Source of the DNA: Bradyrhizobium diazoefficiens
Lineage (GTDB): Bacteria > Pseudomonadota > Alphaproteobacteria > Rhizobiales > Xanthobacteraceae
Length of the DNA stretch: 64,000 bases
Direction: 5' to 3'
NCBI RefSeq assembly: GCF_016616235.1
Contig: NZ_CP067100.1
Location: 558,001 to 622,000, forward strand
Below the pieces are notes generated by a model. The model ran no database searches and was not told the DNA's origin. It worked only from the letters and a program-made list of their open reading frames with translations. Below are positions 1-64,000 of this stretch, piece by piece (position 1 is the first letter of the stretch; each line of letters begins with the position of its first letter). The translations under genes and the position numbers were made by a program.

Positions 1-101
1 GCCGCCGATTGCGTGATGCCGAGCTCGCCCGCGGCGCGCGTGATGCTGCGCGTCCGGTACACGGCGGTGAAGGCCCGCAATTGCCGCAAAGTGACATTCA
101 T
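1..101 (-). CDS. LysR-family transcriptional regulator, N-terminus (partial)
   Basis: Reading the minus strand from the ATG at 101 gives MNVTLRQLRAFTAVYRTRSI followed by TRAAGELGITQSAA. This is the start of a LysR winged helix-turn-helix: LRQLRAF in helix 1 and the AA..L..TQSA recognition-helix pattern. The rest lies outside the window. It diverges from the flavin monooxygenase gene at 217, the usual arrangement for a LysR activator and its target, so it probably controls that gene in response to an aromatic ligand (inference). Confidence 0.85.
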   Translation of the reverse strand, partial: MNVTLRQLRAFTAVYRTRSITRAAGELGITQSA

Positions 102-216
102 AGGTAAAACTGATGAATTGATGATTTCTTTCCGGCTTATCGCATAACCGGGCCTGCAATAGAATGCACCCCGCGCGGACGGCAAATCCGCAGCGCTGCA
201 AGGGACGGAAACGAGC
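102..216. promoter_or_regulatory. Divergent LysR/monooxygenase promoter region
   Basis: This 115-bp gap separates two divergent starts. It is richer in A+T than its surroundings and contains the short inverted repeat TTAT-CGC-ATAA at 137-147, a plausible LysR-type half-site pair. A purine-rich AAGGGACGG stretch precedes the ATG at 217. The regulator-binding role is inferred from position only. Confidence 0.4.
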
Positions 217-1857
217 ATGAAAACGCAGGTGCTGGTGGTAGGCGCCGGGCCCGTGGGGTTGACCGCGGCGATGGATCTGGCCTCGCGCGGAATCGACGTC
301 GTCGTCGCGGAGATCCGCCACGCCGGTGATCCGCCGAGCGTCAAATGCAACCACGTCTCGGCGCGCTCGATGGAGATCTTCCGAAGGCTCGGCGTCGCCG
401 CGAAGCTGCGCGAGGCCGGTCTGCCCGCCGACTTCCCGAACGATTGCTCCTATCGCACCACGGCGACCGGCATCGAGCTGTGCCGCATCGACATCCCCTG
501 CCGCGCGCGCCGCTACAGTGCGACCGGCGGCCCCGACACCTGGTGGCCGACGCCCGAGCCACCGCACCGGATCAACCAGATCTACCTCGAGCCGATCCTG
601 TTCAGTCATGCGGCGGCCCAGCCGCGGATCACCATTCTGGCGCGCACCGAGATCACCGAGATCGAACAGGGCGACGGCGATGTGGTCGCGCTGGCGCGCG
701 ATCTCGACAGCGGAAGCTCGCTCCGCATCGAAGCCAGTTTTGTCATCGGGTGCGACGGCAGCCGTTCGCTGGTCCGCAAATCGATCGGTGCAAGCCTGTC
801 CGGGACACCGGTGATCCAGCGCGTACAGTCGACCTATATCGAGGCTCCGCAACTCAAGGAGCTGATGGGCGCGCACAAGCCGGCGTGGATGGTGCTCTCG
901 CTCAATCCGCGTCGCTCCGGCACCACGGTCGCCATCGACGGCCAAGACCGCTGGCTGATCCACAATCACCTGAAGCCCGACGAGCCCGAGTTCGACTCGG
1001 TCGATCGCGACTGGGCCATCCGCGCCATCCTCGGCGTCGACGAGCGCTTCGAATATCGGGTCCTGAGCAAGGAGGACTGGGTCGGGCGTCGCCTCGTGGC
1101 CGATCGCTTCCGTGACCGCAGGGTCTTCATCTGCGGCGACGCCGCGCATCTGTGGATGCCCTATGCCGGCTACGGGATGAATGCGGGCATAGCCGACGCC
1201 GTCGACCTCTGCTGGCAATTGGCGGCGCATCTGAACGGATGGGCGCCGGCCTCGATCCTCGATGCCTACGAGGCCGAGCGTCAGCCCATTACCGAGCAGG
1301 TGTCGCGCTTTGCAATGGACCACGCCATGAAGATGATGGCGCAGCGCGGCGGCGTCTCGGCGGAGATCGAGGACGACACGCCGCGCGGCCACGCGGCGCG
1401 CGCGGCGCTTGCAAGGGCAGCCTACGATCTCAACGTGCAGCAATATTGCTGCGCCGGCCTCAACTTCGGCTACTATTACGATGCCTCGCCGATCATCGCC
1501 TATGACGGCGAGACCCCGCCGGCCTACGCGATGGGAAGCTTTACGCCCTCCACGGTGCCGGGCGCCCGCGCGCCGCATCTGTTCCTGCGCGACGGCCGAT
1601 CGCTCTACGATGCGTTCGGACCGGGCTACAATCTGCTGCGGTTCGATCCTGTGATGGACGTGTCGCGGCTGACGTCCGCCGCCGAAGCGCGCGGCATGCC
1701 GCTTGCCCTGATCGACATTGCGGCGGATGAGGCGAACGGTGCCTATGCCGAGAAGCTGGTGCTGGTACGCCCCGACCAGCACATCGCCTGGCGCGGGCCG
1801 GCCGCACCCGACGATCCGCAAGGCCTGCTGGCGCGTCTCACCGGCGCGGCGGTGTAA
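217..1857 (+). CDS. FAD-dependent aromatic monooxygenase (PheA/TfdB/MhpA class)
   Basis: This 546-residue protein belongs to the class A flavin monooxygenases that hydroxylate phenolic or aryl-acid substrates using NAD(P)H and O2. The dinucleotide-binding GAGPVGL motif is at residues 9-15. The FAD ribityl-binding motif (FICGDAAHLWMPYAGYGMN) is near residue 305. A thioredoxin-like C-terminal part from about 420, rich in APHLFLRDG-type sequence, matches the PheA/TfdB domain plan and length. The adjacent divergent LysR gene supports an inducible aromatic catabolic role. The substrate cannot be told from sequence. The solute-binding gene downstream is broken, so any linked uptake step may be lost. 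Confidence 0.85.
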   Translation: MKTQVLVVGAGPVGLTAAMDLASRGIDVVVAEIRHAGDPPSVKCNHVSARSMEIFRRLGVAAKLREAGLPADFPNDCSYRTTATGIELCRIDIPCRARRYSATGGPDTWWPTPEPPHRINQIYLEPILFSHAAAQPRITILARTEITEIEQGDGDVVALARDLDSGSSLRIEASFVIGCDGSRSLVRKSIGASLSGTPVIQRVQSTYIEAPQLKELMGAHKPAWMVLSLNPRRSGTTVAIDGQDRWLIHNHLKPDEPEFDSVDRDWAIRAILGVDERFEYRVLSKEDWVGRRLVADRFRDRRVFICGDAAHLWMPYAGYGMNAGIADAVDLCWQLAAHLNGWAPASILDAYEAERQPITEQVSRFAMDHAMKMMAQRGGVSAEIEDDTPRGHAARAALARAAYDLNVQQYCCAGLNFGYYYDASPIIAYDGETPPAYAMGSFTPSTVPGARAPHLFLRDGRSLYDAFGPGYNLLRFDPVMDVSRLTSAAEARGMPLALIDIAADEANGAYAEKLVLVRPDQHIAWRGPAAPDDPQGLLARLTGAAV

Positions 1858-1921
1858 AGGAAGATCGAGCTGCCGCCTGCCTGCCGCTGGCGAAAGCGAG
1901 AATGGATCGAGGAGGGAGAAC

Positions 1922-2667
1922 GTGTTTCACGTTGCAAGGCGCCGCATCCTGGCCATGCTGACGACCGCGATTTTCGCCGTGCTGCCGCTGGGCACCCGGA
2001 GCATCTCAATTCGTCGATGCCGTTCGACCCCAGGGATCTCGCGCCCATCACCCTGCTTGCGGAAATTCCCTTCGTGCTCGTCGCGTCCGCAGACGTGCCG
2101 GCGCACAATGCAGCCGAGACGATCGCGCTCGCCAAGGCAAAGCCGGGTGCGCTGTCGATCGGGCACGGCGGCAATTCGACGGCCATGCATCTGACCGCCG
2201 CGCTGTTCATGCAGAAGACCGGGATCGCCATGGAGCTCGTTCCCTATCGCGGCACCGCACCGGCGACGGTCGACGTCCTCGCAGGCCATGTCCCGTTCGC
2301 GGTGCTGGACATTCCCGCATCGCGGCAGCTGATCCTGGAAGGTAAGCTCAACGCGATCGGCGTCTCCTCGGCGCGCCGTCTGCCCTCCTTGCCCGATGTG
2401 CCGACGCTTGCCGAGAGCGGTATTGCCGGTTTCGAATCCGTCGGCTGGTTCGGCCTCGTTGCTCCCGCCGGCACGCCTGCGGAGATCATCGGCAGGTTGA
2501 ACGAAGCTTTCGTGAAGGCCCTGAAGGACCCGGCGGTGGTCGAGAAGATCCGGACCCTCGGAGCGGAGCCCGCGCCCACCTCGCCGGAGCAGTTCGGCAG
2601 GTTCATTCAGGACGAAAGCGCGAAATGGGGCAAGCTCATCAGCGAGGCCGGCATCAAGGCGAATTAG
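1922..2667 (+). pseudogene. Bug/TctC-family solute-binding protein, degraded
   Basis: Frame 2 from a GTG at 1922 encodes a signal-peptide-like VFHVARRRILAMLTTAIFAV. Frame 1 from about 1993 encodes HPEHLNSSMPFDPRDLAPIT and then a normal Bug C-terminal two-thirds ending at 2667 (GTPAEIIGRLNEAFVKAL, GAEPAPTSPEQF). Bug proteins are usually about 320 residues. Here the whole first lobe, roughly 75-80 residues with the PFPAGG-type ligand loop, is missing at the point where the frame changes (about 1985-1995). A deletion with frameshift is the simplest explanation. An ATG at 2017 could start a 216-residue remnant, but it would lack a signal peptide and half the ligand pocket. Confidence 0.75.
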
Positions 2668-2713
2668 GGCGGTTCCGTCTTCCGCCTGCGTGGCCGCTGC
2701 GGCTCGGTCTATC

Positions 2714-2734
2714 GATGGCCGGGTCCCGGCTATC
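2714..2734. terminator. Candidate bidirectional terminator hairpin
   Basis: GATGGCCGGG followed by TCCCGGCTATC forms a GC-rich stem with a one-base loop between the convergent Bug remnant (stop 2667) and the MocR gene (stop 2730). It slightly overlaps the MocR stop codon. There is no clear U-run. Confidence 0.35.
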
Positions 2735-4100
2735 GGTCATTCGGGCGCGTCTTCAGCGCCCGCCGCAGCACGTCCCACGTCCGCGGATCGTTCATGTGGG
2801 CCACGTTGAAGCGCAGGAAGTCTTGCGCCGTCTGCGCCACGCTGAACACATTGCCAGGCGCGAGCACGATATCCTCCTCGAGCGCTGCTCGCGCAACCGC
2901 TGTGGCGTCCTGCCCGCCCGCGAGGCGGCACCAGAGAAAAAACCCGCCGCGCGGCATCAGCCAGGGCTCCAGTCCCAAAGCCTGAAGCTTGCGCGCCACA
3001 TCGCGGCGGGCGCGCGCGAGTCGCTGCCTGAGCTCGTCCATGTGCTTGCGGTAGCTGCCGCCGGCCAGCACCTTGGCGACGATCTCCGTTGCAACCGGGC
3101 TCGGGCCGCCAAAGCTGGTTGCGACCTGGAGATCGACGAGATGCTCGATCCAGTCGGGCCGCGCGGCGATGTAGCCGCAGCGCACCGAGGCCGATAGCGT
3201 CTTGGAGAAGCTGCCGATGCGGATCACGCGGTTCAAGCCATCCAGCGCAGCCAGGCGCGGCGAGCGCTCCGGCTCGAAATCACCAAAGATGTCGTCCTCG
3301 ACGATAGTGAGCTCGTGCGCGGCAGCCGCGGTTAGGAGCCGGTGCGCGGCCTGCAGCGAGAGCGTCGCGCCTGTGGGATTGTGCAGCGCTGAATTGGTGA
3401 TGTAGAGCCGTGGCCTTTCGGCGGCGAGGACCTGCTCGAAGTGCGCAACGTCCGGGCCCGACGGCGTGTAGGGCACGCTCACGACCCTGACCTGATGCGC
3501 CCGCAGCAGCGCGCGAAAATTGAAGTAGCAGGGATCGTCGACCAGCACGGTGTCGGCGGGCCGGAGCAGGAAGCGGCAGATCAGGTCGGTCGCCTGCGTG
3601 CCCGAACCGGTCAACATCAACTGGTTGATCGAGGCCTCGATCTCGTCTTCGGCGAGGCGCGCGAGCAGCAGGCGGCGCAGGGCGAGAGAGCCCGAGGTCG
3701 AGCCGTAATTGGTCAACGCACTTACCTCGGCCCGTGCCAGCGCGCGGGTGGCGCGTCGCAAGGCATGTTCCGGCATCCAGTCCGGCGGCAGCCAGCCGCA
3801 ACCCGGCTTTGGCACGGCCGCATCCGTATCGAGCGATTGCCTGGAGACCCAGAACGGGTCGACCGCGCGGTCGCGACGCGGCTCGGCCGCGGCAAGAGCC
3901 AGCGGCGGCGCAGCCAGCGGTGAAACGTAGAAGCCCGAGCCGCGGCGGGCGCGGATCAGGCCTTCGGCGGCGAGCCGGTCATAGGCCTCGACGACGGTGG
4001 ACGGCGAAACACCGATCGTCGTCGCAAGGCTGCGGATCGAGGGCAGGCGGTCGCCGGCAAGAAGCGCGCGGCCTGCGATCTTGGCGCGGATCGCGCTCAT
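2730..4100 (-). CDS. MocR-type GntR regulator with aminotransferase domain
   Basis: A GntR winged helix at the N-terminus (LLAGDRLPSIRSLATTIGVS, then VVEAYDRLAAEGLIRARRGS) is fused to a fold-type I aminotransferase domain from about residue 70. The PLP lysine is in RIGSFSKTLSASV and the aspartate of the cofactor pocket is in IVEDDIFGDFEPE. This is the MocR/PdxR architecture, in which an aminotransferase-like domain senses PLP or an amino compound. The ATG at 4100 gives 456 residues. GTG at 4103 or CTG at 4109 would complete helix 1 better, so the start is uncertain. It diverges from an EamA exporter, its likely target. Confidence 0.88.
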   Translation of the reverse strand: MSAIRAKIAGRALLAGDRLPSIRSLATTIGVSPSTVVEAYDRLAAEGLIRARRGSGFYVSPLAAPPLALAAAEPRRDRAVDPFWVSRQSLDTDAAVPKPGCGWLPPDWMPEHALRRATRALARAEVSALTNYGSTSGSLALRRLLLARLAEDEIEASINQLMLTGSGTQATDLICRFLLRPADTVLVDDPCYFNFRALLRAHQVRVVSVPYTPSGPDVAHFEQVLAAERPRLYITNSALHNPTGATLSLQAAHRLLTAAAAHELTIVEDDIFGDFEPERSPRLAALDGLNRVIRIGSFSKTLSASVRCGYIAARPDWIEHLVDLQVATSFGGPSPVATEIVAKVLAGGSYRKHMDELRQRLARARRDVARKLQALGLEPWLMPRGGFFLWCRLAGGQDATAVARAALEEDIVLAPGNVFSVAQTAQDFLRFNVAHMNDPRTWDVLRRALKTRPNDR

Positions 4101-4167
4101 CACATCCAGGGTCCGCGTTCCGCCGCGTCCCTTCGTTTGCGCCGCGTCGCCCAAGGTGTATGACCTT

Positions 4168-4205
4168 CCATACCCATACAGTTTTGCGGGATTGTACTGG
4201 ATTGT
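4168..4205. promoter_or_regulatory. Candidate MocR operator: tandem direct repeats
   Basis: Between the divergent regulator and exporter genes, CCATAC occurs twice in immediate tandem (4168-4179). GGATTGT occurs twice with exactly 10-bp spacing (4189-4195 and 4199-4205). Same-face direct repeats in the shared promoter are typical of MocR operators. Binding is inferred. Confidence 0.5.
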
Positions 4206-4262
4206 CGCTGGTCCCACCAGCGCAGAGGGCCGAATGTCGCGTCTCAAAACAATGGGACGGAC

Positions 4263-5123
4263 ATGCAATCTGCAGGCAGTGGCTGGGGCAACGGGCTTCT
4301 CGGCGTCATCATCTTCAGCGGCTCGCTGCCGGCGACGCGCGTGGCGGTCGGCGGCTTCTCCGCGCTGTTCCTGACCTCCGCACGTGCGGTCATCGCGGCG
4401 CTGATCGGCGCCGCCGTGCTCGGCCTGTTGCATCAGGCGCGGCCGCAGCGGAAGGATCTCGCCTCGCTCACCATTGTGTCGATCGGCGTCGTGATCGGCT
4501 TTCCGCTGCTGACCGCGCTCGCGCTCCAGCACATCACCTCGGCGCATTCGATCGTCTTCATCGGCCTGTTGCCGCTGTCGACCGCGGTCTTCGCCGTGCT
4601 GCGCGGCGGCGAGCGGCCGCAGCCGCTGTTCTGGCTGTTCGCCGTGCTCGGCAGCGCCACGGTGGCCGGCTTCGCCCTCTCCGGCGACGGCTCGGCATCA
4701 ACCACCGGCGATCTCCTGATGGTCGCCGCGATCGTGCTGTGCGGGCTCGGCTATGCCGAGGGCGCTGCGCTGTCGCGCCGCCTCGGCGGCTGGCAGGTGA
4801 TCTCCTGGGCGCTGCTGCTCGCGCTGCCGTTGATGCTGCCCGTTGCTGCCCTGACCTCGCCGCCGGCATGGAGCGGCGTCAGCGTGCCGGCCTGGATCGG
4901 GCTTGCCTACGTCTCGATCTTCAGCATGTTTATCGGCTTCCTCTTCTGGTACCGCGGCCTTGCAACCGGAGGCATCGCGCGCGTCGGCCAGCTGCAACAG
5001 CTCCAGCCGTTCTTCGGCCTCGCGCTCGCAGGCTTGCTGCTGCACGAGCCGGTCGCCTGGAGCATGATCGCCGCGACCGCGCTCGTCGTCGCCTGCGTGT
5101 TCTTCGCGCGGCGGTTTGCCTGA
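4263..5123 (+). CDS. EamA/DMT-family transporter
   Basis: The 286-residue hydrophobic protein has about ten predicted membrane helices in two EamA repeats (residues 1-140 and 145-286). Features include FPLLTALALQHITSAHSIVFIG in the first half and ARVGQLQQLQPFFGLALAGL, typical of the end of the second repeat. The family exports amino acids and other small metabolites across the inner membrane. The ATG at 4263 follows GGGACGG. The neighbouring divergent MocR gene suggests control by an amino compound or PLP-like ligand. The transported compound is unknown. Confidence 0.85.
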   Translation: MQSAGSGWGNGLLGVIIFSGSLPATRVAVGGFSALFLTSARAVIAALIGAAVLGLLHQARPQRKDLASLTIVSIGVVIGFPLLTALALQHITSAHSIVFIGLLPLSTAVFAVLRGGERPQPLFWLFAVLGSATVAGFALSGDGSASTTGDLLMVAAIVLCGLGYAEGAALSRRLGGWQVISWALLLALPLMLPVAALTSPPAWSGVSVPAWIGLAYVSIFSMFIGFLFWYRGLATGGIARVGQLQQLQPFFGLALAGLLLHEPVAWSMIAATALVVACVFFARRFA

Positions 5124-5192
5124 CGCGGCATCTTGCCTTCGGCAATGGCGCGCACGTCGTAGCCCTGCGAACTCGACGATGCTCCCGGCCGC

Positions 5193-6407
5193 TCATACCT
5201 GCTCCAGCACCGTCCGCGTCAGCGCGCTCCTGGCAAACTTCTTCAGCGGCATCGGCTTGCCGAACAGAAAGCCCTGCACGAGGTCGAAGCCGAGCTCGTT
5301 GGCGGCGACGAGGTCGGCGCGGCTCTCGACGCCTTCGGCCACGGTGCGCGCGCCGTAGCCCTGCGCGAGCTCGACGATGTGACGGCACACCGTGCGCTTG
5401 AGGCGGTCGTTGGCGCTGCCGGTGACGAAGTGGGGGTCCGCTTTCAGCTTGATGAAGGGTATCTTGCCGAGATCCATCAGCGAGGGCCAGTTGGCGCCGA
5501 GATTGTCGATCGACAGGCCGATATTGTGCAGGCGCACCTCGCGCGCGACCTCGACGAGGAGATCGAGGTCGCGGATCGCCTCTTCGGCGTCGATCCCGAT
5601 CGTCAGTCCGCCGAACGCCGGATGCGTCGGCATGCGGCGGCAGAGATCGCGCACCGCCTGCGGCTCCTTCAGATAGGACGCCGGCAAGTTGATCGAGAGA
5701 TCGGCCGGGCTCTGCTGCTCCAGCAGATAGTGCCAGTCCTGCATGGCGCGCTCGATCACGAATTCCGAGAGGTCGCGAAAGTGCGGGTCGTGCTCTTCGG
5801 AGATGAAATAGGCGGGCGGTACCACGCCCCAGGTTGGATGCCGCATCCGCACCAAGGCTTCCGCGCCGCTGCGGATCAGCGTGCGCGCGTCGATCTTGGG
5901 CTGGTACCAGAGCTCGAGCCAGCCGGCGTGCAGGGCCTCGCCGACATGCACGGCCGGGCTCGGCGCCGGCTCCTCCGGCAGCAGCATCGCGACGCGCTCG
6001 CGCAGCGTCTCCGCGGCAAAGGGCGTGGTCAGCGGCGGCAGCATCGCAAGGCCATATTCCTCGCCGACCTGCTGCACCGCCCTGACGATGATCGAGTCGC
6101 GGGCGCCGACGGTGAGGACCTTGCCGTCGAAGGCCTCGCGCACCAGCGTCTCCAGGAACGTGCCGGGCTCGATGCCGTCGGCGGCGACGCCGAACAGGAT
6201 CAGATCCGGCAGCTCGCCGGCGAGCACGGTCTGCAGCTCGTCCGCGCTGGCGCATTGGCTGGTGACGAAGCCGAAATCCTCCAGCACCTCGGCGAGGAAG
6301 GCGCGCAGATGGCGCTTGCCGTCGGCGACGCATGCGCGCGGCATCACCTTTCGCCGTCCGAAGGTCCTCGGCCTCCGACCGGCGAACTCAACAATTTCAT
6401 CGTTCAT
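5193..6407 (-). CDS. Pseudo-receiver plus degenerate EAL domain protein
   Basis: Residues 23-140 fold like a response-regulator receiver, but the strand that should hold the phosphorylated Asp reads PDLILFGVAADG, so the acceptor is absent. Residues 155-400 are an EAL domain. E183-A184-L185, N240, K320, E359 and Q378 are kept. The metal-binding DDFGTG loop is D301-N302-L-G-A-N, and the strand normally ending in E(L/V)TE is IGIDAEEA. Loss of the second Asp suggests little or no phosphodiesterase activity, so the protein may only bind c-di-GMP or a partner (inference). A GGAG sequence lies upstream of ATG 6407. Confidence 0.8.
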   Translation of the reverse strand: MNDEIVEFAGRRPRTFGRRKVMPRACVADGKRHLRAFLAEVLEDFGFVTSQCASADELQTVLAGELPDLILFGVAADGIEPGTFLETLVREAFDGKVLTVGARDSIIVRAVQQVGEEYGLAMLPPLTTPFAAETLRERVAMLLPEEPAPSPAVHVGEALHAGWLELWYQPKIDARTLIRSGAEALVRMRHPTWGVVPPAYFISEEHDPHFRDLSEFVIERAMQDWHYLLEQQSPADLSINLPASYLKEPQAVRDLCRRMPTHPAFGGLTIGIDAEEAIRDLDLLVEVAREVRLHNIGLSIDNLGANWPSLMDLGKIPFIKLKADPHFVTGSANDRLKRTVCRHIVELAQGYGARTVAEGVESRADLVAANELGFDLVQGFLFGKPMPLKKFARSALTRTVLEQV

Positions 6408-6690
6408 CGCAAACCACTCCGTTCCGCGACCGGTGTTAGCGACGGGAGCGGTTTCAAATAAGGAGGGCTTCAGCCGATTGTTGAATTATCTGGGTAACGT
6501 TAAAGCCTGCATCATTTCTAAAATTGTCCGCATCTTCTTCGAGAAGTTTTTACGTCTGCCGGCGTGTTGCGCAGGCGCGTTGCGACAATCATGCGGGATT
6601 TTCGCAAAGGCCGGTTTGGCAGCGCGCGCTCCCCCTGTCCTGCAATTGGACGAAGCTGCGCGCGCTTCGCCTAATTGAATAACGCCGCCC
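6408..6690. other. Intergenic, promoter of the EAL gene
   Basis: This 283-bp region is A+T-rich around 6455-6560. It lies upstream of the minus-strand EAL gene and downstream of the next minus-strand gene. I see no ORF with coding character and no strong hairpin. Confidence 0.4.
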
Positions 6691-7116
6691 TCAATTGGCT
6701 GTGGCCTTGTCGTGTTGGGCCATGCCGACCGCCTTGTAATCGTAGTTCGGATAGAACTCGGTGCGGTAGGCGCCCCACGCGGTGTCCTCGATGAGGCGGT
6801 TGACCTCGCGCAAGCGAGAGGCCGGCAGGCGCAACGTGATCACCTGGCCGATGCCCATCATCACGTACCAGCTCACGACCTCGACGCCGGACGGCGGAAA
6901 TGCCTTGTGGAAGCCCTGCTTATCGAGCTGCGCATTGAGCTCGTTCAACGGACGGGACTGATCGTGCTTGAAGAACACGGTGAGCAGCACCGCATTGTCG
7001 GCGGTCGGTGCGGCATTGCCTTGCGGCGGGGTGGTCTGCGCCGTCGTCGTCGAGGTGAGCGCCAGCGCTCCCATCAGCAGCGCCGTCATCGTCAATGTCA
7101 GTCGGGCCGATCTCAT
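6691..7116 (-). CDS. Secreted conserved protein of unknown function
   Basis: From the ATG at 7116, 141 residues begin with a clear signal peptide (MRSARLTLTMTALLMGALAL, cleavage probably after TTTAQ near residue 26). GGAAGGAG lies directly upstream, which decides this start over an upstream ORF extension. The mature part has a small alpha/beta pattern: AVLLTVFFKHDQSR, GVEVVSWYVMMGIGQVITLRLP, then an Arg/Asn/Tyr-rich tail. It is probably periplasmic. No catalytic motif is recognised. The repeated beta-alpha look and acidic-aromatic content suggest a small ferredoxin-like fold, but this is only a guess. Confidence 0.7.
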   Translation of the reverse strand: MRSARLTLTMTALLMGALALTSTTTAQTTPPQGNAAPTADNAVLLTVFFKHDQSRPLNELNAQLDKQGFHKAFPPSGVEVVSWYVMMGIGQVITLRLPASRLREVNRLIEDTAWGAYRTEFYPNYDYKAVGMAQHDKATAN

Positions 7117-7432
7117 CGCAATCTCCTTCCCGTTGCTCTCCAGGTGCATCGGAGGATAGGAGCGGCAGACGTGATCGAAGAACTCATTTTCGCGCGATGC
7201 GCGCATGTTCCGCCTTCGCTCGTGACGATTCTGCGACAATGCGGTCCGGCCGCGGCAGCGAGAATGTGAAGCACGTCACATGCGCATTGCTGCAGCTGCG
7301 CTATTGCTCCGCACAGCCGGTGGTGGGCTGTCGAGGATTACAGCTATGTCGATGCGGCGAATGATCTATTGGTGGTTCAGATTGGTGCTGTCAGGGCGAT
7401 TTCTCGATCGCTTCCTGTGCCTGCCGCGCTAA
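7117..7432. other. Intergenic region with a possible 28-codon ORF
   Basis: About 300 bp hold no long ORF. A plus-strand ATG at 7346 opens a 28-codon frame, stop at 7430-7432, encoding a basic, aromatic MSMRRMIYWWFRLVLSGRF-type peptide. A GAGG lies 8-11 bases upstream. It ends exactly where the palindromic repeat begins. It could be a small membrane peptide or chance. Confidence 0.25.
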
Positions 7433-7479
7433 AGCATGATCCGGAAAAGTGTGCAGCGGTTTTCCGAAAAGATCATGCT
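7433..7479. repeat. Rhizobial intergenic palindrome (AGCATGATC type)
   Basis: AGCATGATCCGGAAAA on the left pairs with TTTTCCGAAAAGATCATGCT on the right with small internal mismatches, giving a long imperfect hairpin. Elements with this sequence recur between genes in Bradyrhizobium-group genomes (recalled). It lies in the gap between two minus-strand genes. Confidence 0.7.
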
Positions 7480-7541
7480 CAAACGAAGAGCTAAGACGCG
7501 ACGGCGATGCATCCCAATCGCATCGCGCTTTAGCTGCGAGA

Positions 7542-8705
7542 TCAGGTCTGCCCGATCAATTTGCGAAACGCCGCCGCGCCGTCGTGCACCGCATCGCGTC
7601 CCTTCCAGGCCAGATAGGAGAGCTTGCCGCCGAGCGTGTCGTGACTGCGCAGCCGTCGCGAGCCGAGAATGTGTCCGACATTGGAGGGGAAGCGGCTCAC
7701 CTCGGCGGACACCAGCGCGGCGATCGCGTCCATCAAGTGCTGGAGGCGGACGCCCCATTCGCAAGTTTCGAGGCCGTCGATGCGGACCTTGAGCGCATAT
7801 TCGATATCGTAGATCTCGGCGAGCAGGTCGCGGGCGATCAGCACGCGGTTGTGGCGGAGCGCTACGCGCAGCGCCAGCCGCTTGTCGTCGAGCCGGTCGA
7901 GCACCATGTCAACGACACAGGCATAGGGCGTGGCGGCGACGTCGGCGGCGCTCTTGCTCGCGGCCGCCTTGGTGGCGAGGCGCACCAATTGCCAGGACGT
8001 CTTCAGCCGCCGCGCCACCAGCGTCAGCGCGAAGGGCAGCGCGCCGGGATGGGCCTTCTTGAAGGCGTCGAGCTGGACGGTGACCCGCGCCACCTGACCG
8101 TCGTCGAACGTCGCGATCTTCTCGGGCAGCTTTTCGTTGAACTTGGGCAGCGCATCGCCGGCGCGCAGCACCTGCTGCATCTTCTTCGCATCGTCGAAGG
8201 CGGTGCGCGAGGCCGTGTATTGCGCGAGCCTGCCGCGTGCGAACTCGGCGCTCTCCGCCGAGGCCAGCGTGTTCTCGAGCACCTTGACGACCTTGATCTG
8301 GAAGGTCGCGGCGGTCTTCAGCACTTCCTTCTGATTGTTGGCGGCGACCTGGTCGCTGATCGCCTTGACGTAGTCGCGCGCCATGGTCGGCAGCAGGTCG
8401 CGGCAGATCCACTCCCAGATCGGAGTCAGCGTGTTGCGGGAAATCCGCCCGGCGTTGGCATGCTCGGGCGCGCCGTCGATCAGCAGCAGTTCGAGCGGCG
8501 CGAAGAAATAGCGGGAGGGGCTGGCGGCGCGCGCCTGGGTCGATCCGTCCTTGCGAAACTCGGCGCGCAGGCGCGCCAGGATGTCGGCCGAGCCCGGCAT
8601 GTCGATGCCGCACAGCTCGAGCCGCTCCAGCTCGCTGAGCAGACAGCTGCGCGACAGTGGCGTCAGCCTCTGCAGGAATTCCGACAGCCGATCGACCTCG
8701 TTCAT
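7542..8705 (-). CDS. Conserved hypothetical cytoplasmic protein, 387 aa
   Basis: No family is recognised. The ATG at 8705 gives a protein starting MNEVDRLSEFLQRLTPLSRS, without signal peptide or membrane segment. It is predicted to be almost entirely alpha-helical, with many Leu/Ala heptad-like stretches (FQIKVVKVLENTLASAESAE; LTLVARRLKTSWQLVRLATK). Its C-terminus mentions HDTLGGKLSYLAWKGRDAVH. The 20-codon upstream extension lacks coding character. It stands alone between a repeat and a divergent LuxR-type gene. The helical content suggests a scaffold or regulator, but no function is assigned. Confidence 0.65.
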   Translation of the reverse strand: MNEVDRLSEFLQRLTPLSRSCLLSELERLELCGIDMPGSADILARLRAEFRKDGSTQARAASPSRYFFAPLELLLIDGAPEHANAGRISRNTLTPIWEWICRDLLPTMARDYVKAISDQVAANNQKEVLKTAATFQIKVVKVLENTLASAESAEFARGRLAQYTASRTAFDDAKKMQQVLRAGDALPKFNEKLPEKIATFDDGQVARVTVQLDAFKKAHPGALPFALTLVARRLKTSWQLVRLATKAAASKSAADVAATPYACVVDMVLDRLDDKRLALRVALRHNRVLIARDLLAEIYDIEYALKVRIDGLETCEWGVRLQHLMDAIAALVSAEVSRFPSNVGHILGSRRLRSHDTLGGKLSYLAWKGRDAVHDGAAAFRKLIGQT

Positions 8706-9044
8706 GGCACGCAATCTTCCGCAGCGTTTCCCGCAAGGGCCGACAGGCTCGATGCGGGGAGGCATTTGCGCGCTCTCAATCTGCTAGAGAAGCAAATCGC
8801 CGTTAATTAATCCGTAAAAACCAGGAGCTGCGGAGGTCCGGCAGGGCCCCGCGGTGGAGGCGGTTTCCGCGCGCTGCCCGGATTTCTGTGCGGAAATCTC
8901 AACCTTGGCGGGGCCGGTCGCCGCGGCCCGCAAGCACAAATTGTGCCGAGGTCGATATTTCAGCACAAAACCGTCAAAATCACCGTAGTCTTACGGAGTA
9001 AATTGTTAACCACAGAGCGGGGTCGGTTCCGGTAAACGAGTGAC
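8706..9044. other. Divergent intergenic region with GCACAA inverted repeat
   Basis: This 339-bp gap separates divergent genes. It contains GCACAA-A-TTGTGC (8934-8946), a 6+1+6 inverted repeat. Another GCACAA copy lies about 15 bp further on, ahead of an A+T-rich stretch with TTGTTAACC near 9005. This may be a regulator site. No gene is seen here. Confidence 0.35.
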
Positions 9045-9668
9045 ATGGGGTCACAGAATGATACGGCCACCGATTCGCGGCCGTCTGAATGGTTCGAGAG
9101 CGGCGCTGCTCCAGCCGATGAGCTCGATTTCGTCCGCGTGAATGCGGTCCGGGCCAAGGCCGCCGATGAAATGGCGGCCGCCATCGCCCGCGAGCTCAAC
9201 GGTCCCCTGACTGCGCTGCTGCTCTACATGGGCGAGATCAAGCATCACAGCGATCAGCTCGCGCCTGTCACGGCCGACCGTGTCTATCTGCAGCGCGTGG
9301 TCGAGAACGCGCTGGCGCAGACCGAGCGCGTGTGCGGCCTCGTCAAGCAGCTTGCCGGTCCTCACAAGAGTGCTCTACCGATCCCGTCCGGCGCCGAGGA
9401 TGCCGAATTGAAGCCCGCCCGCTTGGCGCAGCCGCAGCGCCTGTCCAGCGCCGAGCTGCTCGGCGTGTCGGGCCAGAAGCGGCTGACCAAGCGCGAGCGC
9501 GAGGTGCTGCGGCTGATCAGCGAGGGTTATTCGAACAAGCAGGGCGCGCTGCGGATGCAGATCAGCCCGCGCACGTTCGAGAGCCATCGCGCCGAGGCGA
9601 TGCGCAAGCTCGGCGCGCGCAACACCGCGGACCTCGTCCGTGCGGCGCTGCTGCATTCGATCGATTGA
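9045..9668 (+). CDS. LuxR-type regulator with remnant histidine-kinase DHp helix
   Basis: The 207-residue protein has two parts. Residues 37-110 resemble a histidine-kinase dimerisation helix pair: ADEMAAAIARELNGPLTALL matches the FixL-class H-box (HELNxPLTA), with Arg49 where the phospho-His should be. A second helix follows (RVYLQRVVENALAQTERVCG). Residues 140-207 are a LuxR/FixJ helix-turn-helix (LTKREREVLRLISEGYSNKQ, ISPRTFESHR, MRKLGARN). There is no receiver domain. It may dimerise through the DHp-like helices or compete with a kinase (inference). Confidence 0.8.
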   Translation: MGSQNDTATDSRPSEWFESGAAPADELDFVRVNAVRAKAADEMAAAIARELNGPLTALLLYMGEIKHHSDQLAPVTADRVYLQRVVENALAQTERVCGLVKQLAGPHKSALPIPSGAEDAELKPARLAQPQRLSSAELLGVSGQKRLTKREREVLRLISEGYSNKQGALRMQISPRTFESHRAEAMRKLGARNTADLVRAALLHSID

Positions 9669-9682
9669 GATCTCTTTCGTTG

Positions 9683-9704
9683 CCCGGGCCTGCGAAAGGC
9701 CGGG
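9683..9704. terminator. Hairpin between convergent genes
   Basis: CCCGGGCCT pairs with AGGCCGGG (one bulge) around a GCGAA loop, midway between the LuxR-type stop (9668) and the next minus-strand stop (9718). It is a likely bidirectional terminator. Confidence 0.4.
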
Positions 9705-9717
9705 AACCCGATCGCGC

Positions 9718-9966
9718 TCAGAAATAGTCTTCGGCGAATGGACGTGTACGCGGCGAAGGCCGCAGCGGCTTGGGCTCGTCCCTCTGCGCGTTCGGAATGA
9801 TCGTGATGGTCCAGCGCGGCGGCATGCTCGATTCCTGCTCCAGCACCGAGCGAACGAAACCAGTCACCGTTGCCTCGCCAGCCTTCACCGTCGCCATCCG
9901 GCCGTTGAACTGCGCGATGCGGAAGCGACGAACTTCTTTCTGGTCCGCGGTCTCATAGGTGAACAT
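9718..9966 (-). CDS. Small hypothetical protein, 82 aa
   Basis: The ATG at 9966 is preceded by GGAGG with 5-base spacing, which fixes the start. The protein begins MFTYETADQKEVRRFRIAQF. It has a beta-rich middle (GRMATVKAGEATVTGFVRSV; PPRWTITIIP) and a proline/arginine-rich tail. There is no signal peptide and no recognised domain. The family appears to be a small cytoplasmic protein. It lies next to the HPt gene on the same strand but is separated by nearly 100 bp. Confidence 0.65.
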   Translation of the reverse strand: MFTYETADQKEVRRFRIAQFNGRMATVKAGEATVTGFVRSVLEQESSMPPRWTITIIPNAQRDEPKPLRPSPRTRPFAEDYF

Positions 9967-10063
9967 GGAAACCTCCTGGTTTCCGGCGACTATCGCCACC
10001 TATGATTAGCCATCTCTAAAAATCCCAAACCGTAGAAGTACGGCGGGCTTTGCACGCAGTTTT

Positions 10064-10441
10064 CTACCTCTGCGGTTCCTGCGCGCAGGCGGCGTCGAAG
10101 GCGGCATCCATGAGGTCCAGCAGGTCGTGGAATTCGCTCTCGTGAAGCCTCTCCGCGGTTGTCTCCAGCCGCAGCGCCAGCGCCGCGAGCCTGACATAAC
10201 CGAAGGTTCCGGCCGCACTCTTCAGCGAATGGGCCTCGCGCGCGATCCTGGCGTGGTGCTGCGCGAGCGCAAGCGTGCGGAACAATTGCAGGCGCGCGCA
10301 GGTCTCGCTCCAGAATACGGCGCGCACTTCAGCGGCGCCGTCCTCACCGATCTCGGCGACCAGCGCCTGATATGCGCCAGGGTCGCGTGCGGGCTCAGCA
10401 TCCAGCACCTTCTGCCTGCGCGCGACGGTCACTTCAAACAT
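10064..10441 (-). CDS. Orphan HPt-domain phosphotransfer protein
   Basis: The 125-residue protein is a single histidine phosphotransfer domain. The motif AREAHSLKSAAGTFGYVRLA contains the phosphorylatable His71 with the expected K, S/G and G positions, inside a four-helix bundle. HPt proteins shuttle phosphate between hybrid kinases and receivers. No kinase is adjacent, but hybrid kinases and several free receivers lie within 15 kb, so it could bridge them (inference). ATG 10441 is preferred. A GTG at 10462 would add seven residues. Confidence 0.85.
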   Translation of the reverse strand: MFEVTVARRQKVLDAEPARDPGAYQALVAEIGEDGAAEVRAVFWSETCARLQLFRTLALAQHHARIAREAHSLKSAAGTFGYVRLAALALRLETTAERLHESEFHDLLDLMDAAFDAACAQEPQR

Positions 10442-10590
10442 GGCTTTGCCCGTCCTGATCACGGTTGGTCGGTCGCGGCCGGTCCGGCGCGAGCCCCGTG
10501 TCTACGGCATTCGAATTTCAGTTCCGGTAGCAGGACAATTTGCGTTTGCAGGCCGGCGTTAGCCGAAGGTTTACCATATGCGGGCGCGGG

Positions 10591-11289
10591 TCAGCGCGGA
10601 CCGAGCAGGCGGTCGTACTGGGCCTTTACGGTGGCGTAGCATTCGCATGCGGTCTGGCGCAGTCCGTCAAGATTGAGAATCTGGATGTGTCCGCGGCTGT
10701 AATGGATGAAATTAGCCTGCTGCAGCGTGTTGGCGACCAGCGACACGCTATTGCGCCGCGCCCCGATCATCTGCGCCATCGCCTCCTGGGTCAGCAGCAG
10801 CCGGTAGTCGCCCGACAGATCATGGGTGTGCAGCAGGCAGCGCGACAGCCGCGCTTCCACCGGATGGGCGGCGTTGCAGCCCGCGCTCTGCTGCACCTGG
10901 GCGTAGACCGCCAGCCCATGGCGCGTGAGCAGCGTGCGCAAGCCGCTGCTCTGTTCGGCCGCGCTGCGCAGCACGTCGAGATCCATCACGGAGGCGACGC
11001 CGGGAATCAGCACGATGGCCGTGTTGAGCGCGCAGGCATCGCCCATGGTCGAGAGTGTCCCGAGCACACTGTCGCGGCCGACCATGGCGACCTGCACATG
11101 CTCGCCCTTGGCGAGCTTCACCACCAGCGAGATGATGCCGCGGTGGGGGAAGTAGGCGCGCGCCAGCGTCTCGCCGGTTTCGACCAGCACCGCGTCTTGC
11201 GGCAGATCGACCGTGCGCAGGTGTGGGCGGATCAATTCGTAATCGTCTGCCGGCAGCGCGGACAGGAAACCGTTGGATGGGCGCACCAT
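10591..11289 (-). CDS. Crp/Fnr-family transcriptional regulator (copy 1)
   Basis: A cyclic-nucleotide-binding-like beta barrel (residues 10-120, PHRGIISLVVKLAKGEHVQV, GRDSVLG) is followed by a Crp winged helix (LLLTQEAMAQMIGARRNSVS). The barrel lacks a clear cAMP-binding Arg-Ser signature, and there is no FNR N-terminal Cys cluster. A conserved tail reads RQTACECYATVKAQYDRLL. The ATG at 11289 gives 232 residues, in line with its neighbour. An ATG at 11343 would add 18 residues. The next gene upstream on the same strand is a paralogue. Confidence 0.82.
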   Translation of the reverse strand: MVRPSNGFLSALPADDYELIRPHLRTVDLPQDAVLVETGETLARAYFPHRGIISLVVKLAKGEHVQVAMVGRDSVLGTLSTMGDACALNTAIVLIPGVASVMDLDVLRSAAEQSSGLRTLLTRHGLAVYAQVQQSAGCNAAHPVEARLSRCLLHTHDLSGDYRLLLTQEAMAQMIGARRNSVSLVANTLQQANFIHYSRGHIQILNLDGLRQTACECYATVKAQYDRLLGPR

Positions 11290-11443
11290 CGTTTCCAAAA
11301 CCGTCTCCCGTTTCCCGTCGTTTCCTTCGCGGGTTAGTTTCATCATCTTCGCGTCGGGATATATTGGCAATTGGGAAAAGGTTTCCAACCGTGTCGATTG
11401 CCCGCAGCGCTGTGTGCATCTCCGCATGCAGTCGGCGCGCCCG

Positions 11444-12154
11444 TCACCGCTGGACTCCAACCAGGCGCATGTGATGGGCCTTGACCGCCGCGTAGCAATC
11501 GCAGGACGTCGCTTCCAGCGCGCGGAGGTCGACGATCTCGATCTGGCCGCGGCTGTAGCGAATGATGCCGGCCCGCTGCAGCGCGTGGGCAACCAGCGAA
11601 ATGGCGTTGCGCCTGACGCCCATCATCTGCGCGAGCGCCTCCTGTGTCAGCGGAAGAATTTGGCTGTCGGAGAGATCGCGGGCCCGCAAAAGCCAGCGTG
11701 CCAGCCGCGCCTCGACCGGGTGGAGCGTATTGCAAAGCAGCGACTGCTGCGCATGCGCGAACAGGGCCTGCTCATGGCGGACCATGAGGCTACGAAACGG
11801 TGCGCTCGCGGCAGCCACCGCCCGGAACGCGGCGACCTCCAATATGGATGCAGTTCCCGGGAACAAAACGATGGCGTCGGCCGGCGCGATGCCGTCGGCG
11901 AGTGCCGCGCCGCCGCCCACGACGCCGTCGCGACCGAGCAACGCGACCTCGATCATCTGTCCTTCGGACAAGCCCACGGCAATGGAGACGGATCCGCCAT
12001 GCGGGAAATAGACGTATCTTTGCGCGGCGCCGGCCTCGCCCAAGGCAGTTTCCCTGACCATTTCGACGGTCGCCAGATGGGGGCGCAGCAGATCGAGATC
12101 TGCCGCATCGAGCATTTGCAGCAACTGATTGGTCGGGTGGCTGCTCGCGGTCAT
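11444..12154 (-). CDS. Crp/Fnr-family transcriptional regulator (copy 2)
   Basis: The 236-residue paralogue shares the plan of copy 1: sensor barrel (YVYFPHGGSVSIAVGLSEGQ, LLGRDGVVGG), dimer helix (LCNTLHPVEARLARWLLRAR), winged helix (LPLTQEALAQMMGVRRNAIS), and a tail with closely spaced cysteines (TSCDCYAAVKAHH). The two genes are 155 bp apart on one strand and look like an old tandem duplication. Both lack known haem, Fe-S or cAMP signatures, so the inducing signal is unknown. Confidence 0.85.
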   Translation of the reverse strand: MTASSHPTNQLLQMLDAADLDLLRPHLATVEMVRETALGEAGAAQRYVYFPHGGSVSIAVGLSEGQMIEVALLGRDGVVGGGAALADGIAPADAIVLFPGTASILEVAAFRAVAAASAPFRSLMVRHEQALFAHAQQSLLCNTLHPVEARLARWLLRARDLSDSQILPLTQEALAQMMGVRRNAISLVAHALQRAGIIRYSRGQIEIVDLRALEATSCDCYAAVKAHHMRLVGVQR

Positions 12155-12595
12155 GAAAGATTAATCGGCGCGTTCGAATGAAGATCCGACGCCGTACCTG
12201 TTCGGCACCAGTTGTACGGCGGAAAAATTATATTGTAATGGTTGTGGCGCCGTCCATATACCTGTTAGAGGGCAGACAGCCTGCCGGATTTGCGGCGGAA
12301 ATGAGAACGGGCGCGATGATTCGTTTGCGGGTCCTTGCGCCGGTTCCTGCACACGTCGCGGGAAAAAGCAGCAAAGGGGGCTTCATGAGCCGGAACCATT
12401 GCGTCCGGGCTGCGGTCGGATACGGTTCGACCCACGCAGCCTGGTCCGCTGGACGAGTGCCTACCGCGCTCCGATACTGCTCCGAGCCATGGCGCCGTGT
12501 GGCCGCAGATGTCGCGTTCATCCTCTCGGTTTTCCGCGCCGGGCCGACGACATTCGCAACTTTCCATTTCTCGATCGCAAGCAAAGGAGAACGGC
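12155..12595. other. Intergenic region, 441 bp
   Basis: This divergent gap lies between a Crp-type gene and a receiver gene. A+T-rich sequence around 12215-12245 could carry promoters. A 78-codon ORF from ATG 12385 has a GGGGG upstream but poor coding character, and it runs into the receiver start. No feature can be supported firmly. Confidence 0.3.
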
Positions 12596-13078
12596 GTGCC
12601 CCACGATTCAATTATTGAATCGCCGGAACGGGAAGCTCAAACGAGGACAGAAGGTCTACGCCATATTCTCGTTGTCGACGACGACCCGATGGTGTGCATG
12701 GCCATCGAGATCTATCTCCAGCGCAACAATTTTCGGGTGACGATCGCCGATGGAGGCGAAGCCGGGCTGCGGGCCCTCGAACACGAACAGTTCGACCTGA
12801 TGATCGTCGATATCTTCATGCCGCACATGCGCGGGTTCGAATCGATCCGGATCTTCCACGAGCAGGCGCCTGCCATTCCGCTGATCGCGATGTCCGGCTA
12901 TGCCTTCGCGAATCTGAATTCGCCTGCACCGGACTTCCTCCGGATGGCGCTCGAGCTTGGCGCGGCACGCTGTCTGCGCAAGCCGTTCACGCCCAACGCG
13001 CTGCTCGCCGCCATCAACGATTGCCTGGCGGAGCACCGTCCCGACGGCGACGTTGCCGCGGCCGCGCGGCTCGGTTAG
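12596..13078 (+). CDS. Single-domain response regulator (receiver only)
   Basis: The GTG at 12596 with AAAGGAG upstream gives 160 residues. The receiver has the acidic pocket DDD at 28-30, phospho-acceptor Asp72 (LMIVDIFMPHMRG), Ser in AMSGY, and Lys in RKPFTP. Between the fourth strand and fourth helix there is an insert ending in APDFLRMALELGA. The receiver at 23868-24296 has the same insert, so the two form a subfamily. It has no output domain. It probably acts in a phosphorelay with the nearby HPt or hybrid kinases (inference). Confidence 0.88.
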   Translation: MPHDSIIESPEREAQTRTEGLRHILVVDDDPMVCMAIEIYLQRNNFRVTIADGGEAGLRALEHEQFDLMIVDIFMPHMRGFESIRIFHEQAPAIPLIAMSGYAFANLNSPAPDFLRMALELGAARCLRKPFTPNALLAAINDCLAEHRPDGDVAAAARLG

Positions 13079-13484
13079 CGCGGCACGGCCCGCGGCGGCG
13101 GCCGGTAACCGTTCGTTTACCGCAAGCGCGAATTTTGCCGAATTTCGGCCAAGCAGGAATCGGTGGTCGCGCGGGCGCCCGTTTGCGGGTACGCGCCTGG
13201 CCTATCGCCCTTCACGGTCAACGCTTTCCCGCGCACATCGCCGCTGTTATCGCCGCGTTTACCTCATTCCTTTCCCGGCCGCGGCGCTGCGCCGGTTTTG
13301 CCGAAAAGCCCTCCCCCACGCAGCCAAATCGCAAACTTCTCTTCAATATCCGTATTAGCACGGAGGCTGAAATTAACGGGACCGTGAAAGGGGATGTCTA
13401 ACGATCCAGAAGAGGGCTTCCGTCGATGCCAAGCGCGGCTGCGGCGTCGAGGCCAGGCAGGTCGGGGTCAGTAAGGCGTAACGC
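13079..13484. other. Upstream region of the che cluster
   Basis: This 406-bp gap contains the inverted repeat CGGTAA...TTACCG (13103-13122) and an A+T-rich segment at 13325-13380 ending close to the cheA start. Promoters of the chemosensory operon should lie here. No gene is supported. Confidence 0.35.
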
Positions 13485-16277
13485 ATGGATGATCTGTTGC
13501 GGGAGTTTTTGACGGAGACCAGCGAGAGCCTGGACACTGTCGACAATCAGCTGGTGAAGTTCGAGCAGGAGCCGAACAACGCCAAGATCCTGGATAACAT
13601 CTTCCGCCTGGTCCACACCATCAAGGGCACCTGCGGCTTCCTGGGCCTGCCGCGGCTGGAAGCGTTGGCGCATGCCGGCGAGACCTTGATGGGCAAATTC
13701 CGCGACGGCATGCCGGTGACCGGGCAGGCGGTGACGGTGATCCTGTCCTCGATCGACCGCATCAAGGAGATCCTCGCCGGCCTGGAGGCAACCGAAGCCG
13801 AGCCCGAGGGCAACGACCGCGACCTCATCGACAAGCTTGAGGCGATGGTCGAGCAGGGCATGGCGGCGATGGCCGCTGGAGCTCCCGTTGCCGAGGCGCC
13901 GCCGCTGGTGCCGGAAGCGCCGGTTGCCGAGGCCGAGAGCAAGCCGGCGCCCGCAAAAGCAATGACCCAGGGCATGCTGATCGACCAGACCCTGGAGCGC
14001 CCGCTGCGCCCGGGCGAGGTCTCGCTGGACGAGCTCGAGCGCGCCTTCCGCGAGACCGCGATCGAAGCGCCCGCACCTGCGCCCGTTGCCAAGGCGGAGC
14101 CCACGCCGACTGCTGAAGCGCCCGCGCCCGCTGCGAAGGAAGCCGCCAAGCCGGCCAAGGAAAAAGCCGCACCGAAGAAGTCGATGGCCGACGAGGTCAT
14201 GGGCGAGGGCGACCGCATCGCCAACCAGTCGATCCGCGTCAACGTGGATACGCTGGAGCATTTGATGACCATGGTCTCCGAGCTGGTCTTGACCCGCAAC
14301 CAGCTCTTGGAGATCTCCCGCCGCAACGAGGACACCGAGTTCAAGGTGCCGTTGCAGCGCCTCTCCAACGTCACCGCCGAGCTGCAGGAAGGCGTCATGA
14401 AGACGCGCATGCAGCCGATCGGCAATGCCTGGCAGAAGCTGCCTCGCATCGTCCGCGATCTCTCCTCAGAACTCGGCAAGCAGATCGAATTGGAGATGCA
14501 CGGCGCCGACACCGAGCTCGACCGCCAGGTGCTCGACCTGATCAAGGATCCGCTCACCCACATGGTGCGCAACTCCGCCGACCATGGCCTGGAGACCCCC
14601 GCCGAGCGCCTCGCTGCCGGCAAGGGCGAGCAGGGCACCATTCGCCTCTCCGCCTATCACGAGGGCGGTCACATCATCATCTGCATCGCCGACAACGGCC
14701 GCGGCCTCAACACCGAGAAGATCAAGGCCAAGGCGCTCTCGTCAGGTCTCGTCACCGAGGCCGAGCTGGAGAAGATGAGCGAAGCGCAGATCCACAAGTT
14801 CATCTTCGCGCCGGGCTTCTCGACCGCGGCCGCCATCACCTCGGTCTCGGGCCGCGGCGTCGGCATGGACGTGGTCCGCACCAATATCGACCAGATCGGC
14901 GGCACCATCGACATCAAGAGCGTGGCCGGCGAGGGCTCCTCCGTCACCATCAAGATCCCGCTGACCCTGGCGATCGTCTCCGCCCTGATCGTGGAAGCGG
15001 CCGGCGACCGTTTTGCCATCCCGCAGCTCTCCGTCGTCGAGCTGGTCCGGGCCCGCGCCAACTCGGAGCACCGCATCGAGCGCATCAAGGACACCGCGGT
15101 CCTGCGCCTGCGCAACAAGCTGCTGCCGCTGATCCACCTCAAGAAGCTCTTGAAGATCGACGACGGCGCCGCCAGCGATCCCGAGAACGGCTTCATCGTG
15201 GTGACCCAAGTCGGCAGCCAGACCTTTGGCATCGTCGTCGACGGCGTGTTCCACACCGAAGAGATCGTGGTCAAGCCGATGTCGACCAAGCTGCGTCACA
15301 TCGACATGTTCTCCGGCAACACCATTCTGGGCGATGGCGCCGTCATCATGATCATCGACCCCAACGGCATTGCCAAAGCGCTCGGCGCCTCCGGCTCCTC
15401 GGCCCATGACATGGCCGACGAGGCCGCCGGCCATCACATCGGCTCGGGCGAGCAGACCACCTCGCTCCTGGTGTTCCGCGCCGGCTCGTCGCAGCCCAAG
15501 GCGGTTCCGCTCGGGCTGGTCACCCGCCTGGAGGAGCTTCCCGCCGACAAGATCGAGTTCAGTAACGGTCGCTACATGGTGCAGTACCGCGAGCAGCTGA
15601 TGCCGCTGGTGGCCATGGAGAGCGTCACCATCGCCACGCAGGGCGTCCAGCCGATCCTGGTGTTCGCCGATGACGGCCGCTCGATGGGCCTCGTCGTCGA
15701 CGAGATCATCGACATCGTCGAGGAGCGCCTCAACATCGAGGTCGGCGGCTCGGCCAGCGGCATTCTCGGCTCGGCCGTGATCAAGGGCCAGGCCACCGAG
15801 GTGATCGACGTCGGCCACTTCCTGCCGATGGCATTCGCCGACTGGTTCACCCGCAAGGAGATGAAGCCTTCGATGCACGCGCAGTCGGTGCTGCTGGTCG
15901 ACGACAGCGCGTTCTTCCGCAACATGCTGGCACCCGTCCTGAAGGCCGCCGGCTATCGCGTCCGCACCGCGCCGACCGCGCAGGAGGGCCTGGCTGCGCT
16001 CCGCGCGCAAAACTTCGACGTGATCCTGACCGACATCGAGATGCCCGACATGAACGGCTTCGAGTTCGCGGAAGTGATCCGCTCCGACAACAACCTCGCA
16101 TCGACGCCGATCATCGGCCTCTCGGCGCTGGTGTCGCCGGCGGCGATCGAGCGCGGCCGGCAGGCCGGCTTCCACGACTATGTCGCCAAGTTCGACCGTC
16201 CCGGCCTGATCGCGGCGCTGAAGGAGCAGACCGCGGGCGCCGCCGGCGCTTCCGAGCTGAGCCGGGCAGCCGCCTAG
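13485..16277 (+). CDS. cheA: Hybrid CheA histidine kinase with two CheW-like domains and receiver
   Basis: The 930-residue protein has these domains in order: HPt with His44 (RLVHTIKGTCGFLG); an Ala/Pro/Lys-rich linker at about 130-240; the CheA dimerisation domain (about 245-310); the HATPase domain with N-box HMVRNSADHGLE, DNGRGLN and GRGVGMDVV; a CheW-like domain (about 495-635); a second CheW-like domain (about 660-790, TSLLVFRAGSSQPKAVPLGL onward); and a receiver (about 803-915, phospho-Asp in ILTDIEMPDMNG). No P2 domain is evident. It is the central kinase of the chemosensory cluster and may phosphorylate its own receiver as well as CheY. Confidence 0.92.
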   Translation: MDDLLREFLTETSESLDTVDNQLVKFEQEPNNAKILDNIFRLVHTIKGTCGFLGLPRLEALAHAGETLMGKFRDGMPVTGQAVTVILSSIDRIKEILAGLEATEAEPEGNDRDLIDKLEAMVEQGMAAMAAGAPVAEAPPLVPEAPVAEAESKPAPAKAMTQGMLIDQTLERPLRPGEVSLDELERAFRETAIEAPAPAPVAKAEPTPTAEAPAPAAKEAAKPAKEKAAPKKSMADEVMGEGDRIANQSIRVNVDTLEHLMTMVSELVLTRNQLLEISRRNEDTEFKVPLQRLSNVTAELQEGVMKTRMQPIGNAWQKLPRIVRDLSSELGKQIELEMHGADTELDRQVLDLIKDPLTHMVRNSADHGLETPAERLAAGKGEQGTIRLSAYHEGGHIIICIADNGRGLNTEKIKAKALSSGLVTEAELEKMSEAQIHKFIFAPGFSTAAAITSVSGRGVGMDVVRTNIDQIGGTIDIKSVAGEGSSVTIKIPLTLAIVSALIVEAAGDRFAIPQLSVVELVRARANSEHRIERIKDTAVLRLRNKLLPLIHLKKLLKIDDGAASDPENGFIVVTQVGSQTFGIVVDGVFHTEEIVVKPMSTKLRHIDMFSGNTILGDGAVIMIIDPNGIAKALGASGSSAHDMADEAAGHHIGSGEQTTSLLVFRAGSSQPKAVPLGLVTRLEELPADKIEFSNGRYMVQYREQLMPLVAMESVTIATQGVQPILVFADDGRSMGLVVDEIIDIVEERLNIEVGGSASGILGSAVIKGQATEVIDVGHFLPMAFADWFTRKEMKPSMHAQSVLLVDDSAFFRNMLAPVLKAAGYRVRTAPTAQEGLAALRAQNFDVILTDIEMPDMNGFEFAEVIRSDNNLASTPIIGLSALVSPAAIERGRQAGFHDYVAKFDRPGLIAALKEQTAGAAGASELSRAAA

Positions 16278-16299
16278 GACGGATGGAGGAGATACGCCG

Positions 16300-16773
16300 A
16301 TGAGCAAGAAGACCCAGTCCACTGAAGGCGCCATGGTCGAATACGTCACCGCGATGATCGGCGGCCAGCTGTTCGGCCTGCCGATCTCCCGCGTCCAGGA
16401 CGTGTTCATGCCCGAGCGCGTCACCCGCGTGCCCTTGTCCTCGCGCGAGATCGCGGGCGTTTTGAACCTGCGCGGCCGCATCGTCACCGTGGTCGACATG
16501 CGCGCCCGGCTCGGCCTGCCGAGGCCCGAGGACGGCAAGGCGCCGATGGCGGTCGGGGTCGATCTGCGCGGCGAATCCTACGGCCTGCTGATCGACCAGA
16601 TCGGCGAGGTCTTGCGCCTTGCCGAGGACGGCAAGGAGGAAAACCCCGTCAACCTCGACCCCCGCATGGCCAAGCTCGCCGGCGGCGTCCACCGCCTCGA
16701 CGGCCAGCTCATGGTCGTCCTCGACGTCGATCGCGTGCTCGAGCTGAAGACAGAAGTGCAGATGGCTGCGTGA
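16300..16773 (+). CDS. cheW: CheW adaptor protein
   Basis: The 157-residue protein is one CheW domain that links receptors to CheA. Typical signatures are YVTAMIGGQLFGLPISRVQD, the VPLSSREIAGVLNLRGRIVT loop and GLLIDQIGEVL. The ATG at 16300 follows GGAGG. It lies 22 bp after cheA and just before cheY, so it belongs to the same operon. Confidence 0.92.
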   Translation: MSKKTQSTEGAMVEYVTAMIGGQLFGLPISRVQDVFMPERVTRVPLSSREIAGVLNLRGRIVTVVDMRARLGLPRPEDGKAPMAVGVDLRGESYGLLIDQIGEVLRLAEDGKEENPVNLDPRMAKLAGGVHRLDGQLMVVLDVDRVLELKTEVQMAA

Positions 16774-16804
16774 GCCGACGAAACATCGAAGCCGGAGAAC
16801 CAAG

Positions 16805-17191
16805 ATGAAAACGTGTTTGGTGGTCGATGATTCCAGTGTCGTGCGCAAGATCGCGCGCCGGATCCTGGAAGGCCTGGAATTCCAGGTCACCGAGGCCGAG
16901 GACGGCTCCAAGGCGCTGGAGATCTGCCAGAAGCAGCTGCCCGATGCGGTGCTGCTCGACTGGAACATGCCCGTGATGGACGGCTTCGAGTTCATGGGCC
17001 ACATGCGCCGCTTGCCCGGCGGCGACCAGCCGAAAGTGGTGTTCTGCACCACCGAGAACAATGTGGCTCACATCGCCCAGGCGCTGAGCGGCGGCGCCAA
17101 CGAGTACATCATGAAGCCCTTCGACAAAGACATCATCGCGGACAAGTTCGCCGAAGTTGGTCTGATCCCGGTCGGACAAGCCATGGTCTGA
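16805..17191 (+). CDS. cheY: CheY-like response regulator
   Basis: The 128-residue single receiver has an acidic pair at 8-9, phospho-Asp52 (VLLDWNMPVMDG), a Thr in FCTTENN and Lys in IMKPFD. It fits a classical CheY that takes phosphate from CheA and acts on the motor or another output. It lies between cheW and cheR on the same strand. Its stop at 17191 is 60 bp before the chosen cheR start. Confidence 0.92.
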   Translation: MKTCLVVDDSSVVRKIARRILEGLEFQVTEAEDGSKALEICQKQLPDAVLLDWNMPVMDGFEFMGHMRRLPGGDQPKVVFCTTENNVAHIAQALSGGANEYIMKPFDKDIIADKFAEVGLIPVGQAMV

Positions 17192-17251
17192 GTGTGTCTG
17201 GCCAGAGTGTCCGGCCAGAGTGTTCCAGTACAAGCTTCGAAGAGGCCATCC

Positions 17252-18133
17252 GTGACCCCGACCGAGTACGAGTATCTGCGTAAGTTTCTGAAGGATCATT
17301 CCGGTCTCGACCTGTCCGCAGACAAGCAATATCTGATCGAAAGCCGCCTGCTGCCGCTGGCGCGCAAGGCCGGATTCGCCGGCCTCACCGAGCTCGTGCA
17401 GAAGCTTCAGGCCGGCTCCAGCGTGCTGATCGCCAGCGTGGTCGAAGCCATGACCACCAACGAGACCTTCTTCTTCCGCGACAAGGTCCCATTCGATCAT
17501 TTCCGCGACACCATCATGCCCGAGGTCATCAAGGCGCGCGCGGCACGCCGCAGCCTGCGCATCTGGTGCGCCGCCGGTTCGACGGGACAGGAGCCTTATT
17601 CGCTGGCGATGTGCTTGAAGGAGATGGGCGCGGCCCTCACCGGCTGGCGCGTCGAGATCATCGCGACCGACCTGTCGCAGGAAGTCCTGGAGAAGGCCAG
17701 GGCCGGCATCTACAGCCAGTTCGAGGTGCAGCGCGGCCTGCCCATCCACATGCTGGTCAAATATTTCAAGCAGACCGGCGAGACCTGGCAGATCAATCCC
17801 GAATTGCGGGCGATGATCCAGCACCGCCAGCTCAACCTGCTGCACGATTTCGCCCAGCTCGGCACCTTCGACGTTATCTTCTGCCGCAACGTGCTGATCT
17901 ATTTCGACCAGGATACCAAGATCAACATCTTCAACCGTCTGGCGCGGCAGATCGAAGGTGACGGCTTCCTGGTGCTCGGTGCGGCCGAAACCGTTGTCGG
18001 GCTGACCGATACGTTCAGGCCGATTCCGGAGCGGCGCGGCCTCTACAAGCCGAACGATCCGCGCGCCGCAGCCGCCAAGCCGGTTGTCGCCGCCGGCGCG
18101 CCGGCGCGCATGGCAGTATTGGCAGGACGATAG
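17252..18133 (+). CDS. cheR: CheR chemoreceptor glutamate methyltransferase
   Basis: CheR uses S-adenosylmethionine to methylate receptor glutamates. The GTG at 17252 after GAAGAGG gives 293 residues, the family's normal size. The SAM site is RIWCAAGSTGQEPYSLAM and the later motif FDVIFCRNVLIYFD is intact. The upstream 20 codons of the longer ORF lack homology-like content. No cheB methylesterase lies next to it, which is unusual. The C-terminal Ala/Pro tail is variable. Confidence 0.9.
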   Translation: MTPTEYEYLRKFLKDHSGLDLSADKQYLIESRLLPLARKAGFAGLTELVQKLQAGSSVLIASVVEAMTTNETFFFRDKVPFDHFRDTIMPEVIKARAARRSLRIWCAAGSTGQEPYSLAMCLKEMGAALTGWRVEIIATDLSQEVLEKARAGIYSQFEVQRGLPIHMLVKYFKQTGETWQINPELRAMIQHRQLNLLHDFAQLGTFDVIFCRNVLIYFDQDTKINIFNRLARQIEGDGFLVLGAAETVVGLTDTFRPIPERRGLYKPNDPRAAAAKPVVAAGAPARMAVLAGR

Positions 18134-18135
18134 GC

Positions 18136-18453
18136 ATGACCGAGGATGGCAAAGGCGCGGAGCGCGTCACCTTCAGCCGCGGCTATGATGTCTGCATCAT
18201 GGCCATCGACGGCACCTGGCGCCGCGACTGCAAGCTCAATGCGATCTCCGACACCGACGCCATCCTCACGGTGGAAGGCTCGATCCAGGGCCTGAACCTG
18301 AAGGAGTTCTTCCTGCTGCTGTCGTCCACCGGTCTTGCCTATCGCCGCTGCGAGCTGGTGCGCGTCAATGGCGCCGAGATGGACATCCAATTCCTGCGCG
18401 GCAAGAACAGGAAGAAGCGCGGCGCAGCCGGCGGCCACGACGCCGCGGCGTGA
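18136..18453 (+). CDS. PilZ-like small protein
   Basis: The 105-residue protein starts two bases after the cheR stop, so it is probably co-translated. The order RGYDVCIMAIDGTWRRDCKL, NAISDTDAILTVEG, then CELVRVNGAEMDIQFLRGK resembles a PilZ beta barrel. The c-di-GMP signature RxxxR/DxSxxG is only partly kept (RRDCKLNAISDTDA), so nucleotide binding is doubtful. It may link this chemosensory pathway to c-di-GMP or act as a structural partner (inference). Confidence 0.65.
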   Translation: MTEDGKGAERVTFSRGYDVCIMAIDGTWRRDCKLNAISDTDAILTVEGSIQGLNLKEFFLLLSSTGLAYRRCELVRVNGAEMDIQFLRGKNRKKRGAAGGHDAAA

Positions 18454-18592
18454 TCCGCGCGCGGCGACTGCGCGTTTTCCGCCATGTTGCTTTAGATTTG
18501 CTGAAACATCCGAATGAATTTGACGTCGCCGCTTTACGCCGCCTAAGCGCGAACCTTGTATCCATGGCAGGTCTCAATCTCAGGATTCGGCA

Positions 18593-19096
18593 ATGCCCAG
18601 AAGCTCCCTCTCGCCCATCTCCTCCAACCTGCCCGACGTCGCCGAGCGGCGTGCGCTTCAGCTTCTGGTGGTCGACGACGACGCCACGCAGCGCAGCCTG
18701 ATCACGGTCGCCGCCAAGCAGGCCGGCCACGAGGTCACGGTGGCGCCGTCCGTCGCGGAGGCGATCGAGAAGCTCCGTGCCGCGCGCTTCGACTGCGTGA
18801 CGCTCGATCTCGTGCTGGAGGACGGCGATGGCATCGACGTGCTGCGCGAGATGGCGGCGGCGAAATTCGCCGGTGCCGTGATCGTCGTCAGCGGCATGGA
18901 CGGCAAGCGCCGCAGCGCCGCCCGCAGCTTCGCCCGCTCGGTCGGGATTGGTCTGCAGAGCCTGCCGAAGCCGCTCGACCTCGCGGCCCTGCGCATCAGC
19001 CTCGCTAATCTCGGCAAGACCGCGATGGGCCTGCCGGCGATCCACACCTGGGGTGGCGTCGCCACCGACGCGATCGTGGAACGGCACCGCGCCTGA
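18593..19096 (+). CDS. Single-domain response regulator
   Basis: The 167-residue protein has a receiver at 22-140: acidic DDD at 28-30, phospho-Asp72 (CVTLDLVLEDGDG), Ser in VVSGMDG and Lys in LPKPLD. The C-terminal 25 residues (GLPAIHTWGGVATDAIVERH) form a short tail, not a DNA-binding domain. It follows the che cluster on the same strand after 139 bp, so it may be a second CheY-like output or an independent receiver. Confidence 0.85.
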   Translation: MPRSSLSPISSNLPDVAERRALQLLVVDDDATQRSLITVAAKQAGHEVTVAPSVAEAIEKLRAARFDCVTLDLVLEDGDGIDVLREMAAAKFAGAVIVVSGMDGKRRSAARSFARSVGIGLQSLPKPLDLAALRISLANLGKTAMGLPAIHTWGGVATDAIVERHRA

Positions 19097-19150
19097 GGCG
19101 CGGAGCTGCCATGCAATCAGCCGCGGCAGGTCAGCCGCGCTCATTGCGGC

Positions 19151-19441
19151 TTACGCTGCGCTGCCAGATTCGGACAATTGTTGCAGGGCGTGGTCGAGCT
19201 CTGCGCGGCAGGCGTTGAGGGCCGCGCTCGCCGTAGCATAGCGGGGCGTGATGTCGTCGAGCACGACAATCTCGCTGGAACCCGCGATAGCGCTATCGTC
19301 TTCGCGCTCCATGGCGGCATCGATCAGACGCATACTGATCTCGATGCGCGCGATCAGAGAGCGAAGTTCGGCTGCGATCAACTGACGGCTGTCAGTGTCG
19401 GCGATCGCGGCGAGCGGGGGTGTGCCGGTGTAATTCAGCAT
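19151..19441 (-). CDS. Small hypothetical protein, 96 aa
   Basis: The ATG at 19441 has CGGAG eight bases upstream. The protein starts MLNYTGTPPLAAIADTDSRQ and is otherwise helical and rich in Ala, Leu, Arg and Glu (LIAAELRSLIARIEISMRLI; AALNACRAELDHALQQLSES). It has no signal peptide or known motif. It diverges from the FixJ-like regulator. The helical-hairpin look suggests a small regulator, but no function is assigned. Confidence 0.6.
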   Translation of the reverse strand: MLNYTGTPPLAAIADTDSRQLIAAELRSLIARIEISMRLIDAAMEREDDSAIAGSSEIVVLDDITPRYATASAALNACRAELDHALQQLSESGSAA

Positions 19442-19590
19442 GGATATTCTCCGTTCCCCGCAATAAGGCACCCTGCCGCTACTTGTGCGTTAAGTCCATG
19501 TCCCGTACAAATACGGGTGGGCCGAATCCGCGCCGAACGCCATAACAGTTGGTGCGGACGCGAGTCCTTCATGCCAACTGGATGTGGCAC

Positions 19591-20226
19591 ATGGCCGAAC
19601 AAAACTCTCGCGGTGAAATCTTCGTGGTCGACGACGACCCTGCCGTTCGCGACACCCTGTCGATGGTGTTGAAGGCGGCGGGCTATGAGGTGATCTGTTT
19701 TGCGGACGGCGCAGCGCTGCTCTCCGTCGCGCGAAACCGCACACCGGCTGCGATCCTGCTCGACGTACACATTCCCGGAAAGTCGGGCCTCGACATCCTG
19801 AAGGAGCTGCACGGCGAGGATTATCCGGCGCCGATCTTCATGATCTCCGGGCAGGGCGACATCGCCATGGCGGTGGGCGCGATCAAGAGCGGCGCGCTCG
19901 ACTTCATCGAGAAGCCGTTCCGCGGCAGCGAGATCGTCGGCCGGCTCGACGAGGCGATCGGAGCCTATGCACGCAGGCAGGCGGAAAACGCCTCGCCGAA
20001 ATTCGGCTCGCTGCATTTCCCCGGGCGCGAGCCGCTGACGCGGCGCGAGCGCGAGGTGCTCGAGCAGTTTGCCTCCGGTGCGTCCAACAAGGAAGCCGGC
20101 CGCACGCTCGGCATCAGCCCGCGCACCATCGAGGACCACCGCGCCAACATCATGAAGAAGCTCGGCGCGCGCAATGCCGCCGACCTGATCCGCATCGTGA
20201 TGACCGCGGCCCAGCGCGCGTCGTAG
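19591..20226 (+). CDS. FixJ-like response regulator (receiver plus LuxR helix-turn-helix)
   Basis: The 211-residue protein has a receiver (residues 8-125; Asp58 in ILLDVHIPGKSG; Ser in MISGQGD; Lys in IEKPFRG) and a C-terminal LuxR-type domain (LTRREREVLEQFASGASNKE, ISPRTIEDHR, MKKLGARN). It is a phosphorylation-controlled transcription factor of the FixJ/NarL class. The start MAEQNSRGE at 19591 is preferred over upstream ATGs because it begins the receiver at the usual distance. The cognate kinase is not adjacent in an operon. The hybrid kinase downstream is convergent. Confidence 0.88.
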   Translation: MAEQNSRGEIFVVDDDPAVRDTLSMVLKAAGYEVICFADGAALLSVARNRTPAAILLDVHIPGKSGLDILKELHGEDYPAPIFMISGQGDIAMAVGAIKSGALDFIEKPFRGSEIVGRLDEAIGAYARRQAENASPKFGSLHFPGREPLTRREREVLEQFASGASNKEAGRTLGISPRTIEDHRANIMKKLGARNAADLIRIVMTAAQRAS

Positions 20227-20243
20227 GGCGAGCGGCCATCCTC

Positions 20244-20286
20244 TCTCGTGCCCCGGACGCAGCGCATGCTGAGCCGGGACACGAGA
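20244..20286. terminator. Bidirectional terminator/REP-like hairpin
   Basis: TCTCGTGCCCCGG and CCGGGACACGAGA form a 13-bp stem with one mismatch around a 17-base loop. It sits between the convergent stops of the FixJ-like gene and the hybrid kinase. Confidence 0.55.
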
Positions 20287-20293
20287 TCGCGCC

Positions 20294-23200
20294 TCAGCCA
20301 TTCAGCGCCTTGCGGATGATCCGCGCCAGATCAGACTTGCGATAAGGCTTCGCCAGCAGCAGCACGCCCGAATCCAGCCGGCCGTGATGGATGATCGCAT
20401 TCTCGGTATAGCCTGATGTGTAGACCACCTTCAGATCGGGACGCGTCTTCATCAGCTCGTCGGCGAGCTGCCGTCCGTTCATCTTGCCGGGCATGATGAC
20501 GTCGGTGAACAGCAGATCGAACGGCTTGCCGGCGGCGACGATCGCGAGCGCCTCGGCGGCGTTCGCCGCCTGCAAAGTGAGGTAACCCAGCGAATGCAGC
20601 TGCGCCAGCACGTAGTCGCGCACCAGCCGGTCGTCCTCGACCACGAGGATGGTCTCGTGTCCGCCCTCGATCGTGGCCGGTGTCACGCCCTCGCCGACCG
20701 CCGTCGGCGTCTTGCCGGGCGGCAGGTACATCTTGATCGTGGTGCCGTGGCCTTCCTCGCTGTAGATCTTGATGTGGCCGGCGGACTGCTTGATGAAGCC
20801 GTAGACCATCGACAGCCCGAGCCCGGTGCCCTTGCCGGGGCCCTTCGAGGTGAAGAAGGGATCGAACACCCTGGCGAGCATGCTTGCGGGAATGCCGGTG
20901 CCGGTGTCGCTCACGGCGATCAGCACATAGTGTCCCGGCCGGACGTCGTTGACGCTGGCATAGACCTCGTCGAGATAGGCGCCGCCCGTCTCCACGATCA
21001 GCTTGCCGCCGCCGGGCATGGCGTCGCGGGCATTGAGCGCGAGGTTGAGCATCGCGGTGGTGAGCTGGTTGGGGTCGACGATCGCGACGCAGGTCTCGTC
21101 CTCGAATACCGATTCGATCTGGATCTGCTCGCCGAGCGTCGGACGCAACAGCTTCGCGGTGTCGATGATCAGCGAGTTGATGTCGATCTCGCGCGGCTGG
21201 AGCGGCTGCTTGCGCGCGAAGGCAAGCAAATGCTGGGTCAGCTCGGCGCCGCGTCCGGCGGCCTCGTCGATCATCTTGGTGATCGCCGCAAGCTCCGGCT
21301 CCTTCTCCACCGCCTCCGCCAGGATCTCGATCGTTCCGGTGATGACGGTGAGGATGTTGTTGAAGTCGTGCGCAACGCCTCCGGTGAGCTGGCCGACTGC
21401 CTCCATCTTCTCGGCGTGACGGATGCGCTCCTCGGCCGCGATCTTGTCGGTCAAGTCGCGGTAGAACACGTTGAACAGCAGGCCGTCGCGGCGCTTCAGC
21501 GCGGTGACGCTCAGCTCGGCCTTGAATTCCTTGCCGTCGCGGCGGCAGCACATGAGCTCGCGGCGGCGATTGAGCGTCTGGCCGCCTCCGGAATCGAGGA
21601 AGCGCGACAGACCTGTCTTGACTCGCTGGCGCTCGCTGGGAGCGACGATCAGGTCGATGGCATTCCTGCCCAGCGCCTCGTCGCGGCGCCAGCCGAACAG
21701 CTCTTCGGCGCGCGAGCTCCAGTTCAGGATGGTGCTGCGATCGTCGGTCTGGACGAAGGCGTCGAGCGCGGTCTCGACGATGTTGCGCGCGAGCTGCTCG
21801 CTTTCGCGCAAGGATTCCTCCGCAAGCCTCGCCTCGGTCATGTCGCGTCCGACGAAGAAGAAGCGGTCGGCCTGATCGGACCAGCTGCCGCGCCAGGACA
21901 GCCAGACTTCGCGCCCATCCTTGTGGAAGCAGCGGGTGTCGCCGAGCTTGGGGCGTCCGCCGCGCCGGAGCGCGCGCATTTCCTCGCGGGACTGATCGAG
22001 ATGGGCGGGATGGATGAAATCGGCGCCGCTGCGGCCGATCATGTCGTCGGGCCGGTAGCCGAGAACGGTCTCGCAGCTCGGGCTGATCTGCGCGATATGG
22101 CCGCGCGAGTCCATGATCATGATCAGATCCTGCGAGGTGTCGAAGAGCTGCCGGCGCTCCTCGATCTGCTGCTGGAGCTGCCGCTCGGCCCGCCGCGCAT
22201 CGGTGAGGCTGCGCGCGCTTCCAGAGGCGCCAATGATCTCGCCCGATGGCCCCCGGATGGGGGAGAGACTGAGTGAGATTTCGACCGGCGTGCCGTCCTT
22301 GCGAAGACGTACCGTCTCGAACCGTTCGATCGGCTCGCCCCGGGCGATCCGCGCCAGATAGACCTTGCCCTGCTCGCGGCGGTCGGGCGGGACGATGATC
22401 GAGGTGGGTTGACCGATCGCCTCGTCCGCCGAATAGCCATAAAGGCGTTCGGCGGCGGGATTCCAGCCCGTGATGATGGCCTCGAGCGTCTGCATGACGA
22501 TCGCATCGTCGGACGATTCGACGGCGGCGCTGAACAGCTGCTCGCGCGCCGCGTGATGGTTTCGTTCGGCCTCGGTGCGGCGGTGCTCCCGGATCTCGCG
22601 CTGGAGCGCGGCGGTTTTCGCGCGCATCTCTTCCACCATCTGGGCAAAGGCCCGCGCCAGCACGCCGGTCTCGCCGCTCGCATCGACGGGTATGTCCGCC
22701 GGCCGTCCGCTGCCGATGGCTTCCACCGCCGCGGTGAGGCGCCCGATCGGACGGGTCAATGAGCGCGCCAGCAGCACTGCGAGCGCTGCCGCGGCGAGCA
22801 CGGCGAGCACGCCGACGAGCAGGGACGCCTTCTGAATCGCGGCCGGCACGCGGCCGAACACGGCGGGAGGAACGGCCACGATAACCCCGATCCATTCCTT
22901 GCCGGCAAGCAGCGCCGGTGCGATCGCCGCGCCGGTCGGCCGGCCCAATCCGTCGGCCGTGAGCTGCGTGGACCCTTCCCGCGTGCCGGCCATGGCCGCA
23001 AAAAATGGAAAGTCATTGCGCCAGTTTGTCGGATGGCCGCGCAAAGTGCCGAATTCTTGCGCGGGATCTGGATGGACGAGATAGTCGCCGCGCGAATTCA
23101 CGACGTAAATCGCTCCTCCCGAGTTCGTCGCCGCGCGGATGCGGTCGAGGGCAGGGCGCATATCGATATTGGCGATGATGATGCCGAACGGCTTGCCGTC

Positions 23201-23890
23201 CGGCGTGAACAGGGGCGTTGCGACCCGCAGGGTCGGAATGTGCGCGGTCGTGGTCCCGCCCTGGCGGGTCGCGAGATCGAGCGGCGAAACGTAGATCTCG
23301 CCGGGCGCCAGCCGGATGGTTTCCTGGAAGTAGGCTCGCTCGCTCTTCCGCTCCAGCTCGCCGTCGGGGACGATCCGTGCCGCTCCATTCGGGCCCGAGC
23401 GGTCGACGCGGACCAGCTCGCGCTGGTCGTCGTCGAGGCCGATGATGCGAAACTGCCCGTAGCTGGGCTTGGCCTCGATCTCGGCCGCGAGCCGCGTCGC
23501 GATGCGCTCGCGCCAGGTCTGCTCCGAAACGCGGTCGGCTGCGTCAATTCCGCCGCCGACGTGGGCGCGGATCAGGCCGTTGATCGCCGCGGCGGAGCGA
23601 TAGCCGATCAGGTCGCCACGGACGCCGGAAACGTAGGATTCCAGATTGGTCGCCAGCAGGCGCGACTGGGCTTCGACTCGCTCCAGCACGCGCGGAATGA
23701 CCGCCTGCGTGATGTTGCGATAGCCGAGCCAGCCGACCGCGGCCACGGTCACCGTCACCAGCAGGATCATCGCGATGGCCAGCCGCGTTGCGAGCGTCAT
23801 GCGGATATTCGCTGGGCTTTCGGTATGACCGTGCTTGTTGTTGCCTGCAGCAGAGGAGGCAACCTCGTCATCGGTTGCCGGAGCTGACAT
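20294..23890 (-). CDS. Hybrid sensor histidine kinase (Cache-HAMP-PAS3-HisKA-HATPase-REC)
   Basis: The 1198-residue membrane sensor starts with a TM helix at about 35-55. A periplasmic double-Cache-like region follows (FRIIGLDDDQRELVRVDRSG, LVHPDPAQEFGTL). A second TM helix lies at about 350-375, then HAMP. Three PAS domains follow (SSDDAIVMQTLEAIITGWNP; TSQDLIMIMDSRGHIAQISP; ALDAFVQTDDRSTILNWSSR). The H-box has His841, the N-box is LALNARDA, the G-boxes are DTGTG and GTGLGLS, and the C-terminal receiver has Asp1130. It starts inside the end of the upstream receiver gene (23-bp overlap), so the two form an operon. It probably passes phosphate to that receiver. Confidence 0.9.
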   Translation of the reverse strand: MSAPATDDEVASSAAGNNKHGHTESPANIRMTLATRLAIAMILLVTVTVAAVGWLGYRNITQAVIPRVLERVEAQSRLLATNLESYVSGVRGDLIGYRSAAAINGLIRAHVGGGIDAADRVSEQTWRERIATRLAAEIEAKPSYGQFRIIGLDDDQRELVRVDRSGPNGAARIVPDGELERKSERAYFQETIRLAPGEIYVSPLDLATRQGGTTTAHIPTLRVATPLFTPDGKPFGIIIANIDMRPALDRIRAATNSGGAIYVVNSRGDYLVHPDPAQEFGTLRGHPTNWRNDFPFFAAMAGTREGSTQLTADGLGRPTGAAIAPALLAGKEWIGVIVAVPPAVFGRVPAAIQKASLLVGVLAVLAAAALAVLLARSLTRPIGRLTAAVEAIGSGRPADIPVDASGETGVLARAFAQMVEEMRAKTAALQREIREHRRTEAERNHHAAREQLFSAAVESSDDAIVMQTLEAIITGWNPAAERLYGYSADEAIGQPTSIIVPPDRREQGKVYLARIARGEPIERFETVRLRKDGTPVEISLSLSPIRGPSGEIIGASGSARSLTDARRAERQLQQQIEERRQLFDTSQDLIMIMDSRGHIAQISPSCETVLGYRPDDMIGRSGADFIHPAHLDQSREEMRALRRGGRPKLGDTRCFHKDGREVWLSWRGSWSDQADRFFFVGRDMTEARLAEESLRESEQLARNIVETALDAFVQTDDRSTILNWSSRAEELFGWRRDEALGRNAIDLIVAPSERQRVKTGLSRFLDSGGGQTLNRRRELMCCRRDGKEFKAELSVTALKRRDGLLFNVFYRDLTDKIAAEERIRHAEKMEAVGQLTGGVAHDFNNILTVITGTIEILAEAVEKEPELAAITKMIDEAAGRGAELTQHLLAFARKQPLQPREIDINSLIIDTAKLLRPTLGEQIQIESVFEDETCVAIVDPNQLTTAMLNLALNARDAMPGGGKLIVETGGAYLDEVYASVNDVRPGHYVLIAVSDTGTGIPASMLARVFDPFFTSKGPGKGTGLGLSMVYGFIKQSAGHIKIYSEEGHGTTIKMYLPPGKTPTAVGEGVTPATIEGGHETILVVEDDRLVRDYVLAQLHSLGYLTLQAANAAEALAIVAAGKPFDLLFTDVIMPGKMNGRQLADELMKTRPDLKVVYTSGYTENAIIHHGRLDSGVLLLAKPYRKSDLARIIRKALNG

Positions 23891-24296
23891 CGGACCCCTC
23901 CGGCTCCCGCGCCCTCAGGCAGCCATTGACCGCGGAGAGCAGGGCGTCTGGCCGGAACGGCTTCTGCAGGCTCGCCACCGCGCCGAGCTTGGTCGCCATC
24001 TTCAGGAAATCCGGCTCCGCATAGGCGTCCGGCGTGATCGAGCGGCCGGAAATGACGATGATCGGCATGGCCGGCTGCAGCATCCGGATGCGGCGCATCG
24101 TCTCCAGCCCGTCCATGCCGGGCATGAAGATGTCGAGGAACAGCAGGTCGAACTGGCCGGCCTCGAACAACGCAAGTCCCTGGTGGCCATCGCCGGCGAT
24201 GGTGACGCGATGCCCGGCCCTCTCCAGGAGCAGCCGGATCGTGATCTGTACGGCCGGGTCGTCATCCACGATCAGGATGTTGGCCACGTCTGACAT
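23868..24296 (-). CDS. Single-domain response regulator paired with the hybrid kinase
   Basis: The 142-residue receiver has DDD at 11-13, Asp55 (LLFLDIFMPGMDG), Ser in VISGRS and Lys in LQKPFRP. The insert TPDAYAEPDFLKMATKLGA matches the receiver at 12596-13078, marking a paralogous pair. The gene overlaps the kinase start by 23 bp, so translation is coupled. It has no output domain, which suggests a phosphorelay intermediate or protein-protein output. Confidence 0.9.
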   Translation of the reverse strand: MSDVANILIVDDDPAVQITIRLLLERAGHRVTIAGDGHQGLALFEAGQFDLLFLDIFMPGMDGLETMRRIRMLQPAMPIIVISGRSITPDAYAEPDFLKMATKLGAVASLQKPFRPDALLSAVNGCLRAREPEGSDVSSGNR

Positions 24297-24582
24297 CCTC
24301 CGGGGCGATGGGACATTCCGCCGCCCCCCAAATCAAACCATCAAATACGAAATTGTTGCGCGGATTCCGTTCAGCCTGCAAGCACTTCGCGACGCTGCGG
24401 CGGTCATCGGGCGCACCTCGGCCCGGCGTGGTCATTATGCATGCTTCCGTGCACAAGGTCCCGCCCGAACGGGGCTTGGAACCATCCTGCGCCAGCCATG
24501 GGACTGGGCGCCGAACCTGGTCCCAGAGATATCGGCGCGCATGCCCGAACATTTGTTCTAAAGTTCGAAGAGTTATCGCAGC

Positions 24583-25299
24583 CTAGTCGGTCAGGTATTC
24601 CGGGTGATGGCTTCGGATATTATCCAGCTCGCTCAGCGTGCCTGACAGATGCTTGCGCAGGTGCTGTTGCGCGGCATCGGCATCGCCGGCCTCGATGGCG
24701 CGCGCGATCAGCCTGTGATGGCGCACGATGTTCTGGGCTTTGCCGGGCGAAGGCAAATGCAGCCGGCGCAGCCGGTCGATATGCCCGCTGCGGCTGCGGA
24801 CGAGTGTCCACAAATCCTGCTTGCCGGCCGCGGCGTAGAGCTGCCCGTGAAAATCATTGTCGCCGGCCATGAACGCCTCGAACTCACCGGCCTTGGCGAA
24901 TTGCTGTTGCAGCGCGATGGCGTGATCGAGGCGGATCACCAGCGCAGCGTCGGCGCTCGCGGCGAGGAGCCGGACGATCTCCAGCTCGAGTGCCTGACGC
25001 AGGAAATGCGCCTGCTGGGCGCGGCCGATGTCGATCCGGCTGACCACGGTCGCGTGCTGCGGGAAGACGTCGACCAGGCCTTCTTCCTCGAGCCGCATCA
25101 GCGCATCGCGCACCGGCGTCGAGCTGACGCCGAACTGGCCGGCAAGCTCGGCGCGCGACAGCGGCGCGCCCGGCGGCAGTTCGAGCGCGATGATCGCGTT
25201 GCGAAGGCGCTCGAACACCTGCGGCGCGGCCTGTCGGGCGCGATCGAGCCTTGATGCCGTCTTTGCGGGCGCGCGTGGCGCGGAGGCGACTACTTCCAT
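24583..25299 (-). CDS. GntR/FCD-family transcriptional regulator
   Basis: Residues 25-90 form a GntR winged helix (LELPPGAPLSRAELAGQFGV, SSTPVRDALMRLEEEGLVDV). Residues 100-225 form an FCD ligand domain with metal-site His residues (DNDFHGQLYAAAG; VRHHRLIARAIEAGD). The ATG at 25299 is chosen because the longer frame would start at a GTG inside the operator palindrome. It diverges from the ABC transporter/dehydratase operon and most likely represses it until an organic acid binds. Confidence 0.9.
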   Translation of the reverse strand: MEVVASAPRAPAKTASRLDRARQAAPQVFERLRNAIIALELPPGAPLSRAELAGQFGVSSTPVRDALMRLEEEGLVDVFPQHATVVSRIDIGRAQQAHFLRQALELEIVRLLAASADAALVIRLDHAIALQQQFAKAGEFEAFMAGDNDFHGQLYAAAGKQDLWTLVRSRSGHIDRLRRLHLPSPGKAQNIVRHHRLIARAIEAGDADAAQQHLRKHLSGTLSELDNIRSHHPEYLTD

Positions 25300-25318
25300 A
25301 TCGGGTCCCGCTTGCCTT

Positions 25319-25344
25319 TGATGCACTAATATATTAGTGCATCA
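25319..25344. promoter_or_regulatory. Perfect 26-bp operator palindrome
   Basis: The half-site TGATGCACTAATA is followed directly by its exact reverse complement, with no mismatch. It lies 20 bp before the GntR ATG and 47 bp before the transporter ATG, and its A+T centre may overlap both -10 regions. FCD-type GntR proteins bind such palindromes, so this is very likely the GntR operator, controlling both directions. Confidence 0.8.
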
Positions 25345-25390
25345 CCAGGGTCAACGCAGCTCGGCGCTAACCCGGAGGAAACACACAACA

Positions 25391-26410
25391 ATGATTAAGC
25401 ATCTTCGCAGCAAGCTCGCGGCTGGCATCCTGATTGCCGCGACCGCGCTCTCGGCATCGACCGCGCTGGCGCAGCAGAAATCCGAGGTCGCGCTGTCGCG
25501 CCAGCCCGGCATTTTCTACATGCCGAGCCACATCATGGAAAAGCTGAAGCTGATCGAGAAGCATGCGGCAGCGCTCGGCGTTCCCGGCGTCACCACCAAA
25601 TGGGTCACCTTTTCCGGCGGCGGCGCGCAGACCGATGCGCTGCTCGCCGGCGGCGTCGACATCCTCAACACCGGCACCGGCAATCTGCTGCTGCTGTGGG
25701 ACCGCACCCGCGGCGGCGTGAAGGGCATCGTCGCGACCTCGGCGCAGCCGATGACGCTGATCAGCCGCGACGCCAACATCAAGTCCATTAAGGATTTCGC
25801 CCCCGGCGACAAGATCGCGGTGCCGACGGTGAAGGTCTCGACCCAGGCGATCGTGCTCCAGATCGCCGCCGCCGAGGCGTTCGGCGCCGACCAATGGTCC
25901 AAGCTCGACGCCAACACCGTGCAGCTCGGCCATCCTGATGCCTATGCGGCGCTGTCCAATCCCAAGCACGAGGTGCACACCCACCTCTCGATTCCGCCGT
26001 TCACGTTCCTCGAATTGAAGAACGTGCCGGGCGCGCATGTCGTGCTGAACTCGCCCGACGTGATGGGCGGTCCGCTGAGCCAGGCGCAGTTCTTCACCAC
26101 GACCAAATTCGCCGACGCCAATCCAAAAATCATCCAGGCGGTGCGCGATGCCACCAGGGAAGCGCAGGACCTGATCCGCAGCGACACCAAACAGGCGGTC
26201 GAGATCTACAAGGAGATCACCGCCGACAAGACCACCGTGGAAGATCTGCTCGATCTTCTCAAGCAGCCCGGCATGATGGAGTGGAATCTCGAGCCTCAGG
26301 GTACGATGAAATTCGCCGCGCATTTGTACAAGACCGGCACGCTGAAGACCCAGCCCAAGGCCTGGACCGACTATTATCTCCCCGTTGCGCACGACTTGAA
26401 GGGCAGCTGA
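25391..26410 (+). CDS. ABC transporter substrate-binding protein (NMT1/SsuA-like)
   Basis: The ATG at 25391 follows GGAGG by 12 bases and opens with a signal peptide (LRSKLAAGILIAATALSAST, cleavage near ALAQ). The 339-residue protein is an NMT1/SsuA-type two-lobed binding protein: VTTKWVTFSGGGAQTDALLA, VDILNTGTGNLLLLWDRTRG and KIAVPTVKVSTQAIVLQIAA match this fold. The family takes up sulfonates, nitrate, pyrimidine precursors or aromatic/organic acids. The linked dehydratase points to a hydroxy-acid. Its TGA overlaps the ATPase ATG. Confidence 0.85.
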   Translation: MIKHLRSKLAAGILIAATALSASTALAQQKSEVALSRQPGIFYMPSHIMEKLKLIEKHAAALGVPGVTTKWVTFSGGGAQTDALLAGGVDILNTGTGNLLLLWDRTRGGVKGIVATSAQPMTLISRDANIKSIKDFAPGDKIAVPTVKVSTQAIVLQIAAAEAFGADQWSKLDANTVQLGHPDAYAALSNPKHEVHTHLSIPPFTFLELKNVPGAHVVLNSPDVMGGPLSQAQFFTTTKFADANPKIIQAVRDATREAQDLIRSDTKQAVEIYKEITADKTTVEDLLDLLKQPGMMEWNLEPQGTMKFAAHLYKTGTLKTQPKAWTDYYLPVAHDLKGS

Positions 26411-27171
26411 TGGCGCTGCTCGACGTCAACTCCGTGACGCTGCGCTACAAGACCTCGAGCGCAGTCGTCACCGCGACCGAGAGGGTGAGCTTCACCGTCG
26501 ACAAGTCCGACCGCTTCGTGCTGCTCGGACCGTCCGGCTGCGGCAAGTCCACTTTGCTCAAGGCCGTCGGCGGCTACATGAGCCCGAGCGAAGGCCGCAT
26601 GAGCATCAACGATCGCGAGATCAACGGGCCCGGCGCCGACCGCATGATGATCTTCCAGGAGTTCGACCAGCTGCTGCCTTGGAAGAGCGTGCTCGCCAAC
26701 GTCATGTTCCCGCTGCTCACCGCGCGAAAACTGTCGCGCAGGGACGCCGAGGCAAAGGCGCGGGCCTATATCGAGAAGGTCGGCCTCACCCGCGTCGTCG
26801 ATGCCTATCCGCATACGCTATCCGGCGGCATGAAGCAGCGCGTTGCGATTGCGCGCGGCATGGCGATGGAGCCGGACATTTTGCTCATGGACGAGCCGTT
26901 CGCCGCGCTCGATGCGCTGACGCGCAGGACCTGCCAGGACGAGCTGCTCCAGCTCTGGAGCGAGACCAGGTTCACGGTGCTGTTCGTGACGCATTCGATT
27001 GCGGAGGCGATCCGCATCGGCAACCGCATCCTGCTGCTGTCGCCGCATCCGGGCCGGGTCAAGGCCGAGGTGGTCGACGTCGACAAGGTCTCGAACGAAG
27101 ACGGCAGCGCCGGCCGGCTGGAGAAGGAGATCCACGATCTCCTGTTCGCCGGCGAAGCAACAGCGCATTGA
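26410..27171 (+). CDS. ABC transporter ATP-binding protein (SsuB/TauB-like)
   Basis: The ATG at 26410 overlaps the binding-protein stop by one base. The 253-residue ATPase has Walker A GPSGCGKST near residue 39, Q-loop MIFQEFDQLLPW, signature LSGGMKQR, Walker B ILLMDEPFAALD and switch His in FVTHS. It energises uptake by the permease encoded 11 bp downstream. The FAALDALTR sequence is typical of the nitrate/sulfonate/taurine class. Confidence 0.92.
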   Translation: MALLDVNSVTLRYKTSSAVVTATERVSFTVDKSDRFVLLGPSGCGKSTLLKAVGGYMSPSEGRMSINDREINGPGADRMMIFQEFDQLLPWKSVLANVMFPLLTARKLSRRDAEAKARAYIEKVGLTRVVDAYPHTLSGGMKQRVAIARGMAMEPDILLMDEPFAALDALTRRTCQDELLQLWSETRFTVLFVTHSIAEAIRIGNRILLLSPHPGRVKAEVVDVDKVSNEDGSAGRLEKEIHDLLFAGEATAH

Positions 27172-27182
27172 GGGAACAGCTG

Positions 27183-28043
27183 ATGGGCGAAGCGAGAATA
27201 TTGCTGCGTGACGCGCCGGTCGCCGCCACCGGGGCAGGCGAGGTCGAGCGCAAGCTGAGCGTGCTCGAGCTGCTCTGGAACGATGGCTTTGTCCGCAAGA
27301 GCGTCATCATCCTGTTCCTGGCCGCGGTCTGGGAAGCCTACGGCGTCACTCTCGACAACCCGCTGCTGTTTCCGACGCTGCACGACACCATCGTGACGCT
27401 GGTCGACCGCGTCAGGGACGGCACGATCCCGATGCGGGCATGGACCTCGCTGAAGGTGTTGTTCATGGGCTATTCGGCCGGGATCGTGCTGGCCGCGATC
27501 TTCACGATCCTCGCGATCTCCACCCGCATCGGCACCGACTTCCTCGAAACCGTCACCGCGATGTTCAACCCGCTGCCAGCGATCGCGCTGCTGCCGCTGG
27601 CCCTGATCTGGTTTGGGCTCGGCAACGGCAGCCTCGTCTTCGTGCTGATCCATTCGGTGCTATGGCCGGTCGCGCTCAACACCCATTCCGGCTTCAAGAG
27701 CGTCTCGAACACGCTGCGCATGGTCGGGCGCAACTACGGCCTGCGCGGGCTGCCTTACGTGGCCAAGATCCTCATCCCTGCCGCGTTCGGCTCGATCCTC
27801 ACCGGCCTCAAGATCGGTTGGGCCTTTGCATGGCGCACGCTGATCGCGGCCGAGCTGGTGTTCGGCGTCTCCTCGGGGCAGGGTGGGCTCGGCTGGTTCA
27901 TCTTCGAGAACCGCAATCTGCTCGACATACCCGCGGTGTTCGCAGGCCTCTTGACCGTGATCATCATCGGGCTCTTTGTCGAGAACCTGATCTTCCGCGC
28001 CATTGAGCGGAACACGGTCCAGAAATGGGGCACCCAATCATGA
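27183..28043 (+). CDS. ABC transporter permease (SsuC/TauC-like)
   Basis: The 286-residue inner-membrane protein has about six TM helices. The cytoplasmic coupling motif lies in GLRGLPYVAKILIPAAFGSI and LTGLKIGWAFAWRTLIAAE, as in the BPD_transp_1 family. The ATG at 27183 is chosen because it follows a purine-rich GGGAACAG and lies 11 bp after the ATPase stop. Its own TGA overlaps the dehydratase ATG (ATGA), so the transporter and enzyme are translationally coupled. Confidence 0.9.
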   Translation: MGEARILLRDAPVAATGAGEVERKLSVLELLWNDGFVRKSVIILFLAAVWEAYGVTLDNPLLFPTLHDTIVTLVDRVRDGTIPMRAWTSLKVLFMGYSAGIVLAAIFTILAISTRIGTDFLETVTAMFNPLPAIALLPLALIWFGLGNGSLVFVLIHSVLWPVALNTHSGFKSVSNTLRMVGRNYGLRGLPYVAKILIPAAFGSILTGLKIGWAFAWRTLIAAELVFGVSSGQGGLGWFIFENRNLLDIPAVFAGLLTVIIIGLFVENLIFRAIERNTVQKWGTQS

Positions 28044-29776
28044 CCAAGAAGAAAACACCCGACCAGCTCCGCAGCACGCGCTGGTTCGCGCCCGACGATC
28101 TCCGCTCGTTCGGCCACCGCTCCCGCACCATGCAGATGGGTTATGCGCCGGAGGAGTGGAAGGACCGCCCCATGATCGCGATCCTGAACACATGGTCGGA
28201 CGCTCAGCCCTGCCACATGCACTTCAAGTCGCGCGTCGACGACGTCAAGCGCGGCGTCCTGATGGCGGGCGGCCTGCCGCTGGAGCTGCCGGCGCTGTCG
28301 CTGTCGGAATCGCTGCTCAAGCCCACCACCATGCTTTACCGCAACCTGCTGGCGATGGACGCCGAGGAGCTGCTGCGCAGCCATCCCGTCGACGGCGTGG
28401 TGCTGATGGGTGGCTGCGACAAGACGACGCCGGCACTGCTGTTAGGGGCGACCTCGATGAACATCCCGGCGATCTATCTGCCGGCAGGTCCGATGCTGCG
28501 CGGCAACTGGAAGGGCAAGACACTCGGCTCCGGCTCCGACGGCTGGAAATATTGGGACGAGCGCCGCGCCGGAAAAATCTCCGACAAGGACTGGCTCGAT
28601 ATCGAAGCGGGCATCGCTCGGAGCTACGGCACCTGCATGACGATGGGCACGGCTTCGACCATGACCGCGATCGCCGAGGCGATCGGCATGACGCTGCCGG
28701 GCGCCTCCTCGATTCCCGCCGCCGATGCCAACCACATCCGCATGGCCTCCGAATGCGGCCGCCGCATCGTCGAGATGGTGTGGGAAGACTTGACGCCGAA
28801 AACGATCCAGACCCGCAAGGCATTCGAGAACGCAATAGCGGTGGCGATGGCGATGGGCTGCTCGACCAACGCCATCGTCCATCTCATCGCGCAGGCCCGC
28901 CGCGCCGGCCAGGACATCGGCCTCGACGATTTCGAGGTCGCCAGCCGCAAGGTCCCGGTCATCGCCAACGTCCGGCCGAGCGGCGATACTTACCTCATGG
29001 AAGACTTCTTCTATGCCGGCGGCTTGCCAGCGCTGATGGGTCAGATCAAGCCGCATCTGCATCTCGACTGCGTCACCGTGACCGGCAAGACGCTGGGCGA
29101 AAATATCGACGGCGCTGAAGTTCACAATGCCGACGTGATCCGCTCGGTCGACAATCCCATCTACAAGGAGGGCGCGCTCGCGGTGCTCAAGGGCAATCTC
29201 GCGCCCGACGGCTGCGTTATCAAGCCAAGCGCCTGCGCGCCGCGCTTCCTCAAGCACACGGGGCCGGCGCTGGTGTTCGACGATTATCCGTCGATGAAGA
29301 AGGCGGTCGACGATCCCGATTTGGACGTCAGCGAGGACCACATCCTGATCCTGCGCAATGCCGGGCCGCAAGGCGGACCGGGCATGCCGGAATGGGGCAT
29401 GTTGCCGATCCCGACAAAACTCGTGAAGCAGGGCGTGCGCGACATGGTGCGCATCTCGGATGCGCGCATGAGCGGCACCAGCTATGGCGCCTGCATTCTG
29501 CATGTCGCGCCCGAGTCCTACATCGGCGGCCCGCTGGCGCTGGTGCGGAACGGCGATCGGATCACGCTCGATGTCGCAGCGCGCACCATCAATCTCGATG
29601 TCCCCGACGCCGAGCTCGATAAGCGCCGCGCCGCCTGGAAGCAGCCTGAGCCCCGCTTCGAGCGCGGCTATGGCTGGATGTTCACCAGGCACATCAAGCA
29701 GGCCAATGACGGCTGCGACTTCGATTTTCTCGAGACCGATTTCGGCGCGCCGGTCGGCGAGCCGTCCATCTACTAA
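28040..29776 (+). CDS. IlvD/EDD-family sugar-acid dehydratase
   Basis: The 578-residue enzyme dehydrates a 2,3-dihydroxy acid to a 2-keto-3-deoxy acid using a [2Fe-2S] cluster and Mg2+. Cluster cysteines are at 58 (SDAQPCHMHF), 126 (MGGCDKTTPA) and 199 (YGTCMTMGTA). This spacing is one residue off the Rhizobium L-arabinonate dehydratase as I recall it. The catalytic Ser is in DARMSGTSYGACILHVAPE. The length and GSDGWKYWDERRAG region favour a pentonate/hexonate dehydratase over biosynthetic IlvD. Coupling to an ABC importer makes the role catabolic. Confidence 0.88.
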   Translation: MTKKKTPDQLRSTRWFAPDDLRSFGHRSRTMQMGYAPEEWKDRPMIAILNTWSDAQPCHMHFKSRVDDVKRGVLMAGGLPLELPALSLSESLLKPTTMLYRNLLAMDAEELLRSHPVDGVVLMGGCDKTTPALLLGATSMNIPAIYLPAGPMLRGNWKGKTLGSGSDGWKYWDERRAGKISDKDWLDIEAGIARSYGTCMTMGTASTMTAIAEAIGMTLPGASSIPAADANHIRMASECGRRIVEMVWEDLTPKTIQTRKAFENAIAVAMAMGCSTNAIVHLIAQARRAGQDIGLDDFEVASRKVPVIANVRPSGDTYLMEDFFYAGGLPALMGQIKPHLHLDCVTVTGKTLGENIDGAEVHNADVIRSVDNPIYKEGALAVLKGNLAPDGCVIKPSACAPRFLKHTGPALVFDDYPSMKKAVDDPDLDVSEDHILILRNAGPQGGPGMPEWGMLPIPTKLVKQGVRDMVRISDARMSGTSYGACILHVAPESYIGGPLALVRNGDRITLDVAARTINLDVPDAELDKRRAAWKQPEPRFERGYGWMFTRHIKQANDGCDFDFLETDFGAPVGEPSIY

Positions 29777-29780
29777 CACC

Positions 29781-29907
29781 GTCGTTCCGGGGCGATGCGA
29801 CGGGACAGCGAAGCGCGGCCCGGAGCATCGAACCCGGAACCCATTTCACCGCCGTGCGTGTGGCCCGATGGATTTCCGGGTTCGCGCTGCGCGTGCCCCG
29901 GAATGAC
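29781..29907. repeat. Intergenic palindromic repeat (GTCGTTCCGGGGC type)
   Basis: The outer arms GTCGTTCCGGGGC and GCCCCGGAATGAC pair with one mismatch. Inner segments (TCGAACCCGGAA... and GGATTTCCGGGTTCGCG) form a second nested stem. The element lies between the dehydratase and the RraA-like gene. Similar elements recur in Bradyrhizobium intergenic DNA (recalled). It may stabilise or end the upstream transcript. Confidence 0.6.
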
Positions 29908-29925
29908 GAACAGAGAGAGTATGAG

Positions 29926-30645
29926 ATGACCAAACTCAGCGAAGCCAGCCGCAACAAGCTCAAATCCGTCTCCACCGCCACCGTGGCCACTGCGCTGTTC
30001 AAGCGCGGCCTGCGCATCCAGATGATCCAGGATGTGCACCCGCTCGGCCCCGACCAGCCGACCATGGTGGGCGAAGCCTTCACCTTGCGCTACATGCCGG
30101 CGCGCGAGGATCTCAACACCATCGATGTCTTCAGGGATCGCTCGCATCCGCAGCGCAAGGCGGTCGAGGACTGCCCTCCGGGCGCCGTGCTGGTGATGGA
30201 CAGCCGCAAGGACGCGCGCGCGGCCTCGGCCGGTGCGATCCTGGTGACGCGGTTGATGAAGCGCGGCGTCGCCGGCGTCGTCACCGACGGCGGCTTTCGC
30301 GATTCCGCCGAGATCGCCAAGCTCGGTATTCCCGCCTACCACCATCGCCCCTCGGCGCCGACCAATCTGACGCTGCACCAGGCGATCGAGATCAACGTGC
30401 CGATCGGCTGCGGCGATGCGCCGGTGTTTCCCGGCGACGTCGTCCTCGGCGACGCCGACGGCGTCATCGTCATCCCCGCGCATCTCGCCGGCGAGATCGC
30501 AAGCGAGACCTTCGAGATGACCGCGTTCGAGGACTTCGTCACCGAGGAGGTCGGCAAGGGCCGCGGCATCTTCGGTCTCTATCCCGCCACCGATCCGCAG
30601 ACGCTCACCGATTTTGCGGAATGGCGGAAGAAGAACGGAAGGTAG
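29926..30645 (+). CDS. RraA-fold protein, possible aldolase/decarboxylase
   Basis: The 239-residue protein has the RraA/HMG-aldolase fold: ATVATALFKRGLRIQMIQDV near the start, GAVLVMDSRKDARAASAGAI, and the metal-site motif GVVTDGGFRDSAEIAKLGIP, then GDVVLGDADGVIVIPAHLA. Members are either RNase E regulators or class II pyruvate aldolases/oxaloacetate decarboxylases. Given the preceding sugar-acid dehydratase, cleavage of its 2-keto-3-deoxy product is plausible (inference). The ATG at 29926 starts the conserved part. A 149-bp repeat-containing gap separates it from the dehydratase. Confidence 0.8.
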   Translation: MTKLSEASRNKLKSVSTATVATALFKRGLRIQMIQDVHPLGPDQPTMVGEAFTLRYMPAREDLNTIDVFRDRSHPQRKAVEDCPPGAVLVMDSRKDARAASAGAILVTRLMKRGVAGVVTDGGFRDSAEIAKLGIPAYHHRPSAPTNLTLHQAIEINVPIGCGDAPVFPGDVVLGDADGVIVIPAHLAGEIASETFEMTAFEDFVTEEVGKGRGIFGLYPATDPQTLTDFAEWRKKNGR

Positions 30646-30662
30646 CGCAGCATCGCGCTGCC

Positions 30663-30748
30663 GTAGCCCGGATGGCGCGCAGCGCGATCCGGGACCGGTC
30701 TTGCCGGCTGCACCAATCCCGTATTACGCGGCGCTCCATCCGGGCTGC
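30663..30748. repeat. Intergenic palindrome (GTAGCCCGGATGG type)
   Basis: The arms GTAGCCCGGATGG and CCATCCGGGCTGC pair with one mismatch. The element lies between the RraA-like gene (+) and the convergent oligopeptidase gene, where it could act as a terminator. Confidence 0.6.
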
Positions 30749-30752
30749 GAAG

Positions 30753-32879
30753 CTACACCTCCGCTTCCGCCATCCCCGCCGCCCACAGCGCAAACGCATA
30801 CACGATCGCCACTTCGTCGAGCCGGTCGAACCGTCCCGAGGCGCCGCCATGGCCGGCCCCCATGTTGGTGCGCAAGAGGACCGGGCCGCCGCCGCTCATG
30901 GTCGCACGCAGGCGCGCGATCCATTTGGCGGGCTCCCAGTAGGTGACGCGCGGATCGGTCAAGCCGCCCATCGCCAGAAGCGCCGGATAGTCTTTTGCGG
31001 CAACGTTGTCGTAAGGCGAATACGAGAGAATGGTGCGGAAATCCTTCTCGCTCTCGATCGGATTGCCCCATTCGGGCCATTCCGGCGGCGTCAGCGGCAG
31101 GGTGTCGTCGAGCATGGTGTTGAGCACGTCGACGAACGGAACTTCGGCGACGATGCCTGCGAACAGCTCGCCGGCGCGGTTCGCGACCGCGCCCATCAGC
31201 ATGCCGCCCGCCGAGCCGCCATGGCCGATGATGCGTTTTGCGCTGGTGTATTTCGCATCAATCAGCGCGCGGGCGCTGGCCGCAAAATCGTCGAACGAAT
31301 TCGTCTTCTTCTCGCGCTTGCCGTCGAGATACCAGCCCCAGCCCTTGTCGGCGCCGCCGCGGATATGAGCGATGGCGTAGACAAAACCGCGATCGACCAG
31401 CGACAGGCGGTTGGCGCTGAACGAGGCCGGCATCGCCATGCCGTAGGAACCGTAACCGTAGAGCAGCAGCGGTGCCGAGCCGTCGAGCGTCAGGCCGCGG
31501 CGATACAGGATCGAGACCGGCACCTCGGCGCCGTCATGCGATGTCGCCATGATGCGGGTGGTGACGTAGTCGGCGACGTTGTGGCCCGAGGGTATCTCCT
31601 GGCGCTTGCGCAGGGCGCGCGTGCGCTTGACCATGTCGTAGTCATAGACTTCCGACGGCGTCGTCATCGACGAATAGGAGAAGCGCAGATTGGTCGTGTC
31701 GAACTCGTAGGAGCCCATGGTGTCGAGCGAATAGGCGGCCTCGTCGAAGGCGATGGCGTGTTCCTCGTTCGAGGCGAGGTCGCGGATCACGATCGACGGC
31801 AGCGCGTTGGCGCGCTCCAGCCGCACCAGATGGCCGGCATAGAGATCGAGGTCGATGATGTAGATGCCAGGGCGATACGGAATCAAATCGCGCCAGTTCT
31901 TGCGCTCGGGTGAGGAGAGCGGCGCGGTAACGATCTTGAAGTCGATGGCGTCGTCGGCATTGGTGAGAATGAACAGCTCGTCGCCGCGATCGGCCAGCGA
32001 ATATTGCACGCCGTCCTCGCGCGCCGCGACCAGGCGCGGCGGCGCTTCCGGATTGGCGAGATCGATCAGCCGCTGCTCCGAGGTCTCGTGATCGCCGCCG
32101 GCGATCACGCAGAAACGCCCGCTGGTGCTCTCGTGCAGATGGGTGAACCAGCCGGCATCCTGCTCCTCATAGACCAGCGTGTCCTCGGTCTGCCTGGTGC
32201 CGAGCCTGTGCCGCCACACCTGCATCGGCCGGTGATTGTCGTCGAGCTTCACATAGAAGAAGGACTTGGCATCCTTGCTCCAGACCATGCCGCCGTCGGT
32301 CTCCTCGACGACGTCGTCGAGATCCGCACCCGTCGCCCAGTCGCGCACGCGGATCGTGAAATATTCCGAGCCCTTGGTGTCGGCGCTCCAGGCCTGCAGC
32401 GTGTGATCGTCCGAGTGCCGGCTGCCGCCGAATTTGAAATATGTGTGGCCCTTTGCCAGTGCGTCGCCGTCGAGCACGATATGCTCGTTGCCGCCGTCGC
32501 GCGGCATGCGGCCGAACAACTCATGCTGCCCGCCTTCGCGAAACCTGCGGAAATAGGCGAACGGCCCGTCCGGCGACGGCACGCTGGAATCGTCCTCCTT
32601 GATCCGGGAGCGCATCTCGCGCACCAGCGTCTTCTGCAGCGCAGAGGTATGGCCGAGCAGGCTCTCGGTGTAGGCGTTCTCTTCATCGAGATATTTGCGA
32701 ATGTCGGGATCGAGCACCTTGGGGTCGCGCAGCACCTCCTGCCATTTCGCGTCCTTCAGCCAGGCATAATCGTCGGTCACGGTGATCCCGTGCCGCGTGA
32801 AGGAATGCGGCCGGCGCGGGGCGACGGGAGGCTGGGAAGGTGTTTTGGCTTGTGTCACGCGGTCCTCGTCATCTCTCAT
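30753..32879 (-). CDS. Prolyl oligopeptidase-family peptidase (oligopeptidase B-like)
   Basis: The 708-residue S9A serine peptidase has an N-terminal beta-propeller (about 30-420, DDYAWLKD and repeated strand motifs) that gates access to peptides. A C-terminal alpha/beta hydrolase follows, with nucleophile Ser in GHGGSAGGMLMG, acidic residue region DPRVTYWEPAKW, and catalytic His in NMGAGHGGASGR. Oligopeptidase B cleaves after basic residues in small peptides in the cytoplasm. No signal peptide is seen. ATG 32879 or GTG 32858 could be the start. Confidence 0.9.
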   Translation of the reverse strand: MRDDEDRVTQAKTPSQPPVAPRRPHSFTRHGITVTDDYAWLKDAKWQEVLRDPKVLDPDIRKYLDEENAYTESLLGHTSALQKTLVREMRSRIKEDDSSVPSPDGPFAYFRRFREGGQHELFGRMPRDGGNEHIVLDGDALAKGHTYFKFGGSRHSDDHTLQAWSADTKGSEYFTIRVRDWATGADLDDVVEETDGGMVWSKDAKSFFYVKLDDNHRPMQVWRHRLGTRQTEDTLVYEEQDAGWFTHLHESTSGRFCVIAGGDHETSEQRLIDLANPEAPPRLVAAREDGVQYSLADRGDELFILTNADDAIDFKIVTAPLSSPERKNWRDLIPYRPGIYIIDLDLYAGHLVRLERANALPSIVIRDLASNEEHAIAFDEAAYSLDTMGSYEFDTTNLRFSYSSMTTPSEVYDYDMVKRTRALRKRQEIPSGHNVADYVTTRIMATSHDGAEVPVSILYRRGLTLDGSAPLLLYGYGSYGMAMPASFSANRLSLVDRGFVYAIAHIRGGADKGWGWYLDGKREKKTNSFDDFAASARALIDAKYTSAKRIIGHGGSAGGMLMGAVANRAGELFAGIVAEVPFVDVLNTMLDDTLPLTPPEWPEWGNPIESEKDFRTILSYSPYDNVAAKDYPALLAMGGLTDPRVTYWEPAKWIARLRATMSGGGPVLLRTNMGAGHGGASGRFDRLDEVAIVYAFALWAAGMAEAEV

Positions 32880-33189
32880 TCGTGCAGCGCTCTTTCTTCA
32901 CCTCTCCCCGCCTGCGGGGAGGGGTTGAATTCGATCGCAGATCGAATTCGGGTGAGGGGGTACAGGTCTCACAACGATCTCATTCGCTGAGAGAGGCTCC
33001 TCACCCCAACCCTCTCAGGGCGAACGAAGTTCGTCCCGGCCCCGTAAGAACGGGGAGAGGGAGAAGAGGGTTTCGCCGCCTTATATCGTCTCGATTCCGC
33101 GAATTGCCAGCGTGCTGTGCCAAGTCGCCGGGTTGTTGCCCGCCCCCTTGTATGCTTTAGCCTCCATATCCCGCCGCCGGTCCAGCCTG
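32880..33189. repeat. Intergenic region with composite palindromic repeat
   Basis: About 32899-33068 carries CTCTCCCCGCCTGCGGGGAG, then TTCGATCGCAGATCGAA, CTCACCCCAACCCTCTC and CCCCGTAAGAACGGGGAG with matching complements. These form a chain of hairpins common between Bradyrhizobium-group genes (recalled). The remaining 120 bp before 33190 should hold the promoter of the MBOAT gene. No ORF is supported. Confidence 0.55.
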
Positions 33190-34626
33190 ATGCTGTTCAA
33201 CTCCTACCCGTTCATCCTGCTGTTCCTCCCCGTGGTGCTGGGCGGCTATTTCTGGCTGGGGCGGCGCAGCAGTCTGGCGCCGGTGATCTGGCTGGCGCTG
33301 GCTTCGCTCGCCTTCTATGCCATTGGCAGCTGGCAGTTCGTGGCCCTGCTGTTGCTATCGATTGCGTTCAATTACGGCGTCGGCCATCTGCTCGTCGTGG
33401 CAAAGCTCCGCCCGTCACAGCGCAAGGCAGCGCTGGCGCTCGGCGTCGCCGGTGATCTCCTCGTGCTCGGCATCCTCAAATATGCCGGCTTCGCTACCGA
33501 GAACATCAATGCGCTGTTCGGCACGCATTTTGCGGTCCACATCCTGCTGCCGGTCGGCATCTCCTTCTACACCTTCACCCAGATCGCGTTCCTGGTGGAC
33601 GCGTATCGTGGCCAGGTCGCGGCCTATGGGCTGCCGCATTACGCGCTGTTCGTAACCTACTTCCCGCATCTGATCGCGGGGCCGATCCTCCACCACAAGG
33701 ACATGATCCCGCAATTCGAGCGGGAGGAGTCAAAACACCCGGACGCGCATCTGATCCTGTGCGGACTCATCATCTTCGCCATCGGCCTGTTCAAGAAGAC
33801 CTGCCTTGCCGACGGCATCCAGCCGCTGGTCGCGCTCGCTTTCGAGGCGCGATCGCCCAGCTTCGACCAGGCCTGGCTTGGTGCGCTCGCCTATACGTTT
33901 CAGCTCTATTTCGACTTCTCCGGCTATTCGGACATGGCGATCGGGATCTCGCTGATGTTCGGCATCTTCCTGCCCGTCAACTTCAACTCGCCCTACAAGG
34001 CCACCAGCATCGTCGAGTTCTGGCGCCGCTGGCATATGACGCTATCGCAGTTCCTGCGCGACTATCTCTACATCCCGCTCGGGGGCAACCGCCACGGCCG
34101 CGTGCTGCGCTACGTCAACCTGCTGATCACGATGCTGCTCGGCGGGCTCTGGCACGGGGCGGCCTGGACGTTCGTCATTTGGGGCGCGCTGCATGGCGCC
34201 TATCTCTGTATCAATCACGCGTTCAATGCGTCGGTGCCGAGCGTCCCGCCGCTGCTCGCACGACCGGTTCGCGCTGCCGGTGCGTTGCTGACCTTCCTTG
34301 CCGTCGTCGTCGCCTGGGTGTTCTTCCGCGCCGAGAGCGTTGCCTGGGCGCTACGCGTTCTTCACGCGATGGCTGATCCCACAAATATCGTGTTCGGTCG
34401 CGAGGAGATCGCGGCGCTGGTGCTGGTCGCAATTTATGCCGCGCTGGTGTGGCTGGCGCCGAACACGCAACAGATCATGGGATACGATCACGGCAACCGC
34501 CGGGTCGGTGAGGCGTTAAGGGCAGGGCGCATGCGGCCGCTGATCCTCTATGGCGCGTCACTGGTGCTCGCGTTCGGCATTCTGGGCATCCAGAGCCATA
34601 GCGAATTCATCTATTTCCGGTTCTGA
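33190..34626 (+). CDS. MBOAT-family O-acyltransferase (AlgI-like)
   Basis: The 478-residue polytopic membrane protein begins MLFNSYPFILLFLPVVLGGY, the usual AlgI/PatA start, which fixes ATG 33190. MBOAT hallmarks are IVEFWRRWHMTLSQFLRDYL, YIPLGGNRHG and the active-site His in LLGGLWHGAAWTFVIWG. Such proteins pass an acetyl group across the membrane to decorate exopolysaccharides. The next gene overlaps its stop and encodes an SGNH-like partner, so the two probably act as one acetylation unit. The polysaccharide is unknown. Confidence 0.9.
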   Translation: MLFNSYPFILLFLPVVLGGYFWLGRRSSLAPVIWLALASLAFYAIGSWQFVALLLLSIAFNYGVGHLLVVAKLRPSQRKAALALGVAGDLLVLGILKYAGFATENINALFGTHFAVHILLPVGISFYTFTQIAFLVDAYRGQVAAYGLPHYALFVTYFPHLIAGPILHHKDMIPQFEREESKHPDAHLILCGLIIFAIGLFKKTCLADGIQPLVALAFEARSPSFDQAWLGALAYTFQLYFDFSGYSDMAIGISLMFGIFLPVNFNSPYKATSIVEFWRRWHMTLSQFLRDYLYIPLGGNRHGRVLRYVNLLITMLLGGLWHGAAWTFVIWGALHGAYLCINHAFNASVPSVPPLLARPVRAAGALLTFLAVVVAWVFFRAESVAWALRVLHAMADPTNIVFGREEIAALVLVAIYAALVWLAPNTQQIMGYDHGNRRVGEALRAGRMRPLILYGASLVLAFGILGIQSHSEFIYFRF

Positions 34627-35726
34627 TGCGCGGCACGTTCACCAGCGTGAATCGTCTATTGCTCGCCAGCATCGCATGCGTGCTGGGCGCGGCCGCGCTC
34701 ACCTACGCCGTCGATCCCCTGCAACTGTTTCGTCCCTCGCGCCTGGCCTTCTATTCCGACGACACCCGCGTGCAGAACGCCGGGTTGATCCGCAGCCAGT
34801 CGTTCGACACCGCCTTCATGGGCACCTCGCTCGCGATCCATTTCCGCCAGAGCGACATCGACCGCGCGCTTGGCGTCCATTCGCTCAAGCTGGCCATGAC
34901 CGGCTCCAACTCACGCCAGCAGGCCTTCGTGCTGGAGCAGGCCATCGACCGCGGCGCAAGGCGCGTGATCTGGGAGATGGACGATTTTATCTTCGTCGAT
35001 GCCGCCGACATCGAGACCGATCCCTATCTCTCCGTCGATCTCTATCGCGGAACCGCCAAGGGCATCGCGTCCTACCTGTTCAGCACGGCGATGGCGAAGG
35101 AGTCGCTCTTTGCAGTGCTGCGGTCGGTCCCGCCGCTGCGGCGGCCGCTGGCGCGAGCGACGCCCTATCTACCCGTCAAGTTCGCGCTCGCCGATGTCGA
35201 TGACATCCACGCGCTGCCGCGAAACTTCGACGTCGCGCGCAGCTACAACGCGGCGAAGACGCTGGCCTCGTTCGCCTACATCACCGCGCCCTCGCGCAGC
35301 CGTTTTCTCGGCGAAGGCTATGGTTACGACGCCATGGTCCGGCATTTCGAGCAGGACGCCGTTGGTCTGATCACGCGCCATCCGGACGTGACCTTCGACA
35401 TCTACTTCCCGCCCTATTCGATCCTGCAATTCGTCGCGATGCGCGATGCTTCGCCGGAGACGCTGAAGATCGTCACCGATCTCACCGCGATCATTGCGCA
35501 GCGCCTGACGCAGTTCCCCAATGTGCGCCTCCACGATTTTCGTGCGATCAAGGCGGTGACGCACGACCTCAACAACTACGGCGACGTCATCCATCATTCG
35601 CCGGTGGTGGACGCGATGGTGCTGAACTGGCTGGGGAGCGGGGAGTATCGCGTCGATGGGAAGAAGCCGACCGCGTCACTGGACGAACTGAAGGCGCAGG
35701 TCGAGGCGTATCGGCTGCAGAAATAG
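34626..35726 (+). CDS. SGNH-like periplasmic partner of the MBOAT protein
   Basis: The ATG at 34626 overlaps the MBOAT stop by one base, so the pair is translationally coupled. The 366-residue protein has an N-terminal TM anchor (LLLASIACVLGAAALTYAVD). It then has an SGNH-type block with Ser68 (AFMGTSLAIHF) and a C-terminal D320-V-I-H323 matching the DxxH of block V. This layout fits AlgJ/DltD-like periplasmic enzymes that receive acyl groups from MBOAT proteins. The catalytic role is inferred from motif and pairing. Overall similarity to known members looks low. Confidence 0.72.
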   Translation: MRGTFTSVNRLLLASIACVLGAAALTYAVDPLQLFRPSRLAFYSDDTRVQNAGLIRSQSFDTAFMGTSLAIHFRQSDIDRALGVHSLKLAMTGSNSRQQAFVLEQAIDRGARRVIWEMDDFIFVDAADIETDPYLSVDLYRGTAKGIASYLFSTAMAKESLFAVLRSVPPLRRPLARATPYLPVKFALADVDDIHALPRNFDVARSYNAAKTLASFAYITAPSRSRFLGEGYGYDAMVRHFEQDAVGLITRHPDVTFDIYFPPYSILQFVAMRDASPETLKIVTDLTAIIAQRLTQFPNVRLHDFRAIKAVTHDLNNYGDVIHHSPVVDAMVLNWLGSGEYRVDGKKPTASLDELKAQVEAYRLQK

Positions 35727-35742
35727 CTATCGCAAACTCGAT

Positions 35743-35790
35743 TGTCGTCCCTGCCTAGTGCGCAATTGCGCACGGGGCGCAGGGACGACA
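35743..35790. terminator. Palindromic terminator-like element
   Basis: TGTCGTCCCTG and CAGGGACGACA form a perfect 11-bp outer stem. Inside it the 14-base palindrome TGCGCAATTGCGCA (35759-35772) can form a second stem. It lies between the SGNH-like gene and the convergent aminotransferase gene. Confidence 0.6.
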
Positions 35791-35809
35791 GCGGAGCTTG
35801 TCGTTACTC

Positions 35810-36997
35810 CTAAACCGCCACCTCTTCGCCGAGATAGGCGACCGCCGCTTCCAGTCCGCCTTTGCCATGCGGGATCTTCAGCGCGTTGAGCCCGATCTCG
35901 ACCACCCCGAGCGTGCCGAGCAGCATCGGTGCGTTGATGTGTCCCATATGGGCGATGCGGAAGGCCTGGCCGGAGAGATCGCCGATGCCGGTGCCGAGCA
36001 CGACGCCGCATTTGTCCTTGCAATAGCGCTGCAGCACTGCGGGATCATGGCCGTTGCTCATCGTCACCGTGGTCACGGTATTGGAGCGCTCGCTGGCTTC
36101 CGCGACGTTGAAGCCGAGCACCTGGCCTTCCGACCAGGCGGCGACCGCGCGGCGTGCGGCTTCGCCGAGCAGGCTGTGGCGATGGAAGGCGTTCTCCAGC
36201 CCTTCCTCGTGCAGCATGTCGATCGCCCGGCGCAGCGCGAACAGCAGATGCACCGGCGCGGTGCCGGCGTATTTGCGGTAGTTCTCGGTGCCCTCGCGCT
36301 CGCTCCAGCTCCAATAGGGCGTCGCCATGTTGGCGGTCTTGTGCACCTCGAGCGCGCGCGCGTTCGCGGCGACGAAGCCGAGGCCGGGCGGCGTCATCAG
36401 GCCCTTCTGCGAGCCGGACATCGTGACGTCGACGCCCCATTTGTCCATCTCGTACGGCATGCAGCCGAGCGAGGCCACGGTGTCGACCATGTACAGCGCG
36501 GGATGGCCGGCCGCCTTGATCGCCTTGCCGATCGCCTCGATGTCGTTCTGGACGCCCGAGGCCGTATCGACCTGGACCACGACGACGGCCTTGATGGTAT
36601 GCTCCTTGTCGCGGCGCAGCCGCTCCTCGACCTCGTGCGGCCGCACCGCGCGCCGCCAGTCGCCCTTGAGCACCTCGACCTCGGCGCCCATCAGCGCGGC
36701 CGCATTGCCCCAGCCGATCGCGAAGCGGCCGCTCTCCAGCACCAGCACCTTGTCGCCGCGCGACAGCACGTTGCTCAGCGCGGCTTCCCAGGCGCCGTGG
36801 CCGTTGGCGATGTAGATGTAAGACTTGCCCCTGGTCGCAAACAATTTCGAGATGTCGCCGAGCAGGCTCTCGGTCAGATCGAGCATCTCCTTGGAGTAGA
36901 TGTCGATCGCCGGGCGGTGCATCGCCCGCAGCACCTCGTCGGGCATCGTGGTGGGTCCGGGGATGGCCAGAAATTCCCGGCCCGCGCGAACGGTCAT
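35810..36997 (-). CDS. Class V aminotransferase (serine/alanine-glyoxylate type)
   Basis: The 395-residue PLP enzyme of the AGXT/SgaA family transfers an amino group from serine or alanine to glyoxylate. The start MTVRAGREFLAIPGPTTMPD is typical. The cofactor Asp lies in LYMVDTVASLGCMP and the Schiff-base Lys is in MSGSQKGLMTPPG. The glyoxylate-binding region is SNTVTTV. Its role may be in photorespiration-like or C1/serine metabolism. No serine-cycle genes are nearby. Confidence 0.88.
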   Translation of the reverse strand: MTVRAGREFLAIPGPTTMPDEVLRAMHRPAIDIYSKEMLDLTESLLGDISKLFATRGKSYIYIANGHGAWEAALSNVLSRGDKVLVLESGRFAIGWGNAAALMGAEVEVLKGDWRRAVRPHEVEERLRRDKEHTIKAVVVVQVDTASGVQNDIEAIGKAIKAAGHPALYMVDTVASLGCMPYEMDKWGVDVTMSGSQKGLMTPPGLGFVAANARALEVHKTANMATPYWSWSEREGTENYRKYAGTAPVHLLFALRRAIDMLHEEGLENAFHRHSLLGEAARRAVAAWSEGQVLGFNVAEASERSNTVTTVTMSNGHDPAVLQRYCKDKCGVVLGTGIGDLSGQAFRIAHMGHINAPMLLGTLGVVEIGLNALKIPHGKGGLEAAVAYLGEEVAV

Positions 36998-37104
36998 TGC
37001 TGTTGGTCCTTGTTGCTGGAGGACGGACTGGTGGGTCGCTGAATCACACTTTTACGCGCCGTGGGCGTCCGGGAAAAGCACGTAAAACGCAGGTCTGACG
37101 GCCT

Positions 37105-37827
37105 CTAACGCTTCGTCTCGCGGCAGCCCGCGGCCTCGGCTTCCTCGACCGAGCAGAACCAGCGGGTACCCTTGCTGATCTTCATCTTGATCTGCGCATA
37201 CCAGCGGCTGGTCGGCTGGTGATAGATGCATTCGCCGGCGCTGTTGACATTGCCCTTGATGGTGCAGTCCGGCGACGGCGCGACCGGCCCGGAGGCCGAA
37301 GCGAGCAGGATCGCATGCGCGCCGTCCGGCGGCTTGGTCGCGCCCAATATCGTCGTCTTCTTGTTGCGCACGCGCCAGTCCCAGGGAGCGATGAAGGCAC
37401 CCTGCCACATGCCGGCTTTTGCCTCGCGCGCGGCGGCTTCATCGGGCTCGTAGTCGCGGGAGAGGCGGGTGTAGGCCAGCGCCCAGCCGCTGCGCACCAG
37501 CCATTTCTGGATGTCCTCGCCGCCGACCTCGCAGCGCGCCACGGTGCGGCCGCGCCGGTCGACCGAACGGGCATGGCAGATCCAGCTCTTGCCTTCGGCA
37601 TATTTGGCGAGCTCGTCACGGGCCGCGACGCCGCAGGTCCAGCGCTCGCCCTTGGTGTTGAGACAGAGCTGGTCGGTCGCGGGTGCGTCGATGCCGCCGA
37701 GCCGGATCCGCGTGCTGCCGATCACGACGGAGTCGCCGGCGCGGACTTTTGCCGTGCCGGTGATGTCGGCGGCCTGCGCCAGCGAGGGGGCGAGCAAAGA
37801 CAGCGCAATCAGGACTTTTCGCAACAT
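37105..37827 (-). CDS. Secreted staphylococcal-nuclease-like protein, catalytic Glu missing
   Basis: ATG 37827 opens with a signal peptide (MLRKVLIALSLLAPSLAQAA). Residues 22-150 are an SNase OB-fold: Asp32 (AGDSVV), Arg42 (RIRLGGIDAP) and the DRRGRTVA Arg are kept. The residue after DAP, a catalytic Glu in active nucleases, is Ala50. Nuclease activity is therefore doubtful. The C-terminus carries a separate Cys-containing module (GECIYHQPTSRWYAQIKMKI, GTRWFCSVEEAEAAGCR). It is probably periplasmic, and its partner is unknown. Confidence 0.78.
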   Translation of the reverse strand: MLRKVLIALSLLAPSLAQAADITGTAKVRAGDSVVIGSTRIRLGGIDAPATDQLCLNTKGERWTCGVAARDELAKYAEGKSWICHARSVDRRGRTVARCEVGGEDIQKWLVRSGWALAYTRLSRDYEPDEAAAREAKAGMWQGAFIAPWDWRVRNKKTTILGATKPPDGAHAILLASASGPVAPSPDCTIKGNVNSAGECIYHQPTSRWYAQIKMKISKGTRWFCSVEEAEAAGCRETKR

Positions 37828-37945
37828 GCCGGTCCGCGTGTGATGAAAATGCCGATAGAGGCGCGCAATTGTGGTCGGCTTTTGGCCGGTGAGCCAGCAT
37901 ACGACCAACAGATAGGCTTTCAACTTCCCGTCATTGTGGCGCTTG

Positions 37946-38111
37946 CTTACCCTCTCCTGGAGGGGGAGGGTCGATCGCGCGCAGCGCGAGCGGGGTGGGG
38001 TGACGGTCTCTCCGCGACGAACAGTGCCCGAGTGGAAAGATCACCCCACCCGTCCCGCAATCTCGCTTCGCTCGATCGCGTGCCGACCCTCCCCCTCTAG
38101 GGGAGGGTAAG
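37946..38111. repeat. Intergenic palindromic repeat, CTTACCCTC family (copy A)
   Basis: The left arm CTTACCCTCTCCTGGAGG, with GGAGGGTCG following, mirrors CGACCCTCCC...GGGAGGGTAAG on the right. An inner GGTGGGGTGA/TCACCCCACC stem and CGCGCAGCGCGAGC elements complete a long cruciform. A second full copy lies at 42225-42412. Confidence 0.7.
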
Positions 38112-38119
38112 AAAGCGCC

Positions 38120-39847
38120 TCACCCCCGCGCCATCGCCCGCTTCGCCACTGCCAGTCCCATCAGCACGAAGGCCGACGTCACCTCCGGCCCGCCGACCAG
38201 AATCCGCGTCGGCGTCTTCATCTTGTTCCATTCATAGGCGCGGAACGGGCCGCGGCGGCCGCCTTCTCCGACGGCGGCGACGATCACGTTGAGCGCCGGC
38301 GCGAAGGCGCGCGGATCGGCGCCGAGATGGCCGAGCGCGATCAGCGCCAGTGCGGCGTCGAAGACGTTCATCTCGGCGGCCATCAGCTCGCCCTTGACGT
38401 AGGACAGCACGCGGTGGCGGATGAAATCGAAATCGCCGTTGGGATCGATCGCGGCCTGCGCGGCCAGCGGCAGCGCCAGGAATGCGGCATAGCAGCGGCC
38501 GAAATAGGCGCAGTAGAGCTCCGGCAGGTAGTAGATGTGCGAGCGCGGATTGGCGAAGGCGCCGCTCGCCGCCAGCCGCTTCTGGAAGCCGATGATCCGA
38601 TGCACGGTCGCAAGCCGCGCCGGCGTCTCCAGGATTTTCCAGCGCGCGAGGTTGCGAAAACTCACCTCGAGAATGTCGAGATTGAGCGTCGGATCGAGAT
38701 CGTTGCCGTAGGGCCGCTCGCCCTCGAGGTTGTCGATCCAGGTCGCAACGCCGCCCTCATAGTCGATGTTGTCGTTGAGCGGCACGGTCACGCGCGGCGC
38801 GTTGACGCCGGCACGCACCTGATAGCCCGCGTAGAAGTCCAGCAGCGGCTGGTCGATGATCGGATCAAGGCAGCCGGCCTGCGTTGCCGCGGAGATCGAG
38901 CACGCCGTGGTGTCGCAATCCGGCACGTAGATGCCGAAGCCGAGGTCCTGCTTGATCTGGGCGAAGAAGCGGGAAAAGCGCGGATGCGGCGCGGGCGCCA
39001 GCGCGGTGATGACGTTGAACCGCGCCCCGTCGATGCCCTCGACCTCCTCGCGGCTGATGTTGACGCAGAAATCGACCATGTCGGCGATCGCGCGCTCTGC
39101 CGCGATCTTGTCGGCGGGCGAGGCGAGCCCGGTCTCGACGAAGCTGAGCAGCGCCTCGATGAAGAACGCATCATAATAGGCCGAGCGGTGGCGGATCTGC
39201 ACCGGCTCCCACATCGGCTCGGCGATGCCTTTCCAGGGCGGATTGACCACGGCGGCTGCGTGCGAACGCGCGATGAAGACGCGCGCGAGGTTGAACAGCA
39301 GCGACGAATTCTTGTAGCCGCGCGCATTCAAGCCGGTGAGCGCCATGATCAGCTCGCGCCCGCGAAAATCGGGATCGCCGATCAGGTTGAAGGCGGCATA
39401 GGTCGGCAGAAAACCGTTGCGGCGGTACGAGCCGAGCAGATGCTGCGCGCAATCGCGGATCACGCCGTCGATCTGCGATTGCTGTGGCGTCGCCGCGGTG
39501 AACGGCGCCGGCGGCGGCTTCGGATGATCGAGCGCGATGCTGTCGAGGAGATCGGCGACGGGCTGGCCGACCGCGGCCCAGTCGGGCTCGGCGTGATCGC
39601 GAGCATGGGAGAGCGCCGCGCGCAGCCGGGCCAGCTTCGCCTCATTGCGCAGCTCAGGCAGCCCGGCGCGGCGCAGCAGCAGGCGCAGTGCGGGATTGCC
39701 CAGCGCGATCTTGTAGAATTTGGCCAGATGCGGATCGCCGCTGGCAGGGCCCGCCAAGACGGGATCGCAGACGTCATAAAGGGAGGGGCCGTCCTTGCGG
39801 GCTGTCAGCGCCCGGCAGGCGGCACCGGCGAAATAATGAAAGCTCAT
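38120..39847 (-). CDS. Large conserved protein of unknown function, 575 aa
   Basis: No family is recognised with confidence. The ATG at 39847 (MSFHYFAGAACRALTARKDG) with an AGG upstream gives 575 residues. No signal peptide or TM helix is obvious. Repeating helix pairs (YYDAFFIEALLSFVETGLAS; AAERAIADMVDFCVNISREE; NVFDAALALIALGHLGADPR) suggest an alpha/alpha toroid of the kind seen in terpenoid-cyclase-like or glycosidase proteins. There is a YEGGVATWIDNLEGERPYGN segment and several Asp/Tyr-rich loops. It stands alone between a repeat and a divergent pseudo-caspase gene. Confidence 0.6.
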   Translation of the reverse strand: MSFHYFAGAACRALTARKDGPSLYDVCDPVLAGPASGDPHLAKFYKIALGNPALRLLLRRAGLPELRNEAKLARLRAALSHARDHAEPDWAAVGQPVADLLDSIALDHPKPPPAPFTAATPQQSQIDGVIRDCAQHLLGSYRRNGFLPTYAAFNLIGDPDFRGRELIMALTGLNARGYKNSSLLFNLARVFIARSHAAAVVNPPWKGIAEPMWEPVQIRHRSAYYDAFFIEALLSFVETGLASPADKIAAERAIADMVDFCVNISREEVEGIDGARFNVITALAPAPHPRFSRFFAQIKQDLGFGIYVPDCDTTACSISAATQAGCLDPIIDQPLLDFYAGYQVRAGVNAPRVTVPLNDNIDYEGGVATWIDNLEGERPYGNDLDPTLNLDILEVSFRNLARWKILETPARLATVHRIIGFQKRLAASGAFANPRSHIYYLPELYCAYFGRCYAAFLALPLAAQAAIDPNGDFDFIRHRVLSYVKGELMAAEMNVFDAALALIALGHLGADPRAFAPALNVIVAAVGEGGRRGPFRAYEWNKMKTPTRILVGGPEVTSAFVLMGLAVAKRAMARG

Positions 39848-40272
39848 GAAATACCTGGTCGCGGGGGGCTTGCCCGGGGCGACAGCGCACGTTCCAAGCC
39901 GCGCGCCGCTCCCTTGCAAGTCTTTGAAAAAGCTACCCGGATTCGCGGGAAATACAAATGTGACGGCAGTCACAGAGATTGCCTGTCTCAAGCGGGCATG
40001 ATCGGTCCCGGCAAGGCTACGGGGACAGCTAAATTACACCAATCTCGCTCGCAGAATTAACAAGAGAATTCAGTGGCTTAGCTCAAATTTGGGGCGATCT
40101 ATTGCCCCCCGGCCGATATCCAGTTAAGGGTTTGTTTGGTGCGGCGCCGCAAATTGCGCGCAATTCGGGGGCACACCCCCGGCCAATCCCTCAAACCTAA
40201 AGCCGCTATCGCGCTACTCAAACAGTGTGCGCGCGCTTGGCCGGTCTTTGGCACTGACAGGAATGAAGCGAG
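39848..40272. other. Divergent intergenic region with nested hairpins
   Basis: This 425-bp gap holds the GGGGC/GCCCC hairpin (40091-40108), a perfect palindrome AATTGCGCGCAATT (40152-40165) and a CGGGGG-CACA-CCCCCG hairpin (40166-40181), all ahead of the pseudo-caspase start. This could be a structured 5' leader or a regulator site. No small gene is supported. Confidence 0.4.
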
Positions 40273-41121
40273 ATGAATCTCAGGCAGCTCGACATTTCCC
40301 GACGCACGATCGCAGTCGCCGCAGCTCTCATCGGCACGGTGTCGCTCGTCATCGGCGCCCATGCTGCCCTCAACATGCGCGCGCTCGATGCCGCCAAGGC
40401 GGTTACGACCGACCAGGTCACCGGCTCGCTCGCCCAGACCTCGCGCCTCGCGCTCGTCATCGGCAATGGTCATTACCCCGACGCCAACGCGCCGCTGACG
40501 CAGTCGATCAACGATGCCCGCGCGCTGTCCTCGGCGCTGCGCAAGAACGGCTTTGACGTCGACATGGTGGAAGACGCCACCAAGGACGACATGGTCCGCG
40601 CCGTCAATCGCCTGAAGTCCCGGATCAAGCGCGACACCGTCGTGATGCTGTTCTTCGGCGGCTACGGCGTGCAGGCCGGCCGCGAGAGCTACATGCTGCC
40701 GGTCGATGCGGTGATCTGGAAGGAAAACGACGTCCGCCGCCAGGGCGTCTCCATCGACGGCGTGCTCGAGATGATGAAGGAGCAGGGCGCCAAGGCCAAG
40801 CTCGTCGTCGTCGATGCCTCCCGCCGTAACCCTTACGAGCGCCGCTTCCGCTCCTACAGCCATGGCCTTGCGCCGATCAGCGCGTCCGACAATGCGCTGA
40901 TCCTCACCTCGGCCTCGCCGGGCAAGGTCGTCGACGACGGCAAGGGCGAGCACAGCGTGCTGGTCGGCGAGTTCCTCAACAATTTGAATGCGCAGGGCAG
41001 CGCCGAAGGCGTCTTCAACAAGACCCGCCTCGCCATCTCCCGCGCCTCCGAAGGCGATCAGGTCCCGACCGTGTCGTCCTCGCTGCTCGAGGACGTGCAG
41101 TTCAACGAAGCCGGCGGTTAG
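40273..41121 (+). CDS. Caspase-fold protein with both catalytic residues replaced
   Basis: The 282-residue protein has an N-terminal TM/signal segment (RTIAVAAALIGTVSLVIGAH). A C14 caspase p20-like fold follows: RLALVIGNGHYPDANAPLTQ, INDARALSSALRKNGFDVDM, GRESYMLPVDA. The usual GHG catalytic His is Tyr131 (FFGGYGVQAG), and the DACRxNP catalytic Cys is Ser183 (VVVDASRRNPYE). It is a pseudo-caspase with a Tyr/Ser pair, so peptidase action is not expected. A binding or regulatory role in the envelope is likely (inference). An alternative is activity with Ser as nucleophile. Confidence 0.85.
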   Translation: MNLRQLDISRRTIAVAAALIGTVSLVIGAHAALNMRALDAAKAVTTDQVTGSLAQTSRLALVIGNGHYPDANAPLTQSINDARALSSALRKNGFDVDMVEDATKDDMVRAVNRLKSRIKRDTVVMLFFGGYGVQAGRESYMLPVDAVIWKENDVRRQGVSIDGVLEMMKEQGAKAKLVVVDASRRNPYERRFRSYSHGLAPISASDNALILTSASPGKVVDDGKGEHSVLVGEFLNNLNAQGSAEGVFNKTRLAISRASEGDQVPTVSSSLLEDVQFNEAGG

Positions 41122-41127
41122 CTTTTG

Positions 41128-41153
41128 TTACCCTCCCCTCCAGGGGAGGGTGA
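41128..41153. terminator. Short terminator hairpin, CTTACCCTC family (minimal copy)
   Basis: ACCCTCCCCT and AGGGGAGGGT form a perfect 10-bp stem with a two-base loop, preceded by a TTTTG stretch. It lies between the convergent pseudo-caspase and adaptor genes. It matches the arm of the longer repeats at 37946 and 42225. Confidence 0.65.
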
Positions 41154-41174
41154 AGCGCCTCACCGTATCAAGTT

Positions 41175-42062
41175 CTACTTCGCCGCCTCCGCGGCCATCA
41201 CCGGGCGCACCGGGTCGCCTTCGCGCAGCAGCGCGCCGGCGCGGGCGACGACGATGTCGCCGTCGCTGAGGCCGTCGCGGACTTCGATATTGCCGCCCGA
41301 CATCAATCCGATCTCGACACGCTTGGTCTCGACGCGATTGCGGCGGATCAGCTGCACCACGGTGCCGGCGGAGGAATATTGCACCGCCGTCAGCGGCACC
41401 GCGACGTTGCAGCTCTGTCCGGTCTTGATCAGCGCGCGCCCGCTCGCGTTCAGCAACAGCCGCTTCTGCGAGGCGATGCCGACATAGACCATGCCCTGCT
41501 GGATGTTCGGCTCGACCGTCGGCCCGATCCGGCGCACCTTGCCGTCGATATCGCCGGCGCCTGCAATGCGCACCGTCGCGGTCTGGTTGACCGCGAGCTT
41601 GCGCACGTCGGTCGTCGCGACGAGGCCGACGAGATCATATTCGCTGCGTGCCACGATCGTGAACAGCGCCTCGCCCTTGGCCGAGGCGAGATTGCCGATC
41701 TGCGCGGTCGAGGTCGCGATCACGCCGGCCACGGGCGCGGTGACCTGAAGCGTGCCGCCTTCGGGCAGCGCCAGCCGCGCCAAGACCTGGCCGGCCGTGG
41801 TGGTGTCGCCGGCTTCCGCCAGCACATCCGTGACCTTCAGGCCGGGACGCTCGGGCCGCACCGAGCTTTCCTCGCGCGCGACGATCGTGCCGGTGGCTTC
41901 GACGATGTCGGAGAAGCAGGATTTCGTGACCTTCAGCACCGTGACCGCAGGCCCCTTGGGCGCGTCGTCATCGGCGGCAAGTGCGATGGGAGCGGACAGC
42001 AGCAGCAGTCCGGTGAGCGCAACGAGATGTCTGGAAATGGAACGCGCAGGCAATGGACGCAT
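41175..42062 (-). CDS. HlyD/RND-type periplasmic adaptor protein
   Basis: The 295-residue protein has a signal peptide (LVALTGLLLLSAPIALAADD). Biotinyl-lipoyl-like halves (EATGTIVAREESSVRPERPG and TLQVTAPVAGVIATSTAQIG) follow, then a beta-barrel region (DLVGLVATTDVRKLAVNQTA) and a membrane-proximal end (GGNIEVRDGLSDGDIVVARA). These are typical of efflux membrane-fusion proteins, but it is short and lacks a long coiled-coil hairpin. No RND pump or outer-membrane channel is next to it, so the partner must be elsewhere. Confidence 0.8.
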   Translation of the reverse strand: MRPLPARSISRHLVALTGLLLLSAPIALAADDDAPKGPAVTVLKVTKSCFSDIVEATGTIVAREESSVRPERPGLKVTDVLAEAGDTTTAGQVLARLALPEGGTLQVTAPVAGVIATSTAQIGNLASAKGEALFTIVARSEYDLVGLVATTDVRKLAVNQTATVRIAGAGDIDGKVRRIGPTVEPNIQQGMVYVGIASQKRLLLNASGRALIKTGQSCNVAVPLTAVQYSSAGTVVQLIRRNRVETKRVEIGLMSGGNIEVRDGLSDGDIVVARAGALLREGDPVRPVMAAEAAK

Positions 42063-42224
42063 CGGTCATTCCGGTTGGGGCCTTGACGGCCTCATCGATA
42101 GCAGAAGCGCCAGCGGTGGGCCAAGATCAGATCATGGTCCGGCCGGATGAGAAATGCCGCAGCGCAGGCGGCGCGATGCCGCCTGTTGAATTGGTCGTGG
42201 CAAGGAGAAAGAGGTTCGCGGCCT
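42063..42224. other. Promoter region of the adaptor gene
   Basis: Upstream of the minus-strand adaptor, 160 bp precede the palindromic repeat. There is no ORF and no clear operator. Confidence 0.3.
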
Positions 42225-42412
42225 CTTACCCTCCCCTGGAGGGGGTCCGGGACGAGCGTAGCTCGCCCGTGGTCGATCGCGCGCAGCGCGAGCGAGGTGG
42301 GGTGATCTCTCCACGCGGGCACTGTTGGATGGGGAGAGACCGTCACCCCACCCCGTCTCACATTCCGCTGCGCTCCATGTGAGCCGACCCTCCCCCTCCA
42401 GGGGAGGGTAAG
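42225..42412. repeat. Intergenic palindromic repeat, CTTACCCTC family (copy C)
   Basis: CTTACCCTCCCCTGGAGGGG at the left is mirrored by CCCTCCCCCTCCAGGGGAGG and GTAAG at the right. The inner GGTGGGGTGA and TCACCCCACC stems and the CGCGCAGCGCGAGCGAGG segment match copy A at 37946. An extra GGACGAGCGTAGCTCGCCCG hairpin is inserted in the left arm. A partial GGGAGGGTAAG duplicate follows it. Confidence 0.7.
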
Positions 42413-42433
42413 AAGGGAGGGTAAGAAAGAGCT

Positions 42434-43549
42434 TCACGGCAGGGTCAAAAACTCCACCCAGTTCGGCTTCTTGCCGGTCGGATAGGACTTCAGCTTCCCC
42501 AGCGCGCCGCTGCTCTGGTCGATGGCATAGACCGTCCTGCTGTCCGAGAGCTCGCCGACCGCGGCGAGATAGCGCCCGGAGGGATCGATGTGGAAGCCGC
42601 GCGGCTGCTTCTCGGTCGGCACGCTGCCGATCGTGGTCAGCTTGCCGCTTGATGCATCGACCTTGTAGGCGGTGAGCGTATTGGTGGTGCGCTCGGAGGC
42701 GTAGAGGAAGCGGCCGTCGGGCGTGATGTGCATGTCGGCCGCCCAGGGCTTTCCGTTAAAACCCTCGGGCAGCGCGGTGGTGCGCTGGATCTCATTCCAG
42801 GCGCCGCTCTTGGCCTCGTAGGCGAACGCGGCGACGTCGCCGTTCAGCTCGTGGACGAGGTAGACGAACTTTCCATTGGGGTGGAATACGAAGTGCCGCG
42901 GCCCCGATTTCTCCGGCACCTTGATAACAGGCGGATCGCTCGGCGTCAGCGTGCCCGCCGCGGCGTCGAAGGCAAAGGCCAGCACCTGGTCGGAGCCGAG
43001 ATTGGTTGCGAACACAAAACGGTTGTCGGGCGAAGGCAGGAAGGCGTGTGCATTCAGCCCGGTCGGGATCACCTGCTTCGGCTCGCCGACAACGCCGTTT
43101 GGCTGGAGCGGATTGAGCGCAACCTTGTTGCCGCCATAGGAGGCGCTGAACAGGAATTTGCCGCTGCGGTCGACGGCGATGTTCGCCATGCTGTCGGCGA
43201 GCGGCCCGTTGCCGATGGGGCTGAGCTTGCCCGTCTTGGGATCGATCGCAAAGCTCACCGCCTGGAACGGCTGCGAGCGCACGCCGGCGATCAGTACGCG
43301 GTGGTCGGGCGTGATCGCGAGCGGCGTCGAGGAGCCGGGCTTCTCCACGCCGGTGAAGGCAGCGGTCTGCAGCAAGGTCATCTCGCCGCTGTCGGCCAGT
43401 TTGAATACGCTGATGTCGTTGCTGTCGGCGTTGCCGATATAGGCGAAGGTCTCGGCCATGCCGGGGCGGGCTCCAGAAACAAGGGCGAACAAGGCAAATG
43501 CGGCGGCGATCGCAGCGCGCGGGGCGCTGCGGCGTGTCGGTCTCAACAT
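42434..43549 (-). CDS. Lactonase-type seven-bladed beta-propeller, exported
   Basis: ATG 43549 with GGAGG just upstream starts a signal peptide (AAIAAAFALFALVSGARPGM, cleavage near AETFA). The 371-residue protein has repeated propeller blades: ETFAYIGNADSNDISVFKLA, GPRHFVFHPNGKFVYLVHEL, ADMHITPDGRFLYASERTTN, QPRGFHIDPSGRYLAAVGEL. This is the 6-phosphogluconolactonase (YbhE/Pgl) family, but export makes hydrolysis of an extracytoplasmic lactone more likely than pentose-phosphate work. The substrate is unknown. Confidence 0.82.
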   Translation of the reverse strand: MLRPTRRSAPRAAIAAAFALFALVSGARPGMAETFAYIGNADSNDISVFKLADSGEMTLLQTAAFTGVEKPGSSTPLAITPDHRVLIAGVRSQPFQAVSFAIDPKTGKLSPIGNGPLADSMANIAVDRSGKFLFSASYGGNKVALNPLQPNGVVGEPKQVIPTGLNAHAFLPSPDNRFVFATNLGSDQVLAFAFDAAAGTLTPSDPPVIKVPEKSGPRHFVFHPNGKFVYLVHELNGDVAAFAYEAKSGAWNEIQRTTALPEGFNGKPWAADMHITPDGRFLYASERTTNTLTAYKVDASSGKLTTIGSVPTEKQPRGFHIDPSGRYLAAVGELSDSRTVYAIDQSSGALGKLKSYPTGKKPNWVEFLTLP

Positions 43550-43686
43550 GGGGCTCCTCCATCCGGCCGGTGCGGCATTGTCGTTTTGACACAGAGGATA
43601 GCGGGAACCGTGCCGCCGCACCAAACTCCAGTTGGGATCAATCGATGCAGAAATTGTATCGGTTGCGCCAAAGAGGGTGAGCAGGA

Positions 43687-43845
43687 TTATCGCGCCGCTG
43701 CCGTCTGGCTGCGGGACGGCAGGTGCGGACCGGCCGCATGGTCGGGTGCTCCGAGCAGGCTCCAGACGGCGACCGCCACCAGCGCGCAGGTCAAAATCGT
43801 CCAGACGACTAACCGCTTCCGCATCAGGCCAAATCCATCCGTCAT
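43687..43845 (-). CDS. Possible small membrane protein, 52 aa
   Basis: ATG 43845 opens MTDGFGLMRKRLVVWTILTC followed by ALVAVAVWSLLG, one TM helix after a basic patch. The tail is Pro/Ser/Arg-rich. The ribosome site is weak. The single-span topology and divergent position relative to the next small ORF make it plausible, but it could be chance. Confidence 0.4.
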   Translation of the reverse strand: MTDGFGLMRKRLVVWTILTCALVAVAVWSLLGAPDHAAGPHLPSRSQTAAAR

Positions 43846-43966
43846 CGATGCCCCGGGGCCGCTTCCAATCGTGCACTGCAAACCGCGACGATCCTATGAA
43901 CTCATTCACAAGGACAAACTGTGGCGCCATTGCGAACCAAATGCCGTGCCCGCGCATTGATCCGGC

Positions 43967-44143
43967 ATGCCCCGTGAAAACGATCTTGAAGGCAAGCCCG
44001 ACATGGGCGGCAAGCATGGCGGTCAGGCCGGCCAACCCGAGCCGCCGCCGCGCCCGCGCCAAGGCGCGCACGACGAGGATGTCGTGGCAAAGCGCCACAC
44101 CGGTCAAACCGATCGCAGCGCCCCGCCGACCAAACGAAAATAG
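43967..44143 (+). CDS. Small hydrophilic protein, 58 aa, predicted disordered
   Basis: ATG 43967 opens a frame with strong GC third-position bias encoding MPRENDLEGKPDMGGKHGGQ, then a Pro-rich segment and a Lys/Arg tail. It has no hydrophobic core, so it is probably intrinsically disordered, as in small stress-type proteins. The Shine-Dalgarno sequence is weak. The antisense ORF lacks such coherent composition. Confidence 0.45.
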   Translation: MPRENDLEGKPDMGGKHGGQAGQPEPPPRPRQGAHDEDVVAKRHTGQTDRSAPPTKRK

Positions 44144-44244
44144 CGCTTAGAAAATGAGCGTCTTGCCCGCGCTGCGCTTCAAAGGAACGGCAGCCTCGCC
44201 TTGCCGTTAGGTTCCCGCGGGCGCAAGGAAGCGGAGGCCGGCAC

Positions 44245-44367
44245 GTGTTTTGGATTTATTGGGACACCGCATGGTCACTGATCATCAGCGGCATCATGTT
44301 CGCCACCATCGTCAGCCATCCCGACGCCGAGTTCGCCGAGATCCGGGCAGCGACGCAAGTGAAGTGA
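44245..44367 (+). CDS. Possible 40-aa membrane peptide
   Basis: GTG 44245 follows GGAAGCGGAGG and encodes one hydrophobic helix (IYWDTAWSLIISGIMFATIV) and a short acidic tail. Its stop is followed in the same frame by a chemoreceptor C-terminal relic, so it may instead be part of that decayed gene. Confidence 0.3.
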   Translation: MFWIYWDTAWSLIISGIMFATIVSHPDAEFAEIRAATQVK

Positions 44368-44508
44368 GCTCGCTTTGTATCGCAAGCCGCCGGCCAGACC
44401 GGCGCGGCCGCCGGCGAAGTGCTGGATTCGGCCAGGATGCTGGCGCGCCTGTTGGACGATCTCGAGCGCGACGCCGACCGCTTCGTTGGTGATCTCAGGG
44501 CGGCCTGA
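44368..44508 (+). pseudogene. Chemoreceptor (MCP) C-terminal relic 1
   Basis: The frame after the TGA at 44365 reads ARFVSQAAGQTGAAAGEVLD, SARMLARLLDDLERDADRFV and GDLRAA, then stops. Rhizobial methyl-accepting chemotaxis proteins end in this pattern (SQAAxxTGxAAxxVL...VDRFLxxIRAA). The signalling domain, membrane segments and start are absent, so this is a fragment of a lost receptor gene. It lies upstream of the beta-barrel gene. Confidence 0.65.
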
Positions 44509-44814
44509 TCAGGCCGCCAACAATGCCTCTTCTTTGGCTCGCCTTCTATTTCTCGCCCTCGATTTCCTCGACGAGACCTTCGACATCCTGCGATGTCCTT
44601 GCCTCCATTCTACCGCACCAGAGGGCGTCGGCGTCGCACTGACTGCTCCGGCGCACAATCACGACAAGATGCAATTGTGCAACACGATGCGCGAAATCGA
44701 CTGTCGCAAGCGAAGCTCTGTAGCGATCTCAACCTATCGGTTGATGCGTCGAAGTCCCGCGAAGTTACTTTCCGTTCGCGAGCAACGCGTGGAAAGAAGA
44801 TTGGAATTTTGGAA
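44509..44814. other. Upstream region of the outer-membrane protein gene
   Basis: This 306-bp stretch is less GC-rich than its surroundings and has no supported gene. It should carry the promoter of the beta-barrel gene at 44815. Confidence 0.35.
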
Positions 44815-45570
44815 ATGCGGTACACAATTGCGAGCGTGGCGGCCCTCGTGTTCAGCCTTGGCGCTGTATCGAACGCTCCGGCCGCCGACTTGCCGACAAA
44901 AGCGCCGTACGGCGTAGCGGACACCGTGTTTTCCTGGTCGGGTATCTATGTCGGATTGCACGCCGGCTACAGCTGGGGTTCGAACCGCTGGACATCGGGC
45001 GGGGTGCTCGAGGATCCGACGATTGCCGTGAGTCCGATCAGCCCCACCACCAACAGCGCGCTGGGGGGCGTTCAGGCGGGCGCCAACTACCAGGCGGGCA
45101 ACTGGGTTGTCGGCTTCGAGTGGGATTTCGCAGCGCTCGGCCACAAAGGCAGCGCCGCGGGAACGCTGACCACGGTTGGCGTCATTCTCCCGACGACCGC
45201 AACGTCAAAGATTGATTGGCTCACGCAGTTCACCGGCCGGGCTGGCTTCGCTCTCGACCGCACGCTGCTCTATGTCAAGGGAGGTGTTGCTGCCGGTGAG
45301 GCCAAGGACGGCTTCAGTCTTGTATCGCCCATACCGCTCTTCCTCGACTTTGGAACGAAAAGCAACCTTCTGACCGGCTGGATCGGCGGCGCTGGCGTTG
45401 AGCATTTCTTTGGACCGAACTGGTCCGGCAAGATCGAATACGACTATGTCGATCTTGGAAACACGACGGAGACTTTCAGCAGCGCGATCGCTGGCGGCAC
45501 CATCACGGTTCGGCAAACCATCGAGCACAAGCTTCAAATCGTGAAGGTCGGAGCAAACTACAAGTTCTAG
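44815..45570 (+). CDS. Outer-membrane beta-barrel protein (Omp25/RopB-like)
   Basis: ATG 44815 follows TTGGAA and gives 251 residues with a signal peptide (YTIASVAALVFSLGAVSNAP, cleavage near AADLP). Alternating amphipathic strands follow (FSWSGIYVGLHAGYSWGSNR, NWVVGFEWDFAALGHKG, NLLTGWIGGAGVEHFFGPNW, SGKIEYDYVDLG) and the C-terminal Phe (VGANYKF) suits BAM assembly. It is an eight-stranded porin-like surface protein. Its codons are less GC-biased, and it is flanked on both sides by chemoreceptor relics, so it may have been inserted. Confidence 0.85.
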   Translation: MRYTIASVAALVFSLGAVSNAPAADLPTKAPYGVADTVFSWSGIYVGLHAGYSWGSNRWTSGGVLEDPTIAVSPISPTTNSALGGVQAGANYQAGNWVVGFEWDFAALGHKGSAAGTLTTVGVILPTTATSKIDWLTQFTGRAGFALDRTLLYVKGGVAAGEAKDGFSLVSPIPLFLDFGTKSNLLTGWIGGAGVEHFFGPNWSGKIEYDYVDLGNTTETFSSAIAGGTITVRQTIEHKLQIVKVGANYKF

Positions 45571-45670
45571 CTGGCGCACGGGATCTTTGAAGAGATGGGT
45601 GACCTGCAAAACAGCAAGGTGACATGGAAGCGGGCCGCACCTCGCTTCCGCCAAGAGGCCGACTCATCGC

Positions 45671-45727
45671 TCCGACGATCTGAAGTGCGACGTCGACCGC
45701 TTCGTCGGCAATCTCCGCGCAGCGTGA
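45671..45727 (+). pseudogene. Chemoreceptor (MCP) C-terminal relic 2
   Basis: The frame ending at TGA 45725-45727 reads SDDLKCDVDRFVGNLRAA, nearly the same as the LDDLERDADRFVGDLRAA end of the relic at 44368-44508. The rest of a receptor is absent. The two tails flank the outer-membrane protein gene. Confidence 0.55.
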
Positions 45728-45774
45728 TCTCCGATGTGTAGCGTAGCTGACCCAACTGCGACAATTCGCGATCC

Positions 45775-46134
45775 TCAGGTCATGCTGCCAGGCATGAAGC
45801 AGCGGATCATGGGCCGGCCGTTGACGTAATAGGGCCAGACGATGGTGCGGCCGGCGCGGTTCGGCTCGGTGATCACGGTGTCGTCGGGCACCTCGATCCA
45901 GGCGCCCTGGAGTCTGACCCGGTAATGCCCGTCGCGCGTGTCCCAATCGACATCGTCGAGGGCGGTGCCGTCGGCATCGGCGCAGCAGGGGCCGCCGGCC
46001 TTGCTGTGCAGGCTCTCGAACCAGCCCTTGAGCGGAGAATTGGCGTAGCGACCATCGTCGCGCGCCTGCGCGGGCAGGCCAGTCATGGCGATCGCCACCA
46101 GAACGGGGATCATCCTGAAAGTCACGTTCGCCAT
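45775..46134 (-). CDS. Exported conserved hypothetical protein, 119 aa
   Basis: ATG 46134 after GAGCGAGG starts a signal peptide (VTFRMIPVLVAIAMTGLPAQ). The mature part contains PLKGWFESLHSKAGGPCCAD, a Cys-Cys-Ala-Asp motif, and WDTRDGHYRVRLQGAWIEVP. It ends in YVNGRPMIRCFMPGSMT. The pattern suggests a small periplasmic domain whose Cys residues may form disulfides. The function is unknown, and the gene stands alone. Confidence 0.72.
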   Translation of the reverse strand: MANVTFRMIPVLVAIAMTGLPAQARDDGRYANSPLKGWFESLHSKAGGPCCADADGTALDDVDWDTRDGHYRVRLQGAWIEVPDDTVITEPNRAGRTIVWPYYVNGRPMIRCFMPGSMT

Positions 46135-46488
46135 GTCGCCTCGCTCGATCCGCACACGCGCGCCCGCGCAGACCCAAATCGCCTGCGACGCGCGTGATGC
46201 ATGTTGACTGACGCCGCCGGCCGGAGTTCCAGCCGTTCCCGCAGGGCGATAACCCCAAAGGGCAAGGTTTGATCCAACTCTTGCGGCGGCCGGAGGTCTC
46301 CATCGTCTGGCCAAGGCGCCCGGACGGCCGGGAGAACGAGTCCTTAACCCATCGCACGGTAAGCGTGGCCTCGACTGGCTGCAGTCGCCGGCGTTCGGCG
46401 CTCGTCACTGCCCCGCAGGCGCTGTTCTTTCCGCGGTCCCGCGCCTCGTCCGTAGAACCCATTCCGTCATTTCGGGCCGATCGCCGCC
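46135..46488. other. Divergent intergenic region, 354 bp
   Basis: The gap lies between the exported hypothetical gene and the PAP2 gene. It is GC-rich with scattered short inverted repeats, and no gene or clear operator can be supported. Confidence 0.3.
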
Positions 46489-47487
46489 ATGACCCAACGT
46501 CTCCACCTTGACCGCTTGAAGCAGGCCGATCGTATCCTCTGGTCCGTGATTGCGGCCATGGCCGGTTCGGTGTTGCTCGCCGCGATGCTCGGGCCGTTCC
46601 AGATCGAATGGATGACATTCTCGAAGCCGGCGCTCGTTGCTTCGCTGCTGGTGCTGGGAAGCTGGTTCTACGCCACCGTCAGAAAAGACGCGGCTCTTGC
46701 CGACGCGCTGACCAGTGCCGCGCAGATCATCGCTTTTGCGGCGGTGGCAGCGCCCGTCTCCTACATCTCGGCGAGCGCGGCGTTCCCGCTATGGGATAGC
46801 GAGCTCATGGCGCTGGACCGGCGCATGGGGTTCGACTGGATATCGTGGCTCGATGCCATGAATGCCGCACCCTTGCTGCACCGGCTCCTGGCGCTTGCCT
46901 ATGCGAGCTTCGCCGTGCAGGCGACGGCCATCGTCGTCGTCCTGGCTGCGGCAGGACATGCGCTGCGATTGCGCGTCTTCATGCTGAGCTTCGCGCTGAC
47001 GACGCTTGTGACGATCGGCGTGTCGACCGTGATGCCGGCGCAAGGCGTCTGGGGTCATCTGCATCTGTCCGCGGTCAATTCTCCCGCCATCGTGCCGGTG
47101 ACCCGGGATCTGCCGCTTCCGGTGTTCTTTGGATTGCGCGATGGAACGTTCATGCATCTGGTCGCCGAGGGCGCCGAGGGCATCATCAGCTTCCCGAGCC
47201 TGCATGCCGCGCTCGGGCTGCTCTTCCTGCTGGCGCTGTGGCGGGTCAAATATGTCGGCTGGATCGCGACCTTGCTCAACGTCGCGATGATCGCGGCAAC
47301 GCCGGTGGACGGAAGTCATTACTTTTCCGACGTGGCCGCGGGTCTCGCCATCGCGCTTGTGAGCTGGATCGCGGTCCGGCACGCGCTCACCCGCATGACG
47401 GGTGAACGGATTGAAGCCGGCGGCGAAGTATGTCTGCCCCCGGTCGGTGCGTACGAAAAAGCCGACGCGCTCCGTCAGGCTTCATAG
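46489..47487 (+). CDS. PAP2-superfamily membrane phosphatase
   Basis: The 332-residue polytopic protein has about six TM helices. PAP2 catalytic motifs are PSLHAALGL (motif 2, the His) and DGSHYFSDVAAGLAIAL (motif 3, His and Asp). A basic motif-1 region is less clear. Members remove phosphate from lipid phosphates or act as inositol-phosphoceramide-like transferases. Substrates here may be undecaprenyl or phosphatidic-acid phosphates. The C-terminal 40 residues are hydrophilic and variable. Confidence 0.8.
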   Translation: MTQRLHLDRLKQADRILWSVIAAMAGSVLLAAMLGPFQIEWMTFSKPALVASLLVLGSWFYATVRKDAALADALTSAAQIIAFAAVAAPVSYISASAAFPLWDSELMALDRRMGFDWISWLDAMNAAPLLHRLLALAYASFAVQATAIVVVLAAAGHALRLRVFMLSFALTTLVTIGVSTVMPAQGVWGHLHLSAVNSPAIVPVTRDLPLPVFFGLRDGTFMHLVAEGAEGIISFPSLHAALGLLFLLALWRVKYVGWIATLLNVAMIAATPVDGSHYFSDVAAGLAIALVSWIAVRHALTRMTGERIEAGGEVCLPPVGAYEKADALRQAS

Positions 47488-47521
47488 AACGGCCGTCAAG
47501 GCGCGAAGCTGGCTGGAGCCG

Positions 47522-49465
47522 CTACCGGTCCAGGATCTCGCGGATCCGCAATGCCAGCTTGGCCTGAGTGATCGGCTTTTCGAGGAGATCGACGCCTTCG
47601 TCTAGCCGTCCTTGATGAACCACCGCATTTCGAGAATATCCGGTCATGTAGAGAATCTTGAGATGCGGCCGGATTTGCTGCGCGCGCCGGCCCAATTCCC
47701 GGCCATTGAGGCCGGGCATCACCACATCGGTCAGTAGCAGATCGACCTGCTGATCCTGGAGCAGGATGGTCAGCGCAGCCTGAGCGCTGCCGGCGGAGAC
47801 CACCCAGTAGTTGAGGTCGCGCAGGACATCGGAAATATAGGCCCGGAGGTCGGCATCGTCCTCGACGACGAGAATGGCTTCTACGGCCTCGCCTTCGGCG
47901 ATGAACTCTTCCTCGCTGTCGGGGGCCGGCCGCTCGTGGCCGTGGTAGCGGGGAAAATACATCCTGATGCTCGTTCCTTCGCCGAGCTCGCTATAGATTT
48001 TTACATGTCCTCCCGACTGCTTGACGAAACCGTAGACCTGACTGAGACCAAGGCCGGTGCCTTGTCCGGGCTCCTTCGTGGTGAAGAAGGGTTCGAAGGC
48101 GTGATTGAGGACTTCAGGGCTCATGCCGGTGCCCGTGTCGCTCACGCAAATGACGACATATTGTCCGGGCAGAACTTCCGGGTTGACGCGGGAATAGTCC
48201 TCATCGGCCGCGACGTTCGCCGCCTCGACGGTGAGCTTGCCTCCATCCGGCATCGCATCGCGCGCGTTGATGGCGAGATTGACGATCGCCGATTCAAGGT
48301 GATTGACGTCCGCTTCGATCTGCCAGAGGCCGGCGCCGCCGACGGCCTGGACCTCGATGCGTTCGCCCAGCGTGCGCTGAAGAAATTCCTGCAGGCCGCC
48401 AAGAAAGCTGTTCAGGTTGATCGGCTTGGGATCGAGTGCCTGGCGTCGCGAGAAGGCGAGCAGGCGGCTGGTCAACGCCGCAGCGCGTTGCGCGCCGCGC
48501 TTCGCGTTGGCCAATGCGCGGTGAAGATTTGGTCCAGCGAGGTGGCGGCTGCTGCGCTCGGCGTTCTCCAGGTTGCCAAGGACGATCATCAGGAGGTTGT
48601 TGAAATCGTGCGCGATGCCGCCGCTGAGCTGTCCGACTGCCTCCAGCTTTTGCGACGCAACGAGCTGTTCCTGGACCCGCTTCAGTTCGTCCTGCGCCAG
48701 CTTGCGCTCGGTGAGATCCCGCGTGACCTTGGCGAATCCGATGATTGCCCCGCTCTCGTCCGTGATGCGGTCGATGACGACGGAGGCCCAGAAGCGCGTT
48801 CCATCCTTGCGCATGCGCCACGCTTCGGCTTCGAATCGCCCCTGCTCGGCAGCCTGCTTCAGCGCCATCTGGGGCACGCCCCTCTCGAGATCCTCGGGCG
48901 TGTAGAATGCGCTGAAGTTCCGGCCGATGATCTCCTCGGGAGCATAGCCCTTGATGCGCTGGGCGCCCGCATTCCAGGTTGCCACGTGGCCGGACGCGTC
49001 GAGCTGGAAAATCGCGTAGTCGACCACGGCTTCGACGAGCCGCCGGTACCGTCGCTCGCTTTCCAGCAGCTCATTATGCGCCTGTTGGCGTTCCGTGATA
49101 TCGCGGGTCACCTTGGCGAAGCCGACGAGCCGGCCTTCCTCGTCGCGGATCGCATCGAGAACGACGAGCGCCCAGAAACGGCTGCCGTCCTTGCGTACCC
49201 GCCACCCTTCGGAAGCGAAGCGGCCGGCTTCGCCGGCTGTCGCGATGGCCTTTTGCGGCAGACCCTTCTCGCGGTCCTCGGGCGTATAGAAGATCTCAAA
49301 CGACTTCCCGATGATCTCGTCCGCGGCGTAGCCCTTGAGGCGTTCGGCACCCTTGTTCCAGGTCCTGATCACGCCATCCGTGTCGAGCATGAAAATCGCG
49401 TAATCGACAATGGCATTGATCAGCAATTCAAGGCTGGGGGCGTCACCGACGGTTGTTTTTGTCAT
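47522..49465 (-). CDS. Hybrid histidine kinase (PAS-PAS-HisKA-HATPase-REC)
   Basis: The 647-residue cytoplasmic kinase has two closely similar PAS domains (residues 10-125 and 140-255; both contain the pattern FYTPEDxExG and RKDGxRFWAxVV). The H-box holds His286 (GGIAHDFNNLL), the HATPase G-boxes are DTGTGM and GTGLGLS, and the receiver has phospho-Asp580 (LLLTDVVMPG). There is no membrane segment, so it senses a soluble or redox cue. No response-regulator gene is next to it, so phosphate may go through the HPt protein at 10064 (inference). Confidence 0.9.
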   Translation of the reverse strand: MTKTTVGDAPSLELLINAIVDYAIFMLDTDGVIRTWNKGAERLKGYAADEIIGKSFEIFYTPEDREKGLPQKAIATAGEAGRFASEGWRVRKDGSRFWALVVLDAIRDEEGRLVGFAKVTRDITERQQAHNELLESERRYRRLVEAVVDYAIFQLDASGHVATWNAGAQRIKGYAPEEIIGRNFSAFYTPEDLERGVPQMALKQAAEQGRFEAEAWRMRKDGTRFWASVVIDRITDESGAIIGFAKVTRDLTERKLAQDELKRVQEQLVASQKLEAVGQLSGGIAHDFNNLLMIVLGNLENAERSSRHLAGPNLHRALANAKRGAQRAAALTSRLLAFSRRQALDPKPINLNSFLGGLQEFLQRTLGERIEVQAVGGAGLWQIEADVNHLESAIVNLAINARDAMPDGGKLTVEAANVAADEDYSRVNPEVLPGQYVVICVSDTGTGMSPEVLNHAFEPFFTTKEPGQGTGLGLSQVYGFVKQSGGHVKIYSELGEGTSIRMYFPRYHGHERPAPDSEEEFIAEGEAVEAILVVEDDADLRAYISDVLRDLNYWVVSAGSAQAALTILLQDQQVDLLLTDVVMPGLNGRELGRRAQQIRPHLKILYMTGYSRNAVVHQGRLDEGVDLLEKPITQAKLALRIREILDR

Positions 49466-49583
49466 CGGTCTGTTTTGCCATGGGCGAAAGCGCGTTGAGA
49501 GACGTGCAAGTGCAACCTGCCTGAGCGCGGCTGGTTCCTTGCCGGCCTATGATACGACCATCGTCATGCGGCTGAGAGTATCG

Positions 49584-49823
49584 TCACGCGGCGCGGGCGA
49601 TGAAGCGGGGCGCTGAAAGCTTGTCCGGGGGCGTGCGAGCCGGCTGCAATTTCGTCTCTGTCCGGTCGGCCCGTTTGCAATTCGGGCAGACGAACAGATG
49701 AGCGATCAGCACCTCCGGCTCGTCCCGGACGAGCTCGGAGCGAAACCATTTCATCTCGATGTGGCAGGTCGGACAGATCGGCGCTTCGAGATGCTCAGTT
49801 GCGCTCTTGAGACGGTCGACCAT
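49584..49823 (-). CDS. Small zinc-ribbon-like protein, 79 aa
   Basis: ATG 49823 follows GAGGG. Two Cys pairs, CPTCH and CPNCK, spaced 28 residues apart, suggest a zinc ribbon (IEMKWFRSELVRDEPEVLIA between them). It has no signal peptide. Such ribbons occur in small nucleic-acid or protein-binding factors. No function is assigned. Confidence 0.68.
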   Translation of the reverse strand: MVDRLKSATEHLEAPICPTCHIEMKWFRSELVRDEPEVLIAHLFVCPNCKRADRTETKLQPARTPPDKLSAPRFIARAA

Positions 49824-49964
49824 AGGTAACGCCCTCATTTTGCAGCATCATAGTGGAATACCGTCCAGGGCGCCGCATCAAAAATTAGCGGTCGGGGCGA
49901 GAACACCCCAATGCCCCCTTCCTGAAAACGGGCGGGCACCGGTGTGGGCAGGCGCGGGACGGTG

Positions 49965-52628
49965 CTAGGCCGCCGCCGCCTCCTTGGACAGCAACTGCTT
50001 CAGCTTTGCCGCCGGCACGGCGGGGCTGAACAGCCAGCCCTGCATCTGGCTGCATCCGAGCTGGCGCAGCACCTCGCGCTGGGCCTCGGTCTCGACGCCT
50101 TCGGCCGTCGTCGCCATGTGGCGGGCGGCCGCCATGTGGACCACGGCCTGCACGATCGGCGAGGAGTCCTCGGGCTCGCCGATGTCGCTGATGAAGCTGC
50201 GGTCGATCTTGATCTTGTCGAACGGGAAGCGGTGCAGATAGCTCAGCGACGAATAGCCGGTGCCGAAATCGTCAAGCGCGATGCGGACGCCGAGCTCGCG
50301 CAGCTGCTGGAGGATCGTGAGCGCCTCCTCGTCGTCGCGGATCAGCACGGTCTCGGTGACCTCGAGCTCGAGCCGGCCGGGTGAGAGCCCCGACTCCGCA
50401 AGCGCCGAGGCGACCTTGAGCGCCAGCGTCCTCGAGCGGAACTGCACCGGCGAGACATTGACGGCGATATGGATGTCGCCCGGCCAGCTGGCGGCCTCGA
50501 GGCAGGCCTGCCGCAACACCCATTCGCCGATCTCGCCGATCAGGCCGGTCTCTTCCGCGATCGGGATGAAGTCCGCCGGCGAGATCATGCCGCGCTCGGG
50601 ATGACGCCAGCGCAGCAGCGCCTCGCAGCCGGTGACGATATTGGCCGCGAGATCGACCAGCGGCTGGTAGTGCACCTCGAACTCGCCGCGGCTAAGCGCC
50701 TGGCGCAGATCGAGCTCGATCTGGCGGCGCTGCCGCGCCTTGGCGTCGTATTCGGAGATGAAGATGCGGAAGGTACCGCGGCCCTCGGTCTTGGCGGCAT
50801 ACATCGCAAGATCGGCGCGCTTGAGCAGATCGTCGAGATTGTCGCCATGGTCGGGCGCGATCGCGATGCCGATGCTGGCATCGGTCGAGATTTCCTGGCC
50901 CTTGCAGTCCACCGGCATGCGCAGCGACTTCAGGATGGTGTCCGCCAGCGCCGTCAGCTCGGCCTGGTCGCAGGTGTCGGCCTTGACGATGGCGAATTCG
51001 TCGCCGCCGAGCCGGGCAACGAGGTCGTTGGCGCTGACGCAGGCGCGCAGGCGGTGCGCTACCTGGCGCAGCAGCTCGTCGCCGACCTCATGGCCAAGCG
51101 AATCGTTGACGCCCTTGAACTCGTCGACGTCGATATAGAGGATCGCGAACGGCTTGCCGTGGCCGAGCTCCGCGATGCGGCGCTCCAGATGGCCGCGCAT
51201 CAGCACGCGGTTGGGCAGGTCGGTCAGCGCGTCGTAATGCGCCATATGCGCGATGCGCTCGTCGGCGCGGATGCGCTCGGTGACGTCGTCATGGGTGGCA
51301 AGCCAGCCGCCGGCCGCGCCGGGCTGGTTCTTGATCTCGATCAGGCGACCGTCGGCAGTCTCGACGATGGTGCTCTGGGTGCGGCCGACATGGTGCAGGA
51401 TGTCGTCGCAATAGGCATCGACGTCGCCATGGAACGAGCCGGTGTCGTGGCGGTGCTGGATCACGTCGCGGAAATAGGCGCCGGGCTTCACCACGTCGGT
51501 GGACAGGCCATACATCTCGACATAGCGCCGGTTGCAGACGATCAGCCGCTGGTCCTGATCGAACATCAGCAGGCCCTGGGTCATGGTGTTCATCGCGGTG
51601 TCGAGCCGCTGCTTCTCCACTGACAGCCGGCTCGTCATCTGGCGGAAGATCAGGAACAGCGTGAGCACGAGCAGGCCGATCGACAGCACGGCCACGAAGA
51701 CGAAGAATTTGGTCTGGGTGCGCCAGGTCGCGAGCGTCGCATCCAGCGATTTGGTCGCGACCACGACCAGCGGCTCGCCGGTCAGCATGCGCGCGGCGAC
51801 GATGCGATCCTTGCCGTCGATCGGGCTTGCGAGCCGCGTCGTGACGAAGGTGCGCTCGAACACCGCCATCTGCTCGGGTGAGCCGTTGCGATAGTTCTGC
51901 CCGATCATGGAATCGACATGCGGAATGCGTGCGAGCAGCTGGCCGTTCTGATGGTGCATCGCGATCGAGGATTCCTCGCCGAGGCCCGTCGAGGCGAAGA
52001 AGGATTCCAGCTGCTCTGGCGTGATCGCGCGCGACACGATGCCGAGGAATTCGCCATGCGGACCGGACACGCGCCGCGCGAACACGATCGCCCGCTCGCT
52101 GCCGAACCGGCCGGGCACGACCTCGACCTCTTCCTGCGAGGACGGATCGTTCTTGAGGCGGTTGTAATAGCCGCGGTCGGCGACCGAGACGTCGGCGACC
52201 GGCCAGCGCTTCGACGAATTGATCAGGATGCCGTCGGCATCGAATACGTTGGCGCCGGCGACGTCGGACCAGCCGCTGGCCTTGGCACGCAGCACCTCGT
52301 GCACCGCGAGCGTGCCCATTTCGCTGCGGAAGACCTCGGGGGATTCGATGCCGTGGCTCTCGAGTTCCGCGATGACGCTTTTCTGGAGCACCGCAAAATC
52401 CTCGAACTCGCGGTCGAAATGCCGCGCCAGCAGCCGCACGGAGTTTTCCAGGCTGTCGCGGCCGCTTTCGATCGCATTCTGCCTGAAGCGGTCGACGGTG
52501 AGCGCTGTGCCGATGGCCATCGCCACCATCAGCACGACGCCGCCGACGATCAGCCACGTCAGCGGTGCTCCCTGCCAACGGCGAAGCAACGCGCGCATCC
52601 GCGCGCTCCATCGAATTGATGTGCCCAT
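49965..52628 (-). CDS. Membrane GGDEF-EAL protein with Cache sensor
   Basis: The 887-residue protein has TM1 (about 24-44), a periplasmic Cache-type region (VFDADGILINSSKRWPVADV, YYNRLKNDPSSQEEVEV, GIVSRAITPEQLESFFA), TM2 (about 310-335) and a PAS-like segment (QGLLMFDQDQRLIVCNRRYV). It then has GGDEF with an intact RLGGDEFAIV and EAL with CEALLRW, N in NVSPVQF, DDFGTGYSS and KIDRSF. Both catalytic halves look complete, so it could make and degrade c-di-GMP, one activity being dominant under a periplasmic signal. Confidence 0.92.
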   Translation of the reverse strand: MGTSIRWSARMRALLRRWQGAPLTWLIVGGVVLMVAMAIGTALTVDRFRQNAIESGRDSLENSVRLLARHFDREFEDFAVLQKSVIAELESHGIESPEVFRSEMGTLAVHEVLRAKASGWSDVAGANVFDADGILINSSKRWPVADVSVADRGYYNRLKNDPSSQEEVEVVPGRFGSERAIVFARRVSGPHGEFLGIVSRAITPEQLESFFASTGLGEESSIAMHHQNGQLLARIPHVDSMIGQNYRNGSPEQMAVFERTFVTTRLASPIDGKDRIVAARMLTGEPLVVVATKSLDATLATWRTQTKFFVFVAVLSIGLLVLTLFLIFRQMTSRLSVEKQRLDTAMNTMTQGLLMFDQDQRLIVCNRRYVEMYGLSTDVVKPGAYFRDVIQHRHDTGSFHGDVDAYCDDILHHVGRTQSTIVETADGRLIEIKNQPGAAGGWLATHDDVTERIRADERIAHMAHYDALTDLPNRVLMRGHLERRIAELGHGKPFAILYIDVDEFKGVNDSLGHEVGDELLRQVAHRLRACVSANDLVARLGGDEFAIVKADTCDQAELTALADTILKSLRMPVDCKGQEISTDASIGIAIAPDHGDNLDDLLKRADLAMYAAKTEGRGTFRIFISEYDAKARQRRQIELDLRQALSRGEFEVHYQPLVDLAANIVTGCEALLRWRHPERGMISPADFIPIAEETGLIGEIGEWVLRQACLEAASWPGDIHIAVNVSPVQFRSRTLALKVASALAESGLSPGRLELEVTETVLIRDDEEALTILQQLRELGVRIALDDFGTGYSSLSYLHRFPFDKIKIDRSFISDIGEPEDSSPIVQAVVHMAAARHMATTAEGVETEAQREVLRQLGCSQMQGWLFSPAVPAAKLKQLLSKEAAAA

Positions 52629-52792
52629 CCAGCTCTCCCGTGGAATGCAAGATGCAGCAAAACCGACAAGGGCGGGTTACCAGTGAAGGTTAGGAAAGTA
52701 TGAATCGGAGCGGAATCAGGGGCTTGGTTCCGCGCCCGGTATCGTTAGGCGCACAAGCCCGGGCATGACGATCTCGTGCAGACAGTGAAATC

Positions 52793-53488
52793 TCACCGCT
52801 TGATCTCCCAGTTCAGCGCCTTGGCGTTCTCCTTGGCGAACATCGCGGGGACGTCGAACTTGCCGCTCTTGAGGTCATAACGGCATTTCCAGTCGGCGAG
52901 ACCCTTCACGGCGACGTTCTTTGGATGCTTGTCCATTTCGCCCGACAGCGAGATCAGGAGATAGCGGTTGTTCGGCCAGTCCACGCCGAGCCAGCGATAG
53001 GCCTCTTCGGTGCCCTTCATCAGATTGGCCGAGATGTGGTAGTCGAGCTTCATGGTCCTCGTGTCGGGCCGGCTGTGGAAATAGGCCCAGGCCAGATCGC
53101 TGAGCGACGTCTTGGTCGCACTCACGAAAGTTCCGTTTTCGGCACGGTAGAGAAACAGGTCCTGCTCGCCCGAGCCGGTCTTCTGCATCCGCACCAGCCA
53201 TTGCGAGTCGGCGGTGAAGCGGAAGAAGGCCGGATAGGCCTGCTCGGGCTTCAGCTCGGTCATCTCTTCGCCGCGCCGCGCCCAGACCTGCCATTTGACG
53301 CCGAAAAGGTCTTCACTGTCCTTCATGTACTGCTCGAGCCTGGTGGCGCCGTCGGGCGAGGTGAAGGCCAGATCGGCATCGTCGGTAAGGACGAATCCCG
53401 GCGGCGGCCCGGATGCGGCGCGGGCGGGGGCGGCGGCGAGCAGCAGGGCAAGCGCCAGCCACGGCGCGGGACGGCAAAATCCGGTCAC
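52793..53488 (-). CDS. Exported conserved hypothetical protein, 231 aa
   Basis: The GTG at 53488 with AAGGA upstream starts a signal peptide (CRPAPWLALALLLAAAPARA). The mature part has YMKDSEDLFGVKWQVWARRG, YRAENGTFVSATKTSLSDLA and FHSRPDTRTMKLDYHISANL, with Trp/Tyr-rich beta strands and two conserved Cys-free blocks. No family is recognised. It is probably periplasmic. The upstream ORF extension overlaps the divergent gene and is not used. Confidence 0.68.
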   Translation of the reverse strand: MTGFCRPAPWLALALLLAAAPARAASGPPPGFVLTDDADLAFTSPDGATRLEQYMKDSEDLFGVKWQVWARRGEEMTELKPEQAYPAFFRFTADSQWLVRMQKTGSGEQDLFLYRAENGTFVSATKTSLSDLAWAYFHSRPDTRTMKLDYHISANLMKGTEEAYRWLGVDWPNNRYLLISLSGEMDKHPKNVAVKGLADWKCRYDLKSGKFDVPAMFAKENAKALNWEIKR

Positions 53489-53658
53489 GGGAAAATCCTT
53501 GAAATAAATGCCGCGCTGCGGCCTTGCGCGTTGGACTCCGGAGGGGCAGCGCCGGTTCATCCGAAATCGCGATCCTCCTATCGACCGTCTTGCTGCCGGA
53601 GCCAAATCGGCGCAATTTGCGCCGACCGGCTGTTTTGCGATCCAGGGTTTTTTTCGTG

Positions 53659-54654
53659 ATGATCACCGCGACCAAGGCCTTCATTGCATTCTGTCTGCTC
53701 GCGCTGGTCGGCACCGTCCTGGTGATCGGCCCGACCGAGCTGCGCCGGCTGCTGCCGGGAGCGAAAACCGAGGCCGCCGCCAAGCCCGAGGCCAAGGTCG
53801 AAGCCAAAGCCGATGCCAAGCCGGACGAGCCAAAGCTTGCCGCCACTGCGCCGCCTGCGGCCCCAAGCCCGGCGCCGAAGGCCGATGCGCTGGCCGAGAC
53901 GCAGAAGCAGATCGCGGCACTCGGCGATGTCGCCCCGCCCAGTCCGCCGGCACCCGCGGCCGATGCCGGCCCGCGGTTCGACGTCGCACGCGTCGACGAT
54001 CACGGCGAGGCGGCGGTGATCGCGGGGCAGGCCGCGCCGGGTGCCACGGTCGAGCTGCTGCGCGACGGCAAGCCGCTCGATAGCGTGGTGGCCGATGCGT
54101 CGGGCCAGTTCGTGATGACCCCGCCAAAACTTCCCGCCGGCTCCTACGAACTGACCCTGCGGGCGAAAGCGCCTGACGGCACCGTCGCGCAGTCCGCCCG
54201 CACCATGCCGGTGACCGTCGCCGAAGCCGCGCCACCGCTCCCGGCCGCCGCCCGGCAGGAGCCGAAGCAGGCTGAGAAGCCCGACGACAAGTTGGATATC
54301 GTGGCGTCCCTGCCATCGCCGCACCTCGCTTCGGTATCGGACAAGCCCGCGGCCCATCCCCGCCTGATGGGCCCGGCGAAGCCAAAGGGCCCGTCGAAGC
54401 TCATGGCGCATGCGCCGGCCGCGGCCACGGCGGTCGCATCGGCCTCGCCGGCGGAGGTCTTCAACACTGCGCCGGCCGAAGCGGGCGGCAGCCGGGTGAT
54501 CTCACGCGGCGACAGCCTGTGGACGCTCAGCCGCCTCGCTTACGGGGACGGCGCCCGCTACGCCGTGATCTTCAACGCCAACCGCGGCAAGATCCACAAC
54601 CCCAACCTGATCTATCCCGGCCAGACCCTTGTACTGCCGCAAAAGGCGCAATGA
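53659..54654 (+). CDS. Membrane-anchored LysM-domain protein
   Basis: ATG 53659 starts a single TM anchor (TKAFIAFCLLALVGTVLVIG). A long Ala/Pro/Lys-rich linker and a beta-sandwich-like segment (AAVIAGQAAPGATVELLRDG, GSYELTLRAKAPDGTVAQSA) follow. The C-terminal LysM domain is SRVISRGDSLWTLSRLAYGD, then the YAVIFNANRGKIHNPNLIYP and GQTLVLP ending. LysM binds peptidoglycan, so the protein spans inner membrane to wall. Its partner is not evident. Confidence 0.85.
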   Translation: MITATKAFIAFCLLALVGTVLVIGPTELRRLLPGAKTEAAAKPEAKVEAKADAKPDEPKLAATAPPAAPSPAPKADALAETQKQIAALGDVAPPSPPAPAADAGPRFDVARVDDHGEAAVIAGQAAPGATVELLRDGKPLDSVVADASGQFVMTPPKLPAGSYELTLRAKAPDGTVAQSARTMPVTVAEAAPPLPAAARQEPKQAEKPDDKLDIVASLPSPHLASVSDKPAAHPRLMGPAKPKGPSKLMAHAPAAATAVASASPAEVFNTAPAEAGGSRVISRGDSLWTLSRLAYGDGARYAVIFNANRGKIHNPNLIYPGQTLVLPQKAQ

Positions 54655-54760
54655 GGTTTTCTGCGACGCTTTGACCGGTGCGGCTGCGGAACCTTTGGTT
54701 CCGCTCTGAGTCATCTCCCTGCCGCGCGTTGCGCGCCTGGCGCTGAAGGAGGGCCAAGAA

Positions 54761-56086
54761 TTGGTCAACTCAGTGGTCGATTCCGCGATCATGCGGGGTT
54801 CGCGCATGGGACTGGCGCTGGCGGGCGCAACCCTCGTGGTTCTGGCAGCGCTGCTGCCGACCAGGGCGGAAGCACAGTTCGGCATTCGCGGCGGGCCGCT
54901 TGGCGTCGCGCGCTTCGCGGTCGGTCATGTCATCGGCATGTCGCGGCTGCGCCACGCCCGGATGGCGGTGCGCGGCGGCCGGTACCGCTCCGCCGCGCTG
55001 CGCTCGCAAGATCCCCGCGGTGCCGAGCGCTGGCAGCCGCCCAATCCCTACATTTTGCGCGCTGCGCTGACGGCACAGGCCGCGCTGTCGGGCTGGCACG
55101 GCGGCCGCAGCCCGCAGGGCTGGTGGCGCCATCCCGACGGCAGCTATGGCTGGGTCGGCCCGGTGTTCTGGCCCTACGCCCATGATGACCTCACCACCGC
55201 AGTGATCCTCGGCGACACCACCAGTCTGTCGCTTTACGGCTATGGCGACATCTATGCCGCGATCTTCGCGCCTTATGCGGCGGCCGAGCTCGCCGCCTAT
55301 GCCTCACCGCAGGTCAGGCGCGGACGAAAGGTCCCGACCCTGGAGGGTGTCTGCGACGCCAGCGACACCGGCGGCTTCCCCGTCGACCGCATCGCCGCTG
55401 CCGTGCAGCCGAACGAAGTGCAGCGCGCAGCGCTGGACGAGCTCGCGACCGCCTGGCTCTCGGCGCGCGATACCATCCGCGCCGCCTGTCCGACGCAGGC
55501 CCCGGTGAATGCATCGGACCGGCTCGGCCTGATGCAGACGCGCCTGGAGGCGATGATCAAGGCGACGGATGCGCTCGCGCCGCCGCTGGCAAAATTCCAG
55601 GATCTCCTCGACGACGGCCAGAAGGCGAAGCTCGAGGCGCTGGCCAATGAGCGCCGCGCCGCGCTTGCGGCCAGCCAGCGCAAGAACGAACAGAAGAACG
55701 CCCAGAAGGACGCACCGGCGGCCTCCTGCGATGTGGACAACGATCCGCGCTATGATGTGCAGGCCCAGCGCCAGTACGAGCAGCTGGTGCAGCAGCAATG
55801 GCCCGCCGCCGACATCGCCGCGACGCTCAAGCTCGACGACACCGGCCGTGCCCGCCTCGACGTGCTCCAGGACACCACGCTGCGCACCCTGGAGACGCTG
55901 AGCCCGTGCGCCGTGAGGGAGACAGCAGCGACCCCGCAGGCCCGCCTCGCAGAGGTGAAGGGCCGGCTGGAGACGATGCTGCAAGCGGTGAAGGGCGTTG
56001 CGGATGCGCTCGATGATTTCGAGGCGGATCTGAGCGACGAGCAAAAAGCGGCCTTCGAGGCGATCGGGCCGAATCGGGGGGTGTGA
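54761..56086 (+). CDS. Exported LTXXQ-motif-like protein, 441 aa
   Basis: A strong AAGGAGGG lies seven bases before the TTG at 54761, favouring this rare start over ATG 54791 or 54806. A signal-type segment follows (LALAGATLVVLAALLPTRAE). Two coiled/helical units (residues 200-310 and 325-435) each carry QxxxLxxL-type helices and Cys pairs, with DLLDDGQKAKLEAL and DLSDEQKAAFEAI resembling LTXXQ/CpxP-Spy periplasmic proteins. Such proteins bind metals or misfolded proteins. Role inferred. Confidence 0.72.
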   Translation: MVNSVVDSAIMRGSRMGLALAGATLVVLAALLPTRAEAQFGIRGGPLGVARFAVGHVIGMSRLRHARMAVRGGRYRSAALRSQDPRGAERWQPPNPYILRAALTAQAALSGWHGGRSPQGWWRHPDGSYGWVGPVFWPYAHDDLTTAVILGDTTSLSLYGYGDIYAAIFAPYAAAELAAYASPQVRRGRKVPTLEGVCDASDTGGFPVDRIAAAVQPNEVQRAALDELATAWLSARDTIRAACPTQAPVNASDRLGLMQTRLEAMIKATDALAPPLAKFQDLLDDGQKAKLEALANERRAALAASQRKNEQKNAQKDAPAASCDVDNDPRYDVQAQRQYEQLVQQQWPAADIAATLKLDDTGRARLDVLQDTTLRTLETLSPCAVRETAATPQARLAEVKGRLETMLQAVKGVADALDDFEADLSDEQKAAFEAIGPNRGV

Positions 56087-56381
56087 TCGGCAGCTCACGC
56101 GCGCTCCGGTCGGGTCGGAGCTCCCGCGCGAAATAAATTGGTTGCATCAGTGCGCGCCGAAGACGCGCATCACCGCTCCCGGAGAGAGAGGTCGGATCCC
56201 ATCGAAGATGCGAGCCGGGTGAGGGGCTTAGCTCCATCGAATGCGGATTGAATGATTATGCGCCGTGAGCGCGCAATGACCCACTATTCTCCACAGTATT
56301 GGCGCCGTTCGAAAGCATCGCTTCGCTTCCCCTGAACTGTTTGATATTGCAACTTTCAGCGGCAGCTATGCGAGGCAGGGA
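56087..56381. other. Upstream region of the restriction-modification locus
   Basis: About 295 bp with lower GC than the flanks. There is no gene. The promoter of hsdM should lie here, and GAGGCAGGGA precedes the ATG at 56382. Confidence 0.4.
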
Positions 56382-57923
56382 ATGCTCACGGGTGAACTCC
56401 GGTCCAAGATCGACAACGTCTGGAATGCCTTCTGGGCGGGCGGCATCGCCAACCCGCTGGAGGTGATCGAGCAGATCACCTATCTCCTCTTCATCCGCGG
56501 CCTCGACGACGCGCATACGCTTGCTGAGCGTAAGGCGACGCGCACGAACAAGCCGATTGAGCGCACGATCTTTCCGAAAGGAAAGGACGGTATCGGCAAG
56601 AGTGGAGGCGTGGCCTATGAGGATATGCGCTGGTCGCGGTTGAAGAACCGCGATCCCGCGACGATGTACACGATCGTCTCAGAGCACGTCTTCCCGTTCC
56701 TGCGCACCATGGCGGAGGAGGGCACCGCGCACGCCACCCACATGAAGGGTGCGCGCTTCACCATTCCGACGCCGGCGTTGCTGGCGAAGGTGGTCGACTT
56801 GCTCGCCGACATCCCCATGGAGGATCGCGATACCAAAGGCGACCTCTACGAATACATGCTCGGCAAGATTGCGAGCGCCGGCCAGAACGGCCAGTTCCGC
56901 ACCCCGCGCCACATCATCGCGCTGATGGTGGAGATGATGGCCCCTAACCCGAAAGACGTGATCTGCGATCCCGCCTGCGGCACGTGCGGCTTCCTGGTCG
57001 CATCAGGCGAATATCTCCGCGACAATCACCCAAAGCTCTTCCACGACAAGGCAAGCCGCGACCATTTCAATGAGGAGATGTTCCACGGCTTTGATTTCGA
57101 CAGCACGATGCTGCGCATCGGCTCGATGAACATGACGCTGCACGGTGTCGAGGATCCCGACATCCGCTACAAGGATTCGCTGTCGCAGGAGCACGCCGGC
57201 GACGAAGATCGCTACAGCCTCGTGCTCGCCAATCCGCCGTTCGCGGGATCACTGGACTACGAGACGACGGCAAAGGACTTGCTTGCGTTCGTCAAGACCA
57301 AGAAGACCGAACTCCTGTTCATGGCGCTGTTTCTCAAGCTCCTGAAGCCCGGCGGGCGCGCGGCGGTGATCGTGCCGGATGGCGTGCTATTCGGCTCCTC
57401 GACTGCGCACAAGGCTATCCGCAAGATGCTGGTTGAGGATCACCGGCTCGACGGCATCGTCAAGCTTCCGTCGGGCGTATTCCGGCCCTATGCAGGCGTC
57501 TCCACCGCGATCGTGCTGTTCACCAAGACCAATTCCGGTGGTACCGAATACGTCTGGTTCTACGATTGCCAGGCGGACGGATTTTCGCTGGACGATAAGC
57601 GCAATCCGTTGTTGTCGGCGGAGAAGATCGGACCCAAGGCGAAGCTCGATGGCGATGAGGAAGCGAAGAACAATCTTCCCGACGTTGCCGCGCGCTGGAA
57701 GCAACGTTCCGACGCCGAGCGCGATCGGTTGCGCACGGCGCAGAGCTTTTGTGTGCCCAAGGCGGAGATCGCCGCGGCAGGCTACGATCTTTCGCTTAAT
57801 CGCTACAAGGAAGTCGCGAATGAGGCGACGGAGCACCGGCGGCCGGAGGAGATCATTGCCGAGTTGAAGAACATAGAGAAGGAGATCGCGGCAGGTCTCG
57901 CTGAGTTGGAGGCGATGCTGTGA
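56382..57923 (+). CDS. hsdM: Type I restriction-modification system, methyltransferase subunit HsdM
   Basis: The 513-residue N6-adenine methylase subunit methylates host DNA together with HsdS. It has the HsdM N-terminal helical domain ([20 protein letters not shown]), a SAM-binding motif [18 protein letters not shown] in which the common Gly/Ala is Cys, and catalytic motif IV in [13 protein letters not shown]. Its stop overlaps the hsdS start (GTGA). It belongs to the EcoEI-like family, as judged with the HsdR below. Confidence 0.93.
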
Positions 57924-59101
57924 ATGCACCTCTTTTACCCCCGGAGGTGCCACTTGGTGAAGTTGCTGACTTCATTAACGGCTACGCGTTTAAGCCTGAG
58001 GATTGGAGCATCGAAGGCCTTCCTATCGTCCGTATCCAAAATTTGACGGGATTCGGCACCGAATTTAATCGAACTCAACTGGAAGTGCCGCGAAAATACC
58101 GGATCAATCGGGGTGACCTTCTCGTTTCATGGTCAGCAAGCCTCGGGGTGTTTCGATGGCAAGGACCCGAAGCGGTCGTGAACCAGCACATTTTCAAAGT
58201 TGTCCCTAACCTTAAGAAGATTGATCTTGATTATTTGCGCCATGCAATCGATGCGTCGATCCACGAGATGGAACGATTCACGCATGGCTCGACCATGAAG
58301 CACATCAATCGAAAGGAGTTTCTTGATCATCGCATCCCTCTTCCTTCCCTCAATGAGCAGCGGCGGATTGCGGCGATCTTGGACAAGGCGGATGCGCTAA
58401 GTCGCAAGCGCCAAGAATCTATCGAGTATCTGCGAGAACTTAGAAGCGCGCTATATCTGAGCACTTTTGGCGATCCGGTCCAGAACGAGCGAAAGTGGAC
58501 TGCTGTAACGTTGGGCGGTGCACTCGATGCGGGGTATATTCGAGAGGTTCAGGATGGAAATCACGGCGAGCGGCATCCAAAGGTCACGGATTTTGTAGCG
58601 ACTGGAATCCCATTCATAACGGCAAATTGCCTTAGAGATGGTAGGTTGAATATCGAAAATGCTTACAAACTAGATGCAGTGTGGCTTTCAAAACTCCGAG
58701 TGGGATTCGCCCAACCGGGAGACTTATTGCTTTCTCACAAGGGCACGGTGGGCGAAGTAGCCATAGTGCCGCCAAACGTCGGTCCTGTGATCCTCTCCCC
58801 TCAAGTTACATATTACCGCCTAGGTCCGGAATTGGATGCGCGCTTTCTGCTAGGGTCGTTTGAAAGTAAATCCTTTCAGACGCTTCTTGGTTTCGCAGCA
58901 GAGCAATCCACACGGGCTTACATCGGTATCACGAGGCAGCGTGAACTGTCGACAATTCTGCCGCCATTGGCCCTACAGAAGGAATTCTCTAAGGTCGCTG
59001 GGTGGGTCGACAATTCTATTGCACGGTATCGCTCGCACCTCGTGCAGCTTGAGGAGCTCTTCTCCTCCCTCCAGCATCGCGCCTTTTCCGGGCAGCTCTG
59101 A
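57920..59101 (+). CDS. hsdS: Type I restriction-modification system, specificity subunit HsdS
   Basis: The 393-residue protein recognises the bipartite DNA target. Target-recognition domain 1 spans about 5-150, a central helical spacer follows (LNEQRRIAAILDKADALSRK), and domain 2 spans about 190-345 before a second spacer helix near the end. GTG 57920 overlaps the hsdM stop. Codons in domain 2 (about 58490-58960) are clearly more A+T-rich than the flanking sequence, consistent with exchange of target-recognition domains. Confidence 0.92.
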   Translation: MNAPLLPPEVPLGEVADFINGYAFKPEDWSIEGLPIVRIQNLTGFGTEFNRTQLEVPRKYRINRGDLLVSWSASLGVFRWQGPEAVVNQHIFKVVPNLKKIDLDYLRHAIDASIHEMERFTHGSTMKHINRKEFLDHRIPLPSLNEQRRIAAILDKADALSRKRQESIEYLRELRSALYLSTFGDPVQNERKWTAVTLGGALDAGYIREVQDGNHGERHPKVTDFVATGIPFITANCLRDGRLNIENAYKLDAVWLSKLRVGFAQPGDLLLSHKGTVGEVAIVPPNVGPVILSPQVTYYRLGPELDARFLLGSFESKSFQTLLGFAAEQSTRAYIGITRQRELSTILPPLALQKEFSKVAGWVDNSIARYRSHLVQLEELFSSLQHRAFSGQL

Positions 59102-59103
59102 CC

Positions 59104-59403
59104 ATGCAGTTCGAGTTCGATTGGGACCCGGTCAAGGCGGAGAGCAATCGGCGCAAGCATGGGGTCGCCTTCGAGGCGGCGATGGGCGTTTTCGGCGATC
59201 CGCTGGCGCTGTCGCTGCTCGACAAAGAGTCTGGCGAAGGGGAGGAGCGATGGGTTACCATGGGTCGGAACCCGGCTGGCAACCTGCTACTGGTCGTGCA
59301 TACTTATATCGAGCTATCCGCGGATAGAGCTTCGATCCGCATCATCTCGGCACGCCAGCCGACCCGCCGCGAGATCAGGTCTTACGAAGAAGGTGATCGG
59401 TGA
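59104..59403 (+). CDS. brnT: BrnT-family toxin
   Basis: The 99-residue RelE-fold ribonuclease toxin starts just two bases after the hsdS stop, so it is coupled to the R-M operon. Family motifs are FDWDPVKAESNRRKHGVAFE and RIISARQPTRREIRSYEE. The partner antitoxin follows after four bases. In known BrnTA systems the toxin cuts RNA and the antitoxin represses the promoter. Here expression probably depends on the hsdMS promoter. Confidence 0.9.
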   Translation: MQFEFDWDPVKAESNRRKHGVAFEAAMGVFGDPLALSLLDKESGEGEERWVTMGRNPAGNLLLVVHTYIELSADRASIRIISARQPTRREIRSYEEGDR

Positions 59404-59407
59404 TCCC

Positions 59408-59608
59408 ATGAAGGACGAGTACGATTTCTCGACCGCCAAGCGCGGTAAGTTCTTCCGGACAGGCGCGCGCCTCGTGCCGCCCGTTCATCTGGAGCCTGAC
59501 GTTCTGGCCTATCTATCGGACCTTGCCGTCACCCAGGGAACTTCGCTGAACGATCTCGTGAACACCCTTCTCAAGGAAGACATCGAGCGCATCGACGCCA
59601 CCAAGTGA
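59408..59608 (+). CDS. brnA: BrnA-family antitoxin
   Basis: The 66-residue protein has an N-terminal toxin-binding region (MKDEYDFSTAKRGKFFRTGA) and a C-terminal ribbon-helix-helix (LVPPVHLEPDVLAYLSDLAV, TQGTSLNDLVNTLLKEDI). It neutralises BrnT and normally binds DNA. ATG 59408 follows the brnT stop by four bases. Confidence 0.88.
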   Translation: MKDEYDFSTAKRGKFFRTGARLVPPVHLEPDVLAYLSDLAVTQGTSLNDLVNTLLKEDIERIDATK

Positions 59609-59643
59609 GGTTGCGGCCGGGGCGAGAAGGCCTCTCCGGGCCG

Positions 59644-59943
59644 TCATGCCGGCGTCAGCGGTCGCGCCCGTTCGATCCGTTTGCGGGCGCTGGCCGAATG
59701 CATCGCTTCCCACAGATCGGTTCGCCGCTGCACGTTCAGCCAGAACTCCGGACTGTTGCCGAACACGCGCGCGAGGATGAGCGCCGTTGCCGCCGAGACG
59801 TTGCGGCGGCCGTTGCACAGCTCGTTGACGTGCTTGCGCTGTACGCCCATGGCATCCGCTAGCGCGCCCGGCGTCAGGCCCATCGGCTTCATGAATTCCT
59901 CGACCAGGATCTCGCCGATCGAGGCCGGCTTGCGTTTCGTCAT
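59644..59943 (-). CDS. higA: HigA-type XRE antitoxin, no HigB partner seen
   Basis: The 99-residue protein has the HigA signature: IGEILVEEFMKPMGLTPGAL, ADAMGVQRKHVNELCNGRRN as the XRE helix-turn-helix, and ARVFGNSPEFWLNVQRRTDL. ATG 59943 is chosen over a GTG two codons upstream. The usual higB gene is not upstream: 59944-60131 contains no RelE-like ORF. It lies on the strand opposite the R-M genes, between brnA and hsdR, so it is probably an orphan that may regulate its own or hsdR expression. Confidence 0.85.
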   Translation of the reverse strand: MTKRKPASIGEILVEEFMKPMGLTPGALADAMGVQRKHVNELCNGRRNVSAATALILARVFGNSPEFWLNVQRRTDLWEAMHSASARKRIERARPLTPA

Positions 59944-59991
59944 CAGCACGGATTCAAGGAAATTGGATCATGGATTGGCGTCGGATCGAAC

Positions 59992-60004
59992 AGCGTACCA
60001 CGCT
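59992..60004. promoter_or_regulatory. Candidate HigA operator
   Basis: AGCGT-ACC-ACGCT is a 5+3+5 inverted repeat about 50 bp before the higA ATG and about 130 bp before the hsdR ATG. XRE-type antitoxins bind this kind of site. Binding is inferred. Confidence 0.45.
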
Positions 60005-60131
60005 ATAACGCACCTGCAACAGGTCGCGGGGCTAGGAGATCGCCCCTGGGTTGTCGTATGGTCGATGCGATCACATGATCCGCGCCTCCGGCGTGACGTC
60101 CTGGTCTGGCGTTGAGGGGCGCCGCTGCCAT

Positions 60132-63100
60132 ATGTCCAACTTCACCTTCCTTGCCGACGAATTCCCGGCCGTTCACGAGGCCGCTCTGGAAGCGGAGCGT
60201 CAGGCGGCGGTGTCGCCGACGGCGGCGGCGTTCTTTGCCGGCAAGACGGTCGAGGTCGCCGTGAAATGGGCGTTCCGCAACGACCCCGGCCTCAAGCTGC
60301 CCTATCAGGACAATATCTCGGCCCTGCTGCATGAGCCGAGTTTCCGCCGCGCCGCCGGCGAAGCCGTGTTCGCCAAGGCGCGCTACATCAATACGCTGCG
60401 CAACCGCGCCGTCCACGAGGAAAAGCGCATCAGCGCGGGCGACGCGGCCGGCGCGGTCACCGAGCTGTTTCACGTCTGCTTCTGGTTCGCGCGGACCTAT
60501 GCGCGCAAGCAGAAGCCGGTCGACGGGCTCGCCTTCGATCCGTCCGTGCTGTCGCGCCGCGACGAGGCGCTGAAGAAGGCCTTCAGCCACATCAAGGCGC
60601 AGCAGGCCGCGCTCGATGCCAAAAATGGCGAACTGACGAAGCTTCTGCTCGACAAGCAGAACCTCGATGAGGAGCTGAAAAAGGCGCGGGCCGAGGTTGC
60701 CGCGGCCCGCAAGGCGGCGGAGGCGCGGCCTGACCGGCACGATTACAACGAAGCCGAGACCCGCGACCGCTATATTGACCTGCTGCTGCGCGAAGCCGGC
60801 TGGGCGCTCGACAGGCCCGAGGATGCCGAGTTCCGCGTCGAGGGCATGCCCAACAACGAAGGCGTGGGCTTCGTCGACTACGTGCTGTGGGGCGCGGATG
60901 GCAAGCCGCTTGGCCTCGTCGAAGCCAAGCGCACCCGCAAGGATGCGCGTGAGGGCCGCCAGCAAGCCAAGCTCTACGCCGATCGCTTGGAGGCGCAGTT
61001 CAGCCAGCGTCCCGTGATATTCTATTCCAACGGCTATGAGCACTGGATCTGGGACGACACGCGTTATCCGCCGCGCCAGATCGGCGGCTTCTACAAGCGC
61101 GAGGAGCTGGAGCTGCTGATCCAGCGCAGGACGGCCCGCAAGCAGCTCTCGTCCGAGGCGATCAGCAGCAAGATCGTCGAGCGGCCCTATCAGCACCGTG
61201 CGATCCGCGCCATTAACAGGCATTTCGAGCAGGACGGCGAGCGCAAGGCGCTGCTGGTGATGGCGACCGGCTCCGGCAAGACCCGCACCGTCATTGCCCT
61301 GGTCGATCTCCTGATGCGCGCGGGCTGGGTCAAGCGCGTGCTGTTCCTGGCGGATCGGGTCGCGCTGGTGAACCAGGCGGCCAGCGCCTTCAAGGCCCAT
61401 CTGCCGGATGCGGCGCCGGTCAATCTCGTGACCGAGCGCACCAGCGATGGTCGCGTGTTCCTGTCGACCTATCCGACCATGATGAACCTGATCGACGGCA
61501 AGCAGGAGGGGAAGGTCAAGTTCGGCCCTGGTCATTTCGACCTCATCGTGATCGACGAGGCGCATCGCTCGGTCTATCAGCGCTTCCGCGCCATCTTCGA
61601 CTATTTCGATTCCTTCCTCGTCGGCCTCACCGCAACCCCGAAGGACGAGATCGACAAGAACACCTATTCGCTGTTCGACCTGGAGGACGGCGTTCCGACC
61701 GACGCCTATACGCTCGACGAGGCCGTCGCCGAGGGCTATCTCGTGCCGCCCAAGGCGATCTCGGTCCCACTCAGGATCGTGCGCTCTGGCCTGCGCTACG
61801 ACGACCTCAGTCCCGAGGAAAAAGACCAGTGGGATATGCTGGAATGGGGCGAGGACGAAATCCCCGACACCATCGAAGCCGCCGAGGTCAACAAGCGCCT
61901 GTTCAACGAGGACACGGTCGATCACGTCATCGCACACCTGATGCAGCACGGCATCAAGGTCGAGGGCGGCGACCGCCTCGGCAAGACCATCATCTTCGCC
62001 AAGAACGAGGCGCATGCGCTGTATATCGAGAAGCGCTTCAACGTCGCGTTTCCCGCGCTCGCCGGCCATTTCGCCCGCGTCATCACCTACAAGACCGGCG
62101 CTTACGCGCAGACCCTGATCGACGACTTCTCCAACAAGGCGAAGGCGCCGCACATCGCGATCTCCGTCGACATGCTCGACACCGGCATCGACGTGCCCGA
62201 AGTGGTCAACCTCGTGTTCTTCAAGCCGGTGCGGTCGAAGACAAAGTTCTGGCAGATGATCGGCCGCGGCACACGGCTGTGTCCCGATCTGTTCGGACCC
62301 GGGCAGGACAAGGAGTTCTTCCGCGTCTTCGACTATTGCGAGAACATCGAATTCTTCGGCGCCAATCCTGAATTGAAGGAGGCGAGCGCAGCCAAGTCGC
62401 TATCGGAACGTTTGTTCGCAGGCCGGCTCGATCTGGTGCGCGCGCTCGATGACAAGCAGGCTTCAGGTGGCTTCGCCGCAGGCGAGCAATCGGATTATCA
62501 GGCAGGGGACGCCGCGCCGCCGAGCGAGACGGAGATACGCGAGGACGCTGCAAAAACCCTGCAAAACGTCGTCCATGGCCTCAACACCGACAGTTTCATT
62601 GTCCGCCAGCATCGGCGCGCGGTCGAGAAATACCGCGACCCGCAGGCATGGACTTCGATCAGCGACGACAAGCGCAAGGAACTGGTCGAAGAGGTCGCGC
62701 CGCTGCCGTCGGGCCATTCACTCGGAACCGAAGAGGCAAAGCGGTTCGACCTGTTGATGTTCTCGCTGGAGCTCGCGCTACTGAAAGGCTCCAAGCGCTT
62801 CGACACCCTGCGCAAGCAACTGATGGAGATCGCCTCCGCGCTCGAGGAACAGACCGGAATTCCGGCGATCGCCCAGCATGCGGCGCTGATCGAGGAGATC
62901 CAGACCGATCATTGGTGGGAAGGGGTCACCGTGCCCTTGTTGGAGTTAGTTCGTTTGCGGCTGCGCGACCTGATTCAGCACATCGAGAAATCCCGCAGGG
63001 CGATCGTCTATTCCAATTTCACCGACGAGATCGGCGACGGTGTCGAGATCATGTTGCCGCAAATTGGAGAGGCCGATTTCATCCGCTTCAAATCCAAGGC

Positions 63101-63545
63101 CCGCCATTTCCTGCGCGCGCATCAGGACAACATCGTCCTGCACAAGCTGCGTCAGGGTAAGCCGCTGACCGCCTCCGATCTCACCCAACTCGAAGCCATG
63201 TTGCTCGACGCCGGGATCGGCGAGGCAGCCGATATCGCCCGCGCCAGGGAGATCAGCGAAGGCTTTGGCCGCTTCGTGCGCTCTCTGGTGGGATTAGATC
63301 GCGCCGCCGTCAGCGAAGCGTTCGGCGAATTCCTGGCGGCCGGCACCGCGACCGCGGCGCAGATCGAATTCATCAACATGGTGATCGAGCACCTGACTGA
63401 CCAAGGCACGATGGAGCCGTCGCTGCTCTACGAGCCGCCCTTTACCGCGATTGCGCCGACGGGACCCGAGCACCTGTTCGATGAAGCCAAGGTGGTCCGC
63501 CTCGTCAGCACGATCCGCGAAATCAACGACAGTGCAGTGGCTTGA
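60132..63545 (+). CDS. hsdR: Type I restriction-modification system, HsdR (EcoEI-like)
   Basis: The 1137-residue restriction/translocation subunit has an N-terminal DUF4145-like region (about 1-130), a coiled coil (about 155-195), and a PD-(D/E)xK nuclease (GFVDYVLWGADGKPLGLVEAKR). An SF2 helicase follows with Walker A MATGSGKTRT, DEAH in VIDEAHRSVY, TATPKDEI and the IGRGTRLCPD motif VI. An EcoEI_R_C end completes it. It translocates and cleaves unmodified DNA with HsdM/HsdS. ATG 60132 is chosen. The TTG at 60051 adds 27 weak residues. It is separated from hsdMS by the toxin/antitoxin genes. Confidence 0.92.
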   Translation: MSNFTFLADEFPAVHEAALEAERQAAVSPTAAAFFAGKTVEVAVKWAFRNDPGLKLPYQDNISALLHEPSFRRAAGEAVFAKARYINTLRNRAVHEEKRISAGDAAGAVTELFHVCFWFARTYARKQKPVDGLAFDPSVLSRRDEALKKAFSHIKAQQAALDAKNGELTKLLLDKQNLDEELKKARAEVAAARKAAEARPDRHDYNEAETRDRYIDLLLREAGWALDRPEDAEFRVEGMPNNEGVGFVDYVLWGADGKPLGLVEAKRTRKDAREGRQQAKLYADRLEAQFSQRPVIFYSNGYEHWIWDDTRYPPRQIGGFYKREELELLIQRRTARKQLSSEAISSKIVERPYQHRAIRAINRHFEQDGERKALLVMATGSGKTRTVIALVDLLMRAGWVKRVLFLADRVALVNQAASAFKAHLPDAAPVNLVTERTSDGRVFLSTYPTMMNLIDGKQEGKVKFGPGHFDLIVIDEAHRSVYQRFRAIFDYFDSFLVGLTATPKDEIDKNTYSLFDLEDGVPTDAYTLDEAVAEGYLVPPKAISVPLRIVRSGLRYDDLSPEEKDQWDMLEWGEDEIPDTIEAAEVNKRLFNEDTVDHVIAHLMQHGIKVEGGDRLGKTIIFAKNEAHALYIEKRFNVAFPALAGHFARVITYKTGAYAQTLIDDFSNKAKAPHIAISVDMLDTGIDVPEVVNLVFFKPVRSKTKFWQMIGRGTRLCPDLFGPGQDKEFFRVFDYCENIEFFGANPELKEASAAKSLSERLFAGRLDLVRALDDKQASGGFAAGEQSDYQAGDAAPPSETEIREDAAKTLQNVVHGLNTDSFIVRQHRRAVEKYRDPQAWTSISDDKRKELVEEVAPLPSGHSLGTEEAKRFDLLMFSLELALLKGSKRFDTLRKQLMEIASALEEQTGIPAIAQHAALIEEIQTDHWWEGVTVPLLELVRLRLRDLIQHIEKSRRAIVYSNFTDEIGDGVEIMLPQIGEADFIRFKSKARHFLRAHQDNIVLHKLRQGKPLTASDLTQLEAMLLDAGIGEAADIARAREISEGFGRFVRSLVGLDRAAVSEAFGEFLAAGTATAAQIEFINMVIEHLTDQGTMEPSLLYEPPFTAIAPTGPEHLFDEAKVVRLVSTIREINDSAVA

Positions 63546-63749
63546 GAGCCAAGAGTTCGCCCGATAGGCCTGGGGAACAGAGCATGATGGGATGAGTTCG
63601 GCGCTATTGCCCGATCATGCCATCCTGCCAGTGTTTTGCCCGACGTGTCAAAGGTAATTTCGTAAAATCCGTATCGCTTGGAAATTTGCAAGACCAGCCA
63701 GAGCCCCGTCTACTGTGCATGGGGTTGTTTTCGCAACTTTTGTCGCCCA
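63546..63749. other. Intergenic region between convergent genes
   Basis: About 200 bp, moderately A+T-rich near 63650-63700. I see no gene and no strong terminator. Confidence 0.35.
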
Positions 63750-64000
63750 CTACCCCCGCCGCCTCGCCGCGGCCGCGTCCACCACGTTCTCCACCTCCTC
63801 GCGCCAGCTCAAAATCTCCATCGCCAGCACCGGGTGATTGAAGCCCTTGAGCTGGAGATCGTCGAGGGCGCGGGCCTCGACGAAAGGTTCGACCATGCCG
63901 TAGACGCGGCGGCTCACCACGATCTGGTTGGCCTTGGCCTCGCCGCAGAGGCGGGAGGCGAGGTTGGTGACGCTGCCGATCGCGGCATATTCCAGCCGCT
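63750..64000 (-). CDS. Class III adenylate/guanylate cyclase, C-terminus (partial)
   Basis: The minus-strand frame ending at 63750 reads LEYAAIGSVTNLASRLCGEA, KANQIVVSRRVYGMVEPFVE, then LDDLQLKGFNHPVLAMEILS. The IGxxVNxASRL motif holds the transition-state Asn/Arg of class III nucleotidyl cyclases. The start and regulatory domains lie outside the window. Its product would be cAMP or cGMP. Confidence 0.8.
   Translation of the reverse strand, partial: RLEYAAIGSVTNLASRLCGEAKANQIVVSRRVYGMVEPFVEARALDDLQLKGFNHPVLAMEILSWREEVENVVDAAAARRRG

Follow-up and report, generated by a model that had tools for sequence, protein, structure and literature searches.

A self-regulated gene set in Bradyrhizobium diazoefficiens, probably for sugar-acid use, with an RraA-fold protein as candidate lyase

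Within the window (the whole 64,000-nucleotide stretch of Bradyrhizobium diazoefficiens DNA that was analysed), positions 24583-30645 probably hold a small self-regulated gene set for the uptake and breakdown of a sugar acid. It is made up of a divergent GntR/FCD regulator, a palindrome, an ABC importer, an IlvD/EDD dehydratase, and a gene for an RraA-fold protein (Table 1). This last gene, usually labelled as a ribonuclease regulator, more likely encodes an enzyme that splits or dehydrates a sugar-acid breakdown product. On a broader scale, we lean modestly toward the view that the widespread PRK08245-type "ribonuclease activity regulator RraA" subfamily adds one more class, distinct in fold, to the 2-keto-3-deoxy-sugar-acid lyases, and that it is paired with IlvD/EDD and, in places, with enolase-superfamily or mannonate-type dehydratases. 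The partner here would belong to a clade in which the active-site C-terminal histidine is replaced, mostly by Tyr or Phe, and the pair would define a distinct sugar-acid route.

Organization and regulation of the unit

An initial annotation had described ABC genes running into the dehydratase through an ATGA overlap, with an RraA-fold protein after it, and the coordinates agree. The SBP (solute-binding protein) and ATPase genes overlap by TGATG, the permease and dehydratase genes by ATGA, and 149 bp separate the dehydratase stop codon from the RraA-fold start codon. No sugar dehydrogenase gene was seen within the unit, scans of 25200-31000 for promoters and terminators yielded no signal above chance level, and no Rfam family was found in 24000-31000.

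Table 1. Features of the unit, in window coordinates.
Feature	Position	Strand	Basis or remark
GntR/FCD-type regulator	24583..25299	-	Pfam FCD 84.4 bits, GntR 63.1 bits, both above gathering
Proposed operator, perfect 26-bp palindrome, core CACTAATATATTAGTG	25319..25344		Conserved in relatives; single genomic site
ABC solute-binding protein (SBP), weakly NMT1/SsuA-like	25391..26410	+	SsuA_fam and NMT1_2 scores below cut-off; Foldseek top match SsuA, low-confidence model
ABC importer ATP-binding protein	26410..27171	+	ABC_tran 105 bits, above Pfam gathering
ABC importer permease	27183..28043	+	BPD_transp_1 53.5 bits, above Pfam gathering
IlvD/EDD sugar-acid dehydratase, 578 aa, C-terminal Tyr	28040..29776	+	NCBIfam NF009559 L-arabinonate dehydratase
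Dehydratase-RraA gap with copy of a dispersed genomic repeat	29777..29925		39 matching places in own genome, itself included
RraA-fold protein, PRK08245 subfamily, proposed 2-keto-3-deoxy-acid lyase	29926..30645	+	NF006093

Two start codons are available to the regulator, ATG 25299 and, for a longer form, GTG 25326; since the latter sits within the palindrome, the former is the likely start. The perfect palindrome reported between regulator and operon (TGATGCACTAATATATTAGTGCATCA, 26 bp) was found again and is the longest of the 10 perfect palindromes of at least 16 bp in the window, the next measuring 20 bp; about 0.003 of at least 26 bp would be expected by chance. Its core, CACTAATNNATTAGTG, has a single site in the 7.67-Mb genome, also when one mismatch is allowed. 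Among 44 related regulators from Alpha- and Betaproteobacteria, 32 also have it upstream with at most one mismatch, and 0 of 8,800 mononucleotide shuffles matched. Conservation of the putative operator and its single genomic site are thus beyond chance. The earlier idea of a dedicated, locally regulated unit is supported. The GntR/FCD protein would act as a repressor on the palindrome, silencing both the gene that encodes it and the operon on the other side, and repression would be lifted when the protein binds either a sugar acid or the keto-deoxy compound made from it.

The importer, which would bring in an aldonic acid, had been called NMT1/SsuA-type. A weak similarity stands, with SBP scores of 79 bits for SsuA_fam, below the family cut-off of 163.5, and 19.6 bits for NMT1_2 (gathering 24.7). 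The associated sulfonate and nitrate ligands are a weak guide, because the importer is swapped or absent in related loci, some of which have TctC/Bug or TRAP proteins at this position. The structure model of the SBP is also weak (pLDDT 68, TM about 0.35, best Foldseek matches SsuA); the ligand is therefore not readable from it, and importer specificity was not assigned on this basis.

The dehydratase and its C-terminal residue

The proposal of an aldonic-type dehydratase is borne out by the family scores, according to which the enzyme is of sugar-acid rather than branched-chain type. It reaches 1091.3 bits for the L-arabinonate dehydratase equivalog NF009559 (cut-off 882) and 464 bits for the IlvD model TIGR00110 (cut-off 618), and its N- and C-terminal ILVD_EDD domains are both above Pfam gathering (355.8 and 223.6 bits). 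The genome holds a separate IlvD, paralogue L004 (685 bits for TIGR00110), and a branched-chain role was ruled out on these two grounds. The pathway had also been called a candidate uncharacterised one; its class is already known, since NCBI names the dehydratase L-arabinonate dehydratase.

The nearest PDB entries are 8ej0 (612 bits) and 9evv (582 bits). With L-arabinonate dehydratase (NF009559/PRK13016; 5J83, 9EVV) and PuDHT (8EJ0), the window enzyme has in common the IlvD/EDD domains and the invariant Cys, Asp, and Lys residues. Indeed, Cys58, Cys126, Asp127, Lys128, and Cys199 are invariant among 17 aligned sequences, the three cysteines being presumably those of the [2Fe-2S] cluster. It differs from these enzymes by clade-specific features (D173, R175, C274, K420, and a two-residue Phe-Gly insertion) and by its C-terminus. 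In the available part of PMC11316719, a C-terminal His reaching the neighbouring active site is described as fully conserved in sugar-acid dehydratases, whereas the window enzyme ends in GEPSIY. Among the 80 named loci, chosen for closeness to the window, this His is absent in 79, the ends being mostly Tyr or Phe. Hence, the acid may not be L-arabinonate. The Tyr/Phe end suggests an acid without need for a contact between a C5/C6-hydroxyl and the C-terminal His, and the candidates suggested are pentonates, for example L-arabinonate and its isomers, acids with a shorter chain, and 6-deoxyhexonates. In the part of an arabinose proteomics study of B. diazoefficiens that is available (PMC5996035), the table has one dehydratase, similar to D-galactarate dehydratase; no link to the window gene was found, and the window dehydratase is neither named nor excluded there.

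The rule that RraA strictly accompanies dehydratases with a C-terminus other than His failed, with exceptions both ways. Tyr/Phe rows without RraA include L013, L024, L036, L078, L082-L086, and L088-L090, and a Skermanella plasmid (L069) has a His-ending dehydratase with RraA. The His-ending rows from the class search had no RraA in the flanks examined (1.5 kb per side for many); in L149, also a His-ending row, the regulator and an operator with one mismatch are present and RraA is absent. The C-terminal label needs at least five changes when 113 rows are placed on a FastTree tree.

The RraA-fold protein and its gene neighbourhood

The RraA-fold protein (239 aa) scores 349 bits for NF006093 (PRK08245 type; cut-off 208), and its RraA-like Pfam domain is above gathering. 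It stays below the cut-offs of the HMG/CHA aldolase models PRK09262 (83.8 vs. 179 bits) and TIGR02798 (65.6 vs. 304.5 bits). Its structure model is closest to 5x15 and 3noj. RraA-fold aldolases are defined by two motifs. The invariant R125/D126 align with the essential Arg123 and the next Asp124 of 3noj, and the position of 3noj Asp102, which we take to be catalytically relevant, is occupied by Ala104 in the window protein and by Ser in the other 11 aligned. The protein thus resembles the HMG/CHA aldolase (3NOJ) in fold and Arg-Asp pair and differs from it at Asp102, in family score, and in operon context.

As described in the available part of PMC8563752, FlDet from Flavobacterium sp. UMI-01 is a 237-aa RraA-like KDGR dehydratase/decarboxylase whose product, alpha-ketoglutaric semialdehyde, arises by loss of water and CO2. 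The comparison covered the 19 published residues of its N-terminus; with the best offset chosen each time, 11/19 are identical in the window protein, up to 14/19 in the subfamily (Microvirga lupini; median 10), and 5/19 in a 37% identical paralogue from the B. diazoefficiens genome. Over these 19 residues, FlDet looks like a member of the PRK08245-type subfamily. Its length and its 2-keto-3-deoxy acid substrate are further likenesses; in contrast, it belongs to an alginate pathway, acts on a diacid, and has no IlvD/EDD neighbour mentioned in that part of PMC8563752. Among the matches listed in open-licence PMC for RraA and sugar acids, the relevant enzyme papers are those on FlDet and the HMG/CHA aldolase.

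Dehydratase and RraA together form the conserved core of the locus. In 54 of the 80 named loci, RraA lies downstream of the dehydratase in the same orientation, within 167 bp in 44 of them, and the divergence of the two proteins is correlated (r = 0.83, 55 loci). In four loci without RraA, one from Aquabacter and three from Ancylobacter, an HpaI/GarL-family aldolase gene is found directly 3' of the dehydratase. These observations strengthen the proposal that the RraA-fold protein is the next enzyme. The two displacing proteins scanned of the four, L131 and L136 (the latter also compared with the PDB), score 330 and 309 bits for HpaI (cut-off 369) and 292 and 280 bits for PRK10558, a 2-dehydro-3-deoxyglucarate aldolase (cut-off 393). 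Displacement is not strict, since both RraA and an HpcH protein are encoded in L117 and in L069. Neither RraA nor HpaI lies downstream in 22/80 loci, five of which have less than 3 kb of contig left; relatives' genes were called by a simple GC3 script and may have wrong starts or strands. In L146, among the loci without RraA downstream, an RraA (57%) is on the opposite strand. RraA away from this dehydratase (20 loci, in five of which, L216, L220, L225, L226, and L227, the gene caller missed RraA itself) has mixed contexts, mostly without a clear link; L224 has an MR/MLE-RraA pair and L222 an RraA beside TRAP and ALDH genes.

Other enzymes accompany the pair. A gluconolactonase-type gene is near it in 13/80 loci, and an aldehyde dehydrogenase gene is 3' of RraA on a Microvirga plasmid as well as in four of the 16 loci from Bradyrhizobium. 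For the two aldehyde dehydrogenases scanned, those of L099 and L065, the best match is alpha-ketoglutaric semialdehyde dehydrogenase (520 and 515 bits, below the cut-off of 770); the remaining neighbouring ones are about 77% identical to that of Microvirga. A relative with 75% identity to such a neighbouring enzyme is encoded elsewhere in the B. diazoefficiens genome. Those found with RraA in L053 and L055 have no good model match (L053 scanned; best HpaE, 100 vs. 638). In Sinorhizobium and Rhizobium, a 2-hydroxyacid dehydrogenase gene is 3' of RraA. Because of the conserved core, the added gluconolactonase and aldehyde dehydrogenase genes, and the displacement by an aldolase, RraA most likely acts on a 2-keto-3-deoxy acid.

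Candidate reactions of the RraA-fold protein

Our preferred reading, to which we give just short of an even chance, is that RraA eliminates water from the 2-keto-3-deoxy acid to yield alpha-ketoglutaric semialdehyde, the starting acid being a pentonate, a shorter acid, or a 6-deoxyhexonate. In some relatives, an SMP-30/gluconolactonase-type enzyme would perhaps hydrolyse a lactone before uptake of the aldonic acid. The IlvD/EDD dehydratase would remove water to give the 2-keto-3-deoxy acid, as its family supports, and the RraA-fold enzyme would then act on this product, as gene-order conservation and displacement support, preferably by eliminating water. An aldehyde dehydrogenase, such as those beside RraA in some relatives or their genomic relative here, would oxidise the semialdehyde to alpha-ketoglutarate. 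It is plausible that the gluconolactonase-type and aldehyde dehydrogenase genes of some relatives supply missing steps. The scheme resembles the non-phosphorylative Weimberg and Dahms pentose pathways, which lead from a lactone through the aldonate to a 2-keto-3-deoxy acid that is either dehydrated or split by an aldolase; in the available parts of PMC6336799 and PMC9795676, however, the third-step enzymes are of DHDPS/NAL type or in other clusters without RraA, whereas here an RraA-fold protein is in that slot.

Elimination is slightly favoured over cleavage because FlDet, the one characterised likely subfamily member found, carries out elimination. The alternative, that RraA is a class II retro-aldolase giving pyruvate and an aldehyde in a Dahms-like manner, is a real possibility, held tentatively and at clearly less than an even chance. 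Since HpaI/GarL enzymes are aldolases, retro-aldol cleavage gains at least as much support as elimination from the displacement in Aquabacter and Ancylobacter. The 3noj fold and Arg-Asp pair are also in favour of cleavage, although Asp102 is replaced, the HMG/CHA aldolase models are far from reached, and the HpaI/GarL proteins are themselves under their specific cut-offs. The 2-hydroxyacid dehydrogenase of Sinorhizobium and Rhizobium, which elimination leaves unexplained, could process an oxo-acid product, and in the available part of PMC5996035 Bradyrhizobium arabinose catabolism is described via pyruvate and glycolaldehyde. The FlDet precedent and the neighbours resembling ketoglutaric-semialdehyde dehydrogenase point back to elimination; the scores of these neighbours below the specific cut-off count against it, as do the loci without RraA or HpaI and the RraA genes apart from this dehydratase.

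The substrate could instead be an aldarate, a six-carbon diacid converted by the dehydratase to KDGR and by RraA, as by FlDet, to alpha-ketoglutaric semialdehyde. KDGR was the sole substrate accepted by FlDet among five keto acids tested, according to the available part of PMC8563752, which also speaks against elimination from a non-diacid substrate. GarL, from a family close to the displacing proteins, likewise acts on KDGR; the PRK10558 scores and the clade-specific R175 and K420 point the same way. However, both scanned displacing proteins score higher for HpaI, aldonates agree with the L-arabinonate dehydratase score and with the presence of a gluconolactonase-type gene, and we know of no IlvD/EDD aldarate dehydratase; this reading is unlikely. 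That the gene encodes a true ribonuclease activity regulator with no catalytic role in the operon, as the label of annotated relatives has it, is very improbable and was rejected on score and gene context: the RNase E regulator models PRK09372 and TIGR01935 give 52 and 45 bits (cut-offs 136 and 124), the gene tracks sugar-acid dehydratases and can be replaced by an aldolase-family gene, and FlDet, a likely subfamily member, is an enzyme.

If the lyase assignment is true, a metabolic function would be given to a common protein whose present label is that of a regulator of RNA decay, and it would suggest how rhizobia and soil betaproteobacteria could live on sugar acids while lacking the classical lyases of the third step. 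The unit offers a compact test set, with one operator, one regulator, one dehydratase, and one lyase. Finally, an entire clade of sugar-acid dehydratases would have a natural replacement of the C-terminal His that has been described as fully conserved, a point of relevance to the engineering of substrate range.

Gene layout and the proposed operator palindrome

The gene order and overlaps described in the initial annotation hold with small corrections only: the permease stop and dehydratase start indeed share ATGA, the stop of the substrate-binding protein (SBP) gene and the ATPase start overlap as TGATG, and the RraA gene begins 149 bp beyond the dehydratase. The longer GTG start of the GntR/FCD gene, at 25326, falls within the palindrome, and the downstream ATG is therefore preferred. 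The host genome is a single contig of 7.67 Mb, and the closest named relatives, among the best 80 of at least 593, belong to Bradyrhizobium, with dehydratase identities of up to 96%.

Features of the unit and of its surroundings
Feature	Position	Strand	Remark
Large PAS hybrid histidine kinase adjoining a single-domain response regulator	20294-24296	-	Directly upstream of the unit
Whole unit	24583-30645		Regulator to RraA-fold gene
GntR/FCD start codon (ATG)	25299		Most likely start
Palindrome	25319-25344		Perfect, 26 bp
Dehydratase-RraA gap	29777-29925		Copy of a dispersed repeat, one of 39 matching places genome-wide
MBOAT O-acyltransferase, then a 366-aa protein	33190-35726		366-aa protein without Pfam match
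Class V aminotransferase	35810-36997	-	Nearest to L-aspartate-glyoxylate aminotransferase BhcA; 327 bits, half the cut-off of 650

The palindrome, also reported in the initial annotation, is the longest of ten perfect palindromes of at least 16 bp in the 64-kb window, where about 0.003 of its length are expected. Candidate operators were compared within the 80 best of at least 593 relatives retrieved by the dehydratase alignment; 44 of the 80 have a related regulator (at least 44% identity) and a readable upstream stretch. Of these 44 stretches, 22 contain the exact core CACTAATNNATTAGTG and 32 a core with at most one mismatch; two mismatches are seen in three and three or four in six, and three have no site (loci L121, L124, and L150). 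A match with at most one mismatch arose in none of 8,800 mononucleotide shuffles. Exact cores also occur beyond Bradyrhizobium (for example in Microvirga, Inquilinus, Achromobacter, Polaromonas, and Aquabacter), where they precede different transporters. In the 7.67-Mb genome itself, the site is the sole one with at most one mismatch. Judged from sequence, palindrome and regulator look like a dedicated local switch, with the regulator presumably binding the palindrome.

A dehydratase clade without the C-terminal histidine

Against the NCBIfam L-arabinonate dehydratase model, whose cut-off is 882 bits, the dehydratase reaches 1091 bits; its nearest solved structures are the sugar-acid dehydratase PuDHT (8ej0) and an L-arabinonate dehydratase (9evv). 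It does not reach the cut-off of the IlvD model; a separate IlvD (L004) is encoded in the same genome. In sugar-acid dehydratases, a C-terminal His extends into the neighboring active site and is called fully conserved in the excerpt of PMC11316719, whereas the window dehydratase ends with Tyr. According to that excerpt, changing the His to Phe lowered the activity from 9.1 to 1.0 umol per min per mg on L-arabinonate and from 4.2 to 0.09 on D-gluconate, but only from 15.2 to 6.4 on D-fuconate. In PuDHT, relative activity fell from 100 to 0.5 on D-gluconate and rose from 0.65 to 4.0 on D-glycerate after the same change (PMC9314677, excerpt).

The best 80 of at least 593 relatives were picked for closeness to the window and are therefore biased towards its clade; 48 of them end in Tyr, 29 in Phe, and one each in Leu, Asn, and His. 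D173, R175, C274, K420, and a two-residue insertion are clade-specific when 55 RraA-linked dehydratases are set against 21 His-ending, RraA-free ones. The non-His C-terminus and these residues may be read as a shifted substrate range rather than as pointing to one particular substrate.

Partners of the dehydratase among relatives

At 54 of the same 80 loci (best 80 of at least 593), an RraA gene lies downstream of the dehydratase on the same strand, at most 167 bp away in 44. In four others (one Aquabacter, three Ancylobacter), an HpcH protein, of the HpaI/GarL aldolase type, takes its place directly after the dehydratase. Two of these four were scanned and gave 330 and 309 bits against HpaI (cut-off 369) and 292 and 280 against PRK10558/GarL (cut-off 393); the nearest PDB entries of the one from L136 are HpaI and GarL-type aldolases. 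RraA and an HpcH protein occur together in L117 and in the Skermanella plasmid locus L069. Neither is found within 4.5 kb downstream at 22 loci, five of them with less than 3 kb of contig left; these 22 include L146, with an RraA (57% identical) on the opposite strand, and L128, with one (34%) upstream. Dehydratase and RraA pairwise identities correlate with r = 0.83 (55 loci, 1,485 pairs), as shared descent alone would also give. Elsewhere, RraA relatives lie near MR/MLE and mannonate-dehydratase-like genes, on plasmids, the specific models remaining below cut-off. The common factor of these RraA partners is likely a 2-keto-3-deoxy acid, and the core idea of the initial annotation, that the dehydratase product is the RraA substrate, is well supported by gene context.

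Several other arrangements were observed. L156 and L068 carry, upstream of the same ABC-dehydratase-RraA set as the window's, a second RraA, sharing 44-45% identity with that of the window, beside a mannonate-dehydratase-like gene. In L066, L067, and L142, a dehydratase without RraA is preceded by a Gfo/Idh oxidoreductase and an amidohydrolase; the same dehydratase clade may here serve another route. In the Cupriavidus loci L123 and L128, the gene after the dehydratase encodes a 2-hydroxyacid dehydrogenase instead of RraA (the L123 contig ends 2 kb on). L115, titled Mycobacterium sp. KBS0706, holds a copy of the unit that is of alphaproteobacterial type (dehydratase 79%), and its title may be wrong.

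The transporter is variable. Of the best 80 of at least 593 loci, 16 have the window-type SBP-ATPase-permease set, 27 a Bug/TctC-type protein (by a loose criterion of at least 35% identity), and one a TRAP transporter; 36 have none of the three within reach. Mapped on a FastTree phylogeny of 113 dehydratases, the transporter type (labelled for 81 rows) requires a minimum of 22 changes. The importer is present at nine of the 16 Bradyrhizobium loci. The other seven (L092, L094, L096, L098, L100, L101, and L102) carry the dehydratase-RraA pair without it, and six of them have no regulator either. In L102, regulator and operator are still present, and a 62-bp stretch about 110 bp ahead of the dehydratase matches the permease end; of that end, about 20 bp survive in L100 and L101. 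Such remnants point to importer loss by deletion. In L046 and L048, an SBP of the window's family directly precedes the dehydratase, and neither an ATPase nor a permease match lies in the stretch.

An SMP-30/gluconolactonase-type gene, absent from the window's unit, lies between dehydratase and RraA or after RraA at 9 of the 16 Bradyrhizobium loci and 13 of the 80 overall; some of its products have a leader that looks like the twin-arginine type. Given these genes, the unit's substrate is likely a lactone-forming sugar acid. Elsewhere, the own genome encodes relatives of the lactonase-type protein (60%, partial match) and of the aldehyde dehydrogenase (75%). The fullest gene set among the loci seen is that of L104 and L110 (Bradyrhizobium): GntR, SBP, ATPase, permease, dehydratase, gluconolactonase-type protein, RraA, and aldehyde dehydrogenase.

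Candidate chemistry of the RraA-fold protein

The RraA-fold protein reaches the cut-off of the PRK08245 model; the RNase E regulator and HMG/CHA aldolase family models were not reached. Its AlphaFold model (pLDDT 79, 12-row alignment) best matches 5x15 and the HMG/CHA aldolase 3noj. As in 3noj, an Arg-Asp pair is kept (R125/D126), whereas the position of Asp102 is occupied by Ala104, and by Ser in the 11 other aligned proteins.

Two chemistries are live. The initial annotation proposed that the protein cleaves the 2-keto-3-deoxy acid to pyruvate, and this is favored by the fold common to it and 3noj, by its displacement by HpaI/GarL-family proteins, and by the 2-hydroxyacid dehydrogenase that follows RraA in Sinorhizobium and Rhizobium (best match of the Sinorhizobium protein, glyoxylate reductase, 174 vs. 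455 bits). Arabinose use by B. diazoefficiens is, moreover, described via a pyruvate-glycolaldehyde route in the excerpt of PMC5996035. Alternatively, the protein may eliminate water to give alpha-ketoglutaric semialdehyde. By analogy, this would fit FlDet, an RraA-like protein of 237 residues from Flavobacterium sp. UMI-01 that converts KDGR to this semialdehyde according to the excerpt of PMC8563752. Over the 19 residues of the published FlDet N-terminus, at the best offset for each protein, 11 are identical in the window protein and 14 in the one from Microvirga lupini; the median of 55 proteins is 10, and the own-genome RraA-fold paralogue has 5. RraA is followed by an aldehyde dehydrogenase on a Microvirga plasmid and at 4 of the 16 Bradyrhizobium loci; for the two scanned, alpha-ketoglutaric semialdehyde dehydrogenase is the top model, with scores under its cut-off. 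L055, with the order dehydratase, DHDPS-type protein, aldehyde dehydrogenase, RraA, was counted as neutral: its DHDPS-type protein is nearest to 5-dehydro-4-deoxyglucarate dehydratase (135 vs. 278 bits), and no specific model matched its aldehyde dehydrogenase family well (scanned in L053). On balance, elimination to alpha-ketoglutaric semialdehyde is judged slightly more probable than cleavage to pyruvate.

No description of the operon was found among the matches listed in a search of open-licence PMC literature. The unit is real and conserved and belongs to a known kind of catabolic unit, but it is unusual in two points: an RraA-fold protein occupies the lyase slot, and the dehydratase belongs to a clade without the signature C-terminal His.
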